Assembly: GCA_018401695.1 (NCBI GenBank)
Contig: JAGYKD010000002.1
Span: 364,636 to 428,635 of the forward strand
Origin: Flavobacteriales bacterium
GTDB taxonomy: Bacteria > Bacteroidota > Bacteroidia > CAIKAF01
Direction: 5' to 3'
Length of the DNA stretch: 64,000 nt
This document shows positions 1-64,000 of the stretch, piece by piece. The position numbers and the translations under genes are program-made. The notes below the pieces were generated by a model that had not been told where the DNA came from, ran no database searches, and worked only from the letters and a program-made list of their open reading frames with translations. Numbering within the stretch: position 1 is the stretch's first letter; each line of letters begins with the position of its first letter.

Positions 1-1
1 A

Positions 2-442
2 AGATATGTAAGTGATTGGATAATTAAAAAAAAGTTTGGCTGGTACTATGTTCCTAGATACCAAGAGGAAAAGCCTTTGCTGTACTATGAGTACATGGGC
101 ATTAACTCCCAAACACCTCAACCATTTCTAAGAGAACCTCCCTTTACAAGCGGTTTCAAGAATAAATACTTGATAGACCATGTTTTTTTCTTCAATGGTG
201 CTTGGTTAGTTGAGGGGTACTTAAGTAAAAAAGTTGCGGACAGTAGTGTTATTGTGATTTTCAATTTTTCTTCATTAGGTGTTCTTGACAGCCCAATTTA
301 CTATCCGCCATGTAGACTTTGCATAAGAAGTATAAGATATAAAAAGGATTTTGGAATTATTAGTTTTAAGGCAAATACAAGAGATTGTGGGTACTTTGTT
401 TTGGATGAGAAAAACAGTTACAATTGGAAACTTGAAAACTAA
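2..442 (+). CDS. Hypothetical protein, 5' truncated; likely partner of an RHS tip upstream of the window
   Basis: The frame is open from base 2 of the window, so the gene begins outside it; 146 codons are visible. I recognise no domain. The residues are rich in Tyr, Phe and Lys and the DNA is AT-rich, unlike the core genes. It ends 9 nt before repeat R1, just as the small genes at 2148 and 4871 end shortly before R2 and R3, and both of those follow RHS tips. By position I infer that it is the third member of this set of small partner (possibly immunity) genes, with its RHS tip lying upstream of base 1. Function is unknown. Confidence 0.6.
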   Translation, partial: RYVSDWIIKKKFGWYYVPRYQEEKPLLYYEYMGINSQTPQPFLREPPFTSGFKNKYLIDHVFFFNGAWLVEGYLSKKVADSSVIVIFNFSSLGVLDSPIYYPPCRLCIRSIRYKKDFGIISFKANTRDCGYFVLDEKNSYNWKLEN

Positions 443-451
443 TTATAGCCG

Positions 452-537
452 GGCGGCATCGACAGCTTTCTAGGGCGGCACCCACAGCTTTCTCAGAAAA
501 GGCCTACGAATTTTCGTAAGGGCTTGTGGGTGTTGGT
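452..537 (+). repeat. Hairpin repeat R, copy 1 (R1)
   Basis: First of six direct copies of a ~65 bp element. The head (GGCGGCA..CACAGCTTTCT) is partly duplicated here at 452-471 and 474-491. The outer arms CACCCACA (479-486) and TGTGGGTG (525-532) are perfectly complementary, and the apex contains TACGAA-TT-TTCGTA (505-518). The copy lies 9 nt after the preceding stop codon. Confidence 0.8.
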
Positions 538-550
538 TTGGGGCGTGGAG

Positions 551-600
551 CAGACCATATACAGAGTAAGTTTGAGAGTGATAGCGGAGGGTGATTTTTC
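551..600 (+). repeat. Dispersed motif S (copy 1)
   Basis: A block around ACAGAGTAAGTTTGAGAGTG follows R1 and recurs after R2 (3250-3300). Looser forms occur at 6320-6368, 7280-7330, 8129-8170, 8549-8590 and 9857-9945. It often begins with CCCCGGACCAA and precedes either the RHS leader or a palindromic array. Its function is unknown. Confidence 0.6.
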
Positions 601-744
601 CTGCATTTTCCAAGCCTATATGAGTATCTATATTTTGAAGATCTGGGAGCCCCCGCCCCGTGAACAAGTTACGGAATCCCACACGGGGAGTCGTGAATTA
701 AACGTTTATAAACGGATAGTCTTGAGATTTTTCTAACTTGAGGT

Positions 745-2142
745 ATGCAATCGCCCAACCGCACCAAAAACACCGCAGCATCCAGCGGAATTTGCTTTTC
801 AAGGGAAGACAAGGCGGTGGCGTGGCTTGGGCCCGCAGCATACTGGAGGTATGTGAGGAGTCCAAGGCGAGGCACCAACGCAGTATTGCCGCCAGAAAAC
901 AAATTTCGCCCTTTGGGGAGCCATGAACGGAAACATGTCGAACTGTTGGGCGCAGGTTTCTCGCCGATAACGGCCCGTGCCGGGATTTATGGCCTGGAGC
1001 GTGGGGACAAGCGGTATGAGTTGAGCAATCATTTGGGGAATGTGTTGGCGGTGGTGAGCGATCGTCGGGCGAAGGCGTCTTGTGCGGATACGCTGGTGCG
1101 TGGGTATTGGGCGGATGTGTTGAGTACGAGTGATTATTATCCTTTTGGGATGGGGATGGTTGAGCGGGGGGATGATGGGGGGTATCGGTATGGGTTTAAT
1201 GGCAAAGAGAAAGATGGCGAAGGCATGGGCGGCGGCGGCTCAACCTATGATTATGGGTTTAGGATTTATAACCCTGGGTTGGGTAAGTTTTTGAGTGTGG
1301 ATCCGTTGACTACAAGTTTTCCATACCTAACCCCTTTCCAGTTTAGTTCAAATTCTCCTATTTCATCTGTTGACTTAGATGGTTTGGAGACGCTAAACTA
1401 CAGAAAGCTTCAATTGGATAAACAGAAGGGGAAGGTACTCGTAGAAATATACATAAGACCATACTCTAAAATTAATGATAACAATTACAAATGGTTGGTC
1501 ATAGATGTCACAAATCAAGACAAGGGTGAATACATTGAGCTAATTCAATTCCCATATGCTGAATTAAATGAAATTTTCAGATTACCTCATAATCAACATA
1601 CCATAAATGCAAGAGATGTTTTTTCTAACTCATATTTATTGAATGAAAAAACAGAGTTTTATTCTTTTGTTCTACTGTTGAGTGATTTGGCAAATGTAGA
1701 TGTAGTAATCAAGGAGTATACAGCAAATAATATTTACAATGAAGATGACCCAAATAATCCAGGAGCTGCATTCAGGCGAATTGTTTTATGGGTTTCAGAT
1801 GATGCTGCACTTCCTCCTCCGCCTCCTGTAGTTGGACAGTCTTATAATATTTCACCCAAAAGAGGTAGGTTAGATGACCCCGGCAATAAGAATGAAATAA
1901 TGACACAAGTTGATGACTTAATTGCGCAAACCACGAATTCCATGAGGAAAGATTTCAATATTGATAGTCAACAAATAACACATGTTAACTTGGATATTGA
2001 TGAGTCTATTATGAGCATTTACGGTTCTGAAGTTAATTCTAAGCTCAAGAAGGCTTTTCCAAATGCAAATATTTCTATAACTGAAAGACCAACAGAAGGA
2101 GGTACCGAGGGTTATCCTGCAACCTTAACAATTAGTAAATAA
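745..2142 (+). CDS. Displaced RHS tip 1: RHS-associated core fragment with a variable C-terminal domain
   Basis: This 465-aa frame lacks the long YD-repeat shell of full RHS proteins. Residues ~1-55 translate repeat P. An RHS-type segment (RYELSNHLGNVLAVVSDRR) begins near residue 90, followed by the core-domain hallmarks DYYPFGMGM, YRYGFNGKEKDGE, and YNPGLGKFLSVDP ending in VDLDGLE. The remaining ~250 residues are AT-rich variable sequence with a Pro run (PPPPP) and no toxin domain I recognise. The start at 745 is shared with the paralogous frame at 3445 and lies just after TAACTTGAGGT, but the true start is uncertain. A 335-aa secreted partner follows after 5 nt. I infer a silent or donor RHS toxin tip; expression as a free protein is possible. 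Loss of the N-terminal shell is the main oddity. Confidence 0.75.
   Translation: MQSPNRTKNTAASSGICFSREDKAVAWLGPAAYWRYVRSPRRGTNAVLPPENKFRPLGSHERKHVELLGAGFSPITARAGIYGLERGDKRYELSNHLGNVLAVVSDRRAKASCADTLVRGYWADVLSTSDYYPFGMGMVERGDDGGYRYGFNGKEKDGEGMGGGGSTYDYGFRIYNPGLGKFLSVDPLTTSFPYLTPFQFSSNSPISSVDLDGLETLNYRKLQLDKQKGKVLVEIYIRPYSKINDNNYKWLVIDVTNQDKGEYIELIQFPYAELNEIFRLPHNQHTINARDVFSNSYLLNEKTEFYSFVLLLSDLANVDVVIKEYTANNIYNEDDPNNPGAAFRRIVLWVSDDAALPPPPPVVGQSYNISPKRGRLDDPGNKNEIMTQVDDLIAQTTNSMRKDFNIDSQQITHVNLDIDESIMSIYGSEVNSKLKKAFPNANISITERPTEGGTEGYPATLTISK
786..908 (+). repeat. Palindromic element P, copy A
   Basis: This 123-bp imperfect palindrome has end arms CGGAATTTGCTTTTC (786-800) and GAAAACAAATTTCG (895-908), which pair with one G-T and one mismatch. 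Inside are GGCGG against CCGCC, GCGT-GG against CC-A-ACGC, and an apical CATAC..GTATG hairpin. Its length is a multiple of three and it is open on both strands, so the RHS frame reads straight through it. Confidence 0.75.
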
Positions 2143-2147
2143 TTATT

Positions 2148-3155
2148 ATGCTAGTCATACTTTTAAGCATTCTATTTCTTTTATTTACTTTGAACAGTTT
2201 TAGTCAAGAGACAATTCTTTTGGATATAGAGAGATTGGCAACTGAAGATCCGGAGCAAGAAAACTTTACGGTTAGCTTTGAATTAACGGATACTAGCAGT
2301 TCTCTTACGTGGTTTACTTTGAGCGGAAGCTTATGTAGCGGTCTTTTATGCAAGGAGTTAAGTGTTATTAGAGCTGGGGATACTTTATTTTCTTTATTTT
2401 ATAATAAATCCATCTTGGATAGTACTCAAGTATATGATAATAAATTGATTTCGAGTGAGGGGAGAACATATCTTTTGAATAATTTCCATAACGATTACTC
2501 CCCTAGTCATTGTTATTTTCCTCCAATAGACTCTTTTTCAAATGCACACAATACTCTTGTAAGGCGAAATGTTGAAATTGATTCTTTAGAAAGGATTTTA
2601 AGAGTTCCGAGCAAAATTCAGCGTACAGATAGTTTGGTACTGTCTCAGATGTTTTGCAACGGTTGGGATATTAAAGGTAAATTCTACCCCTACAAAAGAA
2701 AAATGGCAGCAGAATATTGGGAAAAATTTGTTATAAATTTGAAAGCAAGTAAAGTTGCAGGTTTTTTTATAGTGTTCGAGGTGGTTTATTGGAATAATGG
2801 AGCAAACTTTTCCTATTTTCCTTACAGAATATATCCAATTCTTGAGAATTGGGACTCTATTCCAGAGTCTTTTTGGGGGTTCGAGTTTTCATTATTTTAT
2901 ATCCAAACAAATTTTCCTGAGTTTTATAGTAAAATACTTGATTGGGATATTTTTGACCCGAGCGAAGAAATAGCAGTGTTAGGAATTGGTTCATTGTGTG
3001 AAAAAGAAAATTTTATGCAAAAGCAGTCAGATATGAATTTCAGGGCATTTTCTAAGTTGCAGATTGAGTTGGTAGCTTCTCTCTTCATTAGGGATTGGTT
3101 CTGCAATGTCCGTTACACTGACCCTAATTCATTTTTTAATCAGTTAAAGAAATAG
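2148..3155 (+). CDS. Secreted hypothetical protein, partner of RHS tip 1
   Basis: This 335-aa protein has an N-terminal signal peptide (MLVILLSILFLLFTLNSFSQ, likely cleaved near SFSQ-E). The mature part is rich in Ser, Phe, Tyr and Asp with several Cys, and I recognise no domain. The gene starts 5 nt after the RHS tip stop and is equally AT-rich, so the two probably travel and are transcribed together. In RHS polymorphic-toxin loci the gene directly after the tip is usually immunity; here that is an inference from position. It is larger than most immunity proteins, and the signal peptide implies an action in the periplasm or at the surface. Confidence 0.7.
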   Translation: MLVILLSILFLLFTLNSFSQETILLDIERLATEDPEQENFTVSFELTDTSSSLTWFTLSGSLCSGLLCKELSVIRAGDTLFSLFYNKSILDSTQVYDNKLISSEGRTYLLNNFHNDYSPSHCYFPPIDSFSNAHNTLVRRNVEIDSLERILRVPSKIQRTDSLVLSQMFCNGWDIKGKFYPYKRKMAAEYWEKFVINLKASKVAGFFIVFEVVYWNNGANFSYFPYRIYPILENWDSIPESFWGFEFSLFYIQTNFPEFYSKILDWDIFDPSEEIAVLGIGSLCEKENFMQKQSDMNFRAFSKLQIELVASLFIRDWFCNVRYTDPNSFFNQLKK

Positions 3156-3173
3156 TCGTTATTGGACGACACG

Positions 3174-3240
3174 GGGCGGCATCCACAGCTTTCTCAGAAA
3201 AGGCCTACGAATTTTCGTAATGGCTTGTTATTTTGGGTTT
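3174..3240 (+). repeat. Hairpin repeat R, copy 2 (R2)
   Basis: Same head and apex as R1 (GGCGGCATCCACAGCTTTCT, then TACGAA-TT-TTCGTA), but the right outer arm is degenerate (TTGTTATTTTG). It lies 18 nt after the stop at 3155 and opens the second copy of the RHS leader. The leader at 3174-3595 closely matches 472-890. Confidence 0.8.
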
Positions 3241-3444
3241 TGGGGCGTCCCCGGACCAAAACAGAGTGAGTTTGAGAGTGATAGCGGAGGGTGATTTTTC
3301 CTGAATTTTCCAAGCCTATAAGAGCATTTATATTTTGAAGATCTGGGAGCCCCCGCCCCGTGGACAAGTTACGGAATCCTATACCGGTAGCCGTAAATTA
3401 AACGTTTATAAACGGATAGTCTTGAGATTTTTCTAACTTGAGGT

Positions 3445-4863
3445 ATGCAATGGGCCGTCCAGACCAAGAACAATAAAGCATCCGATGGAATTTGCTTTTC
3501 AAGGGAAGACAAGGCGGTGACATGGCTTGGGCCCGCAGCATACTGGAAGTATGTGAGGAGTCCAAGGCGAGGCACCAACGCAGTATTCCACCGAAGCTGT
3601 ACGTTCGGGGCTGCAAGCACGCCAGAAAACAGGTTTCGCAATTGTTTTGGAAGAACAAACTCCAAAGAATCCAGCGGAATTTGCTTTTCAAGGGAAGGCA
3701 AGGCGGTGGCTTGGCTTGGGCCCGCAGCATACTGGAGGTATGTGAGGAGTCCAAGGCGAGGCACCAACGCAGTATGCCCGCCAGAAAACAAATTCCGCAG
3801 CGGGTATTGGGCGGATGTGGTGAGTACTACGGATTATTATCCGTTTGGGATGGGGATGGTTGAACGGGGGGATGATGGGAGGTATCGGTATGGGTTTAAT
3901 GGGCAGGAGCGGGATGATGAGGTTGCGGGAGCCGGGAATTCGTATACCGCTGAGTTTTGGCAGTATGATAGTAGGTTGGGGAGAAGGTGGAATGTGGATC
4001 CAGTGGTCAAATCCTATGCATCAAATTACTCGGTTTTTAGTAATAATCCACTGACAATGGTGGATCCAGATGGAGCAGCGGATTTTTATAATGAAGCTGG
4101 AGTAAAAGTTGGAACAGATGGGAATCCGGATGGGATTATTTATATACTGACTTCAGAAGCTGATATAAAAAAGGCTATGCATTCCTATTATGGAAAAGGA
4201 ATTATGGGTTTTTTCCGTCAATTATTTGGAACAAAAGGCAGAGGAACCATCCAAAGGGATGCATTTAACGGCGATGTATATGTACTTCCTCCTCCAGTAG
4301 TAAGACAGGCCATGCTTGATGCGGTTGATGCGTCTAACGGCCCCTCCGGCTTAGACGAAGATGGAGGATTCCATGAAGAGGGTGGATATTGGGGGTTAGA
4401 TAAAAATGGGAATATGGTAGTAGTTCCAGCAAAGCCGGGTAGTTGGGTGGATCCAAGTAATGAGGGCGCTAGGGCTCAAATTAATGTCTTTGATGCAGTG
4501 GATAAAGAGCTAGCAGCATCAGTGGTCACGATATTAGGGACATACCATGTCCATCCAAGTGGAAAGTTGGCTATTGCAGTGAAAGCAAACAATGAAACTT
4601 CTAACGTTACTTCTATAGGATTCCAAGGTGAACCAACTTCATATAATGCATTTGATCAGCATCCATCACGCACCGACGTGAAAAGGGCAGGAGAAAGGAA
4701 TCTTGAGAACAACTTTGTATTGGGAGCCAGAAACGGAAGTATTTATATTTACGGTTCAGAAGGTGAAAACACGAGACAAAGTCGTGATATAAGTGAAAAT
4801 TCATATAACTCCCATAAAGCAACTTCCCCTATCGAAAGATTTAAAGAATTGACTCCAGAATAG
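3445..4863 (+). CDS. Displaced RHS tip 2 with a JAB/JAMM-like metallopeptidase domain
   Basis: This 472-aa frame has the same start context as tip 1. Residues ~1-118 translate two P elements and a spacer. RHS core motifs follow (DYYPFGMGM, YRYGFNGQERDDE, RLGRRWNVDP, NNPLTMVDPDG). The C-terminal ~250 residues are unrelated to tip 1. They carry a JAMM-like metal-site pattern: a candidate catalytic Glu at 311/312 (HEEGGYWG), H368-V-H370-P and S408-R-T-D411, then FVLGARNGSIYIYGSEG. Similar HxHP..SxxD endings are known in RHS-linked JAB domains. The spacing between HxHP and SxxD (~36 residues) exceeds the canonical JAMM spacing, which suggests an insertion. I infer a peptidase or isopeptidase effector tip; substrate unknown. 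The tip is detached from its RHS shell. Confidence 0.75.
   Translation: MQWAVQTKNNKASDGICFSREDKAVTWLGPAAYWKYVRSPRRGTNAVFHRSCTFGAASTPENRFRNCFGRTNSKESSGICFSREGKAVAWLGPAAYWRYVRSPRRGTNAVCPPENKFRSGYWADVVSTTDYYPFGMGMVERGDDGRYRYGFNGQERDDEVAGAGNSYTAEFWQYDSRLGRRWNVDPVVKSYASNYSVFSNNPLTMVDPDGAADFYNEAGVKVGTDGNPDGIIYILTSEADIKKAMHSYYGKGIMGFFRQLFGTKGRGTIQRDAFNGDVYVLPPPVVRQAMLDAVDASNGPSGLDEDGGFHEEGGYWGLDKNGNMVVVPAKPGSWVDPSNEGARAQINVFDAVDKELAASVVTILGTYHVHPSGKLAIAVKANNETSNVTSIGFQGEPTSYNAFDQHPSRTDVKRAGERNLENNFVLGARNGSIYIYGSEGENTRQSRDISENSYNSHKATSPIERFKELTPE
3486..3638 (+). repeat. Palindromic element P, copy B
   Basis: Same arms as copy A, with an inserted ~35 bp (around 3588-3622) before the right arm GAAAACAGGTTTCG. 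It is separated from copy C by a 36-bp spacer. The frame of the RHS tip stays open through both copies. Confidence 0.7.
3675..3797 (+). repeat. Palindromic element P, copy C
   Basis: A 123-bp copy of the same length as copy A and nearly identical to it, with arms at 3675-3689 and 3784-3797. It joins the RHS core at GCGGGTATTGGGCGGATG, the segment also found at 1099-1116 in tip 1. Confidence 0.75.
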
Positions 4864-4870
4864 AAGTGTG

Positions 4871-5323
4871 ATGTGTAAAGAGATATTAATAGCTTTCTTT
4901 TTGATTAACCAGTTTGCTTTTAATTCTTGTTTAGGACAAAAGCAGAAAGATTTGCTAGTTTATTTCGGAGGAGAAATTGAGGATTACAGATTTGGGTGCG
5001 AGGTCAAGGACTTTTATTTGATTGATAGTGTTGGAGAAGAAATTCGACCTGCTTTGTACACAAATGGTTTCAAAATACCTCCATTGGATACTGGATTTTA
5101 CAATGTATGTTTTGTACTTCAAAGGAACACTTTTTGCTTTTATGAAATGAGTTTGTATTCAATCACTAATGGTGCTTGGAGGTTTTCTATTTACACAAAA
5201 CCTTTCAAGGGCGTTGATCCATCTTTAGTTATAGACAGGCCAAAAACATTTAAAACAATGATTATGCTAAATTTTTCGGGGATGATTCAATATAGGTTTT
5301 TAAAACAAAGGTTTAAGCCATAG
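4871..5323 (+). CDS. Secreted hypothetical protein, partner of the JAB-type RHS tip
   Basis: This 150-aa protein has a signal peptide (MCKEILIAFFLINQFAFNSC, then LGQ). The Cys in NSCLG could also be a lipidation site, although the lipobox is poor. A GTG lies one codon upstream of the chosen ATG. The gene starts 7 nt after the RHS tip stop. The mature domain has a YFGGEIEDYRFG segment and predicted beta strands; I recognise no family. Like the other small genes here it is AT-rich and ends 9 nt before an R repeat. I infer a partner or immunity role from position only. Confidence 0.7.
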   Translation: MCKEILIAFFLINQFAFNSCLGQKQKDLLVYFGGEIEDYRFGCEVKDFYLIDSVGEEIRPALYTNGFKIPPLDTGFYNVCFVLQRNTFCFYEMSLYSITNGAWRFSIYTKPFKGVDPSLVIDRPKTFKTMIMLNFSGMIQYRFLKQRFKP

Positions 5324-5332
5324 GTTTTGCAT

Positions 5333-5400
5333 GGCGGCATCCACAGCTTTCTCAGAAACCCCGACGAATTTTCGTAAAGCCTTGAGGCTGTTGGTATTCG
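5333..5400 (+). repeat. Hairpin repeat R, copy 3 (R3)
   Basis: Head GGCGGCATCCACAGCTTTCT, apex GACGAA-TT-TTCGTA, tail CTGTTGGTATTCG. It lies 9 nt after the stop at 5323. Confidence 0.8.
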
Positions 5401-5502
5401 TAAATTTTTATTGTTTTGGGTTGGTTTTGGGAGTAAATGGAAATTTGGTGAGGAGCAGAAGGGAAGGTTAGAATTTACCGGTTTTTAATTTTGTGTTAAG
5501 GG

Positions 5503-5814
5503 TTATGGCAAATTTTTTATTCTCTTTGACCACTTTTCGGGGTTTATTGATGTGTGGAATACTGCCCTTAAAATGACCGATTTTAAACTCTCATCCACTG
5601 TAAAATGAAGCATAAACGGAAATTTTTTCATAGGTAAGCATCGTACATTATCGTAACGGATGTTAAAGAAGGGATGTTTTTCTAAAACAAGTAAGTGCTT
5701 ATTTAAACTTTCTTCAAATCTTTTTCCTAAACCTATTTCTTGCTCTTCATAATAGTCAATAGCCTGTTGGATGTCTTTAATAGCTTCAGGATCAATGAAA
5801 ATACTGAAAGTCAT
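5503..5814 (-). CDS. ParE/RelE-superfamily toxin
   Basis: This 103-aa protein has the small-toxin fold pattern: an N-terminal helix pair (AIKDIQQAIDYYEEQEIGLGKRFEESLNKHL), then a strand segment (PFFNIRYDNVRCLPMKKFPFMLHF) and a C-terminal strand (KSVILRAVFHTSINPEKW). ParE-type toxins of this shape act on gyrase and RelE types on ribosome-bound mRNA; the sequence does not settle which. It overlaps the upstream antitoxin gene by 4 nt (ATGA), the usual translational coupling. It runs opposite to the RHS modules. Confidence 0.8.
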   Translation of the reverse strand: MTFSIFIDPEAIKDIQQAIDYYEEQEIGLGKRFEESLNKHLLVLEKHPFFNIRYDNVRCLPMKKFPFMLHFTVDESLKSVILRAVFHTSINPEKWSKRIKNLP

Positions 5815-6026
5815 TTTAAAGGGTTTTCTTTAAAAATAAAATGCTTTCTGGCATCCTCCCATGGAACCATTTTATCCGTTTCCGTAGTGCTGATTCTTCT
5901 GCGAACCTCAGCTTTATGCTGCTCCGTAATGTTTGTTTGTTCAGAAACTTCAATCCCAAGTTGATTCATAAGTTCCAACACAAAACTTAATTTATTCTCC
6001 GGTATTCTTATTGTTAGCTCTTTCAT
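5811..6026 (-). CDS. Antitoxin of the ParE/RelE-like module
   Basis: This 71-aa protein begins MKELTIRIPENKLSFVLELM, a short beta strand plus helix typical of DNA-binding or dimerising antitoxin N-termini. A charged, flexible C-terminal half (VRRRISTTETDKMVPWEDARKHF) would wrap the toxin. It is the first gene of the two-gene unit and probably autoregulates it. The family assignment rests mainly on context and size. Confidence 0.7.
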   Translation of the reverse strand: MKELTIRIPENKLSFVLELMNQLGIEVSEQTNITEQHKAEVRRRISTTETDKMVPWEDARKHFIFKENPLK

Positions 6027-6448
6027 AATATTCTAAAAAGTAGTTTTATAACCATTATTTGACTTATTAGCTCTCAAGCCTTCTGATATGTCAAATACTT
6101 TGTGGGTATTTCAAATTTAGTCAATTTAAATAGATTCTAAAAATGTCTGATTATTCGGTAAACAGACCTCAACCACCGTCTAAGCCAATGCCATGTCCAC
6201 CCATGGTCAATGGGTAAAAATGTATTCACCCTAGGGGCAAAATGGTCAAATGGGTTCCCGTAGCGACGGATTGGCACGCGTTGCTACGGTTAATAATTAT
6301 TATTTAGGTAAATATGAGCCCCCGGAAAATCAGCGTGGGTTTGGGAGTGAGAGTGACGAGAATGAGGAGAAGATGCCGTAGTAGCGACGCATTGCCATGC
6401 GTCGCAGAGCGAAGGATTCCTCTAAGTTTTGTGATCTTGATAGAATGC
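6027..6448. other. Non-coding stretch with degenerate palindromes
   Basis: No credible gene is visible. It holds a decayed GTAGC..GCTAC palindrome (6260-6287), an S-like block (6320-6368) and one copy of the GCGACGCAT..ATGCGTCGC palindrome (6384-6405). A 24-codon Pro-rich frame (6143-6217) is too short to support. Confidence 0.6.
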
Positions 6449-6613
6449 GGCCCCCGGCCAGGAGGAGGACCGCCCGAAGCGCAGGCGGTAGGGCAAAGGC
6501 CAGCGAGGATTCCGAACCTTAGAGAGGAACCCGGAGCGTCCTGCGCCCTCGGCTGCGGGAGGGAGTCCGGAACCAAGGCCGGATAGAATAGTAAAGTGTC
6601 CTATGGGCAAGGC
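6449..6613 (+). repeat. 165-bp structured repeat, copy 1 (E7a)
   Basis: It matches 10042-10206 over 165 bp with no length change. It contains nested complementary segments (GGGCAAAGGCC against GGCCTGCGCCC in copy 2) around AGCGAGGA..CCCGGAGC. That apical motif is shared with the gene-terminal E elements at 38.4 and 54.6 kb. No ORF on either strand looks real. Confidence 0.75.
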
Positions 6614-6668
6614 CCCAAGACAGCAAGAGGGTAGGGACGCATTGCCATGCGTCCCAGCAAGAGTAGCG

Positions 6669-7213
6669 ACGCATTGCCATGCGTCGTCATAAGCGCATGG
6701 CCATGCGTCGTCATAAGCGCATTGCCATGCGTCGTCATAAGCGCATGGCCATGCGTCGTCATAAGCGCATTGCCATGCGTCGTCATAAGCGCATGGCCAT
6801 GCGTCGTCATAAGCGCATTGCCATGCGTCGTCATAAGCGCATGGCCATGCGTCGTCATAAGCGCATTGCCATGCGTCGTCATAAGCGCATGGCCATGCGT
6901 CGTCATAAGCGCATTGCCATGCGTCGTCATAAGCGCATGGCCATGCGTCGTCATAAGCGCATTGCCATGCGTCGTCATAAGCGCATTGCCATGCGTCGTC
7001 ATAAGCGCATTGCCATGCGTCGTCATAAGCGCATTGCCATGCGTCGTCATAAGCGCATTGCCATGCGTCGTCATAAGCGCATTGCCATGCGTCGTCATAA
7101 GCGCATTGCCATGCGTCGTCATAAGCGCATTGCCATGCGTCGTCATAAGCGCATTGCCATGCGTCGCCCTAAGCGCATGGCCATGCGTCGTCATAAGCGC
7201 ATTGCCATGCGTC
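6669..7213 (+). repeat. Tandem array of 24-bp palindromic units
   Basis: About 22 full units plus a partial unit, in strict 24-bp register. Each unit holds CGCATGGCCATGCG (perfect palindrome) or CGCATTGCCATGCG, followed by TCGTCATAAG. From 6693 the two variants alternate for about 12 units, giving a 48-bp higher-order period; then nine uniform TTG units follow; a variant unit (TCGCCCTAAG) sits near the end. Because 24 is divisible by three, long spurious ORFs exist on both strands. Confidence 0.9.
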
Positions 7214-7420
7214 CCGGCAAGAGTTTTAAACAAGAGCAACAGGGTTTGTAGCGGAAAATCATCATGATGCGCCAATATCCCCCCCGGAATAGAGCGATTT
7301 TGAGCGTGATAGCGATAAGTGATTTTTTTCTGGAAACGCCTGAGCCAACAAGAGTTTCTATGCATTGGAAATTGGCCAGCCTCCTCAAGGTTCAATCCAA
7401 GGGTTAGGCGAAACAATTAA

Positions 7421-7451
7421 TACTTAATTACGTACTTAATTAGTAATTTTG
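7421..7451 (+). promoter_or_regulatory. yefM-yoeB promoter and probable operator
   Basis: Two direct TACTTAATTA boxes (7421-7430 and 7433-7442) lie immediately upstream of, and touching, a -7 box TAATTTTG (7444-7451). The start codon follows 12 nt later. The arrangement suits autorepression by the antitoxin; the operator role is inferred. Confidence 0.55.
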
Positions 7452-7463
7452 AAAAAATGAAGC

Positions 7464-7715
7464 ATGAAAGTAGTTAATTATACCGATTTAAGGGTTAACC
7501 TTAAAAAGTGGCTAGATTTGGTGGTTGATGATGTAGAAGAACTTGTCATTAAGCGAATGAATAATAAGGATGTGGTTTTGATCTCCTTGAATGAGTACAA
7601 CGCCCTAAAAGAGACAAGCTATCTTTTGAGTGGTAAAAATAGAGAAGTACTCATGCAATCGCTTAAAGAGTCCAAAGCAGGCAATAAATCCGAACAACAA
7701 TTGTTGGAAGAATGA
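7464..7715 (+). CDS. yefM: YefM/Phd-family antitoxin
   Basis: This 83-aa protein has the Phd/YefM N-terminal fold (MKVVNYTDLRVNLKKWLDLV, then a hydrophobic strand ELVIKR..KDVVLISLNEYNALKET) that dimerises and binds the operator. A polar C-terminal tail neutralises the toxin. It overlaps the toxin gene by 4 nt. Family identity is clear; autoregulation is expected from the family and from the repeated boxes upstream. Confidence 0.9.
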   Translation: MKVVNYTDLRVNLKKWLDLVVDDVEELVIKRMNNKDVVLISLNEYNALKETSYLLSGKNREVLMQSLKESKAGNKSEQQLLEE

Positions 7716-7966
7716 GGATTGTTTGGACCTCAACTGCCTGGAAAGATTATCTTTATTGGCAAGCTACAGACAAAGTTAAAGTAAAAAGGATCAATGAACT
7801 GATTAGGGCAACCTTGCGAGAACCCTTTTCAGGAATTGGAAATCCAGAGCCTCTAAAACATGATTTACAGGGGTTTTGGTCAAGACGAATAGACGCAGAG
7901 CACCGTTTGGTGTATTGTTTTGAGGATGATGATTTGGAGATCATCGCTTGCCGATACCATTATTGA
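7712..7966 (+). CDS. yoeB: YoeB-family mRNA interferase toxin
   Basis: This 84-aa protein matches YoeB along its whole length: DYLYWQATDKVKVKRINELI, EPFSGIGNPEPLKHDLQGFW, SRRIDAEHRLVY and the C-terminal ACRYHY. The catalytic-site residues of the family (Glu, Arg, His and the terminal HY) are present, so the toxin looks intact. YoeB cleaves mRNA at the ribosomal A site when freed from YefM. The stop codon lies 44 nt before repeat R4. Confidence 0.93.
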   Translation: MRIVWTSTAWKDYLYWQATDKVKVKRINELIRATLREPFSGIGNPEPLKHDLQGFWSRRIDAEHRLVYCFEDDDLEIIACRYHY

Positions 7967-8010
7967 AGATTTTGGTTTGGTGTTCGAGTTTTGACCGCTG
8001 TTGGCGCACA

Positions 8011-8070
8011 GCGGCATCCACAGCTTTCTCAGAAAAGGCCTACGAATTTTCGTAAGGACTTGTGGTTGCT
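8011..8070 (+). repeat. Hairpin repeat R, copy 4 (R4)
   Basis: Head GCGGCATCCACAGCTTTCT, apex TACGAA-TT-TTCGTA, right arm TGTGGTTG pairing with CATCCACA except for one T-T mismatch. It lies downstream of yoeB. Confidence 0.8.
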
Positions 8071-8172
8071 GGTTTTGGAACGAAAATAAATTTTTGTTAA
8101 TGCAAACCCTAAACGAAGCAAAATCCGCGCCCCGGACCAAGACAGAGTGAGTTTGAGTGTGAGAGTGGGGAT

Positions 8173-8531
8173 GTAGCGACGCATCATCATGCGTCGCCAT
8201 GGTTTGTAGCGACGCATCATCATGCGTCGCCGTGGTTTGTAGCGACGCATCATCATGCGTCGCCATGGTTTGTAGCGACGCATCATCATGCGTCGCCATG
8301 GTTTGTAGCGACGCATCATCATGCGTCGCCGTGGTTTGTAGCGACGCATCATCATGCGTCGCCATGGTTTGTAGCGACGCATCATCATGCGTCGCCATGG
8401 TTTGTAGCGACGCATCATCATGCGTCGCCATGGTTTGTAGCGACGCATCATCATGCGTCGCCATGGTTTGTAGCGACGCATCATCATGCGTCGCCATGGT
8501 TTGTAGCGACGCATCATCATGCGTCGCCATG
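8173..8531 (+). repeat. Tandem array of 33-bp palindromic units
   Basis: Eleven units (ten complete) in 33-bp register. Each carries arms GCGACGCAT and ATGCGTCGC around a CATC loop, then CATGGTTTGTA. Units differ mainly by GCCATGG versus GCCGTGG. S motifs flank the array on both sides. There are no unique spacers, so it is not a CRISPR. The core palindrome is the same as in the 24-bp array. Confidence 0.9.
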
Positions 8532-8666
8532 AATCCGGTTAAAATCAGTCCCGGACCAAGACAGGGTGAGTTTGAGTGTGAGAGCGGAGAATGTGTCTTT
8601 ATAAATTGACACTGCAGGTGAGCGTATCAATTTTTTAAGTATCCAAGCCCCCGGATGCCATAGCCA

Positions 8667-8730
8667 GGCGGCATCCACAGCTTTCTCAGAAAAGGCCTAC
8701 GAATTTTCGTCATGCCTTATGGTTGTTGGT
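8667..8730 (+). repeat. Hairpin repeat R, copy 5 (R5)
   Basis: Head GGCGGCATCCACAGCTTTCT, apex TACGAATTTTCGTC, tail GGTTGTTGGTATTCG. It lies between the 33-bp array and the VapC-like module. Confidence 0.8.
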
Positions 8731-8855
8731 ATTCGATAGTGTCTAAAAAAGCGCGAAAAGAGATTTTTCTTATAAAGGTTCTTTTAAGGATGTTACATCC
8801 TTTGCAAATTGAATTCCTTCAGCTTTTTAGGGATGCCGCCCGATGGTTTGAAGTA

Positions 8856-9260
8856 TTATTGCGGCGAATCGGTATCAAAGGGATTTATAATTTCAAGTTT
8901 ACTTATTTTTTTGAAATCATCCACATTTCTGGTCAAAAGGGTGAACCCTTGAGCTATTGCGGTAGCAGCTATAATGGCATCCGGTATTTTAACCTTGTGT
9001 TTTTTTCGAATTTCGGCAGTCTTTAATTTAATGCTTCGATTTAGTTCCATTACCTGTATCGAGGCAATGAATTCCTGAAGCATTAAATAATCTTTTTTAT
9101 TGGCAGTTTTCCAACACAGGAGTTCTATTTCAGTTATAACCGAAATGGATGGAATATGATTTTTTAAGGATTGTTCAATAACTTTTTCAGCAGGGGGGGA
9201 GAGTTGATTTTGTAAAAAGTAAATGACAATATTGGTATCCCAAAGGTAACTTACTCCCAT
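8856..9260 (-). CDS. vapC: PIN-domain (VapC-like) ribonuclease toxin
   Basis: This 134-aa PIN protein has the acidic catalytic set at expected places: Asp in YLWDTNIVIYFL near residue 8, Glu in SVITEIELL near 43, Asp in IPDAIIAATAIA near 94, and Asp in TRNVDDF near 114. VapC toxins are Mg-dependent RNases acting on tRNA or rRNA. It overlaps the antitoxin gene by 10 nt. All key residues are present, so the enzyme is probably active. Confidence 0.88.
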   Translation of the reverse strand: MGVSYLWDTNIVIYFLQNQLSPPAEKVIEQSLKNHIPSISVITEIELLCWKTANKKDYLMLQEFIASIQVMELNRSIKLKTAEIRKKHKVKIPDAIIAATAIAQGFTLLTRNVDDFKKISKLEIINPFDTDSPQ

Positions 9261-9460
9261 GAGCTTCTTAACTGGTTTAATTGTTTTTCAACATGTTCCT
9301 TTGATTGTGGGCTCATTCTGCCTTTAAATTTTACTAAGTCAAGGCTATTCGCTGATGGAATTGAATCCATTTTTCTCAATTTTATGAGCTTTAATGCTTC
9401 TAATTCTTGAAAAAGCCTTAGGACTTTTTCATTAATAATTTCTATGGTTATTACTTTCAT
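9251..9460 (-). CDS. Antitoxin partner of the VapC-like toxin
   Basis: This 69-aa protein begins MKVITIEIINEKVLRLFQEL, a beta strand and helix resembling the N-terminus of DUF2281-like antitoxins. A basic middle and a C-terminal helix rich in Gln and Glu follow. It sits directly upstream of, and overlapping, vapC, so the antitoxin role follows from context and size. Confidence 0.72.
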   Translation of the reverse strand: MKVITIEIINEKVLRLFQELEALKLIKLRKMDSIPSANSLDLVKFKGRMSPQSKEHVEKQLNQLRSSWE

Positions 9461-9625
9461 CTACCAATATTTGAAATGTGTAGCCTTAATCAATTAAACT
9501 GCTTGGGACTAACGCCTCCTTTATTGAAAAATGTATGCAAAATCGCACGAATATTCTTCGCTGTCTGTAAATATACGATTTTCGGATGAATGTATCACTT
9601 ATGAAGGCATTGCTATGCGTCGCAG

Positions 9626-9695
9626 GGCGGCACCCACAGCTTTCTCAGAAAAACTCTATGGATTTTCGTCAAGGCTTGTGGGTGTTGATATTCGC
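9626..9695 (+). repeat. Hairpin repeat R, copy 6 (R6)
   Basis: Outer arms CACCCACA (9631-9638) and TGTGGGTG (9677-9684) are perfect, as in R1, but the apex is degenerate (TATGGATTTTCGTC). A half palindrome of the GCGACGCAT type abuts it at 9607-9624. Confidence 0.75.
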
Positions 9696-9865
9696 AATTT
9701 TTTATGGTTTTTGAGGCTAATTGGAGATTGGTGTAGTTTGGTATAGGAAAGGGAAGGCAGGATATGTTTGATTCTACTATTATGCTAACAATTCAAGTGG
9801 CAATTTGCATTTTTGTTGATTTTTCGGCGAATTATTGCGGCTTGGACGTAGGTATCCCCGGTAGA

Positions 9866-9931
9866 ACAGAATGAGAATGAGAATGAGAGAGAGGGGGAAG
9901 AACAGAATGAGAATGAGAATGAGGGAAAAAA
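9866..9931 (+). repeat. GAATGA microsatellite-like repeat
   Basis: Two blocks of AACAGAATGAGAATGAGAAT separated by a purine run (GAGAGAGGGGGAAG). The tract is entirely purine-rich and sits between an S-like head and the next palindrome. Confidence 0.7.
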
Positions 9932-9984
9932 CAGCGTGGGTTTGGGTTCCGTAGCGACGCATTGCCATGCGTCGCATCAAAAGG

Positions 9985-10012
9985 GTAGCGACGCATGGCC
10001 ATGCGTCGCTAC
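9985..10012. repeat. Perfect 28-bp palindrome (full-length REP-like unit)
   Basis: Two 14-nt arms, GTAGCGACGCATGG and CCATGCGTCGCTAC, are exactly complementary with no loop. It is the complete form of the core found in both tandem arrays; a second shorter copy lies at 9951-9975. Palindromes of this GTAGCGACGCAT type are common in Bacteroidota and have no settled function. Confidence 0.85.
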
Positions 10013-10041
10013 GGTTAGGATGTATGATTTAGGTAAATATT

Positions 10042-10206
10042 GGCCCCCGGCCAGGAGGAGGACCGCCCGAAGCGCAGGCGGTAGGGCAAAGGCCAGCGAG
10101 GATTCCGAACCTTAGAGAGGAACCCGGAGCGGCCTGCGCCCCCGACTGTGGGAGGGAGTCCGGAACCAAGGCCGGATAGGGTAGTAGAGTTTCCTATGGG
10201 CAAGGC
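10042..10206 (+). repeat. 165-bp structured repeat, copy 2 (E7b)
   Basis: Second copy of 6449-6613. In both places it is preceded by a TTTAGGTAAATAT segment and, further upstream, a GCTACGGTTA palindrome end, so a larger composite block was copied. Confidence 0.75.
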
Positions 10207-10823
10207 TCCGAAAAGCAGCTAAAGGCGGAAGGTATTCGCCTGGAAGAAGAGGGTAGTCTGGCATTTTGTTTAGCCAATTAGCCCGTGCAAAGAAAAGGTG
10301 CAAATCGGAGCATGTACCTTTTGAGCCCGTTGATTTAACCCTAATCTAGCGGCGATTCTTTCCTGACGCTTTGGTCCGGAGGCTTCCCATAGACCACAAA
10401 TAAACACCGGCCTGTCCTGACCGAAGCGCAAGCGTCCCTCCCATTTGCCCATGCCTTAATGCGCACCGACGCCGGGTACTGACGCATCGGCCGTTTTGTT
10501 TTAGTCGGCATCCAAGGACTCGGGACGCTAGGGTCAGCCACTACGCCTTGATAAAGGCATAAAAGAACGATCTCCTTTTCTGAAAAGAATTAGACGCCTT
10601 TGGTTTTTTGGCTTTTTTATAATGCAAGTTCCATACCATGAACGATGCATTGGATTAGATACCGGAGGGAAATCGCGGATGCGGCAAAGTCCGGGGGCTT
10701 AGTTGGCCTCGGTCTTCTGAAATTTCGGGCGGGGATTCCGCAGGCTTATTTCCGGATGCTTTGCTGCTGAGGATTTGCATTAAGGGCGTACATGGTTGTC
10801 CACAACTCAACCTCAGTGGTTCG
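10207..10823. other. Non-coding stretch with a GC-rich hairpin segment
   Basis: I see no credible gene. Around 10452-10519 lies GCCTTAATGCGCACCGACGC .. TAGTCGGCATCCAAGGAC, related to the hairpin at 24124-24162. The rest is unassigned sequence of moderate GC. Confidence 0.5.
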
Positions 10824-10857
10824 GAAAAAAAGAAAAACCGCCCATTTAGGCGGTTTT
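10824..10857 (-). terminator. Rho-independent terminator of tRNA-Cys
   Basis: Read on the minus strand: a 9-bp stem (AAAACCGCC / GGCGGTTTT) with a 6-nt loop, followed by TTTTTCTTTTTTT. It begins 5 nt after the tRNA 3' end. Confidence 0.9.
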
Positions 10858-10862
10858 GCAAT

Positions 10863-10936
10863 TGGAGGTCCCGAGCGGATTCGAACCGCTGTAGCAGCTT
10901 TTGCAGAGCTGAGCCTAGCCACTCGGCCACAGGACC
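10863..10936 (-). tRNA. tRNA-Cys (GCA)
   Basis: A 74-nt cloverleaf with the CCA encoded. The acceptor is GGTCCTG / CGGGACC, the discriminator base is T, the anticodon stem CAGCT / AGCTG encloses loop CTGCAAA (anticodon GCA), and the T arm is AGCGG-TTCGAAT-CCGCT. It marks the end of the repeat-rich island; islands often border tRNA genes, but I found no duplicated tRNA 3' end. Confidence 0.95.
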
Positions 10937-10994
10937 ATTGGGAGGGCAAATATAGTGTTTTTTAAAGAACAAGAAGGGTTTTTGGGCCGCTTAT

Positions 10995-11123
10995 CCGGCT
11001 GTTTGCTGCAAGTCCTCCTCCAAAAGCTTGGCTTTTTGGTTTGCCCCGGGGCTTGCTGCGCGCCGCCGCGGAGCAAACTCAAAAAGCCTAAGCTTTTGCT
11101 GTCCGGGCTTTCCGCGTCCATCC
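10995..11123 (-). repeat. Gene-terminal structured element E5
   Basis: Read on the minus strand it starts GGATGGA 10 nt after the stop of the CoA-binding protein and ends ACAGCCGG. A long imperfect stem includes CAAAAGCTTAGGC against GCCAAGCTTTTG. The top (CGCGGCGGCGCGCAGCAAG..CCCCGGGG) resembles that of E4. It is in sense orientation to the preceding gene. Confidence 0.7.
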
Positions 11124-11133
11124 GGGCGGCTTG

Positions 11134-11514
11134 TTAAAACTGATGTGTACTCAAAAGGACCAAGGTGCAGGCTTCTACCGCTTCAATTCCTTTGGCATTT
11201 AATCGGCCATACCAGTCGGGATTTTCTGCTCCTGGATTAAAAATAATCCGCTTAGGTTTTAGGGTTTCCAGTTTGGCTTCCCATTCTTTTTGGTTTCTGG
11301 CGTTGAGGTACATGGTTACGGTATGTACCGCAGTGCCTTCGGGTATGGTCTGGCAAATTTCTTTGTTTTCGATGGTTCCCTTTCTTGTTCCTACCAATAC
11401 CACAGGATCGTTTAAGGACATTAATCTTCGGGGAACCAGATTGCCGTAACGGTCGGGATTAGGGTGTGCACCCAAAACCAATACGAGAGGCTTAACTTCT
11501 TTTGGATTTGTCAA
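11134..11514 (-). CDS. CoA-binding domain protein (YccU-like)
   Basis: This 126-aa protein has the CoA_binding_2 Rossmann-like fold: an N-terminal strand VLVLGAHPNPDRYGNLVPRRL and the family C-terminal signature (RIIFNPGAENPDWYGRLNAKGIEAVEACTLVLL, written here as an overall pattern GAEN..A..GI.A..ACT). Such proteins bind CoA or a related nucleotide; their cellular role is not well defined. The gene overlaps the 3' end of accD by 23 nt, so it is translated from the same mRNA as accD, perhaps linked to acyl-CoA metabolism. E5 follows its stop codon. Confidence 0.85.
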   Translation of the reverse strand: MTNPKEVKPLVLVLGAHPNPDRYGNLVPRRLMSLNDPVVLVGTRKGTIENKEICQTIPEGTAVHTVTMYLNARNQKEWEAKLETLKPKRIIFNPGAENPDWYGRLNAKGIEAVEACTLVLLSTHQF

Positions 11515-12361
11515 GTTCCGGTCCGGATAAAAAGGTTAAAAGCTGGCTAATATTCATTTTTAGTGAAGCCCTGGGTACAATGAGGTCCAAAAAGCCTTTT
11601 TCCAACAAAAACTCGGATCGTTGAAATCCGGGAGGTAATTCGGCTTTGATGGTTTCTTTGACCACCCTTGGGCCTGCGAAACCAATGAGGGCATTGGGTT
11701 CTGCCATATTTATGTCGCCCAACATAGCATAAGAGGCAGTGACCCCTCCTGTAGTGGGGTCGGTCAATAAGGAAATGTAGGGTAGTCCCGCCTTGCTGAG
11801 CAAGGATAATTTGGCGGAAGTTTTGGCCATTTGCATTAGGGACAGGGCACCTTCCATCATACGAGCGCCGCCCGATTTGCTAATAATAATGAGCGGTTTT
11901 TTGTTTCTTAAGCAATGATCAATGGCTCGCGAAATTTTTTCTCCTACCACCGTGCCCATAGAACCTCCAATAAATTTAAAGTCCATGCAGGCCACAACGG
12001 CATCTTGGCCATCGATTTTGCCATAAGCTGTTTGTATGGCGTCCTTTAGTCCGGTGCTGATTTGTGCTTGGTCAAGGCGGTGCGGGTAAGGTTTAGTATC
12101 TACAAACTCCAGGGGGTCGGCACTGCTTAAGTTTTCGTTGAAACGTTTGCATTTTCCGTCGTCGAATAGAATACTAAAATAGGCTTCTGAGCCAATGCGT
12201 TCATGGCAACCGCAGTTATGGCATACCCATAAATCCCGGGCATGGTCTTCTGCAGGAATTATTTCTTTACAACTGGGGCATTTGTACCAAAGACCTTCGG
12301 GGGTTTCCTTCTTCTCGGCTGTTGAGGTTAAAATGCCTTCTCGTGTCCGTTTAAACCACAT
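11492..12361 (-). CDS. accD: Acetyl-CoA carboxylase carboxyltransferase subunit beta
   Basis: This 289-aa protein is of normal AccD length. An N-terminal zinc ribbon is seen as C28-x2-C31 and C47-x2-C50. The crotonase-like carboxyltransferase core follows (VVACMDFKFIGGSMGTVVGEK, SKSGGARMMEGALSLMQMAKT, LTDPTTGGVTASYAMLGD, IGFAGPRVV). With AccA it transfers carboxyl from biotin to acetyl-CoA, giving malonyl-CoA for fatty-acid synthesis. It lies 22 nt downstream of the aldolase gene and overlaps the CoA-binding gene, forming a three-gene minus-strand unit. Confidence 0.96.
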   Translation of the reverse strand: MWFKRTREGILTSTAEKKETPEGLWYKCPSCKEIIPAEDHARDLWVCHNCGCHERIGSEAYFSILFDDGKCKRFNENLSSADPLEFVDTKPYPHRLDQAQISTGLKDAIQTAYGKIDGQDAVVACMDFKFIGGSMGTVVGEKISRAIDHCLRNKKPLIIISKSGGARMMEGALSLMQMAKTSAKLSLLSKAGLPYISLLTDPTTGGVTASYAMLGDINMAEPNALIGFAGPRVVKETIKAELPPGFQRSEFLLEKGFLDLIVPRASLKMNISQLLTFLSGPELDKSKRS

Positions 12362-12383
12362 ACACGTTTCCGCTAGGTTTTGG

Positions 12384-13442
12384 TTAAGCTATAGTAATTG
12401 AAGCGTCAAGATACACATCTTGAATGGCGTTTAAAAGCTCCACGCCCTCGTTCATAGGTCTTTGGAAAGCCTTTCTTCCGGAAATAAGGCCATGTCCACC
12501 GGCTCGTTTATTAATAACCGCTGTTTCTACCGCTTCGGCCATATCAGAGCTACCGGAAGAAGCACCGCCGGAATTGATAAGACCCATGCGCCCCATATAA
12601 TTATTGGCCACTTGGTATCGAGTCAAGTCAATGGGGTGTTCCGAACTTAAGGTATCATAAACCTTGGGATGGGTTTTCCCAAAACCAATGGCATTATACC
12701 CTCCATTATTGGTAGGCAGTTTTTGTTTGATGATATCGGCCTGAATGGTTACCCCCAAATGGTTGGCTTGCGCGGTAAGGTCAGCAGCGGTATGGAAGTC
12801 TACACCATCCTTTTTGAATCCACTGTTGCGCAAATAGCACCACAAAATGGTAGCCATACCGAGTTCATGGGCACGTTCAAAGGCATGAGCTACTTCTACT
12901 ATTTGTCGTTTGCTTTCTTCGCTTCCAAAATAAATGGTGGCTCCTACGGCAACCGCACCCAAATTCCAGGCTTCTTCTACCGAACCAAACATGATTTGGT
13001 CAAAGCTGTTGGGGTAAGAAATAAATTCGTTATGATTGATTTTGACGATAAAAGGGATTTTGTGTGCATAGCTTCGGGAGCAAGATGCCAGCACTCCAAA
13101 AGTAGAAGCCACCGCATTGCACCCCCCCTCTAGGGCTAATTTTATAATATTCTCCGGGTCAAAGTAAATGGGGTTGGGCGCAAAAGAGGCCCCGGCGCTG
13201 TGCTCAATGCCTTGGTCTACCGGTAAAATAGACATATATCCGGTGTTGGCCAGGCGGCCGTTTCCATACAAGCTTTGCAAAGACCGCAGCACTTGAGGAG
13301 AGCGGTTGCTCTGAGCAAAAATTCTATCTACAAAATCGGCACCGGGCAAATGCAATTGGTCTTTGCTGATTCCGGTGCAGCTGTGATTGAGCAGATGTTC
13401 GGCCTTGTTGCCAAGTAGCGAAGTAAGATTGGTATTTCCCAT
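12384..13442 (-). CDS. fbaB: Class I fructose-bisphosphate aldolase (DhnA/FbaB type)
   Basis: This 352-aa protein belongs to the DeoC/FbaB aldolase family. Marks are [86 protein letters not shown] and [16 protein letters not shown]. It interconverts fructose-1,6-bisphosphate with DHAP and G3P through a Schiff base, in glycolysis and gluconeogenesis. A longer frame reaches 13511, but the family normally starts at the Met used here ([11 protein letters not shown]). It heads the unit with accD. Confidence 0.93.
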
Positions 13443-13673
13443 TTCCTCAATTTTTGAGGCCGTGAAGTTACGTATTTTTTGAGGCCAGTGTTTTTGTTTT
13501 TTAAAACGCACCTAGAAGGTGCATGATGCATGATGGATGATGAGGTAAAGACGGGATGCCTCCCGCCGCTCAGTGATGCGTGATTTACATGTAAGGCTAT
13601 TCCCAGCTGCTTTATTGGGCATAGCAAAAGAACCGCTTGGGTGAAAAATGCCTACATGGGCTTTATTACGCCC

Positions 13674-16160
13674 TTAAAAAGGGTACCCAATACCAATGTT
13701 TACCCGCAGATCATTAGATAGCTTAAAGCGTTCAATTACCCAGCGTTTGCCAGGGTCCATGGTTGGGTCACGCAGCGGAATGGCAAAGTCTAATCGGAAA
13801 ATAAAGAAACCCAAGTTTAGCCTAAGTCCAAGTCCTGTGCCGAGGGCAAATTCATCCATAAAACGATTCCATGCAAACTGTCCATTAGGGCGGTCGTTGT
13901 CCGATCGGCTGAGCCAAATGTTTCCGAAGTCGGCAAAAAAGGCTCCTTCCAAAAAGCCATACATAGGAAAGCGAAATTCGGCTTGTCCCAATAGTTTAAT
14001 ATCTCCCACCTGGTCTACCCGTCCGGTACCTTCTTGCTGGTAGGAGCCCGGGCCCAGACTACGAGGCAGCCAAGCCCTTAAATCGTTGGCTCCACCCGCA
14101 AAAAAGCTTTTTTCAAATGGCAATACATCTGTATTTCCATAGGCCCGACCCAAGCCCACGATGCTTCGAAAGGCCAACACTGTTTTTTTGCTAAAGGGGT
14201 AGTAATACCTAAAGTCAAATTCGGTGCGAATAAACTGGGCAAACTGAATACCAAAGACTTCAAATTTGCCCTCCTCATTGGTTTGCTTAGGAGCAAATAT
14301 ATGATGGCCTAAGGCCAGAAGATTACCTCCAACTTGGGCATTAAGCCGGGCAAAATAATAGGGTTTGTTGTTTGGGTTGGTAGAGCCATTGGTCATGGTA
14401 ATAGTGCCAGAACTGCTTTGGATATAGTGTTGCCGAAAGGAGTTTTGTACAAATAGATCTCCTGTTTCTTGCAAAAAAGCTTCGAACTCGGGGGTTTTAT
14501 TGATGTTAATAAGGCTTACTTCGGCCGCATTTACCTGATAAAACAATTCATGGCGGCGTTGAATCCATGAACGTTTTGGGGGAGGTTGGGTCCATTCGTA
14601 GCCAAACAAGACTGTAGAAACGGTGCGGTCGTAGTCAGGGCGTCTTTGGTAGTTTATGGAAGCCAAAACGCGGCTTCGGGGCCTTGCCCATTTGGAGATT
14701 TTAAAGGGAGCCAAAAATTTGGGTGTACTAAGGCTGATTTGGCCTCCTATCTCTAGGGTGTTAAAGGGCAAACCGTCGGTTGAAATATCGGCACTATCTC
14801 CTTGAATTACTTGTACTTCTGCACCTCCGTTGGCGCTGATTTCTAAGATTTCTGCACCTCTAAAAATATTTCGGTTGGTGTATCCGGCGCCCAAACTAAC
14901 CCCGAGGTTTCCGTCGGTATTGGTGCCTTGAATGTCGGCGGAAATGCCCTGGCGCGCCCCAGGAGAAAGCTCCACAAAGCAATCCAAACTATCTATTCGG
15001 TTACCTGTGATGCGGGGAACAAACCTGAGATTGATGTATCGAAACAACCTTAGGTCGCCCAAGGCCTTTCGGGTTAACGCCTCTGCCCTTGGTTGGTACA
15101 AATCTCCCGGGCGCATAAATAATGCGCGGGAAAGTACCTTTGGCCTTAGTTTACTCTTGCCGTTGTATTTTATCCAAATACCTTCGTAAAACAGGGAGTC
15201 TGAATAATCGCTAATGCTTAATCCCGGGTCATATTCGGGAATGACAATAATGCGTCCAATTCTAAATCGGTTGTGGTGGTCTATGCTCAAGGTGTCGCCT
15301 CTGTAAACCGCAGTATAATTGGGGTTTGGGATGTTCATTTCTATATGAACCTTATGGTTGCCCAAGGTGGTATCGGCTAAAAACTCTACTTTGTTTTTAT
15401 CGAACAAATAAAAACCTTGGTCTCTATAAATGGAGGCAATGCGTTCTCTTTCCTGATCCAATAATTGGAGGTCGAACTGAGCAGAATCTTGCTTGTAGGG
15501 CAGAATCTTATTTTTGAACTTATTTTTTTCGTAAAACCAGTCTAACGTAGGGTCTTTTACAGAGAAGAAAAGGCTGTCAATAAAATATGCCGGACCCCGA
15601 TTTACAAAGTAAAAGACTTCGGCCTTTTTTTTGCTGGGCCTAAGGGCCACCGAATCGCTTAGGGAAGCATAGAAGTAACCTTTGTTTTTTACATATTGCA
15701 GCATTTGGCTTTTAGTGCGTTCTATTCTGTTGGAATCCAATAGGGTAGGAGACTCTCCGATTTTTTGGAGCCATTCTCCGAACAGGAGTTTTTCTTTTTT
15801 AAGTTTTTTTGGTTTTTTCCCTTGGGCTATTCGGGCTTTATTGGCTTCTTGTATGGCCAAATTAATGGAATCCAACCTAGCCAATTGCTTTTGTTTTTTT
15901 TGCGCTAGTTTTTTGGGGTTAGGGATATTGTATACTTGAAGGTAAAACCTCCAAAATCCAAACCATTTACGGTTGAGCTTTTGGGTGTAGAAAGACTCTA
16001 TTTCGTCGCTGCCTTTGTAGCTGGCATCCGTTTCTACCACCTGCTGTTTTACAAGAAGGAATTCGCCCTCTTTGAGTCTTCTTGTGGGACTGCACGCAAG
16101 GAGTACAAAGGCAAAAAAAACTGCCCAAACCGCTAAGGAGAAAAACTGGCCCGGTTTCAC
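13674..16160 (-). CDS. tamL: TamL-type BamA-family outer-membrane assembly lipoprotein
   Basis: This 828-aa protein has a GTG start, signal peptide and lipobox (FVLLAC, Cys23), which makes it a lipoprotein form of the Omp85 family as known in Bacteroidota. POTRA-like segments occupy roughly residues 25-420 (RIASIYRDQGFYLF, IGRIIVIPEYDPG, RRKALGDLRLFRYINLRF-type pattern). The C-terminal ~400 residues form a 16-strand barrel ending in a terminal Phe (VNIGIGYPF). TamL partners TamB in outer-membrane assembly. It is divergent from a SpoU methyltransferase with a ~70-bp shared promoter region. A Lys-rich insertion (KARIAQGKKPKKLKKEK) near residue 110 is notable. Confidence 0.9.
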   Translation of the reverse strand: MKPGQFFSLAVWAVFFAFVLLACSPTRRLKEGEFLLVKQQVVETDASYKGSDEIESFYTQKLNRKWFGFWRFYLQVYNIPNPKKLAQKKQKQLARLDSINLAIQEANKARIAQGKKPKKLKKEKLLFGEWLQKIGESPTLLDSNRIERTKSQMLQYVKNKGYFYASLSDSVALRPSKKKAEVFYFVNRGPAYFIDSLFFSVKDPTLDWFYEKNKFKNKILPYKQDSAQFDLQLLDQERERIASIYRDQGFYLFDKNKVEFLADTTLGNHKVHIEMNIPNPNYTAVYRGDTLSIDHHNRFRIGRIIVIPEYDPGLSISDYSDSLFYEGIWIKYNGKSKLRPKVLSRALFMRPGDLYQPRAEALTRKALGDLRLFRYINLRFVPRITGNRIDSLDCFVELSPGARQGISADIQGTNTDGNLGVSLGAGYTNRNIFRGAEILEISANGGAEVQVIQGDSADISTDGLPFNTLEIGGQISLSTPKFLAPFKISKWARPRSRVLASINYQRRPDYDRTVSTVLFGYEWTQPPPKRSWIQRRHELFYQVNAAEVSLININKTPEFEAFLQETGDLFVQNSFRQHYIQSSSGTITMTNGSTNPNNKPYYFARLNAQVGGNLLALGHHIFAPKQTNEEGKFEVFGIQFAQFIRTEFDFRYYYPFSKKTVLAFRSIVGLGRAYGNTDVLPFEKSFFAGGANDLRAWLPRSLGPGSYQQEGTGRVDQVGDIKLLGQAEFRFPMYGFLEGAFFADFGNIWLSRSDNDRPNGQFAWNRFMDEFALGTGLGLRLNLGFFIFRLDFAIPLRDPTMDPGKRWVIERFKLSNDLRVNIGIGYPF

Positions 16161-16164
16161 GCTG

Positions 16165-16172
16165 CGAAGTTA
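16165..16172 (-). promoter_or_regulatory. -7 box of tamL
   Basis: TAACTTCG on the minus strand, one mismatch to TAnnTTTG, is followed by 4 nt and the GTG start. This predicts a leaderless or nearly leaderless mRNA. Confidence 0.45.
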
Positions 16173-16216
16173 CATCTTATTGATGCTTGCCGCTACAAAA
16201 TCCTTGCCGCTTACAC

Positions 16217-16224
16217 TACCTTTG
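16217..16224 (+). promoter_or_regulatory. -7 box of the SpoU methyltransferase gene
   Basis: TACCTTTG, a perfect TAnnTTTG, ends 4 nt before the ATG at 16229. It supports that start and a leaderless transcript. Confidence 0.6.
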
Positions 16225-16228
16225 TAGC

Positions 16229-16984
16229 ATGGAAGAAATTTCCAAGGCACAGAAGCAAATTTTTGAGCGTTTAGGGGAAGCAAAGGTTCGGAAAAAGAGC
16301 ACATTGTTTGCTGCGGAGGGCCTTAAATGCATTCAGGACTTAATGAAATTTGGGGCCAAAGCCAAGTGGTTGGCCTATTCCAAACCTGAGCTTTGGAGTC
16401 GATTCGAGCTGCCCGAAAGCGCCAAAGAAACTCCGGTTTTTGATGCCCAGGCTTATCCCAAACTCGGTCACTTGGCTACTCCTGCAGGTTTCTTTGGGGT
16501 CTTTTTTCAAAAGCCTTATGGGGCTGCCCATGAACTAAAGCAAGTGCCCACGCTTATTTTAGATGGCATAAAAGATCCTGGAAATTTAGGCACCATGTTG
16601 CGCACCGCGCATTGGTTTGGTTTAGGCCAAGTAATTCTTACCCAAGGTTGTGTAGATCCATACAACCCCAAAACGGTGCAAGCCACCATGGGAAGTTTGG
16701 TGGCCTTATCCTTGTTTCGATTTGCTACCGAAGAATTGGTGGCTGTACTGCCCAATTTGGGTCTTAAGCCAATAGCCTTGAGTCTTGAGGGGACACCTTT
16801 GCCCGCAGATGCTAATATAGAGTCCAAGGCATTGATTGTTGGCAGTGAATCTCATGGGGTAAGTCCCGAGCTGCTCCGGGTTTCCGAAGCATGGTATTTA
16901 CCCTCGGCCCATCCCCAAAACGCACCTGAGTCTTTAAATGCGGCGGTTAGTCTTGCGGCTGTCCTTGGTCGCCTAATGCTTTAA
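16229..16984 (+). CDS. SpoU/TrmH-family RNA 2'-O-methyltransferase
   Basis: This 251-aa SPOUT methyltransferase has an N-terminal RNA-binding substrate domain (KKSTLFAAEGLKCIQDLM) and the three SpoU motifs: LDGIKDPGNLGTMLRTA (motif 1), LIVGSESHGVSPELL (motif 2) and ESLNAAVSLAAVLGRLML (motif 3, the knot that binds SAM). It probably methylates a ribose in 23S rRNA (RlmB/TsnR-like); the exact site cannot be read. The start at 16229 is chosen from the homology start MEEISKAQ and the promoter box. Its 3' end overlaps convergent glpD by 38 bp. Confidence 0.92.
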   Translation: MEEISKAQKQIFERLGEAKVRKKSTLFAAEGLKCIQDLMKFGAKAKWLAYSKPELWSRFELPESAKETPVFDAQAYPKLGHLATPAGFFGVFFQKPYGAAHELKQVPTLILDGIKDPGNLGTMLRTAHWFGLGQVILTQGCVDPYNPKTVQATMGSLVALSLFRFATEELVAVLPNLGLKPIALSLEGTPLPADANIESKALIVGSESHGVSPELLRVSEAWYLPSAHPQNAPESLNAAVSLAAVLGRLML

Positions 16985-18416
16985 AAAGATAAGCAGTAAG
17001 GCGCTCTTTTTCCTTTCGTTTTTCTTCTTGGGGGGCTTGCGGCCACCACCAACTCCACCATGCCTCCCGGTGGTTCAAATAGTCCAAAATATCCTCAAAG
17101 CCAGACGAAAACCTCCGAAATAAGAGGTCGTCGGGAAATAGGGCTGCACCGCATGTCTTGTAAAAAGGGGCGTTTATCTTTGTTTTGTTTTTTGGAATTT
17201 TAGGCAAAGGCTCAAGGGTAGGGTAGTCTTTTATAATAGGCGGCAATTTTTCTTTGAACAGTGCTTTAAGCCCATCTTCGCCCATTTGTCTAAAAATGGT
17301 CCACTTACCTCCCAAGAGACTTACCACCCCCGGGGCATGCTCTAGGACCAAATGCTTTCGGCTAATGGAAGAAGCCATTTTGCCGGATTTTCCAGCTAAA
17401 TATACCAAGGGCCGTATGCCGGAGAATTGCCACAATATGTCCTCCTTATTGGGCTTTTTTCCAACATATTTTTCAATAGAGTCCAAAATTTCTTGAACTT
17501 CCTCCTTTTGAGGTTCCGGAATTTTTGGAAATTCATTTAAGACTACTTCGGTAGTGCCCGCCAGCCATTTGTTTTGCCAAGGAACCATAAAAAAAACTCT
17601 GCCATGGTTTACCGGAACTACCAGGGCCTGTTTCCAATCCATAAAATTGCCTTTGAGCAATAAATGGCTTCCCTGACTCCAAACCATACGATGTGGGCAA
17701 GAAAAACCCCACTCTTCCAAATTTTTGATGGATTCAGGACCGGTTGCATTGAGCACATGGTTGGCAGCTAAGCAAAATGGCGCTCCATCCAACTCATCCA
17801 ATCCCTGAATTTCCCAAGTGTTTCCTGCAGCTTTGAGTCCACGCACGCGGATATGGTTGAGTACATGTGGCGTATGGGCGTCCATCTGCATCCATAAAGC
17901 CGATAAAAACCCTTGGTCGGCAAAGGTTGCGTCCAAATAACTTAGTCCTTTTTTAGCCTTTCCGTTAAAACCCGGCAAAGCCTTTAAGAATTGTTCTTTG
18001 TTTAGGTATTTGTGGCGCTCATTTTTGGGAAGTCCGGCTTTTTGGTCATACCACCAAAGTCCTAAGCGGTAAGTAATGGCTTGCCTAAAGTTTTGCGCAG
18101 GAAGAATGAATCTTTGTTTGGTGCAAAAATTAGGGTAGGTTTTGAGCATCCACTGGCGCTCACGGAGTGCTTCTTTCACCAGCGAAAACTCTCCCTGGGC
18201 CAAATAACGAATGCCCCCATGCAGCAATTTAGTGGATCGACTCGAGGTGCCTTGGCCAATGTCGCCGGAGGTAATCCAATAGAAGGATATTCCCCGAATC
18301 CAAGCTTCTAAAGCTACTCCGGCCCCGGTGGCACCGCCACCAATGATGCACAATTGTCTTGGAGGTTCTTGATGGAACCCCTGAATGCGGTGTTTACGGA
18401 GTTCAACTCCATTCAT
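16947..18416 (-). CDS. glpD: Aerobic glycerol-3-phosphate dehydrogenase (FAD)
   Basis: This 489-aa protein carries an N-terminal FAD site (CIIGGGATGAGVALEA) and the GlpD signature (SSRSTKLLHGGIRYLAQGEFSLVKEAL), then DAO-fold segments (HVLNATGPES, GRVFFMVPWQNKWLAGTTEV, FSGIRPLVY, LLGGKWTIFRQMGEDG). It oxidises sn-glycerol-3-phosphate to DHAP and passes electrons to the quinone pool at the inner membrane. The C-terminal domain after the DAO part is short and ends in a Trp-rich stretch (AWWSWWWPQAPQ), so it is a compact GlpD. The start overlaps the stop of the upstream gene by 4 nt. Confidence 0.92.
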   Translation of the reverse strand: MNGVELRKHRIQGFHQEPPRQLCIIGGGATGAGVALEAWIRGISFYWITSGDIGQGTSSRSTKLLHGGIRYLAQGEFSLVKEALRERQWMLKTYPNFCTKQRFILPAQNFRQAITYRLGLWWYDQKAGLPKNERHKYLNKEQFLKALPGFNGKAKKGLSYLDATFADQGFLSALWMQMDAHTPHVLNHIRVRGLKAAGNTWEIQGLDELDGAPFCLAANHVLNATGPESIKNLEEWGFSCPHRMVWSQGSHLLLKGNFMDWKQALVVPVNHGRVFFMVPWQNKWLAGTTEVVLNEFPKIPEPQKEEVQEILDSIEKYVGKKPNKEDILWQFSGIRPLVYLAGKSGKMASSISRKHLVLEHAPGVVSLLGGKWTIFRQMGEDGLKALFKEKLPPIIKDYPTLEPLPKIPKNKTKINAPFYKTCGAALFPDDLLFRRFSSGFEDILDYLNHREAWWSWWWPQAPQEEKRKEKERLTAYLFKALGDQGQPQD

Positions 18417-18976
18417 GAGCGGCTTAAATCCACGTGGTGGTTGAGCAGCTGCACCAATTTGAGTGCCTCATTTTCGCTGAGGTGTTGCCCCAGGCGGTAG
18501 GCTGCACCGGATTCCCCTAAGGCTACTTTTCCACCGGCAACGACCCACCAAGAACTGTAAAAAAATTGATCGAGTTTTTGTTTGTCTTTCAATACTCTAA
18601 AGGGCCTTTCGTGCTTTAGACGAAAGTACTGAGGCTTGCCTTTTTTTCCATGAATGTCGCGTCGCATCATAAACTGATTCCCATTTAAAAACAGGGTCTC
18701 CATGCCGTATTTTTTAAAATAATAGGCTTTGGTTATGATGAAGGAAAAATAGCCCCAAAAGGCAAGAAAAACAATCAAAAACAGCTTGACATCTCTTTCG
18801 TAGTCCAAAAAAAGACCTGAAGCCATAATGAACCCGGACAAATACCAGGCAATCAACCAGGCTTTCATATAGCCAATACGCTTGGTGTCTTGCTTTCCGG
18901 CTCCTTTAATATGAACCGTTAGACCCTCTTCGGAGACTTGGTAGGCAATGCGTTCGCTCAACAATTTCATAGACAT
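18413..18976 (-). CDS. Hypothetical membrane protein with two transmembrane helices
   Basis: This 187-aa protein has two hydrophobic helices back to back (AWLIAWYLSGFIMASGLFL and VKLFLIVFLAFWGYFSFII, residues ~38-80). Cytoplasmic-type N- and C-terminal segments flank them; the C-terminal part (MMRRDIHGKKGKPQYFRLKHERPFRVL) suggests a PH-like beta domain. I do not recognise the family. It lies directly upstream of glpD with a 4-nt overlap (ATGA), so the two are co-transcribed, but no functional link is evident. Confidence 0.75.
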   Translation of the reverse strand: MSMKLLSERIAYQVSEEGLTVHIKGAGKQDTKRIGYMKAWLIAWYLSGFIMASGLFLDYERDVKLFLIVFLAFWGYFSFIITKAYYFKKYGMETLFLNGNQFMMRRDIHGKKGKPQYFRLKHERPFRVLKDKQKLDQFFYSSWWVVAGGKVALGESGAAYRLGQHLSENEALKLVQLLNHHVDLSRS

Positions 18977-19074
18977 CTATTCAACACCACAGGAGCGTAT
19001 TGGTTTTAGCAAAGATAGCTATTTGGAGCGGTTCCCTAAATCAATCCAAATGCATCAAACCTGCATATTTTGGG

Positions 19075-19082
19075 TATTTTTG
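19075..19082 (+). promoter_or_regulatory. -7 box of trmD
   Basis: TATTTTTG is followed by CGGT and the ATG at 19087. It supports the shorter start and a leaderless mRNA. Confidence 0.6.
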
Positions 19083-19086
19083 CGGT

Positions 19087-19773
19087 ATGAAATTGCATAT
19101 TCTGGCAGTGGTTCCTGAATTGTTGGAGAGCTTTTTAAAGCATTCCATACCAGGAAGGGCCGTAGCTCAAGGCAAGGTAGAGTTAAAAATCATAGCTCTC
19201 AGAAACCATGGTACCGGAAATTATAAATCCATTGACGACTATCCCTATGGAGGGGGCGGAGGAATGGTGCTTGCCTGCGGACCTTTGTCCGAATGTCTAG
19301 ATGAGCTTATGGAAGAAACCAACTACGACGAAATTATTTACTTAAGTCCGGATGGAGAACAACTTCAACAAAAAGAGGTAAACCGATTAAGTACTCAACA
19401 GAATATTTTATTGGTTTGTGGGCATTATAAAGGCATCGATCAGCGCATTAGAGACAGCTACATAACCAAGGAGATTTCGATTGGAGATTATGTGTTGAGT
19501 GGGGGAGAGTTGGCTGCTGCAGTATTGGCCGATGCTATTATTCGGATACTTCCGGGTGCTATAGGCGATGAAATGTCAGCGCTTAGCGATAGTCATCAAG
19601 ACGCTTTGCTGGCCCCTCCGGTCTATACTCGTCCTGAGGTGTGGAGAGGAAAGGAAGTTCCTTCCATACTACTTTCCGGCAACGATAAAGCGATTGCCGA
19701 ATGGCGATTGGAGCAAAGTATAGAACGCACCAAAAAGCTACGGCCTGATTTATTGAAGCCTGAAGAGGAATAA
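19087..19773 (+). CDS. trmD: tRNA (guanine-N1-)-methyltransferase
   Basis: This 228-aa SPOUT enzyme makes m1G37 in tRNAs reading CNN and GGG codons, preventing frameshifts. Family motifs are the start MKLHILAVVPELLESFLKHS, DDYPYGGGGGMVL, LLVCGHYKGIDQRI and ISIGDYVLSGGELAAAVLAD (the SAM knot), plus PVYTRPEVWRGKEVPSILLSG. The frame could start at 19000, but those extra residues are not family-like and the -7 box lies inside them. trmD usually neighbours rimM and rpsP; here those lie 34 kb away. Its stop is 3 bp from the convergent gene. Confidence 0.95.
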   Translation: MKLHILAVVPELLESFLKHSIPGRAVAQGKVELKIIALRNHGTGNYKSIDDYPYGGGGGMVLACGPLSECLDELMEETNYDEIIYLSPDGEQLQQKEVNRLSTQQNILLVCGHYKGIDQRIRDSYITKEISIGDYVLSGGELAAAVLADAIIRILPGAIGDEMSALSDSHQDALLAPPVYTRPEVWRGKEVPSILLSGNDKAIAEWRLEQSIERTKKLRPDLLKPEEE

Positions 19774-19776
19774 GGA

Positions 19777-20730
19777 TTAAGGCAGGTACTTACCCTCCAA
19801 GCTTAAGCTCTGCCATGCCTTTTGCCAAGCCGAAGCATAAAACTCTCTTTGGGCCAAAGGCCAAGCACCTTCCAAAACATAAGCGTGCAAACTGCTGTCT
19901 TGTTGCATTAGGTAATACCATTTTTGGGTTTCCTTTTTGTCGGTAGTAATGGATATTCCCTCTATATCTAACCCCTTCCATCCGGACTTTTCTCGCTCTT
20001 TAGCAACCTTGTGATTTGAGGCTTTTTTGGCGACATCCTTTGCCAAGTCTGCCATAGTGGCACTGCTCAAGCTGTCGGTAATATTACTTCGGTACAATTT
20101 TATATCGGACCTGCCATCGGTAAACCAAGCCAATACACTATCGCCATCCTCCTCGGTCTTTTTTACCAACCAATGGTAGGCAATATCCAAACTAAAGCCC
20201 GGCCCTTTCCGTGGTCCAAATTCAAAAGGTAGGTAGGATAAACTACTAAGCAATTGATCTTGAATGCCTACATAAGATACGGCATTGCCCTCCCCAATTT
20301 CAAAGTAAAACAGCACGGAGTTGTATTGGTGGTTTATGTGGAAATGCGCCAAATAAAGGGTGCTTAAGTATCTGGCATCGCCATAAATAAAAGAAATAAC
20401 CACCCGATCGGCAGGAATTCCATTTAAGGTTCCGGAGTTTACCTCCATGGCTTGCACGTTTTGAAGATTGGGGTCTTGGTAAAGGTCCAAGGCCAAATAC
20501 CTTAGACTATCGGCATTAAATGCGGGGTGAACCTTATACAGAATCACATTAAACTCTGTTTTGGTATCTGTAATAACCCAAGACCTTTGGCCGGTGCGTT
20601 GGAATTGCCATTCTTGAGGAACGTTCAATTGCACATAATGCGGCTCCAGCCTTTGCTGAGCAAAAAGACCGGAGCTTTGAAAAGCTACACAAAGCAATAC
20701 AAGGGAACGGATATGGATAAAAAGTCTCAT
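19777..20730 (-). CDS. Secreted hypothetical protein
   Basis: This 317-aa protein has a signal peptide (FIHIRSLVLLCVAFQSSGLF, cleavage near LFAQ-Q). Two similar-looking halves follow (residues ~30-150 and ~175-315), each with PsbP/DcrB-like features such as a strand with W (WQFQRTGQRSWVITDTKTEFN; GFSLDIAYHWLVKKT..DSVLAWFTDG). I do not recognise a named family. The product is probably periplasmic or exported. It has its own leaderless-type promoter and is convergent with trmD. Confidence 0.75.
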   Translation of the reverse strand: MRLFIHIRSLVLLCVAFQSSGLFAQQRLEPHYVQLNVPQEWQFQRTGQRSWVITDTKTEFNVILYKVHPAFNADSLRYLALDLYQDPNLQNVQAMEVNSGTLNGIPADRVVISFIYGDARYLSTLYLAHFHINHQYNSVLFYFEIGEGNAVSYVGIQDQLLSSLSYLPFEFGPRKGPGFSLDIAYHWLVKKTEEDGDSVLAWFTDGRSDIKLYRSNITDSLSSATMADLAKDVAKKASNHKVAKEREKSGWKGLDIEGISITTDKKETQKWYYLMQQDSSLHAYVLEGAWPLAQREFYASAWQKAWQSLSLEGKYLP

Positions 20731-20734
20731 ATTT

Positions 20735-20742
20735 CAAAGGTA
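20735..20742 (-). promoter_or_regulatory. -7 box of the secreted-protein gene
   Basis: Minus-strand TACCTTTG is followed by AAAT and the ATG at 20730. Confidence 0.6.
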
Positions 20743-20907
20743 CAATTCTCGTGCCGAGCTCGCGGAAAAATGAGGTTTTACTCCAAATTAATGAAGGAAA
20801 AGCTTTAAATAGGATAGAAGGAGCAAAGAATCGCAAAATGGGACAAACATCGTATAGGACTAGAGCACTATTTCTCAGATATTTGTCTCGAACCAAATGT
20901 AAGACGT

Positions 20908-21654
20908 ATGAAACCACGTGCACTCGCCCTATTGGGCCTCGCTTCACTTTTTGTTGTTAGCTCTTGTTCAGACGACACAGACGACGATAACAACAACAAC
21001 CAAACAACTCAGGAATCCACTCCTTCTCCAACCATTCCTGCGGGAGCCGGTGGTGGCTTAATTTCCATTCAAACTAAAACCACCCAATCTACTCCTATTG
21101 GTGAAATGGATATCTTGTTTGGAACGGCTGTGGCTGTTTTTGGTCCAACCGGTGCATTTTTAGATGCCGGAGCCGTTAGCGTTAATAACGAAAGCTTAGA
21201 CAAGCAATCCAACAACAGCTACACCTACATGCCCGGACCAACTTCCGCCACAGGTATTGACTTTAATAATGGAGATGCCGACTGGGATGTAGCAGGATCG
21301 GGCAGTGTTTCGGCCTTTACTTTTTCCGATTCACAAGCTTGGCCTTCTATCGGTGCTATCGATCATTCGGGTCCGGTATCTACCGGTGGTGATTTTACTT
21401 TGCAAGCCACCACTTCCATTACCAGTGCCGACTCGGTGATATTTTCTGTGGCCGGACCTTCAGGTAATTTGTTGTATACCGCACCCGGAGGAACCAATTC
21501 CCACACCTTTACTCAAGCAGAAATGGCTACTGTGGGCGCAGGTCAGGGCTACATTCAAATTGCACCCTATAATGTGAACATCGAAAACATCCATGGGGAA
21601 GATTACTATTTCATTAAGGAAACCGTGGTTTCCGAAAGCGTCACTTTGGAGTAA
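20908..21654 (+). CDS. Surface-type lipoprotein, function unknown
   Basis: This 248-aa protein has a type II signal (LASLFVVSSC, Cys20) followed at once by SDDTDDDNNNN. An acidic stretch directly after the lipidated Cys resembles the Bacteroidota lipoprotein export signal that sends lipoproteins to the cell surface. The mature part is Ser/Thr/Gly-rich beta structure with no domain I know. It is a single-gene unit followed by a terminator. Surface exposure is inferred. Confidence 0.75.
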   Translation: MKPRALALLGLASLFVVSSCSDDTDDDNNNNQTTQESTPSPTIPAGAGGGLISIQTKTTQSTPIGEMDILFGTAVAVFGPTGAFLDAGAVSVNNESLDKQSNNSYTYMPGPTSATGIDFNNGDADWDVAGSGSVSAFTFSDSQAWPSIGAIDHSGPVSTGGDFTLQATTSITSADSVIFSVAGPSGNLLYTAPGGTNSHTFTQAEMATVGAGQGYIQIAPYNVNIENIHGEDYYFIKETVVSESVTLE

Positions 21655-21678
21655 TCCTGTGACCGATTTGGACAGAAA

Positions 21679-21708
21679 GGCCGAACCCTTAGGGTTTCGG
21701 CTTTTTTT
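21679..21708 (+). terminator. Rho-independent terminator of the lipoprotein gene
   Basis: GGCCGAACCC-TTA-GGGTTTCGGC forms a hairpin with one bulge, followed by a run of seven T, 24 nt after the stop codon. Confidence 0.85.
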
Positions 21709-21736
21709 ATGCTTTACACACGGAGCTTGAGGCGCA

Positions 21737-21874
21737 GGGATAGAGGCCGGGAGCGCTTTTTGGCAGAGGCTATAGGCGGCTTAGGCGCGGACGTGGAGCT
21801 TAGCGGAACGCCCACAGCCTTAGCCGCCTAAGCCTAGGCCGAAAAGCCGAAGGCCGAAAGCCCGTTAGCGCCCC
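21737..21874 (+). repeat. Structured element E6 (divergent member)
   Basis: It begins GGGATAGA rather than GGATGGA. A long stem (TAGGCGGCTTAGGCG against GCCTTAGCCGCCTA) carries a top containing GCGGACGTGGAGC..GCGGAACGCC. It lacks a clean GACAGCC end. It lies after the lipoprotein terminator and just before the ppk1 promoter. Confidence 0.5.
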
Positions 21875-21907
21875 AAAATAGCCCTTTCGTTCCCTGAGGC
21901 AATTGTG

Positions 21908-21915
21908 TACTTTTG
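21908..21915 (+). promoter_or_regulatory. -7 box of ppk1
   Basis: TACTTTTG ends 3 nt before the ATG at 21919. A TTTCG 19 nt upstream could be the -33 element. A leaderless mRNA is predicted. Confidence 0.6.
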
Positions 21916-21918
21916 CAC

Positions 21919-23979
21919 ATGGCACAACCTAAGGAGCTTCATCAGCGTGATTTATCTTGGCTGGGCTTTAATCAGCGGGTGTTGGAGGAGGCTGCCGACA
22001 GCCATTTGCCTCTGTTTGAGCGCATTAAGTTTTTGGCCATTTACAGTTCCAATTTGGAAGAGTTTTTTCGGGTGCGCGTGGCTGCCATTCGACAATTGCT
22101 GCATATTCCTTCGGAGGCTAAATCGGCTCAGTCCTTGCTGGCCGAAATATCTGAAAGAGTTGATCAACAACAACGTTTTTTTGGGAGCGTATTTTTTGAA
22201 GAGATAATCCCGGCACTCAAGTCAGAAGGCATTGATTTAATGTTAAGTAGCGAGCTTCCAACGAGCTGCCATGACTTTGTGAGGAACTATTTTATGCGGG
22301 AGGTGCTGCACCAATTGCAGCCTATTTTGTTGGTTAAATCTAAGGTGGTTCCCTTTTTGCAAAACGGTGCTTTGTATTTGGCAGTGGCTTTGGTGTCGCG
22401 AAAGAGCAAAGTGAAAGACCCTTCTAAGCGTCGGCTGCGTTACGCCATGGTGCAGATTCCAGGGCAGCTACCTCGCTTTTTGTCCATACCCGGTCAGGAA
22501 CAGCGACATTTGGTGCTGTTTATAGACGATGTCATTCGAAACGGCTTGGATCAATTGTTTCCGGGCTATGAAATTGTGGCCTCTCCTTCCTTTAAATTGA
22601 GCCGCGATGCGGATTTGCGCATTGAAGATGAGTTTACCGGCAATTTGATAGAAAAACTAAGGGAAAGTTTGATACGAAGAAAAACCGGAGCGCCGAGTCG
22701 CTTTCTTTTCGATCAGCAAATGCCCGAGTCCATGTTAGACTTTTTTAGGGCATCCTTTGCCTTGGATCAAAACGACATGGTTCCCGGAGGGCGCTACCAT
22801 AATTTTTCGGACTTTTTTTCTTTTCCCAACCCTTTTGCTCCAAAACTGGAGCGGCCTTTGCCCCCGCCTTTGCATGTGGCGGCATTAGATGCCTTTCCCA
22901 GCATGTTTGAGGCCATAAAGCAACAAGACTGGTTGCTCAGTTTTCCCTACCAATCTTACGATTATGTTTTGCGCTTTTTGAATCAAGCCGCTATTGACCC
23001 TAAAGTTACAGAAATTCAAGCTACCCAATACCGAGTGGCCAGCGATAGTGCCGTGGTAAACGCTTTGATTTCAGCTGCACGAAACGGCAAGAAAGTGACT
23101 GTTTTTGTAGAGTTAAAAGCCCGTTTCGACGAGGAAACCAATCTCTATTTTGCCGACCGTATGGAACAAGCCGGTGTGCGGATTATGTACTCTGTTCCAG
23201 GTCTAAAAGTGCATGCCAAGGCTTGCTTGGTTACCCGAAAGAGTAGAAATAGTCAGGGTTTTAGACAGTATGCCTTTATTTCTACCGGCAATTTTAACGA
23301 GAAAACCGCACGCTTGTATTGCGACCACGGCTACTTTACGAGCCGGGCCGACATCTGTCGTGAACTGGGGCAACTTTTTGTGGAACTGGATTATTGGAAG
23401 CAGCAAAGCCAGTTCAAGAAAATTCAGGTGGCTCGGTTCAATATGGTGGACACATACCGCAAAGCCATAAAAAAAGAGATTTCTGCCGCAATGGCAGGCA
23501 AACCTTCCGGTATATTTCTGAAAGTCAATAACCTGGAAGAGCCGGGGATGATTCAAGCGCTCTACGAAGCCGCAGATGCCGGGGTTCCCGTGCGGGTTAT
23601 GGTCCGATCCATTTGTTGTTTGGTGCCCGGAAAGGTGCAGGTGCGCCGCTTGGTGGACAAATTTTTGGAGCATGCACGGGTAGTGATGTTTCATAATCAG
23701 GGCGAGGACCGTGTGTTTCTTTCGAGCGCCGATTGGATGACACGCAACCTGTACCATCGCATTGAGCTGGGTTTGGAGATAAAGGCGGAGCCGTGGCGGC
23801 AACAACTGCTGCACATGTATGAGTTGCAGTGGCGCGACAACCGGGCAGCACGGAATTTAGATGCTTCGCTTAACATGCATCGTATTGAAAATCAGGAGCC
23901 TGAGCTTAGGTCTCAGGAAGCCATTTATGCCTATTTAAAGGAGAACTCTTTTTCTAAGGAAGGTGATTTGGGCGGCTAA
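21919..23979 (+). CDS. ppk1: Polyphosphate kinase 1
   Basis: This 686-aa enzyme is of normal PPK1 length. The N-terminal domain starts RDLSWLGFNQRVLEEA and includes SNLEEFFRVRVA. The catalytic domains contain QATQYRVASDSAVVNALISAA, the phospho-accepting His432 in PGLKVHAKACLV, STGNFNEKTARLYCDHGYFT, VMVRSICCLVPG and a second conserved His (NLYHRIELG, His613). PPK1 reversibly polymerises ATP gamma-phosphate into polyphosphate, a phosphate and stress reserve. A TTG two codons upstream is unlikely to be the start because the promoter box overlaps it. Confidence 0.96.
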   Translation: MAQPKELHQRDLSWLGFNQRVLEEAADSHLPLFERIKFLAIYSSNLEEFFRVRVAAIRQLLHIPSEAKSAQSLLAEISERVDQQQRFFGSVFFEEIIPALKSEGIDLMLSSELPTSCHDFVRNYFMREVLHQLQPILLVKSKVVPFLQNGALYLAVALVSRKSKVKDPSKRRLRYAMVQIPGQLPRFLSIPGQEQRHLVLFIDDVIRNGLDQLFPGYEIVASPSFKLSRDADLRIEDEFTGNLIEKLRESLIRRKTGAPSRFLFDQQMPESMLDFFRASFALDQNDMVPGGRYHNFSDFFSFPNPFAPKLERPLPPPLHVAALDAFPSMFEAIKQQDWLLSFPYQSYDYVLRFLNQAAIDPKVTEIQATQYRVASDSAVVNALISAARNGKKVTVFVELKARFDEETNLYFADRMEQAGVRIMYSVPGLKVHAKACLVTRKSRNSQGFRQYAFISTGNFNEKTARLYCDHGYFTSRADICRELGQLFVELDYWKQQSQFKKIQVARFNMVDTYRKAIKKEISAAMAGKPSGIFLKVNNLEEPGMIQALYEAADAGVPVRVMVRSICCLVPGKVQVRRLVDKFLEHARVVMFHNQGEDRVFLSSADWMTRNLYHRIELGLEIKAEPWRQQLLHMYELQWRDNRAARNLDASLNMHRIENQEPELRSQEAIYAYLKENSFSKEGDLGG

Positions 23980-24310
23980 TCCTGCCCTTACTGCTACGCT
24001 TCGCACACCAGGCTCCTTGGGAGGCCATGGATAAGAAGCTATTCTGGCGGCAGTTTTGCCTTAGGGCCAAATTTTAAGTTCATCATTTACAGAAGGTAAA
24101 CTGCGGACTTTAAATTTGTCCGCGCCTTAATTTGCACCGACGCTGCGGTCGGCATCTAAGGACCTTGAAAAAGTATCTCGTCATTGGCCTCCTACGGCTA
24201 GGTGGTGCGTGGCCCTACCTAAAGGGTAGGTCTCCGCCCACCAAGCCCAAGGGCCGGCTGTGCTGCAGGGTATCCGTGCGGTCAGGGCCGCTTAAGCTCC
24301 GTGGGGAGTT
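23980..24310. other. Intergenic stretch with several hairpins
   Basis: No gene seen. Hairpins: GCGGAC..GTCCGC (24103-24123); CCTTAATTTGCACCGAC..GTCGGCATCTAAGG (24124-24162), related to 10452-10519; CCTACC..GGTAGG (24214-24230). The first could terminate ppk1 transcription, but no clear T run follows. Confidence 0.55.
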
Positions 24311-26695
24311 TTACTTATTAAAAATGCGTTTAAAACGGAGAAACTCTTCTCTGGCCACCTCAATATTTCCTTCGCCGTCTCCAAAGTTTATGAAGCCATA
24401 GGCATCGGAGCTTTCCAGTTCCACAACGTCATACTTTTTGAGGGTAACGTAGCTTTTGCTCAAAATAGCCCCCCTTTCGCTTGTAGCTACCACTCGATTC
24501 CGTTCTTCCTCGGTTTCAAAAATACGAATGTTGTTGTTTCGGCGCATTTCGCGCAGCTCTTGCTCTTGCCTCCAAAGGGCTTCGGCTTTTGCGGTGCTGT
24601 CTTGTATGCGAGTCCATTCTTTTGCCTTGGCGGTGGAGTCTTGAATAAACTCCCAACGGGCCTTTGCTTGGGCAGTTGAGTCGGCAATAAATGCCAATCG
24701 ATCTTTGGCTTTGGCAGTAGAATCGGCAATAAACTGTTGGCGGGCTTTCTCTTTGGCTGCTGCCTCTGCCTCGGCCTTGGCTTGCTCGGCTTTGGCCGTG
24801 GAATCGGCAACAAAGGCTTTGCGTTTTTCCAAAGCTATGGAATCGGCAATGAATTGTTTACGCGCCTCTACTTTTGCTGTTGAATCGGCAATAAAGGTTT
24901 GTCGTTTGGCTTGGGCGATAGAATCGGCCATGAATTGTTGTCTGGCTTCTGCTTGGGCCTTGGCTTGTGCCTCTGCTTCGGCTTTTGCTTGTTCGGCTTT
25001 GGCCGTAGAGTCGGCAATAAATGCTTGACGTTTGGCTTGGGCGATAGAATCGGCCATGAATTGTTGTCTGGCTTCTGCTTGGGCCTTGGCTTGTGCCTCT
25101 GCTTCGGCTTTGGCTTGTTCGGCTTTGGCCGTAGAGTCGGCAATAAATGCTTGACGTTCGGCTTGGGCAATGGAATCGGCGATGAACTGTTGTCTGGCTT
25201 CTGCTTCTGCTTCTGCTTTGGCTTGAGCTTCGGCTTCGGCTTTGGCTTGTTCGGCTTTGGCCGTAGAGTCGGCAATAAATGCTTGACGTTTGGCTTGGGC
25301 GATAGAATCGGCCATGAATTGTTGTCTGGCTTCTGCTTGGGCCTTGGCTTGTGCCTCTGCTTCGGCTTTGGCTTGTTCCGCTTTGGCGGTAGAATCGGCA
25401 ATAAATGCTTGACGTTCGGCTTGGGCAATGGAATCGGCGATGAATTGTTGTCTGGCTTCTGCTTGGGCCTTGGCTTGTGCCTCTGCTTCGGCTTTTGCTT
25501 GTTCGGCTTTGGCCGTAGAGTCGGCAATAAAAGTTTGACGTTCGGCTTGGGCAATGGAATCGGCGATGAACTGTTGTCTGGCTTCTGCTTCGGCTTTGGC
25601 TTGCGCATCGGCTTCGGCTTTGGCGGTAGAATCGGCAATAAAAGTTTGACGTTTGGCCTGAGCAATGGAATCGGCGATGAACTGTTGTCTGGCTTCTGCT
25701 TCGGCTTTGGCTTGCGCATCGGCTTCGGCTTTTGCGGTAGAGTCGGCAATAAATTGTTTTCGTTCAGCTTGGGCAGTAGAATCTGCTACAAACTGGTCTC
25801 GTTGAATCTTAGCGAGCGAGTCTGCAACAAATTGTTGTCGTTCGGCTTGGGCGGTAGAGTCTGCAATAAACTGCTGTCTTTGCACTTGAGCCAGAGAGTC
25901 TTGCATTAGCTGCCTTCGTTGGGCAAGGGCAATGGAGTCTTGAATTTCTTTTTGGCGTTCCAAGGCTTTTGCAGTAGAATCGGCAATAAACGCTTGTCTT
26001 TCTTTGGCTTGAGCTGTGGAGTCGCGCATGAATCGCTCCCTTTCTTTGGCTTGTGCTATGGAATCTTCGATGAAAAGTTGTCGAGCTCTAGCTTGAGCTA
26101 TGGAATCTTGAATAAACTGTTGCCTTTGTATTTGTGCCAAGGAATCGGCTTGCGCCAGGGAATCTTTTTTCTCTACTTGAGTAATGAGGGAATCTTTGAT
26201 TTGTTTGGCCATATTTTTTTGTCCCTCCATGGTGGCCATCATGGGCTTATCGAAATTAAAGGTAAAGTCTTGGTTATTAAAGGCAATCGTGGTTTCAATG
26301 GGGAGTTCGTCTACCAGTTCTTCCTCTTCTTTTACTTCTTCGGGAAGTTTAAAGAGGTAAAAATCTAAGTATAATGGCATGAGGCCGGCTTCAAGGGCCT
26401 CATCGCTTACGGTGGTATTGATTTTAACCAATTGAGGTTTGTAGCCTTCTGCAGCAATGTAGACCTCAAAGGATTGGCTAAGGTCGAGCTCAATAAGGAA
26501 AGTTCCGTCGGGCTTAAGTTTTATACCTTTTTTCCGCTTTCCTTCTTCACCAATGGAGATAAATAATTCAATGGGACCATCTTCGGCTTCAACTCGCCCT
26601 TCTACTTCTAAAAAGTTTTGGGCTTTCAGGGGAGAAAAAAGGCTGGCAAGTGCCACATAGCATAGGAGAAATACAAATCCTTTGGTCAGATTCAT
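24311..26695 (-). CDS. Secreted protein with a long Ala/Gln/Glu coiled-coil repeat region
   Basis: This 794-aa protein has a signal peptide (FVFLLCYVALASLFSPLKAQ). An N-terminal beta domain (residues ~25-115, VEGRVEAEDGPIELFISIGEEG) resembles carboxypeptidase-regulatory folds. From ~190 to ~705 there are ~40 repeats of a 10-14-residue unit of the form RQxFIADSxAQA, grouped into larger blocks of about 43 residues with AEQAKAEAEAQAKA. This predicts a very long helical rod or fibre. The C-terminal ~70 residues are globular (YVTLKKYDVVELESSDAYGF). The repeats are close at DNA level, so length variation by recombination is likely. Function is unknown; an envelope-spanning or structural role is a guess. 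Confidence 0.8.
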   Translation of the reverse strand: MNLTKGFVFLLCYVALASLFSPLKAQNFLEVEGRVEAEDGPIELFISIGEEGKRKKGIKLKPDGTFLIELDLSQSFEVYIAAEGYKPQLVKINTTVSDEALEAGLMPLYLDFYLFKLPEEVKEEEELVDELPIETTIAFNNQDFTFNFDKPMMATMEGQKNMAKQIKDSLITQVEKKDSLAQADSLAQIQRQQFIQDSIAQARARQLFIEDSIAQAKERERFMRDSTAQAKERQAFIADSTAKALERQKEIQDSIALAQRRQLMQDSLAQVQRQQFIADSTAQAERQQFVADSLAKIQRDQFVADSTAQAERKQFIADSTAKAEADAQAKAEAEARQQFIADSIAQAKRQTFIADSTAKAEADAQAKAEAEARQQFIADSIAQAERQTFIADSTAKAEQAKAEAEAQAKAQAEARQQFIADSIAQAERQAFIADSTAKAEQAKAEAEAQAKAQAEARQQFMADSIAQAKRQAFIADSTAKAEQAKAEAEAQAKAEAEAEARQQFIADSIAQAERQAFIADSTAKAEQAKAEAEAQAKAQAEARQQFMADSIAQAKRQAFIADSTAKAEQAKAEAEAQAKAQAEARQQFMADSIAQAKRQTFIADSTAKVEARKQFIADSIALEKRKAFVADSTAKAEQAKAEAEAAAKEKARQQFIADSTAKAKDRLAFIADSTAQAKARWEFIQDSTAKAKEWTRIQDSTAKAEALWRQEQELREMRRNNNIRIFETEEERNRVVATSERGAILSKSYVTLKKYDVVELESSDAYGFINFGDGEGNIEVAREEFLRFKRIFNK

Positions 26696-26700
26696 GAGCG

Positions 26701-26708
26701 CAAAGTTA
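26701..26708 (-). promoter_or_regulatory. -7 box of the coiled-coil protein gene
   Basis: Minus-strand TAACTTTG, a perfect TAnnTTTG, ends 5 nt before the ATG at 26695. Confidence 0.6.
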
Positions 26709-26766
26709 AACTTATCCGTTGATTATATGTTTTTTTGCCTTGCTGTATTGTGTTAGCTTCACTATG

Positions 26767-27819
26767 TCAGGAGAACTCTTTGTAAAATTTCCAAAGCGAA
26801 GCATAGTGTTGTTCTAGTGTCCAGCCTTCTTCCTGGATTCTAGATTCGGATATGGAAAACTGATTTGGGTCAAGTTGTTGTATTGCTTGTTTCCAGGAGT
26901 TTGCCGGGTTTAAGGGAAGCACTAGGCCATCGGAGGGTTTCAAATAGGCCGATGCGCCTGAATTAGCACTTACAATAACGGGGGTTTGTGTTCCCAGGGC
27001 TTCGGCAATAACTTGTCCAAAGGCTTCGTATTTTGAGGGATGGATTAAAAAATCTACGGCTTTGAGCCAGGGAGCGGGGTCATCTAGGTAACCAAGACCT
27101 GTTATGTTTTGGGCTTTTGGGTATACCGGTGGATAGCCTGCAACCAGCAAATGCTGATTGGTTTTGTGCGTTTGGCCGAACCATTCCAGCAAATAGGGTA
27201 GGCCTTTGTTGGCATGTCCGGTACTAATAAAGAGAAAGTACAGCAATTCGGGATCGAGATTGAGCTTGTTTCGCCAGTAACTTTTGGAATGGGTGTTGGC
27301 CTTTTCTAAGGCTTTAGTAGAAATAGGTGGAGGGAGCACTCTAATTTTGGAAGAGGGCACCTGATAATGAGTTTCCAACTCTTTCTTTATTTGGGGGCTT
27401 GCTGCAAGAATACCTTTGGTATGGTTAAATGCAAATTTATCGGCTTTGATTTGCATGAAATCGCTTATGGAGGATGGTTTTATGCCATGTGCTGCTAAAT
27501 AGCCCAAATGATTGCCCGGACAAAGAGTTAAGTCGGCCCCGGGAGTTCGGCCAAGCGAAAGCGAAAAATCGCAGGGGTTTTGTTTGAGCCACCGCATAAC
27601 TTTTTGACCAAAAAACCATTGCCTAAAGGGTTTAAGGTGAAACCCGGGCTTAAGTATTACTAAACGAAGGTTTTTAGGCGGTGTATATCCCGGTTTTACA
27701 TAGGCAGTCAGCAAAGTAACCTCATGCCCATCCTTTTGAAAGGCATCTATATAATTGTGCAGTCGTTTTTCAAGACCACCAAATTTCAACAACCGATAAT
27801 GGATAAGGACCACCTTCAT
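26767..27819 (-). CDS. Glycosyltransferase family 4 (WaaG-like)
   Basis: This 350-aa GT-B enzyme starts MKVVLIHYRLLKFGGLEKRL with the acceptor-side glycine motif. It carries a donor domain with LLYFLFISTGHANKGLPYLLEW, LLVAGYPP and the nucleotide-sugar-binding E-x7-E region HPSKYEAFGQVIAEALGTQTPVI. It probably adds a sugar to LPS core, a glycolipid or a polysaccharide; donor and acceptor are not readable. It is the last gene of a four-gene minus-strand unit and overlaps the upstream HsdR-N gene by 4 nt. Confidence 0.9.
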   Translation of the reverse strand: MKVVLIHYRLLKFGGLEKRLHNYIDAFQKDGHEVTLLTAYVKPGYTPPKNLRLVILKPGFHLKPFRQWFFGQKVMRWLKQNPCDFSLSLGRTPGADLTLCPGNHLGYLAAHGIKPSSISDFMQIKADKFAFNHTKGILAASPQIKKELETHYQVPSSKIRVLPPPISTKALEKANTHSKSYWRNKLNLDPELLYFLFISTGHANKGLPYLLEWFGQTHKTNQHLLVAGYPPVYPKAQNITGLGYLDDPAPWLKAVDFLIHPSKYEAFGQVIAEALGTQTPVIVSANSGASAYLKPSDGLVLPLNPANSWKQAIQQLDPNQFSISESRIQEEGWTLEQHYASLWKFYKEFS

Positions 27820-28274
27820 GATCTAGGAGCTTCCGGTATTTCTGGACAGAATTCAAACTGACCCTCAAAGGTTTTTGCCACAAAAGTTTGCCTCCCGTTA
27901 CTGATAAGCAGGTAGGGGGACTTTACTTGACTATTGTAGTGGGCTGCCTGCAAAAAGGTCTGATTGGATAGAGGGACCGATGGCGCTTTAATTTCTATAA
28001 GCAGGTATGGACTGCCCTGGGCATCTAAGACTAGAGCGTCTAACCTTCGTTTTCTTTGGAGTCCTTTTACTTCTGCTTCCACCATAATTCTTCCGCTGGG
28101 GTAGTTAAAATCGCGCACTAACCAATGGAGCAGGTGTTGCCTTACCCATTCCTCAGGAGTGCCTGCCACATATTTATTTCTCCAATGGTCCCAAATTTCT
28201 GTTCCTTTGCCGGGATTTGTTCTAGACTTTAGGGCATGTAAAGGGATATTGATTATTGGCCATTCCATGCTCAA
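27816..28274 (-). CDS. Stand-alone type I restriction HsdR N-terminal-like nuclease domain
   Basis: This 152-aa protein consists only of an HSDR_N_2-type PD-(D/E)xK fold: EEWVRQHLLHWLVRDFNYP, then KRRLDALVLD..PYLLIEIKAPSVPL (Asp and E-x-K catalytic residues present), then QAAHYNSQVKSPYLLISNG. No helicase, methylase or specificity genes are nearby, so it is not a restriction system here. Such orphan domains are common in Bacteroidota and their role is unknown. It overlaps both neighbours by 4 nt, placing it in an envelope-related operon. Confidence 0.85.
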   Translation of the reverse strand: MSMEWPIINIPLHALKSRTNPGKGTEIWDHWRNKYVAGTPEEWVRQHLLHWLVRDFNYPSGRIMVEAEVKGLQRKRRLDALVLDAQGSPYLLIEIKAPSVPLSNQTFLQAAHYNSQVKSPYLLISNGRQTFVAKTFEGQFEFCPEIPEAPRS

Positions 28275-29944
28275 AGGGAGAGTCTTAAACCTCCTATTAC
28301 AGTTAAGCCAAAGGTGGGGTAGCCGTAGAATCTGTTGTAACGGAAGGCGGCAACATTATTCATATCCAAAAAGAAGCCCAGTTTCTCTGTGAGGCGATAC
28401 GTGGCACCTAAGCGAAAATCCAGGGTTGGGTTGAGGTCAATAAAACCTTCTTTTTTGGTTCCTGTGGAGTCCTGGTTAAAGACTCGAGCCCTTTGTCCAC
28501 TGATAAACGCCATATCGGCTCTAAAGAGCATTTTTTCGCCCAATTGGTAACGGGCGGCCAATCGAATGTCTAAAGGAGGGAAGTGCCAGGCTTCTGTTAA
28601 ATTAGACAGAGAAACCAATCGGTACCGTCCATGGAGGTCCACTTCAATTTTTTCGCCATAATGAAAATTCAGCCCTGCTGAAATGGTGGTAAGATTCACC
28701 TGGTCGTAGACAGCCTCAAATCCATTTCTGGGGGCACCTAAGGTATCGTTTACAAAAAAGGGCATGCCGTTTATTCTGGCATAAGAGATTTCTGAACGAT
28801 AGGAGATTAGATCCGAAAAGGCGCCCTTTATTCCGGCGTGAAGCAGGTAAGGGGTGTTTTGATTGGTAAGGTTAATGTTGGATTGAATAAAAGGGTTTTG
28901 GGTATACAACTCTCGAAAGGTAATGCGCTCAAAATCCCCTGAAACACCCCCAAACAACTGCAGGTATTGTTTAAAAATTTTCCAACTGCCTTGGATGCGA
29001 GGATAAATCTTGAAAAAGCTGCTGTCGCTATTTCCAAAAACCAATGCCGCACCCAATTCCACGTCCCAGCTTTTGCGGCCAAGTTTCATGTAGGGGTTGA
29101 CATCGGTAATCCATCCTATGCCCAAACTAAGGGAGTCTGAGCTAAAGTCTAAAATATCGAGGGAGGTATTGACCCCCAAAAATTCACCGGCAAAAAGGTC
29201 GGTAAATTTATTGAAGTTAGATTTAAGGCGAAAGGTGTTTTCTCTGGTTCTATAAAGGTTAGACACATGGTAAAAATCCAGCGCGGTGGAATAGTTTAGA
29301 CGAATAGAATCCGTTCTATGGGTGCTGTTGAGGTAGAGCCTTCCCTGACCGAGAGAATACCGTTGGCGGGTGGAGTCGGAGGGGAAGAGGCTATCCAAAG
29401 TTTGGGGGTACCCGTAATAGTGGACGGCTTGGCGGTCATAACCGCCTTCAATTCCCAGGGTAAGTGGTTTAAAGATGTGTTTGTAACCAGCCACGGCTGT
29501 GTTGTTGCTGGTTCCGGGAAAGCCCCTTCCAGAGATACTCCCTGTAGAAGAGAGGTGATTGAAACGAACGAAATAGCCGTTTTTCCTAGCCCTTAAAGAA
29601 TTTAAATGAAAATCAATCAGAGGGGTAGTGTAGTTGCCAAATCCCAATTTAAGCATGGCCCTTTGAAGCCTGGAAATAGGTTCTTTGCGCATGCGGGCTG
29701 CGGCTAGCGTGTCGGGATTATAATACGTTGGGATAGACTTAACATTGAAGGCATAGTTTGTATCTGCTTGCAGACGTATGGTATCCAATATTTGTGGATT
29801 GGTTGTGATTTTCTCCACTTCAGCAAGCTTTGGCTCAAAACCGGTATAAACTACTCGATTATTCTCAAGTTGTTGAGCCTGAAGTATTCCAAAGGGAAGC
29901 AAACACGCAAACCCTACCCATATTAACCTTAAAAACTTATTCAT
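28271..29944 (-). CDS. Outer-membrane beta-barrel protein
   Basis: This 557-aa protein has a signal peptide (MNKFLRLIWVGFACLLPFGI, cleavage near LQAQ-Q). A short periplasmic segment precedes about 400 residues of alternating aromatic strands ending GLTVIGGLRLSL, a TonB-receptor-like or porin-like barrel without a plug. The frame could start 5 codons upstream; the Met used gives the cleaner signal peptide. It overlaps the end of the TPR gene by 8 nt. I infer that the TPR protein and this barrel act together at the outer membrane. Confidence 0.8.
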   Translation of the reverse strand: MNKFLRLIWVGFACLLPFGILQAQQLENNRVVYTGFEPKLAEVEKITTNPQILDTIRLQADTNYAFNVKSIPTYYNPDTLAAARMRKEPISRLQRAMLKLGFGNYTTPLIDFHLNSLRARKNGYFVRFNHLSSTGSISGRGFPGTSNNTAVAGYKHIFKPLTLGIEGGYDRQAVHYYGYPQTLDSLFPSDSTRQRYSLGQGRLYLNSTHRTDSIRLNYSTALDFYHVSNLYRTRENTFRLKSNFNKFTDLFAGEFLGVNTSLDILDFSSDSLSLGIGWITDVNPYMKLGRKSWDVELGAALVFGNSDSSFFKIYPRIQGSWKIFKQYLQLFGGVSGDFERITFRELYTQNPFIQSNINLTNQNTPYLLHAGIKGAFSDLISYRSEISYARINGMPFFVNDTLGAPRNGFEAVYDQVNLTTISAGLNFHYGEKIEVDLHGRYRLVSLSNLTEAWHFPPLDIRLAARYQLGEKMLFRADMAFISGQRARVFNQDSTGTKKEGFIDLNPTLDFRLGATYRLTEKLGFFLDMNNVAAFRYNRFYGYPTFGLTVIGGLRLSL

Positions 29945-32900
29945 TGGGTGCGATTTCAAATTCCTCAGGTTCGTTTATCTCGGGACGGTTTCGTTCTTGT
30001 TCCAAGTCTAAGATTGCTTGGTATTTTTCTTGAGCCATTTGGACCAAATCGGCTCCTTGATGATTATCAATTACCGTTTTAAGTACTGATTTGGCTTGGA
30101 TTAAATCGTCGAGCTTAAGGTAAATATCACTAAGCAAAATAAAGGATCGAGCCATCCAGTCTTTTTGTCCACCCATATGCTTAATTGCTTTGCGCAACTC
30201 TCTTTCGGCCTGGCGGTATTCCTGTTTTATGTACAAAACATCGCCCATAATGAAGGCCACCTCAGCGAAGTATCCGGAGCTTTTGTTTTTTTCCAGTTTC
30301 CGGGCCGAAGCCAAGGCCATTTCCCACTGCTCTATGCGGTAGTTGGACCGGGTCAAAACAAAAAGACTGCGCTCTAATTCGGATTGAGCAAGCGATTCAA
30401 AGCTTTGAACCAAATTGGCATAGTGAATGGCTTCAATCCATTGGTGCAAAGCAAAATGGTATTCCATGAGTGCAATTCTTGAAGTTTTTAAATGCTCTGA
30501 GCTTCCGGTAACTTCAATCAATCGTTCGTAAGTGCGCATGGCCTTGAGGGTATCGTTCATGGTGCTGTACAAGTACCCGGCCTTTACCAATGCATTTTCG
30601 GTGAAACTTCCATTGGGTGCTTCCAAAACACGTTCAAAAAGAACCAAGGCTGCCGTATCGTTTTTTTCTTCAAATAGACATTCTGCCGCATAGTGGGCTG
30701 CTTTTAAGGCAAAAATACCTTGAGGAAAAGCCTTAAGATAAGCGTGTCCTGCAGAAGATATTTTTTGGCAATCCCCTAAATTCACTGCATTTTGTAAAGC
30801 GTCAAACGCACTGGAATCTAGGCTTGCTTCGCTGTATCGATTGCCTCCTTTTTCCTTAACAAACTGAAGCCAAGCTTCCACTTGTCCTGTTTCGGTATAA
30901 ATACTCTTGGCATAGCCCATAGCCAAATTGGCTTCTTCGGTACCCGCGTATTCATCAACCACCCTTCGAAACCAACCGAGGGCTTCTTGATTTTGCCCGT
31001 TGTTGCGATGTACCAGGCCGGATTGGAGCAGGGATTTCCCAAAATAAAAGCCTTTAGGAAAACGTGATCTTAATTGTTCGAAAGTAGTTAAGGCCCGGTT
31101 GGCTTTGTCTTGGCGAACCGCTGCCAGTCCTTTTTCGTATAAAGCTTCTTCATTTAAGGGAGAGCTAGGGAAATTCTCCGCTAAACGCCCCATAGTTTCC
31201 TCTTTTCCGGCCTGGTCTCCTGTGAGACCTTGCAGCATACCCAATTGGAACAAGGCATAATCTGTTCCGAAATCAGGGTGGTTGGCGGAAGACTTGTACG
31301 CTTCTAGCGCTTGGTTAAAGCGCTTTAAAACAAAAAAACAATCAGCGGTGCGAAGAAGGGCATCGTTGGCTTTGGCATCTTTAGGGCCTTTGTTTTCAGT
31401 TAAGTAGGTCCTAAATTCGGTAAGAGCACCTGCATAATCTTTGAGTTTTAGTCGGGCATATCCCAATTGATAATAAACATGTGCGTACTCTTGCAAGGAA
31501 GAAGCAGAAGGAGAAGACAGAAAAGACTCCCATTGACCAATGGCATCGGGGTAACTCTTGAGTTGATAAAAGGTTTCGCCAAGCCAATATCTTGCTGAGG
31601 CGGTAATTTCGGGGCTTTTGTTCCTTCGAATGGCCCGTTGAAATAATGGTATGCCCTCTTCTAACTCGAGGTTATTGAACAGTTCTACGGCTCTAAAATA
31701 AAGCACGCGTTGGAAGGCTCTATTTAATTCAGGGGAGAGCTTATCCATCTTTTCTAGTGCCTCAATGGCAAGTCTATAATTTTTGGCGGAAACATGAATT
31801 TCCACCATAAGCTTTCTGGCTTCCTCTTTAAAAAGGGCGTTGGGGTAAAGCTCTAAATACCGCTCCAAAGCTCCAACAGCTTCATTATATGGATTGTATC
31901 CCAGCTCAAAACTGAGTTTGGCAAAATTGAATAAGGCCTCCTGCGAAAGTTGGTCGTCAAAGTTTAGGGCATGAACCATACGCAGGGCATCCAGGGCCAG
32001 CTTTTTTTGGTTTAATTCCATTAAGGAGGAGGCAAGGAAATAGTAGGCCGTTTGACTGAGGCTATCGTCTTTATCTGTGGCTTTTGCTAAGGATTCAGCA
32101 GCCTCTTTCCATTGTTCGGTATAGAAATAGGAAAGCCCTAAATTGTATCTGCCTTCGCGGTCCAGTTGACCACCGTCTTTTTGAAACAGCTGATAAACCT
32201 TCAAAGCCTTATCGTAGTTTTTAAGCCTAAACCAAGATTCGGCCAAGATACGCCGTACGGGATCTCTATGGCGGCCTTTTAATGTGTCTGCCAGCGGGCT
32301 GCCATAAGCAGTGGCCTCCTCATACCGCCCTTGTCGGTAATAAATTTGAACTACATATAGCGGAACAAGGCGTGCAAATGCTTTAGATTGCTCTACTCTT
32401 TTGAAGTATTGGAGTGCTTTTTCATAGTCTTCTTTTTCGTAATAGATATGCCCGGTGTAATACAAGGCCGGAATTTGCCATTTGGACTCCCTTTCGTTCA
32501 TTTGGTCAAATGCGAGCAAGGCATCTTTGGAATTTCCTTGCATGTAGCGGCTGTAGCCCAATTTGAAATAATATTCAGAAAAATCTGATTTATTGAGGAG
32601 GTAAGGGTCGGCTTTACTTAAGGCCATTTCTGCCTCCTGATAATCTTTTTCCCTAAAATGAATTCGTCCGGTTTGTAGCCAGCTCATAGAATTTTTAGGG
32701 CTTTCGGGATATCGATTTCTGAATCGATCCAATAGGAACAGGGCGTTGTCTTGAAAAAGTTCGGTGGCGCAGGCCGCTTCGTAGTAATACGCATCGGCCA
32801 AATTATGATGTTCTGAAGATTGAGCCACTTCTTGGTAACTTCTAAATAGCGCCTGAGCAGCACCATAGAGCGATTGTTGGTATTGTTGATACCCTTCTCT

Positions 32901-32996
32901 GTACAGTTTTTCAGGATCAAGTTGGTTTGGCGTTCTCTGAGCCATAAGACAGGACGACAATAAAAGACATCCTAAAATTGCCGCTATTTGCTTCAT
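29937..32996 (-). CDS. Large tetratricopeptide-repeat protein, exported
   Basis: This 1019-aa protein has an N-terminal signal (IAAILGCLLLSSCLMAQ). Both a lipobox (LSSC) and a type I site (MAQ-R) are possible. Almost all the rest is TPR-like repeats (for example AYYFLASSLMELNQKKLALDAL; YWLGETFYQLKSYPDAIGQW; AHVYYQLGYARLKLKDYAGAL). TPR arrays scaffold protein complexes; in the periplasm this would suggest an assembly or secretion role. It heads the operon with the barrel protein, HsdR-N and GT4 genes. The specific function is unknown. Confidence 0.85.
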   Translation of the reverse strand: MKQIAAILGCLLLSSCLMAQRTPNQLDPEKLYREGYQQYQQSLYGAAQALFRSYQEVAQSSEHHNLADAYYYEAACATELFQDNALFLLDRFRNRYPESPKNSMSWLQTGRIHFREKDYQEAEMALSKADPYLLNKSDFSEYYFKLGYSRYMQGNSKDALLAFDQMNERESKWQIPALYYTGHIYYEKEDYEKALQYFKRVEQSKAFARLVPLYVVQIYYRQGRYEEATAYGSPLADTLKGRHRDPVRRILAESWFRLKNYDKALKVYQLFQKDGGQLDREGRYNLGLSYFYTEQWKEAAESLAKATDKDDSLSQTAYYFLASSLMELNQKKLALDALRMVHALNFDDQLSQEALFNFAKLSFELGYNPYNEAVGALERYLELYPNALFKEEARKLMVEIHVSAKNYRLAIEALEKMDKLSPELNRAFQRVLYFRAVELFNNLELEEGIPLFQRAIRRNKSPEITASARYWLGETFYQLKSYPDAIGQWESFLSSPSASSLQEYAHVYYQLGYARLKLKDYAGALTEFRTYLTENKGPKDAKANDALLRTADCFFVLKRFNQALEAYKSSANHPDFGTDYALFQLGMLQGLTGDQAGKEETMGRLAENFPSSPLNEEALYEKGLAAVRQDKANRALTTFEQLRSRFPKGFYFGKSLLQSGLVHRNNGQNQEALGWFRRVVDEYAGTEEANLAMGYAKSIYTETGQVEAWLQFVKEKGGNRYSEASLDSSAFDALQNAVNLGDCQKISSAGHAYLKAFPQGIFALKAAHYAAECLFEEKNDTAALVLFERVLEAPNGSFTENALVKAGYLYSTMNDTLKAMRTYERLIEVTGSSEHLKTSRIALMEYHFALHQWIEAIHYANLVQSFESLAQSELERSLFVLTRSNYRIEQWEMALASARKLEKNKSSGYFAEVAFIMGDVLYIKQEYRQAERELRKAIKHMGGQKDWMARSFILLSDIYLKLDDLIQAKSVLKTVIDNHQGADLVQMAQEKYQAILDLEQERNRPEINEPEEFEIAPNE

Positions 32997-33024
32997 GCTA
33001 TTGTTTTACAGAGATACACTAATG

Positions 33025-33032
33025 CAAAGGTA
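33025..33032 (-). promoter_or_regulatory. -7 box of the TPR operon
   Basis: Minus-strand TACCTTTG, 28 nt upstream of the ATG at 32996, so this transcript should have a short leader. Confidence 0.55.
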
Positions 33033-33144
33033 GCCACAGCCCTATGCCTTCACCTAAGCTGCCTTGTGTTTTTTCAACGTTCTTCTTTTGATAATTATTT
33101 TTAGAATGGCCAAACAGGATTATAATTATGAACAATTTTGAAGT

Positions 33145-33822
33145 ATGAACGAACCTTCCGAAGCCCTAATCGAGTTAAATAAAGTGAGTGTGCATCAGGG
33201 AAATCTGATGGTGCTTCGCGATGTTACCTTGGCCATGAAAAAAGGCGAGTTCGTTTATCTAATCGGGAAAACAGGAAGCGGCAAGTCTTCGCTCATGAAG
33301 GCGATGTACGGTGAAGTCCCTATTGCCGATGGACAGGCCAAAGTAGCCGGTTTTGATTTGTCAAAACTAAAACGCACTAGGCTTCCCCTTTTGCGTCGAC
33401 AATTGGGTATTGTATTTCAAGATTTTCAATTGTTGCCCGATCGAACCATTTTCGATAATATGACTTTTGTGCTTAAAGCCACCGGTTGGAAAGACAAACG
33501 CAAAATGGAGTACCGAATTCAGGAGGTGTTGGATGCGGTTGGGCAAAAGACTAAGGGGTTTAAATATCCTCATGAGCTTTCCGGAGGAGAGCAACAGCGT
33601 ATGGTGGTGGCCCGCGCATTGCTGAATCATCCAAAATTAATATTGGCCGACGAACCTACGGGAAACCTGGACCCCGATACCTCTAAGGATATTATGGAGC
33701 TTTTGAGGCAAATTCGGGCATCAGGTACGGGCGTATTAATGGCAACGCACGACCATTCCTTTTTAAAGGATTATCCGGAGCGTACCTTGATTTGTGCCAA
33801 TGGTTACATTTCGGAGGTTTAA
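33145..33822 (+). CDS. ftsE: FtsE-like ABC transporter ATP-binding protein
   Basis: This 225-aa ATPase has Walker A (IGKTGSGKSSLMKAMYG), a Q-loop (GIVFQDFQLLPDRTIFDNM), the ABC signature (LSGGEQQRMVVARAL), Walker B (LILADEPTGNLDPD) and a switch His (ATHDHSFL). The sequence fits FtsE, which with FtsX couples ATP hydrolysis to septal cell-wall hydrolase activation. No ftsX is adjacent, as is usual in Bacteroidota; LolD or MacB ATPases are the nearest alternatives. It is divergent from the TPR operon. Confidence 0.85.
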   Translation: MNEPSEALIELNKVSVHQGNLMVLRDVTLAMKKGEFVYLIGKTGSGKSSLMKAMYGEVPIADGQAKVAGFDLSKLKRTRLPLLRRQLGIVFQDFQLLPDRTIFDNMTFVLKATGWKDKRKMEYRIQEVLDAVGQKTKGFKYPHELSGGEQQRMVVARALLNHPKLILADEPTGNLDPDTSKDIMELLRQIRASGTGVLMATHDHSFLKDYPERTLICANGYISEV

Positions 33823-33923
33823 ATGGCTACTTTTCAGACCATAGGTTAATCAGAGCCCAAGTTGTTTTTTTAGGCCTTTGATTCTATTGAAGGGCTTTGT
33901 ACCTTTCCCGCAACATTTTGCTT

Positions 33924-36900
33924 ATGAATAGGTTCTTTTTGTTGTTGTGTGGATTAGGTTTCTCTTTTTTAAGCCAAGCACAACAAGCATTTTTTGGAAT
34001 AGATGCCCAACGGAAGTATCCAGGAATGGAAGTGGTGCGTGAAAAGCCCGGTTTGGCCTTCCCTGAATTTTTAAAACCAGGGCCCTCCTTAGGTCTGGAT
34101 GGAGACAGACTCAATCATTTTCTAAAGAGCTTAATGCAAAAAAGAGGAATTAGTACCGACCTCCGGTTGGTATCTAAGGAAGAAGATGCGCATGGCTTTA
34201 TCCATCTAAGCTTTCAGCACTACGTGAATAATGTACCTGTAGAAGCAGGAATATACAAAGTGCACCTTAAAAACTACATCTGGCACAGTGCTCATGGAAA
34301 TCTATTTGCTATCGATCAAAATGTAGGCGCGCAGGCTTCTATTGACGCCGGGGTGGCTATTCAAGAGGCTTTACATGCAGTCCCTGCTCAGGTTTACAAG
34401 TGGGAAGTTCCCGAAGAGGAAGCCGATTTGAAGTTTTGGACCAAGCACTTAGGCGCTTCTTATTATCCTTCCCCCTCCCTGTGTTGGGTTGCTCCTCAAG
34501 GCGATTTTCATGAGCAAAAGCTTCGTTTGGCTTGGAAAATGGACATTTATGCTCATCAACCCTTAGCAAGATTTGATGTTTTTGTGGATGCCCAAAGCGG
34601 TGAGGTATTGTGGCTTAAAGATAAAATTCATACGGCCGATTCCCTTGGGTCGGTAGTGACCGCCTACTCAGGAACGCACTCCATGACCGCAGATTTCTTT
34701 AACGGGCAGTTCAGGTTGCGGGAAACCGGAAGAGGAAATGGCATTCAAACCTATGACTTGAATAATGGAACTTCCTACGGCAATGCCACAGATTTTTTTG
34801 ATGCCGATAATATATGGAACAATGTAAATGCCAGCTTAAACCAATATGCCGGTGATGCCCATTGGGGGGCTGAAATGACCTACGATTATTTTCTCCAAGT
34901 GCATAACCGAAACAGTATTGACGGAAATGGGTTTATGCTAAGAAGTTATGTTCACTACAGCAACAATTACAACAATGCTTTCTGGGATGGTCAACGCATG
35001 ACCTATGGCGATGGAGACGGTTCTGTATTTACTCCACTAACGGCATTGGACATCACCGGACATGAAATAGCCCATGGACTGACTTCAAATACCGCAAACC
35101 TTATTTACCAAAACGAAAGTGGTGCGCTGAATGAGTCTTTTTCGGATATTTTTGGGATGGCAGTTACCGCCTTTGCCAACAATACCTTGGAATGGAAAAT
35201 TGGGGAAGATGCCACTCCGAACGGAAATGGAATTCGTTCCATGAGTAATCCAAACGGATACGGTGATCCGGATTGCTATGGAGGTAGTTTTTACTACACC
35301 GGAAGTCAAGACAATGGGGGAGTACACACCAACAGTGGCGTACAAAATTACTGGTTCTATTTAATGACCGTAGGGGGCACCGGAACCAACGATTTAGGCA
35401 ATACCTATTCGGTAAATGCTCAAGGGGTAATTAAAGCAGCTGAAATTGCTTTTAGAAATTTGACCGTGTACTTAGGACCTAGTTCTAATCACCAGGATGC
35501 TCGTTTTTATGCCATTCAGTCGGCCATTGATTTGTATGGTGCTTGTACTCCTGAGGTGATAGCTACAACCAATGCTTGGCATGCTGTTGGAGTGGGTGGA
35601 CCTTTTGTTGCAACCGTTACAGCAAATTTTTCAACTCCTTTTCAGTCTTTTTGCCAAGCGCCGGCCATGGTTTCATTTACCAACACCAGCGTTAATGCCG
35701 GGAATTTCATTTGGGATTTTGGGGACGGTTCTACTTCGAACCAGGTGAATCCAACCCATACCTACATGCAACCCGGCACTTACCCTGTAAAGTTAGTCGC
35801 CGATGGAGGAGCTTGCGGCATGGATTCTTTAATTCAAAGCAGTTATATTATTGTAGACCCCAACTTGCCCTGCAACGTTACCATGAACCCCAATGGGGCC
35901 AATCAAACCCAGTTCTCTTGCACAGGAACTTTATTTGATCCGGGCGGTCCTTCAGGCAATTACCAGGACAACCTAAATTCGGTGATTACCATTGCTCCTA
36001 CCGGAGCGGCAACCGTAAGCTTGCAGTTTAGCCAGTTTAATTTGGAAAACAACTACGATTATTTATACATATTTGACGGGCCTTCCATCAATAGTCCCTT
36101 GATTGGCCAATACACGGGAAATACATTGCCAAATAGCGGAACCATTACCAGTACGGCAGGAGCAATCACCCTACGCATGTTTTCCGATGTGTACGTAAAT
36201 GAGCTTGGCTTTGTGTTGGATTGGAGCTGTCAGCTGCCCAGTACCCCTCCGGTGCCTGATTTTTCAGCTACTGCTTTGGCCTCATGTGACGGAAATATTC
36301 AGTTTCAGGATATGACCACCAACGGGGCCGTATCTTGGTTTTGGGATTTTGGAGACGGGCAAAGCTCCACCCAACAAAACCCTCAACACCAGTATCAGCA
36401 AGATGGAACCTATTCGGTGAAGCTTGTAGCATCAAACCTAGTAGGTAGCGACTCCATTGTTAAACCTGCATACATCACTATAGATAGACCCGACGCCCCG
36501 CAGGGAAGCGATGTGTATTTATGTCAACCGGATACCGCACATTTGAGTGCAAGTGCTGCCGGCACCATTTTTTGGTACAGCCAACTTGTAGCCGGCAATC
36601 CGGTGGCAAGCGGTTCAAATTTTTCAACATATGTAAATTCCACAGATACGTTTTGGGTCGAAAACCAAGAAGCACAATTGCCCTTCTTTGTTGGTCCTAT
36701 GGATAACACCTTTGGTGCGGGGGGATTTCATAACAACAGTTCCACTCAATATTTGATTTTTAATGTGGATCAACCCATAACCTTGGTTAGTGCTTGGGTA
36801 AATGCCAATAGTTCGGGCAACCGGAGCTTTATTTTGTGGGATGGAAGCGGCAATCAACTGGACTCGCGCTTTGTATTAGTGCCCGCAGGCACGAGCCGTG

Positions 36901-37637
36901 TAGCCCTGAATTTTCATTTGCAACCGGGAGTGAATTATAGACTTGGAGGCAGCGACATGGATCTTTACCGAAACAATAGTGGGGTGAATTATCCCTACAA
37001 TCCGGGAGGACATGTTGAGATTACCGGTTCTTCGGCAGGAGCCGCTTTTTATTACTATTTATACGACTGGGAACTTCAAGGAGATCCCTGCATAAGTCCG
37101 AGGGTGCCCATACGCGTGGAGCAAGGACCTGTAATTAGTGGCTTTTCTAAGCAAACAACAGGCTTATCGGTTCAATTTACGGCCACCAGCAGCAATGCCA
37201 GTTTTTACCAATGGGATTTTGGGGATGGACAATCCAGCACTTTGGCTAATCCATTGCACACCTACACACAGGCAGGAACCTACACCGTGCAGTTGATTTC
37301 CGGTAACCCAAGCTGTAGCGATACAGTAACAGATGTGGTAACCGTGCAAGTTTCCGGAATAGAAAATGCCTTAAGTGCCCTGCATGTGCAATTGTATCCC
37401 AATCCATTTACCGACCAAGTATGGATTAAGGGGGCATTGATGCATGGTGTTTGGGAAGTGCACCTGCATGACCTAAGAGGAAGGCTTTTGAGTGAGCAAG
37501 CATTGGAAAGTACCGGTGAGCAAGTATCTTATGCATTAAAGCCATTGCAGGGTTTAGCTCCGGGCACCTATTTGTTGCGATTAAGACATAAAGAATCCGG
37601 AACCGAGCAGAGTCTACGCTTGGTGAAACGTCCCTAA
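33924..37637 (+). CDS. T9SS-exported M4 (thermolysin-family) metalloprotease with PKD and CUB domains
   Basis: This 1237-aa protein has, in order: a signal peptide (MNRFFLLLCGLGFSFLSQAQ); a propeptide of FTP/PepSY type (~60-235); an M4 catalytic domain with H380-EIAH zinc motif and third ligand E404 (ALNESFSDIFG), 24 residues on as in thermolysin; PKD domain 1 (WDFGDGSTSNQVNPTHTY); a CUB-like domain (FNLENNYDYLYIFDGPS); PKD 2; an Ig-like/adhesion segment; PKD 3; and a T9SS C-terminal sorting domain (VQLYPNPFTDQVWIKG). It is a secreted or cell-surface peptidase for protein degradation. The start is set at the Met heading the signal peptide, 9 codons inside the longest frame. Confidence 0.93.
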   Translation: MNRFFLLLCGLGFSFLSQAQQAFFGIDAQRKYPGMEVVREKPGLAFPEFLKPGPSLGLDGDRLNHFLKSLMQKRGISTDLRLVSKEEDAHGFIHLSFQHYVNNVPVEAGIYKVHLKNYIWHSAHGNLFAIDQNVGAQASIDAGVAIQEALHAVPAQVYKWEVPEEEADLKFWTKHLGASYYPSPSLCWVAPQGDFHEQKLRLAWKMDIYAHQPLARFDVFVDAQSGEVLWLKDKIHTADSLGSVVTAYSGTHSMTADFFNGQFRLRETGRGNGIQTYDLNNGTSYGNATDFFDADNIWNNVNASLNQYAGDAHWGAEMTYDYFLQVHNRNSIDGNGFMLRSYVHYSNNYNNAFWDGQRMTYGDGDGSVFTPLTALDITGHEIAHGLTSNTANLIYQNESGALNESFSDIFGMAVTAFANNTLEWKIGEDATPNGNGIRSMSNPNGYGDPDCYGGSFYYTGSQDNGGVHTNSGVQNYWFYLMTVGGTGTNDLGNTYSVNAQGVIKAAEIAFRNLTVYLGPSSNHQDARFYAIQSAIDLYGACTPEVIATTNAWHAVGVGGPFVATVTANFSTPFQSFCQAPAMVSFTNTSVNAGNFIWDFGDGSTSNQVNPTHTYMQPGTYPVKLVADGGACGMDSLIQSSYIIVDPNLPCNVTMNPNGANQTQFSCTGTLFDPGGPSGNYQDNLNSVITIAPTGAATVSLQFSQFNLENNYDYLYIFDGPSINSPLIGQYTGNTLPNSGTITSTAGAITLRMFSDVYVNELGFVLDWSCQLPSTPPVPDFSATALASCDGNIQFQDMTTNGAVSWFWDFGDGQSSTQQNPQHQYQQDGTYSVKLVASNLVGSDSIVKPAYITIDRPDAPQGSDVYLCQPDTAHLSASAAGTIFWYSQLVAGNPVASGSNFSTYVNSTDTFWVENQEAQLPFFVGPMDNTFGAGGFHNNSSTQYLIFNVDQPITLVSAWVNANSSGNRSFILWDGSGNQLDSRFVLVPAGTSRVALNFHLQPGVNYRLGGSDMDLYRNNSGVNYPYNPGGHVEITGSSAGAAFYYYLYDWELQGDPCISPRVPIRVEQGPVISGFSKQTTGLSVQFTATSSNASFYQWDFGDGQSSTLANPLHTYTQAGTYTVQLISGNPSCSDTVTDVVTVQVSGIENALSALHVQLYPNPFTDQVWIKGALMHGVWEVHLHDLRGRLLSEQALESTGEQVSYALKPLQGLAPGTYLLRLRHKESGTEQSLRLVKRP

Positions 37638-37676
37638 AACAGGGCCAGTGGCATGAAATTTGTATTTTGCACCTAT

Positions 37677-38435
37677 ATGATGAGGTGTAGATTGTTATGT
37701 GTGTTGTGGGGGAGTTTGGCCTTGGCTTGGGGGCAAGATACCTTGCCGGCGCCTGATTGGGGAACCAACGTTTGGCGTGCACCTTACCGAGATTCGGTGG
37801 GAAATGCCATAGGTCGCTTTTCGAATCAAGTAAGAGATATTGCCCAAGCTTCCGTTCCCAAGGAACCTGTTGTTTTTGTTGGAAGCAGCTCCGTGCGTGC
37901 TTGGCGTAGTTTGGAGGAGGATTTCCCCAATTTCCCCGTGTCTAACAGCGGGTTTGGGGGGAGTACCTTACCTGAGCTTAGCTTTTACCTCAAAGCATTG
38001 GTATTGGACAAAAATCCATCTATGGTGGTGGTGTATTGCGGGGAAAACGATTTGACCTTAGCCTATTCCCGACCGCAGGAAGTGTTTGGATCCTTTTTGG
38101 AGCTGGCCGGTTTGTTGAAGCAAGCGCTTAAACAAGGGACACCGGTTGTTTTTATAAGCGTTAAACCCTCCATTTATTCTTGGGAGTACTGGGAAAAGCA
38201 GCAGCAATTCAACCGGATGGTGGAGCTTTTTGATGCTTGGGCAGACTGGCCGGAATTTCACTTTGTGCGGATGGAACATTTGCTTTTAAATGCCGATGGG
38301 GAGCCTGACCCTGCACTGTTTATACGGGATGGATTGCATTTGAACAAAAGCGGTTATCAAAAATGGACCATGTTTTTGAGGCCCAAGCTGGAGCGCATGT
38401 ACAAAGAATTACGGGGCCCGGATGGAGCAAAGTAG
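37677..38435 (+). CDS. Secreted SGNH/GDSL hydrolase
   Basis: This 252-aa protein has a signal peptide (RCRLLCVLWGSLALAWGQ). SGNH blocks: block I VVFVGSSSVRAW (nucleophile Ser), block II Gly in NSGFGGSTLPEL, block III Asn in VVYCGENDLT, block V Asp/His in FIRDGLHLNKSGYQ. All catalytic positions are present. It is a periplasmic esterase, possibly removing or transferring acetyl groups on envelope glycans. A -7-like TATTTTG lies 7 nt upstream of the ATG. The last codons (PDGAK-stop) lie inside element E1. Confidence 0.88.
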   Translation: MMRCRLLCVLWGSLALAWGQDTLPAPDWGTNVWRAPYRDSVGNAIGRFSNQVRDIAQASVPKEPVVFVGSSSVRAWRSLEEDFPNFPVSNSGFGGSTLPELSFYLKALVLDKNPSMVVVYCGENDLTLAYSRPQEVFGSFLELAGLLKQALKQGTPVVFISVKPSIYSWEYWEKQQQFNRMVELFDAWADWPEFHFVRMEHLLLNADGEPDPALFIRDGLHLNKSGYQKWTMFLRPKLERMYKELRGPDGAK

Positions 38436-38551
38436 CTGACCGAAGCCTAGCTTTTTGGCGGGCTTTGGAGCGAGGAGGCCCCCGAGCCTTCGGGGGACCC
38501 CGGAGCCCAAAGCCCGCAAAGCTAGGAGAGGGCACTACTTGGGACAGCCGG
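38420..38551 (+). repeat. Gene-terminal structured element E1
   Basis: It starts GGATGGA inside the last codons of the SGNH gene, whose TAG (38433-38435) lies in the first stem, and ends GGGACAGCCGG. Stems: AAGTAG/CTACTT; CCTAGCTTT..GCGGGCTTTGG against CC-AAAGCCCGC-AAAGCTAGG; and a top AGCGAGGAGGCCCCCGAG..CGGGGGACCCCGGAGC. Confidence 0.8.
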
Positions 38552-38643
38552 ATTAGCCCCCCAAATTAGATGTTCACTATAGCCGGTTGAAAAATTAAAT
38601 CGTGTTTTTGTCGTTAAAGAAATTATTTGCTGAAATTAGAAGT

Positions 38644-39909
38644 ATGAAATGGGTGGTTGGATTTTTGTTGGTGTTTTTTGTGGGACTGCAGCTTCGTGCG
38701 GAGTATCGGCTGCCGGAGGATACAGCCTTTCGGCGGCAATTGCTTTCCATTCCGGAGGCGGTGGACTTTTCACTTGCGCCGGAAGTTAGGGGACATGTTT
38801 CTGCGCATTTGGCAGAAACGAGTCAGCAGTCTGCGCTTTGGTTTGCTGCAGCACAAAAGCATCTGCCTATGGTTCAGCATTGGATTTCGGACAAGGGCTT
38901 GCCCGGAGAATTGGCATTTTTGCCTTTGGCGATGTCCCATTTGAATCCTTCAGTAACCGTGGGAGAGGGCCGCACGGGCTGGTGGCAAATGCACTACCTT
39001 ACCGCTTTTAGATATGGGCTCAAAGTAGAACATTTTGTTGATGAACGCAGGGATTGGGTAAAATCAAGTGAAGCGGCGCTGCACTATTTAGAGGACTTGC
39101 ATAGGCAAATGGGTGATTGGACTTCGGCGGTTTTGGCCTTTATGGGCTCCCCGGCAGAAGTGGTAGCAGCTCAAAAACGTTCTTGCCAAACCGAAGAATC
39201 CGGAGCTTGGGTCAAGGTTTTGCCGGCCGAATTGCAAATGCAGTTTTCGGAATTTGCCGCTTTCTCTTACTTATGTCGCTTTGGTCCCAAGCCTTTGAAA
39301 CTAGCAATGAAGGAACCCAAAACGGTAGAGCCCCATGTAGAAAAGAAGCTTGTTTACGGTCGTTTTGCTATGGATGTTCCCGGTTTGGTGGCCGCCCTTG
39401 GAATATCACAAACGCTTTTTTTGTCCTTAAATCCTAGCCTTAAATCGTCTTGGTTGCCTGCCGGTGAAGCCTTGTTTTTACCCCTTTCCAGTCAATATCG
39501 CTGGCAGGAGCTTCAGGATACATTGCAAGGGCCTTTGCATAAGCATGGGAGTACTTTACGCATACATGACCCTGCCTCTTTTGAGCAAGTAATTCGTTCT
39601 CAGGGACTAAACATGAATCATGTGTATGCACTCAATGGCATGGAGCCCAAGGATCTTGAGGAAGGATCTATAGCCCTGCTTTTTCCAAAAGAAGGACTAT
39701 CCTTGGTAGAGGCGGTGGAACCCAGGGTTCAAATATCGGCGGAGAAAGAGCTCGGTGTCCAATGGTATAGGGTGCGCAGTGGGGACACCCTTTGGCGCAT
39801 TGCCGGCAAATACCAAGGGGTGAGCCCGGAAAATATCATGGATTGGAATAATTTGCGGTCTGACCGAATTCAAATTGGACAGCGATTAAAAATTTTTAGC
39901 GGCAGCTGA
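38644..39909 (+). CDS. LysM protein with a degenerate lytic-transglycosylase (MltD-like) domain
   Basis: This 421-aa protein starts at the Met giving a clean signal (MKWVVGFLLVFFVGLQLRAE). Residues ~75-170 align with the MltD/SLT fold (GLPGELAFLPLAMSHLNPS, GRTGWWQMHYLTAFRYGL). The catalytic Glu expected in the family motif PLxESxxxP is replaced: the protein reads PLAMSHLNP. A linker region contains one weak LysM-like segment. A clear C-terminal LysM (QWYRVRSGDTLWRIAGKYQG..NIMDWNN..IQIGQRLKIF) binds peptidoglycan. I infer a non-cleaving peptidoglycan-binding protein. Its TGA overlaps the ATG of the next gene, which starts the O-acylation-like operon. Confidence 0.82.
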   Translation: MKWVVGFLLVFFVGLQLRAEYRLPEDTAFRRQLLSIPEAVDFSLAPEVRGHVSAHLAETSQQSALWFAAAQKHLPMVQHWISDKGLPGELAFLPLAMSHLNPSVTVGEGRTGWWQMHYLTAFRYGLKVEHFVDERRDWVKSSEAALHYLEDLHRQMGDWTSAVLAFMGSPAEVVAAQKRSCQTEESGAWVKVLPAELQMQFSEFAAFSYLCRFGPKPLKLAMKEPKTVEPHVEKKLVYGRFAMDVPGLVAALGISQTLFLSLNPSLKSSWLPAGEALFLPLSSQYRWQELQDTLQGPLHKHGSTLRIHDPASFEQVIRSQGLNMNHVYALNGMEPKDLEEGSIALLFPKEGLSLVEAVEPRVQISAEKELGVQWYRVRSGDTLWRIAGKYQGVSPENIMDWNNLRSDRIQIGQRLKIFSGS

Positions 39910-41411
39910 TGGCTAAGCCGGAGCCTTCGGATGCATCGGTTAGCCCTTGGCGGTCGGTTGTATTGTTGCTTTTGGTGGTGGGCCCCTTGGTGGCTGCGGC
40001 TCTTTTTTGGCCTAAAGATGGACTTAGGCTTGCCGGTATCCATTGGGAATTGCCAAATCCTGAAACCTTTGTGTACGGTGATTCCATAGAGTATGTGGAT
40101 TTGGAAGCGCAGGCCGAAAAAGAGCGCCAAGATTCCATTCGCATGAGCTCTTTGTTTGGTTTAAAGGACAGCTTGGATGCATATCAGGCTTTGTGCGACA
40201 GCCATCCTGCCCGAATATACTTGCCAAAGAGTCGAAAAGACTTGTTGTTTGGTCTGTTTGACCGGTGGAAATTATTGGAGTCGGGTGAGGATTCTTCTTT
40301 GCAGGTGCGTATTATGCATTATGGCGATTCTCAAATCGAAGGAGATAGAATCAGCAACGAGCTGCGGCGCGGTCTTCAAACGAGATTTGGGGGCTTAGGT
40401 CCGGGTTTGCTTCCCTTGGAGCAGCCCATTGGTTCGGCTACCGTTGCTCAGGGTTTGGAAGGTAAAACCTTAAGGTATATACTTTGGGGCAGCAATCCGG
40501 AATTTAGAGCCGAGCACAGGCGCTATGGACCCATGCTTTCTTTAGGGGTAATCGATAGCAGTTTGGTGGTTTGGAGAGCTTCTAAGGGCTACGATGCCCC
40601 CTATAGTGCCGATCGTTTTTCAAGGATTAGGATTTTACTGGGTCAAAACGACAGCTCGGGAGTAGTGCGGCTTGTTTGTTCCACGGGTGGAGGCGCAAAA
40701 GAAATATCGGCAGGCCCTGGTCCCGATATGCTCCGCTGGGATCTATCCGGTGCAGCGCAAAGTGCCGAACTTAGCTTTGAAAACGTTCAAGGCTTAGAAG
40801 TGCTTGGAATCAGCTTGGAGAGCAGGAGGGGAGTGGTTGTTGATAATTTAGGAATGCGCGGGTGTTCGGGCACCATTTTTTCGCAAGCCGATGCCAACCA
40901 AAATAGGCGCTTGTTTTCTATGCTTGACCCCGACCTAATAATGCTTGCATTTGGTGGCAATATCATGCCGTATTTGACCGATGACCAAATTAAAGACCGC
41001 TATGTGGGGCAATTGTTGAGCCAAATTTCCTACCTGCAATCCATTGCTCCTGAGGTGCCCATTCTTTTTATTGGACCCTCCGACATGAGTACCCTCAAAG
41101 AGGGAAAACGTGTGTCCTTTCCTTTGTTGGCTTCGCTTCGTAATGCATTGCGCGACAGTATGCTGGCGCATGGTGTGGCTTATTTTGATCAGATCAGTGC
41201 TATGGGAGGCTTGCAATCGATGCCTTCGTGGGTGGAGGCTGAACCCGCTTTGGCGGTGAGCGATTACATCCATTTTACGCGGCTGGGTGCACAAAAAATG
41301 GGGGAGATGATTACCGAGGCCCTACTTAGGGAGTATACGCTTTACCTATTGAAACAACGGATGTTGAAAGAAAGAGACGAAGCCATTGAGGAATTTGAAG
41401 TACATTATTAG
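39909..41411 (+). CDS. Membrane-anchored SGNH-type protein
   Basis: This 500-aa protein has one N-terminal transmembrane segment (SVVLLLLVVGPLVAAALFW) and a periplasmic SGNH domain: block I IMHYGDSQIEGDRISNELR, a jelly-roll-like middle, block III LIMLAFGGNIMPY (Gly-Asn), block V VSDYIHFTRLGAQKMG (Asp-x2-His). Architecture and neighbours resemble acetyl transfer or esterase partners of MBOAT systems (AlgX/AlgJ, PatB, DltD-like). It overlaps its upstream neighbour by 1 nt and the next gene by 26 nt, so the genes are translationally coupled. Confidence 0.85.
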   Translation: MAKPEPSDASVSPWRSVVLLLLVVGPLVAAALFWPKDGLRLAGIHWELPNPETFVYGDSIEYVDLEAQAEKERQDSIRMSSLFGLKDSLDAYQALCDSHPARIYLPKSRKDLLFGLFDRWKLLESGEDSSLQVRIMHYGDSQIEGDRISNELRRGLQTRFGGLGPGLLPLEQPIGSATVAQGLEGKTLRYILWGSNPEFRAEHRRYGPMLSLGVIDSSLVVWRASKGYDAPYSADRFSRIRILLGQNDSSGVVRLVCSTGGGAKEISAGPGPDMLRWDLSGAAQSAELSFENVQGLEVLGISLESRRGVVVDNLGMRGCSGTIFSQADANQNRRLFSMLDPDLIMLAFGGNIMPYLTDDQIKDRYVGQLLSQISYLQSIAPEVPILFIGPSDMSTLKEGKRVSFPLLASLRNALRDSMLAHGVAYFDQISAMGGLQSMPSWVEAEPALAVSDYIHFTRLGAQKMGEMITEALLREYTLYLLKQRMLKERDEAIEEFEVHY

Positions 41412-42648
41412 CCATTGGATCTTATGCTTGGGCATGCTATCGGGGCAATCGGTGTTTCCGGAAGAGGTACTTGAGTACCCTTACATTCGATACGAACTCA
41501 ATCGAATTTTAGAAGGGCCGGACAGCAGCAGCATGGATGCATTTTACGACAAGCTCGACGCCCTAATGTTCAGTGGACATGGCAAAATTAGCATTGTGCA
41601 CATGGGGGGGAGTCATGTACAGGCGGATGTTATCTCAGGACGAATTAGAGAACGATTGCAGACCTTCTACCCGGGAAATAAAGGAAGTAGGGGACTCCTG
41701 TTTCCCTACAAAGTGGCCAGGACCAACAATCCTTACAATTATTTTGTAAGCTATTCCGGGGATTGGGATTACGCTAAAAATGTACAACGAAGCCCTGCGG
41801 TCGAATTGGGGCTTACCGGAATGGCAGTTACCACCCGCGACAGTGCAGCGGCAATCCGCATTCGATTGGCCTCGGAACGGGCTCCGGCCAACGATTTTAA
41901 CTTTATACGGTTGTTTGAGGGGAGAAATCCCGGCCTTTTTTCGGTGCGTTTGCCCGAATTGGATAGCGCCAGCGAATCGTATCGAATTTTTAGAAAACCC
42001 GGAAGCGGCTACACCGAGATCTTTTTAGAGAATTACCACGGAGAAGTCTTGTTGGAGTGGTATCCCCAAGACAGCAGCCAAACCCACTATGAACTTTTGG
42101 GCATTCAACTGGAAAATGAGGACCCGGGGATTACCTACCATAGCATTGGGGTGAATGGTGCCGGTACTTATTCTTATTTAGGCTGTGCTTACCTTCAAGA
42201 AGATTTGGCTCAGTTGCACCCCGATTTGGTGATTTTTGGGATTGGTATCAACGATGCTGCTGCGCAAGGATTCGATGCTTCCGCCTTTGAATACCGATAT
42301 AAAAGGCTTTTTGCGAAAGTCCGCGCCGTAAACCCCAAGGCCTGCATACTTTTACTCACCAACAACGATAGCTACCGCAGGTCCAGAAGGCGTTATTATG
42401 TAAATCCGAATGGGGAAGTGGTAAGGCAAAGCATGCTCAAGCTTAGTAGGGAAGAGGGAGTTGCCGTTTGGGACTTGTTTTCCATTATGGGCGGCTTAGA
42501 ATCCATGAAACTTTGGGAAAACGAAGGTTTGGCCAAGCGCGACAAAATTCATTTTACCTTTAAAGGCTATCGATTGACGGGCGATTTGCTGTTTGCAGCC
42601 CTGTTGGAAGGCTACAAAGCTCATTTAAAGCAACAATGGAAGCAATAA
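41386..42648 (+). CDS. Secreted SGNH-type protein, second copy in the operon
   Basis: This 420-aa protein has a TTG start, 26 nt inside the preceding gene. The first residues (LKYIISHWILCLGMLSGQS) form a signal peptide, and no ATG lies upstream in frame. SGNH blocks: IVHMGGSHVQADVISGRIR (nucleophile Ser in GGSH), LVIFGIGINDAA (Gly-Asn in GIGIND) and KIHFTFKGYRLTGD (His). It is paralogous in layout to the previous gene but with block I GGSH instead of GDSQ. Having two non-identical SGNH subunits suggests division of labour. It overlaps the MBOAT gene by 13 nt. Confidence 0.83.
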   Translation: MRNLKYIISHWILCLGMLSGQSVFPEEVLEYPYIRYELNRILEGPDSSSMDAFYDKLDALMFSGHGKISIVHMGGSHVQADVISGRIRERLQTFYPGNKGSRGLLFPYKVARTNNPYNYFVSYSGDWDYAKNVQRSPAVELGLTGMAVTTRDSAAAIRIRLASERAPANDFNFIRLFEGRNPGLFSVRLPELDSASESYRIFRKPGSGYTEIFLENYHGEVLLEWYPQDSSQTHYELLGIQLENEDPGITYHSIGVNGAGTYSYLGCAYLQEDLAQLHPDLVIFGIGINDAAAQGFDASAFEYRYKRLFAKVRAVNPKACILLLTNNDSYRRSRRRYYVNPNGEVVRQSMLKLSREEGVAVWDLFSIMGGLESMKLWENEGLAKRDKIHFTFKGYRLTGDLLFAALLEGYKAHLKQQWKQ

Positions 42649-44363
42649 ATTTGGCCGATATTCCAAATGCACTTTGGGACTGGTGCTCCACCTTCGATAA
42701 GGAGCAGCCCCTAAGCTTTACCGGATTTAGCTTTTGGTTGTTTTTCCTGGCGGTTATGGTGCTTTTTTCGCTTATGCATAAGCGAAAGTCTCTGCGTAAT
42801 GCTTTTTTGTTTGGTGTAAGCCTATTCTTTTACTTCAAAACCAGTGGCCTGTTTTTTTTGCTGCTGCTTTTTTCCACCCTAACGGACTATGTGCTGGGGC
42901 ATGCAATCTATAAAAGTCCAAAAAAATGGCAGAAAACCCTTTGGTTGAGCTTAAGCGTCGTAGTAAACTTAGGTAGTCTTTCCTACTTTAAGTACGCCTA
43001 CTTTTTCGCCGATGCTGCCACCAAAATTTGGCGCCCCGATACCCCCTTTGAGGTGCTAAACTGGTTGGCGGTTTGGGCCAATCAGTTTCATGAAACTACC
43101 GGTTGGAGTTTTAGTGCCGACCAAATCATTCTTCCGGTGGGGGTTTCTTTTTTTACTTTTCAAACCATTAGCTACGCTGCCGACATTTATCGAGGACAGG
43201 TGAAACCTCTTCGAAGCCTTTTAGATTTTGGCTTTTACGTGAGTTTCTTTCCCCAATTGGTAGCCGGACCCATTGTGCGTGCTGCCGAATTTGTGCCCCA
43301 AATTCACAAGAAGTTTTCGCTGACCAAAGCCGCTTGGGGAATGGCCACCTTTATGATTGTGAATGGCTTGGTTAAAAAGCTGTTGCTTGCCGATTTTTTG
43401 GCTTTAAATTATGTGGACAAGGTGTTTGACATGCCCCACATGTACATGGGTTTTGACGTACTAATGGGCTTGTTTGTATACTCGCTTCAAGTCTATGCCG
43501 ATTTTTCAGGTTACACCGACATCGCCATTGGAGTGGCCTTATTGATGGGCTTTAGACTGCCCGATAATTTCAATTCGCCCTACAAGGCTAAGAATGTGGC
43601 CGAATTTTGGAAACGATGGCATATTTCACTCAGCACCTGGCTAAAGGACTATTTGTACATTCCTCTAGGAGGCAATCGAAAAAGCAGCATCGGTACCTTC
43701 CTTTGGAGTTTGGTGCTGTCCGGAGTGGCGGCTGCGATTTCAGGTTCTTGGTGGATTATGGCTATTTTTCCTCTGCTGGTTTTACTGCTTTGGCTGTCTC
43801 GCCTTTGGATTCCCGGACTTTGGAGTGCTTTTACCACCAATATCAACATGTTGCTTACCATGCTCATTGGCGGACTTTGGCACGGCGCCAGCTGGAATTT
43901 TTTGGTCTGGGGTGGGCTAAATGGCTTGGGGCTTTTGGTCTACAAAGGATGGCGCAAAATTTCGCCCTATGAAGCCAGTACCCACCCTTTAATCCACGCC
44001 TGGAAAGTCCTCTTTACTTTTGTGTTTATTTCTTTTACAAGACTATTTTTTAGGGCGGGCGACCAGCGCAATCCCAACGACAACTGGGAAACGGCAGAAG
44101 CGCTATGGGCGCAGTTATTTAACCCCAGTGGCTGGAACCTAAGCCACATTTTTTTAGTTTCCGAGACCTACCGAAACGCCTTTTTGGTGTTCTTGGGTGG
44201 CATGGTACTGCATTGGTTACCAAAAATTTGGAAAGATTTCTTGCGCCGCAGCTGGATTAACTTACCCTTACCGGTTCAAGCGCTGGCCGCCTTGTTGGTG
44301 GTCATTGTTTTGTACCAACTCATCGACGAAGAAGGGCAAACCTTTATTTATTTTCAGTTTTAA
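42636..44363 (+). CDS. MBOAT-family membrane O-acyltransferase (AlgI/DltB-like)
   Basis: This 575-aa protein has about 10-12 transmembrane segments. MBOAT signatures are FFYFKTSGLFFLLLLFSTLTDY, the LPVGVSFFTFQTISYAADIY region, AEFWKRWHISLSTWLKDYLY with its conserved His, and the active-site His in LIGGLWHGASWNFLVWGGLNG. Such proteins pass acyl groups, usually acetyl, across the inner membrane to periplasmic partners. Together with the two SGNH proteins upstream and the LysM protein, it suggests O-acetylation of peptidoglycan or a surface polysaccharide. It is the last gene of the operon. Confidence 0.93.
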   Translation: MEAINLADIPNALWDWCSTFDKEQPLSFTGFSFWLFFLAVMVLFSLMHKRKSLRNAFLFGVSLFFYFKTSGLFFLLLLFSTLTDYVLGHAIYKSPKKWQKTLWLSLSVVVNLGSLSYFKYAYFFADAATKIWRPDTPFEVLNWLAVWANQFHETTGWSFSADQIILPVGVSFFTFQTISYAADIYRGQVKPLRSLLDFGFYVSFFPQLVAGPIVRAAEFVPQIHKKFSLTKAAWGMATFMIVNGLVKKLLLADFLALNYVDKVFDMPHMYMGFDVLMGLFVYSLQVYADFSGYTDIAIGVALLMGFRLPDNFNSPYKAKNVAEFWKRWHISLSTWLKDYLYIPLGGNRKSSIGTFLWSLVLSGVAAAISGSWWIMAIFPLLVLLLWLSRLWIPGLWSAFTTNINMLLTMLIGGLWHGASWNFLVWGGLNGLGLLVYKGWRKISPYEASTHPLIHAWKVLFTFVFISFTRLFFRAGDQRNPNDNWETAEALWAQLFNPSGWNLSHIFLVSETYRNAFLVFLGGMVLHWLPKIWKDFLRRSWINLPLPVQALAALLVVIVLYQLIDEEGQTFIYFQF

Positions 44364-44381
44364 TTTTGGGGGCAGCTTCGC

Positions 44382-44509
44382 CCGGGCTGTCTCTGCAAGC
44401 TGTTTTGCTTTGCCCCGCAGCTGCATGCCGGCCCGGGGTTTGCTGCGCGCCACCGCGGCCCGTCAGCAGTTGCAGGGGCTAAGCTTCAACAGGCTTTCCG
44501 TTCCATCCC
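44382..44509 (-). repeat. Gene-terminal structured element E4
   Basis: On the minus strand it starts GGGATGGA 10 nt after the stop of the histidine kinase gene and ends GAGACAGCCCGG. The apex (CCGCGGTGGCGCGCAGCAA..CCCCGGG) matches that of E5. It also lies between the convergent MBOAT and kinase genes. Confidence 0.75.
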
Positions 44510-44519
44510 TTGCCCGGAT

Positions 44520-45734
44520 TTAGGTAAAAAATATCATCTCTGACCGAATCCCTTGTTTGCCGTTTTCTCGCTGTTTCAAAACCAAATCTCCTCCCAAATG
44601 CTGCATCAATTCTTTACAAATTTTAAGGCCAAGTCCCAAACCTACTTTACCGCGTTTATTGCTTGTTCCAGAGGGAAACCAGGCAAAGGCCTTTTGGATT
44701 TGCTCTTCGCTCATGCCCTGGCCCTGGTCTTCTATGCTTATTCCTGAGGCATCTGCTACCAAAATGATTTGCCCCCCTTCCGGCGAAAATTTAATGGCGT
44801 TATGCAACAGGTTGCTTAACACAATTTCAACCACTCCCGGAGCGCTAATGGCAAAATCTTGGGTGGTTTCAATAGCTATATTTAGCTTTTTGGCTTCTAA
44901 GGCTTGTTGCCAATAGTCTACCTTTTCTTTAATGAGCGGGGCTAAAGGAATTCTTTGTTTTTCAATTGCTCCTGCCTGATAATGATGAAGCGACCATTGC
45001 ATCAATGCAGAGAGCAACTCCAGCAAGTCCTCCAACTGAACATTCAGCCCTTTGGCATAATCTTTTAGCAAGGCTTGAGGCATATCTTGGTTTGCACAAG
45101 TGTCTACCACCTCCTTTAAGGCCGCTATTGGGTTGCGTAAATCGTGTCCTAAAATCCCTAAAAAATGAAAAAGAAATTGGTGCAGTTCATTTAGGCGACT
45201 TTCTCTTTTTTCAAGATATTTAATCAATTCATCTTGGCGACGAAGCAAAGAACGAATGCGTATTTCATTACTAACTTGTCTTGCCAATACTTTAAGGGCA
45301 TGTTTTTGCTCTTTATTTAATCTTCTTGGCCTCTCATCCAACACACACAAAGAGCCCAACAGCATGCCTCCGGGACTTTTGATGGGATGCCCTGCATAAA
45401 AATGAATATGAGGCTTGTCTGTAACTAAAGGATTATCATAAAAGCGTTTGTCTTTGTGGGTATTGGGAATATAAAACAAAGACTCTTTTTGAATGGCATG
45501 GGCACAAAAGGAGACTTTCCGGGAAGTTTCCTTGGCGCTTAATCCAATTTTGGCTTTAAACCATTGGCGGTCTTGGTCTACCAGGCTAACCAAGGCCATG
45601 GGCGTTTGGCATATATCGGCGGCCAATTGGACTATTTCGTCAAAGCACAGCTCAGGAGGGCTGTCCAAAATTTGGAGGTCCCTGAGCTGTCTTAATCGCT
45701 CATATTCATTAAGTGGCAACGGAGCTTCTTTCAT
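44520..45734 (-). CDS. GAF-domain sensor histidine kinase
   Basis: This 404-aa soluble protein has a GAF domain at ~20-160 (PMALVSLVDQDRQWFKAKIG, SFCAHAIQ, HFYAGHPIKSPGGMLLGSLCVLD) and a coiled linker. The HisKA H-box is LGILGHDLRNPIAALKE, and the HATPase has N box SNLLHNAIKFSP, G1 IEDQGQGMSEEQ and G2 KVGLGLGLKICKEL. It has no transmembrane segment or receiver domain, and no response regulator is adjacent, so it is an orphan cytoplasmic kinase. Its GAF type often senses redox, light or small molecules; the ligand is unknown. Confidence 0.9.
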   Translation of the reverse strand: MKEAPLPLNEYERLRQLRDLQILDSPPELCFDEIVQLAADICQTPMALVSLVDQDRQWFKAKIGLSAKETSRKVSFCAHAIQKESLFYIPNTHKDKRFYDNPLVTDKPHIHFYAGHPIKSPGGMLLGSLCVLDERPRRLNKEQKHALKVLARQVSNEIRIRSLLRRQDELIKYLEKRESRLNELHQFLFHFLGILGHDLRNPIAALKEVVDTCANQDMPQALLKDYAKGLNVQLEDLLELLSALMQWSLHHYQAGAIEKQRIPLAPLIKEKVDYWQQALEAKKLNIAIETTQDFAISAPGVVEIVLSNLLHNAIKFSPEGGQIILVADASGISIEDQGQGMSEEQIQKAFAWFPSGTSNKRGKVGLGLGLKICKELMQHLGGDLVLKQRENGKQGIRSEMIFFT

Positions 45735-45769
45735 AGGGGAATTAAAGTATGGGGGGAATTAAAGTATGG
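45735..45769 (-). repeat. Tandem 17-bp duplication at the histidine kinase promoter
   Basis: CCATACTTTAATTCCCC occurs twice in a row on the minus strand directly before the ATG. Each copy contains TACTTTA, close to a -7 box, so the promoter or a binding site may be duplicated. Confidence 0.55.
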
Positions 45770-45885
45770 CGAAACTAAGATTTGATTTGTAATACTTTAG
45801 TTTTCAAATATCATAATTTAAAAAAGTTTGTTATTACAACGTTTTTTAGTTTTCACTCTCGCTTCTTTTTCCTTGTTTTACGCTA

Positions 45886-47517
45886 ATGGAGTTTTTTTGT
45901 CATTTACCTCTGAATCAAGCCGGCTTGGGAAGTGCTTTGGTTCGCAAGTATGTATCCGATCCGGAATCTCTAAGCTCGCTTTTTAGTGCTTCACCCCTAA
46001 ATCCGGATTGGGATCGGCTAATAGAAATTAAGAGCGCCCACTTTAGTGATTCCATGCGTAAAAACCTGGTACTAGCTTTACAAGCTCAATATGGAGATTT
46101 GGCCGATAAGGCTACTACAGCTCAAATCAATAGTTTGGCATCCCCAAAAACTTTTAGTCTCACCACCGGCCACCAGCTGAGTTTTGGAACCGGTCCACTC
46201 TTCTTTATTTACAAATTGGTTTCCGTTGTTCGGCTTGCGGCCCAACTTAAGGAAAGGTACAGCGAATATCATTTCGTTCCCATCTATTGGATGAATACAG
46301 AAGATCATGATTTAGAAGAGATTCGTCCACTCCATTTGGCAGGCAAGACCTTTACTATGCCCCATGAAGATTTGGGTCAGGCAACAGGCAATTATGGAAC
46401 CCGGGAGTTGGAATCGGTATGGAAAGAATTAGAAAGCGTATTGCCCAATTTCCCTGAACTCCAAAAGGGAATAAAAGAAATAAAGCATTGCTACCAAAGC
46501 TCTTCCACCCTCGCCGAAGCCATACGAAGACTAGTGGTTTCCTGGACCAAGGGCTCAGGTTTGTTGGTGTTGGACCAGAACGATGCCCAACTTAAGGCGG
46601 CTTTTGCCCCCATTGCTTTTAAAGATATCCTAAGCGAGCAAAGCGGTTCTTTGGTAGCAGAAACTACCGCGAAACTCGAACACATGGGATTTAAGGGCCA
46701 AGTAATGCCCCGGGAAATCAACTTCTTTTACCACAGTGCTCAAGGCCGCAAACGGATGGTTCGTGATGCCGGTGGTTTTGCCGTATTGGATACGAACCTA
46801 CACTTTACCACCGAGGCATTGCACGAGGAGTTTCGACAGCATCCCGAGCGTTTTTCGCCCAATGTGGTTACACGTCCCTTGTACCAAGAAACAATTCTCC
46901 CCAATTTGGCCTATGTGGGAGGTCCTGCAGAGGTGCATTATTGGCTTCAGTACAAAAAAGTATTTGAAGGGTACCAAATTCCTTTTCCCTTAATACTGGC
47001 ACGAGATTCCTTTTTGGTGATTAAAGCGCGTCATCTAAAGCATATTCAAGACGAAAAAATTGAGCTCGCAGACTTTATTAAGAGTCCCGGAGCTGTAAAA
47101 GAGGCTTTGGTTCGCAAAATGGAAGCCATAGAAGAGGGAGGGCAGGGGGTAGATTTTCCTGTAGGGCTAATAGCTCAACTGGAGAACACCGAACATGCTG
47201 TTGACCGTTGGTTTGCCGATGTTGACCCCGGCGTGCACAAAGCAGCTAAAGCAGCTTGGCACAGATACCATAAGCGGTTGGAAGATTTGAATAAGAAACG
47301 CCTGGCAGCGCTTAAAAAAAAGCATGCGCACAGCCTGTTATGGCTTCAGGATTTACAAAATACTGTTTTTCCGGGTCAAAGCCTTCAGGAACGTTACAAC
47401 CACGTCTTAAGTTTGGGGGCTGATCCGAGCTTTACCTTTTCTCAATTGCTCAAATATGCCGACCCCACAAAACCGGGTTTGAAGGTTTTGGTAGACAAAG
47501 CGCCGGAGGGCGAATAG
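45886..47517 (+). CDS. bshC: Bacillithiol biosynthesis cysteine-adding enzyme BshC
   Basis: This 543-aa protein has the normal BshC length. Family marks are SLTTGHQLSFGTGPLFFIYK, VPIYWMNTEDHDLEEI, FYHSAQGRKRM, VVTRPLYQETILPNLAYVGG, EVHYWLQYKKVFE and PLILARDSFLVI. It adds cysteine to GlcN-malate in the last step of bacillithiol, the low-molecular-weight thiol of Firmicutes and many Bacteroidota. bshA and bshB are not in the window. A 35-residue coiled-coil segment before the C-terminus is rich in Lys and His. Confidence 0.95.
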   Translation: MEFFCHLPLNQAGLGSALVRKYVSDPESLSSLFSASPLNPDWDRLIEIKSAHFSDSMRKNLVLALQAQYGDLADKATTAQINSLASPKTFSLTTGHQLSFGTGPLFFIYKLVSVVRLAAQLKERYSEYHFVPIYWMNTEDHDLEEIRPLHLAGKTFTMPHEDLGQATGNYGTRELESVWKELESVLPNFPELQKGIKEIKHCYQSSSTLAEAIRRLVVSWTKGSGLLVLDQNDAQLKAAFAPIAFKDILSEQSGSLVAETTAKLEHMGFKGQVMPREINFFYHSAQGRKRMVRDAGGFAVLDTNLHFTTEALHEEFRQHPERFSPNVVTRPLYQETILPNLAYVGGPAEVHYWLQYKKVFEGYQIPFPLILARDSFLVIKARHLKHIQDEKIELADFIKSPGAVKEALVRKMEAIEEGGQGVDFPVGLIAQLENTEHAVDRWFADVDPGVHKAAKAAWHRYHKRLEDLNKKRLAALKKKHAHSLLWLQDLQNTVFPGQSLQERYNHVLSLGADPSFTFSQLLKYADPTKPGLKVLVDKAPEGE

Positions 47518-47526
47518 GGCAAAGGA

Positions 47527-47554
47527 GCAAAAAAAAAGCCCCTGCCGGGGCTTT
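47527..47554 (-). terminator. Rho-independent terminator of rplS
   Basis: Minus-strand stem AAAGCCCC / GGGGCTTT with a 4-nt loop, then a run of T. It starts 2 nt after the rplS stop and lies between convergent bshC and rplS. Confidence 0.9.
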
Positions 47555-47556
47555 CC

Positions 47557-47916
47557 TTAGTTTTTGATATATACTTTTTCTTTGATTCGGGCAGATTTGC
47601 CGGATAGGCCTCTGAGGTAATACAGTTTGGCGCGACGCACTTTACCGCGTTTCAAAACAGTCAAGCTGTCCAGGAAGGGTGAGTTTTCCGGGAATACTCT
47701 TTCCACACCCACACCGCTGGAAATTTTTCTTACGGTAAACGTGGCTGTAACTCCGGAACCGTTTCGCTGAATAACCACACCGGTATATTGCTGAATACGC
47801 TCCTTATTGCCTTCTTTAATCTTGTAATTCACAGCTACGGTATCTCCGGCTTTGAATTCGGGCAGTTCGTTTTTCTCTACAAACTGTTTTTCTACAAACT
47901 GAATCAACTCTGACAT
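47557..47916 (-). CDS. rplS: 50S ribosomal protein L19
   Basis: This 119-aa protein matches L19 end to end: [53 protein letters not shown] and [21 protein letters not shown]19 lies at the 30S-50S interface. In many bacteria rplS follows rpsP-rimM-trmD; here it is a single-gene unit with its own promoter and terminator, so that operon is split into three places. Confidence 0.97.
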
Positions 47917-47946
47917 CGCTTCTTAGGATTACCTGAAATTGGGGTG

Positions 47947-47954
47947 CAAACATA
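47947..47954 (-). promoter_or_regulatory. -7 box of rplS
   Basis: Minus-strand TATGTTTG, a perfect TAnnTTTG, 30 nt upstream of the ATG. Confidence 0.55.
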
Positions 47955-48086
47955 CGCTTTTTTCCTTAAATATCAATCTTTAACTCTTCCCATTCCTTAT
48001 TTTTTTCCATGGTCTGTTGTTGAAGAAAAATGGATTAATGCCAAGCTCCTTTTGATATGATTTTTGAAAAGCGTGGTCAAAAGTGC

Positions 48087-48094
48087 TATTTTTG
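48087..48094 (+). promoter_or_regulatory. Promoter of the DUF6580-like gene
   Basis: -7 box TATTTTTG with a -33 TTTG at 48063-48066 and a 20-bp gap, matching Bacteroidota spacing. Confidence 0.6.
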
Positions 48095-48111
48095 TGGCTT
48101 AATTCGCATCT

Positions 48112-48711
48112 ATGCACTGGAATCGTATACATTACTTAGCATTTGTTGGAGGAGCTGTAGTACTCGCTGCTTTGTCGCGCCTGCTTCCTCATCCCCATAA
48201 CTTCACTCCATTGGTAGGTATGGCTCTGTTTGCCATGGCTTATATGCCCAAAGCCTGGCAAGCCATTGCAATTACTATGTTGAGTTATTTGCTTAGCGAT
48301 GCCCTAGTCAATGCATTTTTGCATCCTGAAGCATCCTCTTGGGCCTACTTTGTATCTCCAACGGCGCTTGGGGTTTATGTAGCTATGCTTTTGGTTTCCG
48401 GTTTAGGTTTTGCTTTAAAAGGCAAAGCCCTCAAGACTTCTCGTCTAATGGCCGGCAGTATCTCCGGGTCTTTTGTGTTTTACCTGGTCTCCAATACCGC
48501 TGTATGGTTGGGTTCCGCTTATTATGCCAAAAGCTTTACCGGCTGGTTGACGGCTTTGTATGCGGGTATTCCTTTTTATCAAGCCAACGACATATTGTCT
48601 TCTTTTTTCTTGAATCAAATCATAGGTGATTTGTTTTTTACAGGGCTGCTCTTTGGCGCCTATGCATTGGTTAATAAGGGCAGCTTAAAGCCGGCACGGA
48701 TTGGTTCATGA
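48112..48711 (+). CDS. DUF6580-like integral membrane protein
   Basis: This 199-aa protein has about five transmembrane helices (LAFVGGAVVLAALSRLL, FTPLVGMALFAMAYM, ITMLSYLLSDALVNAFL, LGVYVAMLLVSGLGFAL, GDLFFTGLLFGAYALV). Marks such as NFTPLVGMALF, LSDALVNAF and SNTAVWLGSAYYAKSFTG fit the DUF6580 family, whose layout resembles ECF-transporter S components. The substrate is unknown. The stop overlaps the start of the next gene by 4 nt. Confidence 0.8.
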   Translation: MHWNRIHYLAFVGGAVVLAALSRLLPHPHNFTPLVGMALFAMAYMPKAWQAIAITMLSYLLSDALVNAFLHPEASSWAYFVSPTALGVYVAMLLVSGLGFALKGKALKTSRLMAGSISGSFVFYLVSNTAVWLGSAYYAKSFTGWLTALYAGIPFYQANDILSSFFLNQIIGDLFFTGLLFGAYALVNKGSLKPARIGS

Positions 48712-49880
48712 ACATGCCGCTTTCTTGGTGGGAATACCAAGATGCCTACCATAATCCCGAACTTTGCATTGTTGGTGCCGGTATTGTAGGCCTGAGCACA
48801 GCGCTTTTTTATGCCCAACAGCGTCCCAAAGCAAAAATTGTAGTACTTGAGTCCGGCAACCGTCCCTCCGGTGCAAGTCTTAGAAATGCAGGTTTTGCTT
48901 GTTTTGGTTCGGTAGGCGAAATTGCCGATGACCTAAAGCACAGCAGCCTCGAGGCAACCATAGCACTTATGGCAGCAAGAAGGCGAGGCTTAGCGCTTTT
49001 GCGGAAGATTCATGGCGATAAAGCCCTTTCCTTGGATGCCTGTGGCGGGTATGAGTTGTTTTTTTCGGAAGAAAAAGAAGCCGCAGAGCAGGCCTTGGAT
49101 TTGCTTCCCAAGCTCAATCAAAGCTTATTGGAAGCAGGAGTATTTGCCAAGGAGGTATACCGCATGGTAAAGCCTTCCGATTTGCCAAAAAATTCATTCA
49201 AGGGACTTCATTTGGCCATTTTTCATGCCGAGGAGGCCGCGCTAAATCCGGTGCATTTGTGGCAATCGCTCTTGCAAAAATGCCTGAGTCTTGGCGTCCG
49301 TTATCAGCCGGGTGTGGCCTTAACCGCGCTACCCGAAGCCGAAGATGCCAAGGGGTATATGTGTTCCTGTTTCGGCTTTGAATTTAGGACCAAGCGATTG
49401 GTAATGGCCACCAATGCCTTTGCCCATCATTTTTTGCCAAACCAAGTTCAGCCTGCCCGTGCTCAGGTGTTGGTTAGTACCCCATTACATTTGGATTTGC
49501 CTCAGGGGACTTTTCATCACCACAAGGGATACAACTATTTTCGCTTTGTAGAAGGGCGCTTATTGTTGGGTGGAGGAAGGCATTTGAATCCGCAAGCCGA
49601 GGCAAATATGGAGGCTGACACGAGCGAGGAAATTCAACAGTATTTGGAAGCATTTGCCCAAGAAAAGCTTGGAATTACGGGCTTAAATATTGAGCACCGT
49701 TGGTCCGGATTTATGGGCATGGGGAAAGCCAAAATGCCCAAAATCGAGAAAGACAAAGAGGGTAGGGTTTGGGCGGTGCGTTTGGGAGGCATGGGGGTAG
49801 CTTTGGGCACCGAAATTGGCCAAAAAGCCGCTGCACTTTGTTTGGAAGATTCACCCCACACCAGGGATGGAACAAGCTAG
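48708..49880 (+). CDS. FAD-dependent oxidoreductase of the DAO family
   Basis: This 390-aa protein has the dinucleotide motif CIVGAGIVGLSTALFYAQ, ESGNRPSGASLRNAGFACFG (FAD contact), RLVMATNAFAHHF and the C-terminal MGMGKAKMPKIEKD..GRVWAVRLGGMGVALGTEIG. It resembles glycine/D-amino-acid oxidases and deaminases; the substrate is not defined. It is translationally coupled to the membrane protein upstream. The last residues (RDGTS-stop) are encoded by element E2, as with the 3' ends at 38.4 and 54.7 kb. Confidence 0.87.
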   Translation: MNMPLSWWEYQDAYHNPELCIVGAGIVGLSTALFYAQQRPKAKIVVLESGNRPSGASLRNAGFACFGSVGEIADDLKHSSLEATIALMAARRRGLALLRKIHGDKALSLDACGGYELFFSEEKEAAEQALDLLPKLNQSLLEAGVFAKEVYRMVKPSDLPKNSFKGLHLAIFHAEEAALNPVHLWQSLLQKCLSLGVRYQPGVALTALPEAEDAKGYMCSCFGFEFRTKRLVMATNAFAHHFLPNQVQPARAQVLVSTPLHLDLPQGTFHHHKGYNYFRFVEGRLLLGGGRHLNPQAEANMEADTSEEIQQYLEAFAQEKLGITGLNIEHRWSGFMGMGKAKMPKIEKDKEGRVWAVRLGGMGVALGTEIGQKAAALCLEDSPHTRDGTS

Positions 49881-49990
49881 CCGGCGAAGGGCAAGCCTTA
49901 GCAAGGCATGGCTGAGGAGGCGGAGGAACGGAGCCACCACAAGCCTTGGCTTGCTTAGGCTTGCCCAAGACGCTAGCTGAGACAGCCCGG
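49864..49990 (+). repeat. Gene-terminal structured element E2
   Basis: It starts GGGATGGA within the last codons of the oxidoreductase gene (TAG at 49878-49880) and ends GACAGCCCGG. Stems: AGCTAGC/GCTAGCT and GGGCAAGCCT/AGGCTTGCCC. A separate hairpin CCCGGC-TTCG-GCCGGG follows directly (49991-50006). Confidence 0.8.
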
Positions 49991-50078
49991 CCCGGCTTCG
50001 GCCGGGGGTGCCCAAATCACAAAAATCAAGGTGCTATGCATAGGTTCCAACATGGGGCGGTGCTTCCTCGATAAATTG

Positions 50079-50086
50079 TATTTTTG
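50079..50086 (+). promoter_or_regulatory. -7 box of holA
   Basis: TATTTTTG, 10 nt upstream of the ATG at 50097. It lies inside the longest ORF and so supports the shorter start. Confidence 0.6.
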
Positions 50087-50096
50087 GCAGGCAAAC

Positions 50097-51143
50097 ATGA
50101 AAAAGAAACCAACAGAGGTATTGGCGGCCTTGCAAAAAGGCTCCTTTTCGCCGGTGTATATTTTTGCCGGAGGAGAAGGGTATTTTATGGATAAGGCCGA
50201 TGCCTTGCTTCGGGACGGCTTGCTTAGGGAGGAGGAAAAGGCCTTTAATTTGGATGTTTTATATGGGCCGGAAACCACGGCGGAGGCCATTTTGTCCGCG
50301 GCACGCAGTTATCCGCTAATGGCCGAGCGGCGGTTGGTGTTGGTGCGTGAGGCTCAAGGCCTTAAAAAGCCCGAATGGGCAAAACTGGCGGCCTATTTGC
50401 AGCAACCGGCGCAAACGACGGTACTGGTTTTATTGCATCGAAATAAGGCCTTGGACGGGCGCAGCAAAATCACCCAGTTGGCCATTAAAAGCCACACCGT
50501 GCAAGTGGTGGATTGCCAGCCACTGAGCGAAGAAGCCTTGGTGGATTTTATTGTGCGTTATGCCGCAGAAAAAGAGCTGCGTTTTCACCCAAGGGCCGCT
50601 TTTGCTTTGAAGGAATTGCTGGGCACTAACCTGAGTAGGGTGGTTTCGGAAATCGATAAAATTGCCCTGGCCGTTCCTCCCAATGCCGAAATTCAGCTGC
50701 AAGAGGTAGCCGATAGGGTGGGCATGAGCCGAGAATTTAACATTTTTGATTTACCCGGTCTGCTGGCCGAAGGGAACCATATCCGGGTGTTGAGGATGGC
50801 CTTTTATATGGCCAAAAATCCAAACATGTATCCGCTGCCCATGATGGTTGGTACCTTTTACAACTTCTTTAGCAAGTTGTTTGCCATGCACAGCATTTAC
50901 TTTGACAACCACCGAAGGCAAAAGCGCGGCGAAGCTTCGCAGGATCCATTGCGTATGGTCCGGATGTTTTACGAGCCTAGGGTTATTCAATCGGCGTTGA
51001 AGGTTTACGATATGGGGCGCACGGCCAAAGCACTTCAGGTAATTCGAGAGTTTGACCACCGAAGCAAAGGTATGGGAAAAGCGGCTCCAACCCCTGATGG
51101 AGAGCTGCTTAAAGAATTTTTGTGGAAACTACTGAACGTTTAA
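50097..51143 (+). CDS. holA: DNA polymerase III subunit delta
   Basis: This 348-aa clamp-loader subunit has the family start (VLAALQKGSFSPVYIFAGGEGYFMDKADALL), NLDVLYGPETTAEAILSAARSYPLMAERRLVLVREAQ, FHPRAAFALKELLGTNLSRVVSEIDKI and REFNIFDLPGLLAEGN. Delta opens the beta clamp in the replisome. The region upstream of 50097 in the same frame is element E2 and promoter sequence, so the longer start is rejected. It is followed after 4 nt by an EVE-domain gene. Confidence 0.93.
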   Translation: MKKKPTEVLAALQKGSFSPVYIFAGGEGYFMDKADALLRDGLLREEEKAFNLDVLYGPETTAEAILSAARSYPLMAERRLVLVREAQGLKKPEWAKLAAYLQQPAQTTVLVLLHRNKALDGRSKITQLAIKSHTVQVVDCQPLSEEALVDFIVRYAAEKELRFHPRAAFALKELLGTNLSRVVSEIDKIALAVPPNAEIQLQEVADRVGMSREFNIFDLPGLLAEGNHIRVLRMAFYMAKNPNMYPLPMMVGTFYNFFSKLFAMHSIYFDNHRRQKRGEASQDPLRMVRMFYEPRVIQSALKVYDMGRTAKALQVIREFDHRSKGMGKAAPTPDGELLKEFLWKLLNV

Positions 51144-51147
51144 AAGG

Positions 51148-51573
51148 ATGAAACAACTGTGGCTTATTAAATCTGAACCCTTTAAATATGCTTGGAGCCA
51201 ATTGGTGCAAGACAAGCAGACCTTTTGGGATGGCGTTCGAAACTATCAGGCCAGAAACAATTTAAAGGCCATGAAGGCCGGAGATTTAGCCTTGTTTTAT
51301 CATTCCAACGAAGGAAAGGAAATCGTAGGCATTGCCCGCATTGTAAAAGAAGCTTATCCCGACCCCACCATTGACGATGAGCGTTGGGTAGCGGTAGATG
51401 TAGAGCCGGTTTTGGAATTGCCAAAGACCGTTAGTTTAGCTCAAATAAAAGAAGACGATTTGCTGCAACACATGGCCTTGGTTCGGCAAGGAAGGCTTTC
51501 GGTCTGTCCGGTAACTGACCCGGAATTTGCACGGATAATGGAGTTGGCAGGAGTCGATTCCCAAGCCTTTTGA
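51148..51573 (+). CDS. EVE-domain (PUA-like) protein
   Basis: This 141-aa protein shows the EVE pattern WLIKSEPFKYAWSQL, FWDGVRNYQARNNLKAMKAGDLALFYHS, EIVGIARIVKEAYPDPT and RQGRLSVCPVTDPEF. EVE domains read modified bases in RNA or DNA. It starts 4 nt after holA, so it is probably co-transcribed with it. Its target is unknown. Confidence 0.92.
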   Translation: MKQLWLIKSEPFKYAWSQLVQDKQTFWDGVRNYQARNNLKAMKAGDLALFYHSNEGKEIVGIARIVKEAYPDPTIDDERWVAVDVEPVLELPKTVSLAQIKEDDLLQHMALVRQGRLSVCPVTDPEFARIMELAGVDSQAF

Positions 51574-51658
51574 GAGGCTTACCTCACGATAGAAAGTGAC
51601 CGGGTGTTTTTTGTTTTTGAATTCCCAAAACCGAATCCCTAAGCCACTTTTCTTGCTT

Positions 51659-51666
51659 TACATTTG
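51659..51666 (+). promoter_or_regulatory. -7 box of the HEAT-like gene
   Basis: TACATTTG, a perfect TAnnTTTG, 17 nt upstream of the ATG at 51684. Confidence 0.5.
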
Positions 51667-51683
51667 AACTTAGCCAAGAACAA

Positions 51684-52214
51684 ATGACAAAAGAACCCTA
51701 TAGATATGAGCTCAAGCGTCAGCTCCAACAATGGGGTGGAGGACCCGTAGAAAACCTGGCCAAAATGTACAGAGCGCATGTTTCTGACCCTAACTTCTTT
51801 GAAGAATTGGTGCGTATTTACTCCTCTGTGCAAGCATTCCAAACGCCTGTAGCTTGGCTGGTAAAGCACCATTACAGCCAAGGCCACCGTTTGCCCAAGG
51901 ATGTAATCGAGGCGCTAATGGCCTGTTGCCATACCGTGGAAGCCTGGCCCGCTAAGATTTACTTACTGCAACTCATACCCCAAATGGATCTGTCCAGCCA
52001 ATCCCTTCTCCGCGCAGAAGACTTGGTCCGTTCTTGTTTGAAGGATTCAAACACCTTTGTAAGGGCCTGGGCCATCAATGGTTTGCATGCATTAACCCGC
52101 TATATACCCGGCTTGACCTCGGAGCTGCTGTTTATATGTCAAAAAGCCATGGAGACCGAAACTGCGGCCATCAAAGCAAGGGTAAGAAAAATCCTAGCTG
52201 AGATGCAGGCTTGA
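51684..52214 (+). CDS. Hypothetical HEAT-like helical protein
   Basis: This 176-aa all-helical protein lacks a signal peptide. The segment DSNTFVRAWAINGLHALTR near residue 117 has the HEAT-repeat pattern, followed by ETAAIKARVRKILAEM. I recognise no named family, and its function is unknown. It has its own promoter and no close downstream partner. Confidence 0.75.
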   Translation: MTKEPYRYELKRQLQQWGGGPVENLAKMYRAHVSDPNFFEELVRIYSSVQAFQTPVAWLVKHHYSQGHRLPKDVIEALMACCHTVEAWPAKIYLLQLIPQMDLSSQSLLRAEDLVRSCLKDSNTFVRAWAINGLHALTRYIPGLTSELLFICQKAMETETAAIKARVRKILAEMQA

Positions 52215-52658
52215 GACTTATTTAGGTGTTGTTCGCTTTTGAGCTTCATCCGTGGCCTTGCCTTGCATCCCTTTGGGCTAGTAAAAAGTAGTTTTTGCTA
52301 CAATTGTAGCAAAAATGGCTACAATTGTAGCATTTATAGCCACTTGGAAGGTTTTTTTGTGAGCGCTAGAGTTTGCAGAATCAAGGCCACCACAGCATAC
52401 ACCTTCGGTTAGTTACTTCTTCTTTTCATTCCGGTTTGCAGCGCAGCAGGCAACGTAGCAAGTCAAGAAATACAATCGAGGCAGATAAACAGCATGAGTA
52501 GAGGAAGAGGGACTTTCTTTTCGGCTCGCCGGCAAGTAAAGCCCAAACCATGGCTTACTTACTTTAGGAAACACAGACTCCTGATGGTCCCTCATGCAAC
52601 ATCTATCCAAATTTCTCGTATTTTGATATTTAGAGGTTTAATTCCCTTCTTAACGGCT
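52215..52658. other. Intergenic stretch with tandem operator; otherwise unassigned
   Basis: It holds two TACAATTGTA palindromes (52296-52331). The rest shows no credible gene. An in-frame extension of the hydroxylase to 52494 is not family-like. Confidence 0.55.
52296..52331. promoter_or_regulatory. Tandem CopY/BlaI-type operator
   Basis: TGCTACAATTGTAGCA (52296-52311) and GCTACAATTGTAGC (52318-52331) are perfect palindromes with centres 21 bp apart, two helical turns. Both contain TACAnnTGTA, the box bound by BlaI/MecI/CopY repressors. A TAGTTTTTG just upstream could be the controlled -7 box. No such repressor is encoded in the window. Confidence 0.65.
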
Positions 52659-53297
52659 ATGGAACAACCGGAAAAAGGCAGCGGAAATCTTTTTTCGCAT
52701 CCTAGGCTTGAAGCCTTGACCCGAACTTCTCCATGGGTCATCTTTCCCATGGACCTGTTGCTTGCCTTTGGCATGGCTTTTTATGCTTGGCAGCTGTTGG
52801 GAGCCGGGCTCTTGAACTATGTTTGGTTGTTTTTCTTGGGGCTTTTTGTTTGGACCTTTATTGAATACAGCTTGCATCGATTTGCATTTCATCGCAGGCC
52901 AAGGTCGGAGGCCGACAAAAAAAGATTGTATATCATGCATGGCATTCACCACCATTACCCGCACGATGCCGATCGTTTGCTCATGCCACCTTTTGTAAAT
53001 CTGGCCATTGCTTCAAGTTTAACCGGATTTTTTGCGCTGTTTCTGGGGAATTTGGTGTTTCTGTTTATGCCCGGGGTTATATTGGGCTATTTGACCTATG
53101 CCTTTATTCACTATTCCATACACCGCTACAAACCCTTTTTTCCATGGCTAAAACCCTTATGGCGCAATCATAGCCTGCACCATTTTAGGTATCCCAACCA
53201 AGGGTTTGGCGTGAGTACCCTTTTATGGGATAGGGTGTTTGGTACCCTTCCACCCCGAAATATAGGCGAAGACAAAAAGAATGGAATCCAAGGTTAG
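52659..53297 (+). CDS. Fatty-acid hydroxylase / sterol-desaturase family membrane protein
   Basis: This 212-aa protein has four membrane segments and the di-iron His clusters of the superfamily: HRFAFH, HGIHHHYPHD, HYSIHRY and NHSLHHFRYP. The size and the FGVSTLLWDRVFGT ending fit fatty-acid 2-hydroxylases such as those hydroxylating sphingolipid or lipid A acyl chains. The start is placed at MEQPEKGSG. Its TAG overlaps the TAA of convergent rimM within TTAG. Confidence 0.9.
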   Translation: MEQPEKGSGNLFSHPRLEALTRTSPWVIFPMDLLLAFGMAFYAWQLLGAGLLNYVWLFFLGLFVWTFIEYSLHRFAFHRRPRSEADKKRLYIMHGIHHHYPHDADRLLMPPFVNLAIASSLTGFFALFLGNLVFLFMPGVILGYLTYAFIHYSIHRYKPFFPWLKPLWRNHSLHHFRYPNQGFGVSTLLWDRVFGTLPPRNIGEDKKNGIQG

Positions 53298-53824
53298 TCC
53301 AAATGGAGCAACTCGGGATGAAAATCCAAATAAAGCCGTTTAGTTTCCCGGTCAACCCGGTCAAACTTTTCGTCAATAAAGGGCAACAACACTTCCTTAC
53401 CTGAATCGCTTAGTCTGGTTTTGAGTAGGGTATTGGGGCCATATTCGAGCACATCTTCAATGATTCCCCCGGAGCGTTCTTCGGGGCCAATTACTTCAAA
53501 GCCAATGATTTCAAAATAGTAAAAGCGTTGGGGATCCTGCTCAAGTGAAGGGAGGTGTTCCATAGGCAAATACAAGGCAGTGCCGGCAAGTGCAGCCGCT
53601 TGCTCGGTATCGGAAATCCCCTCGAAATGCACCACAGCTTTTTGGTTTTGCCAATGAAACGCGACCATTTTATAGGGGACCAATTGCCCTGCTATATCCA
53701 AAAAAAATGCCTCTTTCGAGGCATAAGATTGTGGGTCGTCTACGTCTAAAAACAATTCCAAAGCGCCCTTTAGGCCATGTGGTTTTCTAACATAACCTAC
53801 TAAAAAACAGGACGATTTATCCAT
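53294..53824 (-). CDS. rimM: Ribosome maturation factor RimM
   Basis: This 176-aa protein has the N-terminal RimM barrel (VGYVRKPHGLKGALELFLD) and the C-terminal PRC barrel (FYYFEIIGFEVIGPEERSGGIIEDVLEYGPNTLLKT, then VLLPFIDEKFDRVD). It helps mature the 30S head together with S19. It lies 2 nt downstream of rpsP, forming a two-gene operon. Confidence 0.95.
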   Translation of the reverse strand: MDKSSCFLVGYVRKPHGLKGALELFLDVDDPQSYASKEAFFLDIAGQLVPYKMVAFHWQNQKAVVHFEGISDTEQAAALAGTALYLPMEHLPSLEQDPQRFYYFEIIGFEVIGPEERSGGIIEDVLEYGPNTLLKTRLSDSGKEVLLPFIDEKFDRVDRETKRLYLDFHPELLHLD

Positions 53825-53826
53825 GT

Positions 53827-54468
53827 TTATTCGGCTTTTTCCTGGCCTTCTTCCTCAGCTTTGCTTTCTTCAGCGGCAGCCTCAGGAGTTTCGGCTTCGG
53901 CCTCTGCTTTAGGAGCTTCGGCTTCGGCAGCTTCTGCCTCTTCGCTTGCAGTTTCAGCGGCGGCGGCAGCAGCAGCGGCGTCTTCTTCCGCTTTTTGAGC
54001 AGCCATAGCTTCGGCCTCGGCGGCTTTAACTGCAGCTTCTCTAGCATCGTTCACCTCTTTTTCCGCGGCCAAACGCTTGGCTTTATCGGCTTCTTCTGCT
54101 TTACGCAAGCTGTCGGAGTGACCGGAAATACGCGAATCTTTATCGGCTTTCCAAGCTTCGTAGCGCTTTTCGGCTTCTGCTTCATCGAAAGCACCTTTGC
54201 GCACACCGTTCAAAAGGTGGTTCTTGTACAAAGCTCCTTTGTAGGAAAGAATAGCACGCGCCGTGTCGCTGGTTTCGGCTCCGTTTTGTAGCCATTTTAC
54301 GGCTTTTTCAACGTCCAATTCAATGGTAGCCGGCTGGGTGTTGGGGTTGTAGCTTCCCAAACGTTCGATGTAGCGTCCGTCTCTTGGAGCGCGCGCATCG
54401 GCGGCAATAATGTGGTAAAAGGGCTTGCCTTTGCGGCCTTGCCTTCTTAGGCGAATACGTACAGCCAT
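53827..54468 (-). CDS. rpsP: 30S ribosomal protein S16 with an extended tail
   Basis: The first ~80 residues are S16 (MAVRIRLRRQGRKGKPFYHI, DARAPRDGRYIERLGSYNPN, VEKAVKWLQNGAETSDTARA). The protein is 213 aa, well over twice the usual length, because of a C-terminal tail. The tail is first charged and helical (KRYEAWKADKDSRIS), then almost only Ala, Glu and Lys. Such tails occur in Bacteroidota S16 and are presumably disordered or helical outside the ribosome core. Confidence 0.95.
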   Translation of the reverse strand: MAVRIRLRRQGRKGKPFYHIIAADARAPRDGRYIERLGSYNPNTQPATIELDVEKAVKWLQNGAETSDTARAILSYKGALYKNHLLNGVRKGAFDEAEAEKRYEAWKADKDSRISGHSDSLRKAEEADKAKRLAAEKEVNDAREAAVKAAEAEAMAAQKAEEDAAAAAAAAETASEEAEAAEAEAPKAEAEAETPEAAAEESKAEEEGQEKAE

Positions 54469-54572
54469 GGTCCTTAAGATTAAGTGTTACTGTAATTTGA
54501 GCCGGCAAATATCTGTATTATAATTGGATTATTTCTCTTTTTTTCTCTTTTCTTTTTTTGGCGGCCTTTTCC

Positions 54573-54700
54573 TGCTGTCTGCGGTAGTTCCCCTTAAGCC
54601 GCTTAGGCGGGGCGGCGCTCCGGGGTCCCCCGTTAGCTCGGGGGCCTCCTCGCTGCACGCCTCGCCAAAGCGCCTTAAGGGAAAGCTACCTGCTTCCATC
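54573..54700 (-). repeat. Gene-terminal structured element E3
   Basis: On the minus strand it starts GATGGA inside the last codons of the NUDIX gene (PDGSR-stop) and ends GACAGC. Stems: GGTAGC..ACTACC-type outer arms, TTCCCTTAAGGCG against the matching right arm. The top AGCGAGGAGGCCCCCGAG..CGGGGGACCCCGGAGC is the same as in E1. Confidence 0.8.
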
Positions 54701-55321
54701 AGGGGCCGAAATCCACGCACTAAACTCGCCCAACATAATGGCTGTTGCTCCCCATACCCATTCTTGCTCCAACCAAAATCCATTGGTATTCAAGGATATT
54801 CCTGAGGCAAGGGACAGCCGACGCTGAGCTACCTCAGGCTCAGGAAATACTTTACACAAAGGCATGGGATGCACCGAGGCCACTTCTTTAACTTCTCTAA
54901 CAAATTCTAGTGGACGCTCACTTATGGCCACAAATGCTTGTACCCAAAAATTGCTCGGGGGAATGTATAAAGGACTTAAAGCGCCAATCATGTGGTAGGC
55001 CTCCAATTTAACCCCTAGCTCTTCCATCATTTCTCTTTGGGCAGCCGAGCCCTTGCCTTGATCCGACGGCTCGATTTTTCCGCCGGGAAGTCCCATTTGA
55101 TCATCATGCATGCCACCGCCCGAAGAACGCTTGATTAGAGGAATATGCCATTGACCCTGTGCGTTTGGGTAAAGTAAAATAAGCACCTCGCTTTCTTTGG
55201 GTCTTATATCTTTGGGAGGCGACAAGGGGCGCCCACCAACTAAGTAAGGGTTCTCCCCAAAACCGGGACTTGGGATTTGGGCACAACGTTCCAACCGTTG
55301 CTTTAGAGCTTCTGTTGTCAT
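54686..55321 (-). CDS. NUDIX hydrolase (CoA pyrophosphatase-like)
   Basis: This 211-aa protein has a Nudix box GLPGGKIEPSDQGKGSAAQREMMEELGVK with the REMMEELG core. SSGGMHDDQMGLPGGKIEP upstream fits the CoA-pyrophosphatase (NudL-type) signature. It would cleave CoA or acyl-CoA to phosphopantetheine and 3',5'-ADP. The ATG at 55321 is preferred to a TTG two codons upstream. Its last four codons overlap element E3. Confidence 0.88.
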   Translation of the reverse strand: MTTEALKQRLERCAQIPSPGFGENPYLVGGRPLSPPKDIRPKESEVLILLYPNAQGQWHIPLIKRSSGGGMHDDQMGLPGGKIEPSDQGKGSAAQREMMEELGVKLEAYHMIGALSPLYIPPSNFWVQAFVAISERPLEFVREVKEVASVHPMPLCKVFPEPEVAQRRLSLASGISLNTNGFWLEQEWVWGATAIMLGEFSAWISAPDGSR

Positions 55322-55389
55322 GTACAAATTTCGAAATTTTTACAAGCCAAGAGATGGTTAGCTTAAGGTAAGGCGCTGTGCATTTTGTG

Positions 55390-55397
55390 TATTTTCG
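55390..55397 (+). promoter_or_regulatory. -7 box of the peptide-binding lipoprotein gene
   Basis: TATTTTCG (one mismatch to TAnnTTTG), then TGCC and the ATG at 55402. Confidence 0.45.
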
Positions 55398-55401
55398 TGC
55401 C

Positions 55402-56952
55402 ATGCGGTCTATTGCAGGGATTTTGCTGGCCCTTTGTTTTGCAAGTTGCGGCCATAAGGAGCATAGCGAGAAAAGGATATTTAAGTACAACGAGCATTCG
55501 GGCATAAGCTCGCTTGACCCGATCTATGCGCGAAATTTGGCCAATATTTGGGCGGTAAGTCAAATCTATGAGGGCCTTACTCGTTTAGATTCCGATGGAA
55601 AAGTTGTGCCGGCCCTTGCGCTTTCCTGGTCTTGCGATTCTTTAGCTCAACGCTGGACCTTTGTTTTACGGAAGCAGGTGTATTGGCATCCCCACCCCCT
55701 GCTTAAGCCGAGGGCTGCATTTTGTGCTGAGGATGCCAAGGCTTCTTTAGAAAGGGCTGCTCAACATCCCTTTACCCAATGGCTTTTGAGCGATTTGGAC
55801 AGCATTTGGGTGCCCGATAGTCACCGGCTTTCTTTAGCTTTTAGTGGGCCAAAGCCTCAATTACCCGCCTTGCTTTCCATGCCCACCTTATCGGTTTTAC
55901 CGAAACCTATTTTGGGGGATAAGCAATTAAGAAGTAAGCCTTCCGGAACCGGGCCATTTAGATTGGTGGCTTGGCACGAGCAAGAAAAAATGGTATTGCG
56001 GCGCTTTGAAGACTATTGGATGCAAGAAAAGGGCAAGCAACTGCCGTATCTGGATGGCCTAAGCATTTCCTTTGTGAAAGACTTGCAAACGGCCAAATTG
56101 GATTTTTTGTTGGGGCGTTTGCACATGCTTCAGGGAGCAGAACCGGCCTTGCAGGAGAGTCTTCGTCAAGAGATTGAAAAAGGCGCTGATTTTAAGGAGA
56201 TTAATGGCATTTACTTAAACATAGAGTACATAGGCTTCCGCTTGGGTTCCAATCATCCTGTTTGTCAAAAACCATTGCTTCGAAAAGCCTTAGCTGCCGC
56301 TTTAAATAAGGAGGAACTTATTCGTGAAGTGCGGGCCGGCTTGGGTGAACCTGCAAACCGGGGATTTTGCCCTCCTGTGCTTAGCTCCGGCGGAATTCCT
56401 GAGGAAAAAGTATACCCGGATTCCATAGCTTTTTGGGTAAAGGAAGCCGGTTTTGAAAACCCCTCTCAAGTTCCTGAATTTGTGTTGCACACAGACCCGG
56501 CTTATGCTGCATTTACCACAGCCATTGTGGGCCAATGGAGGGCAGCGGGCTTTCAGGTGCGTTCAGAAGTTATGGATCGAAGCAGCCTTAAAGCCGCCGT
56601 GGCTCAAGGACACTTGGATTGTTTTAGAGCTTCATGGATTGCAGATTATCCCGATCCTTTGAACGTACTTTCTTTGTTCGACGCAGATTTAAAGGCACCC
56701 AATGGACCTAATTACACCCAGTTTGCTCACCCGGAGGTTCAAGAACTGTTGCATAATGCGGCTCGGCTGGCTCCCGGGCCGGGAAGGCAAGTATTGGTGC
56801 GGCAAATTGAAGGGCTGTTGAGAGAAGAAATGCCCGTTATACCTATGTATTACGACGTTTCCCAACGGTTTGTCGGATCGAATGTAACAGGCATGGAGCC
56901 CAATCCAATGAACCATCTAGATTTACGGAAGGTACGGTTGCTTGAACCTTAA
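55402..56952 (+). CDS. Extracytoplasmic peptide-binding lipoprotein (SBP family 5)
   Basis: This 516-aa protein has a lipoprotein signal (GILLALCFASC, Cys16). SBP_bac_5 (OppA/DppA) features are SSLDPIYARNLANIWAVSQIYEGLTRLD, KPSGTGPFRLVAWHEQEKMVLRRFEDYW, PLLRKALAAALNKEELIREV, CFRASWIADYPDPLNVL and EEMPVIPMYYD. It captures oligopeptides for an ABC permease, but no permease genes are nearby. Stand-alone members occur in Bacteroidota. The start is chosen at the Met giving a proper signal. Confidence 0.9.
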   Translation: MRSIAGILLALCFASCGHKEHSEKRIFKYNEHSGISSLDPIYARNLANIWAVSQIYEGLTRLDSDGKVVPALALSWSCDSLAQRWTFVLRKQVYWHPHPLLKPRAAFCAEDAKASLERAAQHPFTQWLLSDLDSIWVPDSHRLSLAFSGPKPQLPALLSMPTLSVLPKPILGDKQLRSKPSGTGPFRLVAWHEQEKMVLRRFEDYWMQEKGKQLPYLDGLSISFVKDLQTAKLDFLLGRLHMLQGAEPALQESLRQEIEKGADFKEINGIYLNIEYIGFRLGSNHPVCQKPLLRKALAAALNKEELIREVRAGLGEPANRGFCPPVLSSGGIPEEKVYPDSIAFWVKEAGFENPSQVPEFVLHTDPAYAAFTTAIVGQWRAAGFQVRSEVMDRSSLKAAVAQGHLDCFRASWIADYPDPLNVLSLFDADLKAPNGPNYTQFAHPEVQELLHNAARLAPGPGRQVLVRQIEGLLREEMPVIPMYYDVSQRFVGSNVTGMEPNPMNHLDLRKVRLLEP

Positions 56953-56959
56953 AAAGCCT

Positions 56960-59593
56960 TTAGTTATTAAACCAACCCTGCTGACGGTTGAGTTTAAGGG
57001 CCTGTAACAGCGTGCTTTTTACGTTGATGGTAAAGTTGTAGCTTTTTCTAAAACCAAAGGGAATAACGCTAAACCGCATTTCCCAACAGTGCATGTCTCG
57101 ATAAATTTCAAAGCTGGAGGTGGTAATTTGATCGTTGGCCAAATCGTAATTTACGTCGGCAACTACTTTCCACTTGGGTGTTAGGTTAAGTTCTCCTCGC
57201 AGCCCTATGGTATGGGTTAAAGTGCTGCGGTCAAAGGGACGATTGTACACAATATTGTAATTTAGCCCCAAACTGTAAGGAATATTGAAATCCACAAAAT
57301 AGCGATCATACATTGGGTCGTTTAGCAGCGTCTTTTCTTGTTCGGTAAGTTGACTTTGGTCTTGTTTCCTTTGTCCGCGCAGCGTAAAGTTTAAAGCCAG
57401 ATTCATGTTGGTTAGCCGGAAAAGTTTGCCATTATCCAGCTCAAATTGATTGATTCTCCTGGGAGAATTGTTTATGTATTGGAACTGATAAGGGTCAAAA
57501 GCCATATTCAAGTTAATGCCTATTAAATCGAACAAAGTTGTCCGGCCACCTAAGGTTAGGGGGCTTAGATTTAAGGAGTCACGCGCCAAATCATAGCTTA
57601 TGTTTAGCCTGAGCTGTTCAATTAAGGGTATACGCTTATCTTCCAAAACCGAGTCTTTGGCCGAAGGGCCCATTTTAGCCTCTAAGCGGTTGTTGATGCC
57701 TAGACTTACAATGCCAGCTTGTCCCTGAGGGCTGGCACCATATAAACCGATTTGATTTGGACTGTAGCTGGCCACTGAGCCGTTTGGTCCATAAAAGCCT
57801 GTTCTAAAATCGCCCAAATCGGGTCGGTAAGTAAAGTTAACGGCAGGCGAAAGGGTATGGCGAATACCTTTAAGTCGAGCGCTTTTAAAGCGAAGGGTTG
57901 AAAAAACATTGGTGGAGAGATTGGCAGAAATGTCTAGCTGTCGGGCGGAGCTGAATTTGCGTAGGGTGTCGTCTACCACGGTTTGTGAAACAGGGTCGAA
58001 CTCTCGTTCCAAGGCCCATAGGTGCCAGCGTTCGTCGTACCTCACTTGAGGAGTTATAAATAAATATTTGAGAAGGGTTAGGTTGGTATTCAGGTTAAAC
58101 TCATGCCGCATGCCTGCATTTGCATTTCCAATTTCACGCATGGGGTCAACAGAAAACAAGCTGTCTAAGGTATTGATTTGGTTAGCCGTCTGTAATCGGT
58201 AGGTAAGGCCAATATTTTCGTACCATCGAGCCTTTCCCAGGGCCTGAGCGCGCTTAAACGGATTAATTCGGCTCATGTTTAATACCAGCTCTGGCAAGGT
58301 AAAGGTAACTGCTCCGGTTTGGGTATTTTGAAAATGACGCAAACCTCCACTCAGGTTAAATGGACTGCCTCTAAAGGATTTTGAAAAATTAATGTTCGAA
58401 TTGAATTGGTTTTGCACAATACCCTGCACGTTTCCGCTGTTGAGTCGGTTAAAGCCCTGCGTTTGGACATTAACGTCGGCTTTAAAGGTGAAGGTGGGGT
58501 GCGATTTAGGGTCTTGCTGATGGTTCCAATGAAAGCTGAAATCTCTACTTAAACTAAAATCCTCTAAAATTTGGGGGTCGCCCGATTGAAATTGTGAAAA
58601 CTTTAGGCTTACTTCTCCTTGATTCTTGTACCTGTTTTTGTAGCGAAGCTGGGTTCTTGCGCCAAAACTAAGGCTGGTAAAAATATCGCCGGTAACCATA
58701 AGGTCCAGCTTGTCGCTTAAAGAAAAATAGTAGCCAAAATTTCTCAGGAAAAAGCCAAAGCCTTCTTGCTCCCCGTATTCCGGGAAAATAATGCCGGAAC
58801 TACGTGTTTCCTGGCTTGGAAAAAAACCAAAGGGAAGGGCCAATGGAGTAGGGACTTCGGAGATTCTTAACACAGCAGGACCGGTAACCACTTTGTCGTC
58901 CGGTATTACTTTGGCCTTTCCGGTGGCAATGTCAAAATGGGGGTGTTCTTTATCTGAGCATGTTGTGAAACGGGCGTTTTTGATGTATAAAACGTCGTTG
59001 GCTTCTTTTTTGGCCAAATCGCCATGCAAATAGGTCTCGCCATCTTGGGTTACCGCATCGCGGATTAAACCTCGTTTGGTCTTAAAATTATAATCCATTT
59101 CTATGGCATCAAAGGCCTCTTGCCCTTCGGCAAAATAGGGTCTGCCATGATGGTTTCCGGAGCTGTCTCTTCTTGGTTCGGCATGGAGCCTGGTGGTTTC
59201 CATGTCAATTTCCATATAGCCGGCATCTAAGGCTATGTTTTCGTAATTCACTTTTACGCTGTCGTAAAAGAACAACCTCCGGTTTTTTACATCAAATACA
59301 ATAGAATCCCCTGCCTCATACTCCACGGGGGCATCTAATGGACTTGGTTTGGCCTGCTTTCCGGAGTCAGGCGGCGCCGCAGGGTTGTTTGTGTTTGGGG
59401 TGGAAGGGGCCGGCGTAGCTGCGCTGTTGCTTGGTTGGGTGAGGGTGGGGTCGGCAAGTGTTGTGCTATCTGCGACTCCCTTCCCTTGTCTTCCATCGGG
59501 AGCATTATTAGCCTCTTTTAGGTTACGGCATCCCCCCAGAATTGTTATTAACCCTGTGAAGAAAAAAATGGATATGTAGCGGAAGCCCTTCAA
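56960..59593 (-). CDS. lptD: LptD-like LPS-assembly outer-membrane protein
   Basis: This 877-aa protein starts with TTG. A signal with a lipobox (ITILGGC, Cys22) and a Pro/Thr/Asn-rich linker (~45-85) lead to an OstA-like periplasmic domain (~90-290: YEAGDSIVFDVKNRRLFFYDSV, YLHGDLAKKEANDVLYIKNARFTTC). The barrel runs from ~300 to the end (FFPSQETRSSGIIFPEYGEQEGFGF). It inserts LPS in the outer leaflet. Two Cys (in TTCSDK, YRDMHCWEM) are present, but the disulphide set of E. coli LptD is not obvious. It is divergent from the amidase gene. Confidence 0.88.
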   Translation of the reverse strand: MKGFRYISIFFFTGLITILGGCRNLKEANNAPDGRQGKGVADSTTLADPTLTQPSNSAATPAPSTPNTNNPAAPPDSGKQAKPSPLDAPVEYEAGDSIVFDVKNRRLFFYDSVKVNYENIALDAGYMEIDMETTRLHAEPRRDSSGNHHGRPYFAEGQEAFDAIEMDYNFKTKRGLIRDAVTQDGETYLHGDLAKKEANDVLYIKNARFTTCSDKEHPHFDIATGKAKVIPDDKVVTGPAVLRISEVPTPLALPFGFFPSQETRSSGIIFPEYGEQEGFGFFLRNFGYYFSLSDKLDLMVTGDIFTSLSFGARTQLRYKNRYKNQGEVSLKFSQFQSGDPQILEDFSLSRDFSFHWNHQQDPKSHPTFTFKADVNVQTQGFNRLNSGNVQGIVQNQFNSNINFSKSFRGSPFNLSGGLRHFQNTQTGAVTFTLPELVLNMSRINPFKRAQALGKARWYENIGLTYRLQTANQINTLDSLFSVDPMREIGNANAGMRHEFNLNTNLTLLKYLFITPQVRYDERWHLWALEREFDPVSQTVVDDTLRKFSSARQLDISANLSTNVFSTLRFKSARLKGIRHTLSPAVNFTYRPDLGDFRTGFYGPNGSVASYSPNQIGLYGASPQGQAGIVSLGINNRLEAKMGPSAKDSVLEDKRIPLIEQLRLNISYDLARDSLNLSPLTLGGRTTLFDLIGINLNMAFDPYQFQYINNSPRRINQFELDNGKLFRLTNMNLALNFTLRGQRKQDQSQLTEQEKTLLNDPMYDRYFVDFNIPYSLGLNYNIVYNRPFDRSTLTHTIGLRGELNLTPKWKVVADVNYDLANDQITTSSFEIYRDMHCWEMRFSVIPFGFRKSYNFTINVKSTLLQALKLNRQQGWFNN

Positions 59594-59602
59594 GTCTGGC
59601 CT

Positions 59603-59610
59603 TAAATTTG
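59603..59610 (+). promoter_or_regulatory. -7 box of the amidase operon
   Basis: TAAATTTG, 16 nt before the ATG at 59627. On the opposite strand TAGCTTTG (59634-59641) could drive lptD, so the two promoters would overlap in a 33-bp intergenic gap. Confidence 0.5.
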
Positions 59611-59626
59611 CACGAACTCAACTAAG

Positions 59627-60802
59627 ATGTGGGCAAAGCTAATTAAAAGGCAAGTGCAATTCATGAGCAAGCGCAGCTTAGCTGTCGGCTTGTGGTTGAT
59701 TGGCTCTTTGGTAAGTGCACAAGGGGTCAAAACAGTGGTTATTGACGCCGGGCATGGGGGCAAAGATCCCGGCTGCCATGGCAGCATGATTAATGAAAAA
59801 GAGGTCTGTCTCAACATATCGCTTGCCCTAGGTGCACTTATAGAAGAGCACTTTCCGGAGGTAAAGGTTGTATATACCCGCAAAACCGATGTGTTTGTTG
59901 AGCTCTATAAACGGGCTTCTATTGCCAATAAAGCCAAAGCAGATTTATTTATATGCATTCATGTAAATGCTGCCGGAAGTGCCGCCGCACATGGTGCCGA
60001 AACTTATGTTTTGGGACTTCACCGAACCGACGATAATTTGGCCGTGGCCAAGCGTGAAAACGCGGCAGTCGTTTTGGAAGATAATTACGAAGAAAATTAC
60101 GAGGGTTTTGACCCCAATTCTGACGAAGGAAATATCATTTTTTCCTTGTATCAATCGGCCTACCTAAATCAAAGCTTAGAGTTTGCCGGCCATGTGCAAC
60201 ATTATTTTGTGGAGCATGCCGGGCGACACGACCGGGGCGTTCGTCAAGCCGGTTTTTTGGTGTTGGTCAAAACGGCCATGCCCTCGGTGCTCATTGAAAC
60301 CGGTTTTGCTACCAATCCGGCCGAAGAAAAGTTCTTGGCCTCCCAACAAGGGGTGCAAAAAATGGCCGAATCCTTGTTTATGGCTTTTGCTCGCTATAAA
60401 AAGTCGCGCGAAGGAGCCAGGTATGCCGGTATGGCTAAGGCTTTTCCGCATTTGAAAGAACATCATAGTCCCGGAAGCAATCCTCCTTCCTCAGAAAGTT
60501 CTGAGGCTTCCTCCGGTATTTCCAAGGAAGGGGTACACTTTGCGGTGCAGTTTATGTCCTCAAAAGATCAAATTCCGCTGAGTGACCCCAGGTTGAACAA
60601 AATTCCTGAAGTACATGTGTACGATCAAAACGACGGATGGTACAGGTATTTAAGCGGATGGACTTCAGATTACCATGTAATCTTAAGCATTAAAGATAAA
60701 GTGCACAACTTGGGCTATACCGATGCTTTTTTGGTGGCCTACAACAATGGAGAGAAAATTGGAATTAGCCAAGCTTTAAGCATAGTCGGCAAAAAGGACT
60801 AA
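59627..60802 (+). CDS. amiC: N-acetylmuramoyl-L-alanine amidase (Amidase_3) with a C-terminal SPOR-like domain
   Basis: This 391-aa protein may start here or at Met13 (MSKRSLAVGLWLIGSLVSAQ), which gives a cleaner signal peptide. Amidase_3 zinc residues are His in VIDAGHGGKDPG, Glu in INEKEV, and His in FICIHVNAAG, plus the catalytic Glu in VLIETGFATNP. A Ser/Pro linker (~285-300) leads to a SPOR-like domain (VHFAVQFMSSKDQIPL..YDQNDGWYRYLSGW), which targets denuded septal glycan. It cleaves peptidoglycan crosslinks at division. It is followed by the mlaD-like gene. Confidence 0.92.
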   Translation: MWAKLIKRQVQFMSKRSLAVGLWLIGSLVSAQGVKTVVIDAGHGGKDPGCHGSMINEKEVCLNISLALGALIEEHFPEVKVVYTRKTDVFVELYKRASIANKAKADLFICIHVNAAGSAAAHGAETYVLGLHRTDDNLAVAKRENAAVVLEDNYEENYEGFDPNSDEGNIIFSLYQSAYLNQSLEFAGHVQHYFVEHAGRHDRGVRQAGFLVLVKTAMPSVLIETGFATNPAEEKFLASQQGVQKMAESLFMAFARYKKSREGARYAGMAKAFPHLKEHHSPGSNPPSSESSEASSGISKEGVHFAVQFMSSKDQIPLSDPRLNKIPEVHVYDQNDGWYRYLSGWTSDYHVILSIKDKVHNLGYTDAFLVAYNNGEKIGISQALSIVGKKD

Positions 60803-60835
60803 GTTTGTGTCCTTATGCATTTTTAAACGCATAAC

Positions 60836-61795
60836 GTGAAAATTAAAATAAGCAGAGAAGCTCGGATTGGATTGTTGGTTACCCTCACCTTAGCAGGAAG
60901 CATTTGGGGTTTTTATTACCTCAAAGGCATTGATTTGTTCATTAGTTCTCGTTCCTATTTTGTGGTGTACCCGCATGCCGGTTTTATTGAGCCTGCCACT
61001 CCGGTTGTCGTAAACGGATACCAAGTGGGTATGGTGGCTGAAACGGAACTTCTTGATGGTTCAACGGGAACCATTTTGGTTAAGTTGCGCATCAACGAAG
61101 ACGATTTATTCATGGATAAGGCCACCACTGCAACCATTACTTCGCCCGGGCTTATTTCTTCCAACGTTATTGACCTTGAATTGGGCAGGAGCGGCGTGGC
61201 CGCTGAGGAGGGAGATACCCTTATCGCTGGCGAATCCATTGGTCTTGAAGCCACCGTAATGAATATGGTAGCCCCCATTTCGGATAAGGCCAATCGTTTG
61301 CTTTCTAGTCTTGACTCAGCCATGAGGCCGGTAAATCAGCACCTGCCGGGAATTATGGAAAACCTAGAAAGTACCAGTAGCCAAGTAAATCAAATGCTGG
61401 ACGAAAATCAACAGAACTTAAAATCTTCCCTAAAAAGCTTGCGCGAAGTAATGGCTACCCTAGAATCCAATAAAGGAAAACTGGATTCCATATTTGCTCA
61501 AGCCGATCGTTTTACCGACACACTTGCAGCTATGCCGCTTAGAAACACGCTTGACCGGGTTTCTAAGGCAGTCCAAGGGGTGGAAACACTATTGGCAGGG
61601 ATTCAAGAAGGGGAAGGCAGTCTTGGCGCTTTAGTAAAAGACCGCAGTTTGTACAATAAACTGGATAGTGCTTCCTTAAATCTTTCGAATCTGCTCTACG
61701 ACTTAGAGCACCATCCCGAACGGTACTTGCACTTTTCTTTGATTCATATCAATAAGGCCAAGAAAAAGAAAGAGCCGACCCAAACAAGGGATTAA
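60836..61795 (+). CDS. MCE/MlaD-family lipid-transport protein
   Basis: This 319-aa protein has a GTG start, one N-terminal transmembrane helix (IGLLVTLTLAGSIWGFYYL) and an MCE domain at ~35-115 (FVVYPHAGFIEPATPVVVNGYQVGMV, ATITSPGLISSNVIDLELG). A long coiled-coil or amphipathic tail follows. MlaD rings carry phospholipid between inner and outer membranes with MlaE and MlaF, which are not adjacent here. A TAAGTTTG box overlaps the amidase stop codon and could be an internal promoter. The position after the amidase is common in Bacteroidota. Confidence 0.9.
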   Translation: MKIKISREARIGLLVTLTLAGSIWGFYYLKGIDLFISSRSYFVVYPHAGFIEPATPVVVNGYQVGMVAETELLDGSTGTILVKLRINEDDLFMDKATTATITSPGLISSNVIDLELGRSGVAAEEGDTLIAGESIGLEATVMNMVAPISDKANRLLSSLDSAMRPVNQHLPGIMENLESTSSQVNQMLDENQQNLKSSLKSLREVMATLESNKGKLDSIFAQADRFTDTLAAMPLRNTLDRVSKAVQGVETLLAGIQEGEGSLGALVKDRSLYNKLDSASLNLSNLLYDLEHHPERYLHFSLIHINKAKKKKEPTQTRD

Positions 61796-61871
61796 ACGCG
61801 GCACGCAAACTTTCCTTGCCTTTTTGTAGTTTCGTAGGAGAGCGACGCTTATTTTGCTAAATGAGGATTGG

Positions 61872-63191
61872 ATGATTGAACAAATAGTTTTTGCTTTAGC
61901 CCTAGGCCTTGCCACATTCCTTTTTGTGAAGCGCATTAAGAGAATACGCAGGAATATTTTCTTGGGCCGACCACTGCCTCTGAACGACAAGAAATCAGAA
62001 CGTTGGAAACTCATGGCCATGGTGGCCATGGGGCAGTCCAAAATGGTGAAACGTCCTGTGGCAGGCTTTTTTCACTTCCTAATCTATGTGGGTTTTGTCC
62101 TCATTAATATCGAGGTGTTGGAAATCGTATTGGATGGTCTTTTGGGAACCCATCGACTATTTGCCACTCCTTTAGGAGCTTTTTACCCCATCGTTATTGG
62201 CTTTTTTGAGGTTTTAGCTGTGGCCGTTTTATTGGCCTGCGTGGTTTTTCTATACCGAAGGCATATTGGTAAGGTGCGCCGCCTGAATTTGCGTGAAATG
62301 AAAGGTTGGCCGCAAAAAGATGCTACCAATATATTGGTCATTGAAATTGTGCTGATGCTTGCGCTTCTGTTGATGAACGCAGCAGAAGGTGCATTCCCTG
62401 AACCTTACCAAACACCGGCTCCTTTTCTTGTGAGCGGTCTTTTAAGTCCAATATTGGCCGGATGGAGCTACGAAAGCCTTCATATTTTAGAACGCGTTTG
62501 TTGGTGGGGACACATTTTAGGCATTCTGGCATTTTTGAATTATTTACCCTTCTCAAAGCACTTCCACATTATTTTGGCCTTTCCTACCGTATGGTACAGC
62601 AAGCTCAAGCCCAAGGGAGCCTTCGATAATTTAGAGGCCGTAAAAAAAGAGGTAGAGCTCATGATGGATCCTAATGCAGATCCCTATGCAGCGCCTGCCC
62701 CTGATGCCTCCGCCGAGCCCGTAAAATTTGGGGCCAAAGACGTGCGGGATTTGTCATGGAAACAATTGCTGGACGCATACAGCTGCACGGAATGCGGCAG
62801 ATGTACCTCCGAATGCCCGGCAAACCAAACAGGCAAACTGCTTTCTCCCCGCAAAATCATGATGGATACCCGCGACCGACTCGAAGAAGTGGGTAAGGGG
62901 ATAGACGCTCAGGGCCCTGAATTTAAAGACGAAAAGCAGCTGCTTGGTGATTATATCAGCGAGGAGGAACTGTGGGCATGCACTACCTGCAATGCCTGTA
63001 CAGAGGCTTGTCCGGTTAATTTAGATCCCCTAAGTATTATCATTGATTTGCGCAGAGATTTGGTAATGGAGCAATCCAAGGCTCCGGCTTCGCTCAATGC
63101 AATGTTTACTAATGTAGAAAACAACGGCGCCCCTTGGCAATTTTCGCCGCAAGACCGAGGAAAATGGGCCGAAGAATTATCCCAATCATGA
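61872..63191 (+). CDS. Membrane Fe-S oxidoreductase (NarI-like helices plus two 4Fe-4S clusters)
   Basis: This 439-aa protein has five transmembrane helices in the first ~250 residues (IVFALALGLATFLFV, FFHFLIYVGFVLINIEVLEIV, IGFFEVLAVAVLLACVVFLY and others). A soluble ferredoxin domain follows with two cluster motifs, CTECGRCTSECP and CTTCNACTEACP. It resembles the iron-sulphur membrane subunit of heterodisulfide-reductase/glycolate-oxidase-type complexes and likely moves electrons to or from quinones. The ATG used (MIEQIVFALALG) is 6 codons inside the longest frame. It overlaps the next gene by 4 nt. Confidence 0.9.
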   Translation: MIEQIVFALALGLATFLFVKRIKRIRRNIFLGRPLPLNDKKSERWKLMAMVAMGQSKMVKRPVAGFFHFLIYVGFVLINIEVLEIVLDGLLGTHRLFATPLGAFYPIVIGFFEVLAVAVLLACVVFLYRRHIGKVRRLNLREMKGWPQKDATNILVIEIVLMLALLLMNAAEGAFPEPYQTPAPFLVSGLLSPILAGWSYESLHILERVCWWGHILGILAFLNYLPFSKHFHIILAFPTVWYSKLKPKGAFDNLEAVKKEVELMMDPNADPYAAPAPDASAEPVKFGAKDVRDLSWKQLLDAYSCTECGRCTSECPANQTGKLLSPRKIMMDTRDRLEEVGKGIDAQGPEFKDEKQLLGDYISEEELWACTTCNACTEACPVNLDPLSIIIDLRRDLVMEQSKAPASLNAMFTNVENNGAPWQFSPQDRGKWAEELSQS

Positions 63192-63976
63192 GTAGTTTTA
63201 AAGTAGCAACTATGGCCGAAATGGCCGCCGAAGGTAAAAGCCCCGACGTGCTCTTTTGGGTAGGTTGCGCCGGTAGTTTCGACGACCGTGCCAAACGAGT
63301 AACCAAAAGCCTGGCCAAAATTCTCCACTCCATCGGCCTTTCATTTGCTATTCTAGGCTCCGAAGAATCTTGTACCGGCGATCCGGCCAAAAGGGCCGGA
63401 AATGAATTCCTGTTCCAAATGATGGCTTTTCAAAACATTCAGGTTTTGAATGGTTATGGTGTAAAACGAATAGTAACCGCCTGTCCTCACTGTTTTAATA
63501 CGCTCCGAAACGAGTATCCTGAACTGGGTGGACATTTTGAAGTGGTGCATCACAGCCAGTTGCTCCAACAATTGCTCAACGAAGGCAAACTCCGCATTGA
63601 AGGAGGCGCTTTTAATGGCAAGCGAATTACCTTTCACGACCCCTGCTACTTGGGGCGCGCAAACGAGGAGTATGAAGCCCCCAGAGCACTTATGCAAAAA
63701 CTCGATGCAGAAATGCTCGAAATGAAACGAAGCCGGGCTAAAGGACTTTGTTGTGGTGCCGGTGGGGCACAGATGTTTAAAGAAGCTGAACCCGGCGACA
63801 GAGAAGTGAACCATGCCCGCGCCGAAGAGGCCTTAGAGCTAAAACCCGATGTGATTGCCGTAGGATGTCCCTTTTGCAATACCATGATGACCGACGGAGT
63901 AAAACATTACGAAAAAGAAAACCAAACTTCGGTGCTCGACCTTGCCGAACTAATTGCCCAAGCAAATGATCTTTGA
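63188..63976 (+). CDS. CCG-domain Fe-S protein (HdrB/GlcF-like)
   Basis: This 262-aa protein has two cysteine-rich CCG domains: WVGCAGSFD..SCTGDPAKRAGNEF with CPHCFNTLRNEY, then FHDPCYLGR with LCCGAGGAQMF and GCPFCNTMM. In HdrB such domains hold a non-cubane 4Fe-4S pair. It is translationally coupled (ATGA) to the Fe-S membrane subunit, so the two form one electron-transfer complex. The physiological donor and acceptor are unknown. Confidence 0.92.
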   Translation: MSSFKVATMAEMAAEGKSPDVLFWVGCAGSFDDRAKRVTKSLAKILHSIGLSFAILGSEESCTGDPAKRAGNEFLFQMMAFQNIQVLNGYGVKRIVTACPHCFNTLRNEYPELGGHFEVVHHSQLLQQLLNEGKLRIEGGAFNGKRITFHDPCYLGRANEEYEAPRALMQKLDAEMLEMKRSRAKGLCCGAGGAQMFKEAEPGDREVNHARAEEALELKPDVIAVGCPFCNTMMTDGVKHYEKENQTSVLDLAELIAQANDL

Positions 63977-64000
63977 GATCCCAAAAGAATTTTCCGACCA
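63966..64000 (+). CDS. Possible next gene, 3' truncated by the window end
   Basis: An ATG at 63966, overlapping the CCG gene by 11 nt, opens a frame to the window end (MIFEIPKEFSD). Overlapping starts are common in this operon, but eleven codons cannot prove a gene. Confidence 0.3.
   Translation, partial: MIFEIPKEFSD

Follow-up and report, generated by a model that had tools for sequence, protein, structure and literature searches.

C-terminal DG tails of three unrelated Flavobacteriales proteins are probably incidental readings of a structured, mobile-derived repeat

Why do three unrelated proteins encoded close together in a Flavobacteriales genome all end in a DG-x-x tail followed by TAG? 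In the window, meaning the whole 64-kb stretch of DNA analysed, the reading frames of a GDSL/SGNH hydrolase (37653..38435, + strand; Pfam Lipase_GDSL_2), an FAD-dependent oxidoreductase (48708..49880, +; Pfam DAO) and a NUDIX hydrolase (54686..55327, -; Pfam NUDIX) end in PDGAK*, RDGTS* and PDGSR*, respectively, each in the frame GAT GGA xxx xxx TAG, while their Pfam domain matches stop short of these tails. The underlying GATGGA...TAG strings (38421-38435, +; 49866-49880, +; 54700-54686, -) each form the 5' end of one ~150-nt hairpin element, hereafter E1 (38411..38562, +), E2 (49856..50000, +) and E3 (54560..54710, -), which scored 132.9 (model R1), 92.4 and 142.8 bits, respectively, in covariance-model (CM) searches. 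The SGNH gene ends within E1 in CGG GGC CCG GAT GGA GCA AAG TAG (38412..38435, +), read as RGPDGAK*, the NUDIX gene ends within E3 in ISAPDGSR* (54686..54712, -), and the DAO gene ends within E2 after a read-through extension, SPHTRDGTS* (49851..49880, +). Single-copy folds of E1-E3 were better than those of 200/200 shuffles (z -6.8, -4.6 and -8.1).

The initial annotation had attributed the C-terminus and stop codon of all three proteins to the same element start. The exact codons and coordinates bear this out, the last codons and TAG are supplied by the element in all three cases, and the DNA beyond each stop continues as hairpin element. A reading frame that arrives at the element unstopped and in the GAT GGA register gains, as these three do, ...DG-x-x and then stops. 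We consider it highly probable, from comparison of sequences, that each DG tail is the 5' strand of a structured repeat of mobile origin, which lies flush with the gene 3' end and is read incidentally.

The shared tail is accounted for by the architecture of the element. Its 5' end runs from a G/C stem into GATGGA-N6-TAG, and its 3' end reads ...CTA-N5-GACAGC, followed in most copies by NGG-AWWA and a G/C stem strand. GATGGA lies opposite GACAGC over an internal loop and TAG is paired with CTA, so that spacing, string and in-frame TAG are fixed in the E subfamily, where the 6-nt spacer is constant and TAG is always in frame with GATGGA. A search of the 2.99-Mb genome for GATGGA-N6-TAGC returned 21 sites, 20 of which are elements, and long open reading frames read only the three window copies among these ~20; the remaining copies have 2-58 open codons in the DG frame. 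Calling the tails convergent, as had been proposed, was therefore too strong, since they are the element's own strand, set by its structure. Among 33 further similar copies in Bacteroidia MAGs, a reading frame of at least 100 codons runs in at three, one being the SGNH orthologue, one possibly a chance open frame and one entered in a different frame. Nevertheless, 3/3 GATGGA-type elements in the window are read in the DG frame, versus 0 of ~17 in the rest of the genome, and this is unusual (a 1 in 27 chance from frame alone), so that some selection for quick-stop fusions at the window elements is possible.

To follow the origin of the tails, we compared the window genome (G000) with its closest genome, that of a sister species (G002). 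The two are colinear across 50.5 kb, with no element gained or lost there, and their SGNH, DAO and NUDIX proteins are ~90% identical. G002 keeps the element at both the SGNH gene, with the nearly identical tail QGPDGAK*, and the NUDIX gene, with an identical tail. At the DAO gene, G002 has the same element at the same place, but its frame stops at GAT TAA, 11 nt before GATGGA, whereas in G000 the codon TCA (49851-49853) aligns to this TAA and the frame continues for nine codons to the element TAG. Given that other DAO orthologues end near the G002 stop position, loss of the stop in G000 beside a pre-existing element is the simpler direction, judged from two species and the length of these orthologues, the alternative being a gain in G002; the RDGTS tail would have arisen by this loss. 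No DG tail was found in distant orthologues (8 SGNH, 9 DAO and 8 NUDIX, the close species G002 left out), in keeping with the initial annotation; these orthologues, from other congeners and family members, also had no element wherever their downstream DNA was inspected. NUDIX orthologues were not found in congeners other than G002.

The initial annotation went further and held that the element had replaced the native 3' ends of the three genes. For DAO this does not hold, since the loss of a stop codon next to a pre-existing element accounts for the tail. For SGNH and NUDIX it stands as a possible, undated event: their tails consist entirely of element sequence common to G000 and G002, and the part of the NUDIX protein beyond WGATA is about as long as usual, so displacement of native residues is possible; against this, no empty SGNH or NUDIX site was found in a close relative. 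Remodelling of these C-termini by insertion is a tentative and less likely reading for the set as a whole. At SGNH and NUDIX, either insertion of the element at the 3' end or erosion of that end into the element may have preceded the G000-G002 split.

The entry of all three window genes in the same frame, and the conservation of two of the tails between G000 and G002, could also be read as selection for a common functional C-terminal tag or signal, which we regard as extremely unlikely. This conservation is explained by nucleotide constraint on the basal motif (~98% identity over 39 copies, nearly all noncoding), the remaining copies are noncoding, the three proteins have no apparent pathway in common, and DAO of G002 does without a tail. 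The tails look accidental and would be by-products that serve no function themselves.

The elements belong to a large family. A CM search, with a model built from 19 copies, gave at least 147 matches in this genome (150 of 575 candidates scored) and at least 76-77 in each of five congeners, so the element occurs in 5/5 congeners examined; some other genera of the family had fewer matches, and outside the family there were almost none. Pattern matches in unrelated phyla and viral contigs were set aside, as they look like single chance matches. An Rfam search of the window at gathering scores returned tRNA only and no element match, and a permissive Rfam search of 13 element loci gave chance matches only. 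The window holds six superfamily members by CM. Besides E1-E3, these are a fourth at 10984..11132 (-; 48.9 bits), where the upstream gene has its own TAA just before the element, a fifth with the variant motifs GATAGA/GAAAGC at 21729..21874 (+; 37.2 bits), which is 99.3% identical in G002 and follows an apparent hairpin-plus-T terminator, and a sixth at 44368..44517 (-; 32.8 bits), 2 nt after the TAA of its upstream gene.

All 108 elements examined for their neighbours are intergenic, often adjoin stop codons and show no clear orientation preference (gene-end combinations 29/29/27/19). A general role as 3'-UTR or terminator was rejected, since the elements are oriented at random relative to genes and their hairpins are seldom followed by T-runs. 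The Bacteroidota -7 motif was not enriched upstream of the elements, and a promoter of their own at a fixed upstream position was discarded on this ground. A TTGGAAG or TTCGGAG motif is frequent upstream; in the 5' flanks of 25 and 17 of the 108 elements, respectively, TTGGAAGA or a CGGAGC-type string precedes the first stem by 6-15 nt, and these strings, taken with the A-run at the 3' side, point to an additional outer stem, TTTTGG/CCAAAA, for some copies. Divergent inverted pairs of elements, with ~34-64 nt between their 5' ends, were seen in G000 at C14:125245-125580, C1:1263767-1264096, C1:933865-934195 and C1:1102094-1102454.

The window also carries other repeats. The gene at 24311-26695 (-) has long internal tandem repeats with a period of 126-132 nt, which also align with the G002 copy in more than one register. 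At 6526-7341 and 8073-8600 there are arrays built of 24-nt and 33-nt units; the 24-nt unit contains CGCATTGCCATGCGTCGTCAT, and a similar single unit occurs at 9958-10002. Six irregularly spaced copies of a motif near CACAGCTTTCTCAGAAAAGGCCTACGAATTTTCGTAA lie within 467-9695; two of these, separated by 2700 nt, have duplicated flanks.

Full elements measure 136-160 nt with 45-59 predicted pairs, and their fold is reflected in covariation. Across 112 aligned copies, 17/17 consensus pairs covary, standard pairs fill 93% of cells versus 53% in shuffles, and double-change cells number 698 versus 213; sliding the pairing register by one column lowers the paired fraction to 43-55%. Because the aligning model itself carried a related structure, the alignment is biased towards pairing; an effect of this size, with GC, CG, AU and UA pairs replacing one another, would nevertheless be hard to obtain otherwise. 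In the variable arm pairs, G.U outnumbers A.C (29 versus 5, p=4e-5), which suggests that the shown strand corresponds to the sense-strand RNA; strand-biased mutation could partly account for the G.U excess and is the weaker alternative. A first mismatch count had pointed to an antisense RNA and was rejected, as it was driven by conserved fixed mismatches and is reversed in the variable arms alone.

In 39 orthologous pairs from G000 and G002, with the G002 loci picked by CM score, elements are 94.7% identical, versus 81.0% for adjacent intergenic DNA (p=1e-8) and 88.6% further out, with a step in identity at both element edges. For the six window elements, which were taken irrespective of their state in G002, identity is 93.8%, whereas genes reach 89.6% and the rest of the intergenic DNA 87.4%. 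The exception is E2, which is conserved less well than the sequence around it and whose stem shows 10 double compensatory changes relative to its G002 counterpart. Purifying selection acting copy by copy sits uneasily with a purely selfish repeat. The E element is one subfamily of a hairpin superfamily that is probably transcribed from the shown strand and kept by selection on its RNA fold, and some subfamilies appear to have moved recently.

For mobility, one subfamily has 13 copies with a median identity of 95% in two genomes. At one locus (G000 C13:107 kb versus G002 C40:53 kb), both flanks match and an element lies within a palindrome array in G002 only; G000 has a different palindrome array there without an element, a pattern in which gain and loss are indistinguishable. 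In a second comparison (L295/L333), only one flank matched, and a candidate empty site (L297/L335) was dismissed, since an orthologous element does occur there, set apart by a palindrome array.

Might the transposases of this genome move the elements? It has four PF01797 (Y1_Tnp) genes, three of which have a superfamily member within ~0.5 kb, one of these an E element ~100 bp away, and the high-identity copies adjoin short palindrome arrays. Both observations would fit REP/REPIN-type repeats moved by RAYT-like (Y1_Tnp) transposases, as would the report that neighbouring ORFs often obtain their TAG stop from the termini of GTAG REPs, likewise many-copy extragenic palindromes (Di Nocera et al. 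2013, PMC3733652). However, REP units measure 20-40 bp, their stems span 5-13 bp and GTAG is unpaired at one end, whereas the elements here are ~150 nt long with ~45-59 predicted pairs and conserved internal loops, and any GTAG they contain is paired with CTAC within the stem; moreover, each Y1_Tnp gene has its own flanking short-palindrome arrays. We therefore hold the REP/REPIN reading to be rather doubtful, and take the proximity of elements to Y1_Tnp genes as a lead, not proof. At the Y1_Tnp loci of G000 (L030-L033), the array beside each gene consists, for example, of GCTTCCAAAGGAAGC or GACCCCTTCGGGGTC, and such arrays would represent several REP-like families within one Bacteroidota genome.

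A second route would be SINE-like spread through reverse transcription of a tailed RNA, given the A-run of variable length that directly follows the 3' edge in most copies and is absent at the 5' edge. This is very unlikely: four element-rich congeners (G001, G003, G004 and G005) had no RVT_1 match, the A-run, being able to pair with a T-run upstream, may belong to the fold, and no target-site duplications are shown.

The supply of stop codons by palindromic repeats is already a known phenomenon. Bacterial MITEs (Correia/NEMIS, ERIC, RUP and YPAL; PMC2229807) are likewise ~100-200 bp long and mostly intergenic, occasionally form in-frame gene fusions and give long stem-loop transcripts, as the elements here are predicted to. 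MITE-type repeats have been reported in gene fusions, and an RU-3 repeat is fused C-terminally to LivJ (PMC2229807). Our elements are small, high-copy, hairpin-forming and intergenic and carry no transposase gene of their own, and the locus described above provides one pair of filled and empty orthologous sites, within differing palindrome arrays. In contrast to most MITEs, which have terminal inverted repeats and often TA termini, their arms vary by copy and are held by pairing, and a target duplication is not shown. Rickettsia palindromic elements (PMC2229807) are also palindromes of 105-146 bp that are incorporated into proteins and tolerated, but they insert within ORFs and stay open, whereas here the element TAG closes the frame after the four codons that start with GATGGA. 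The G.T pairs of GTAG REPs have been taken to suggest RNA function (PMC3733652). Within its limits, the literature searched held no published description of this element family or of the two-species DAO case.

The DAO gene offers a clean two-species view in which a stop codon appears to have been lost and an adjoining repeat ends translation nine codons later. As for the family itself, the elements may, somewhat speculatively, represent a lineage-specific set of ~150-nt RNAs, hundreds in each genome, that have a new cellular function independent of the genes they adjoin; every locus would be under purifying selection for one architecture (a GATGGA/GACAGC basal loop and a GAGGAGG..ACCCCGGAGC head), with arm sequences diverging through compensatory double substitutions. 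Repeats so numerous, orthologously kept, more conserved than neighbouring genes and marked by paired compensatory changes are unexpected for inert selfish DNA, and the family would thus provide a natural set of more than 100 independent structure-function comparisons in one genome.
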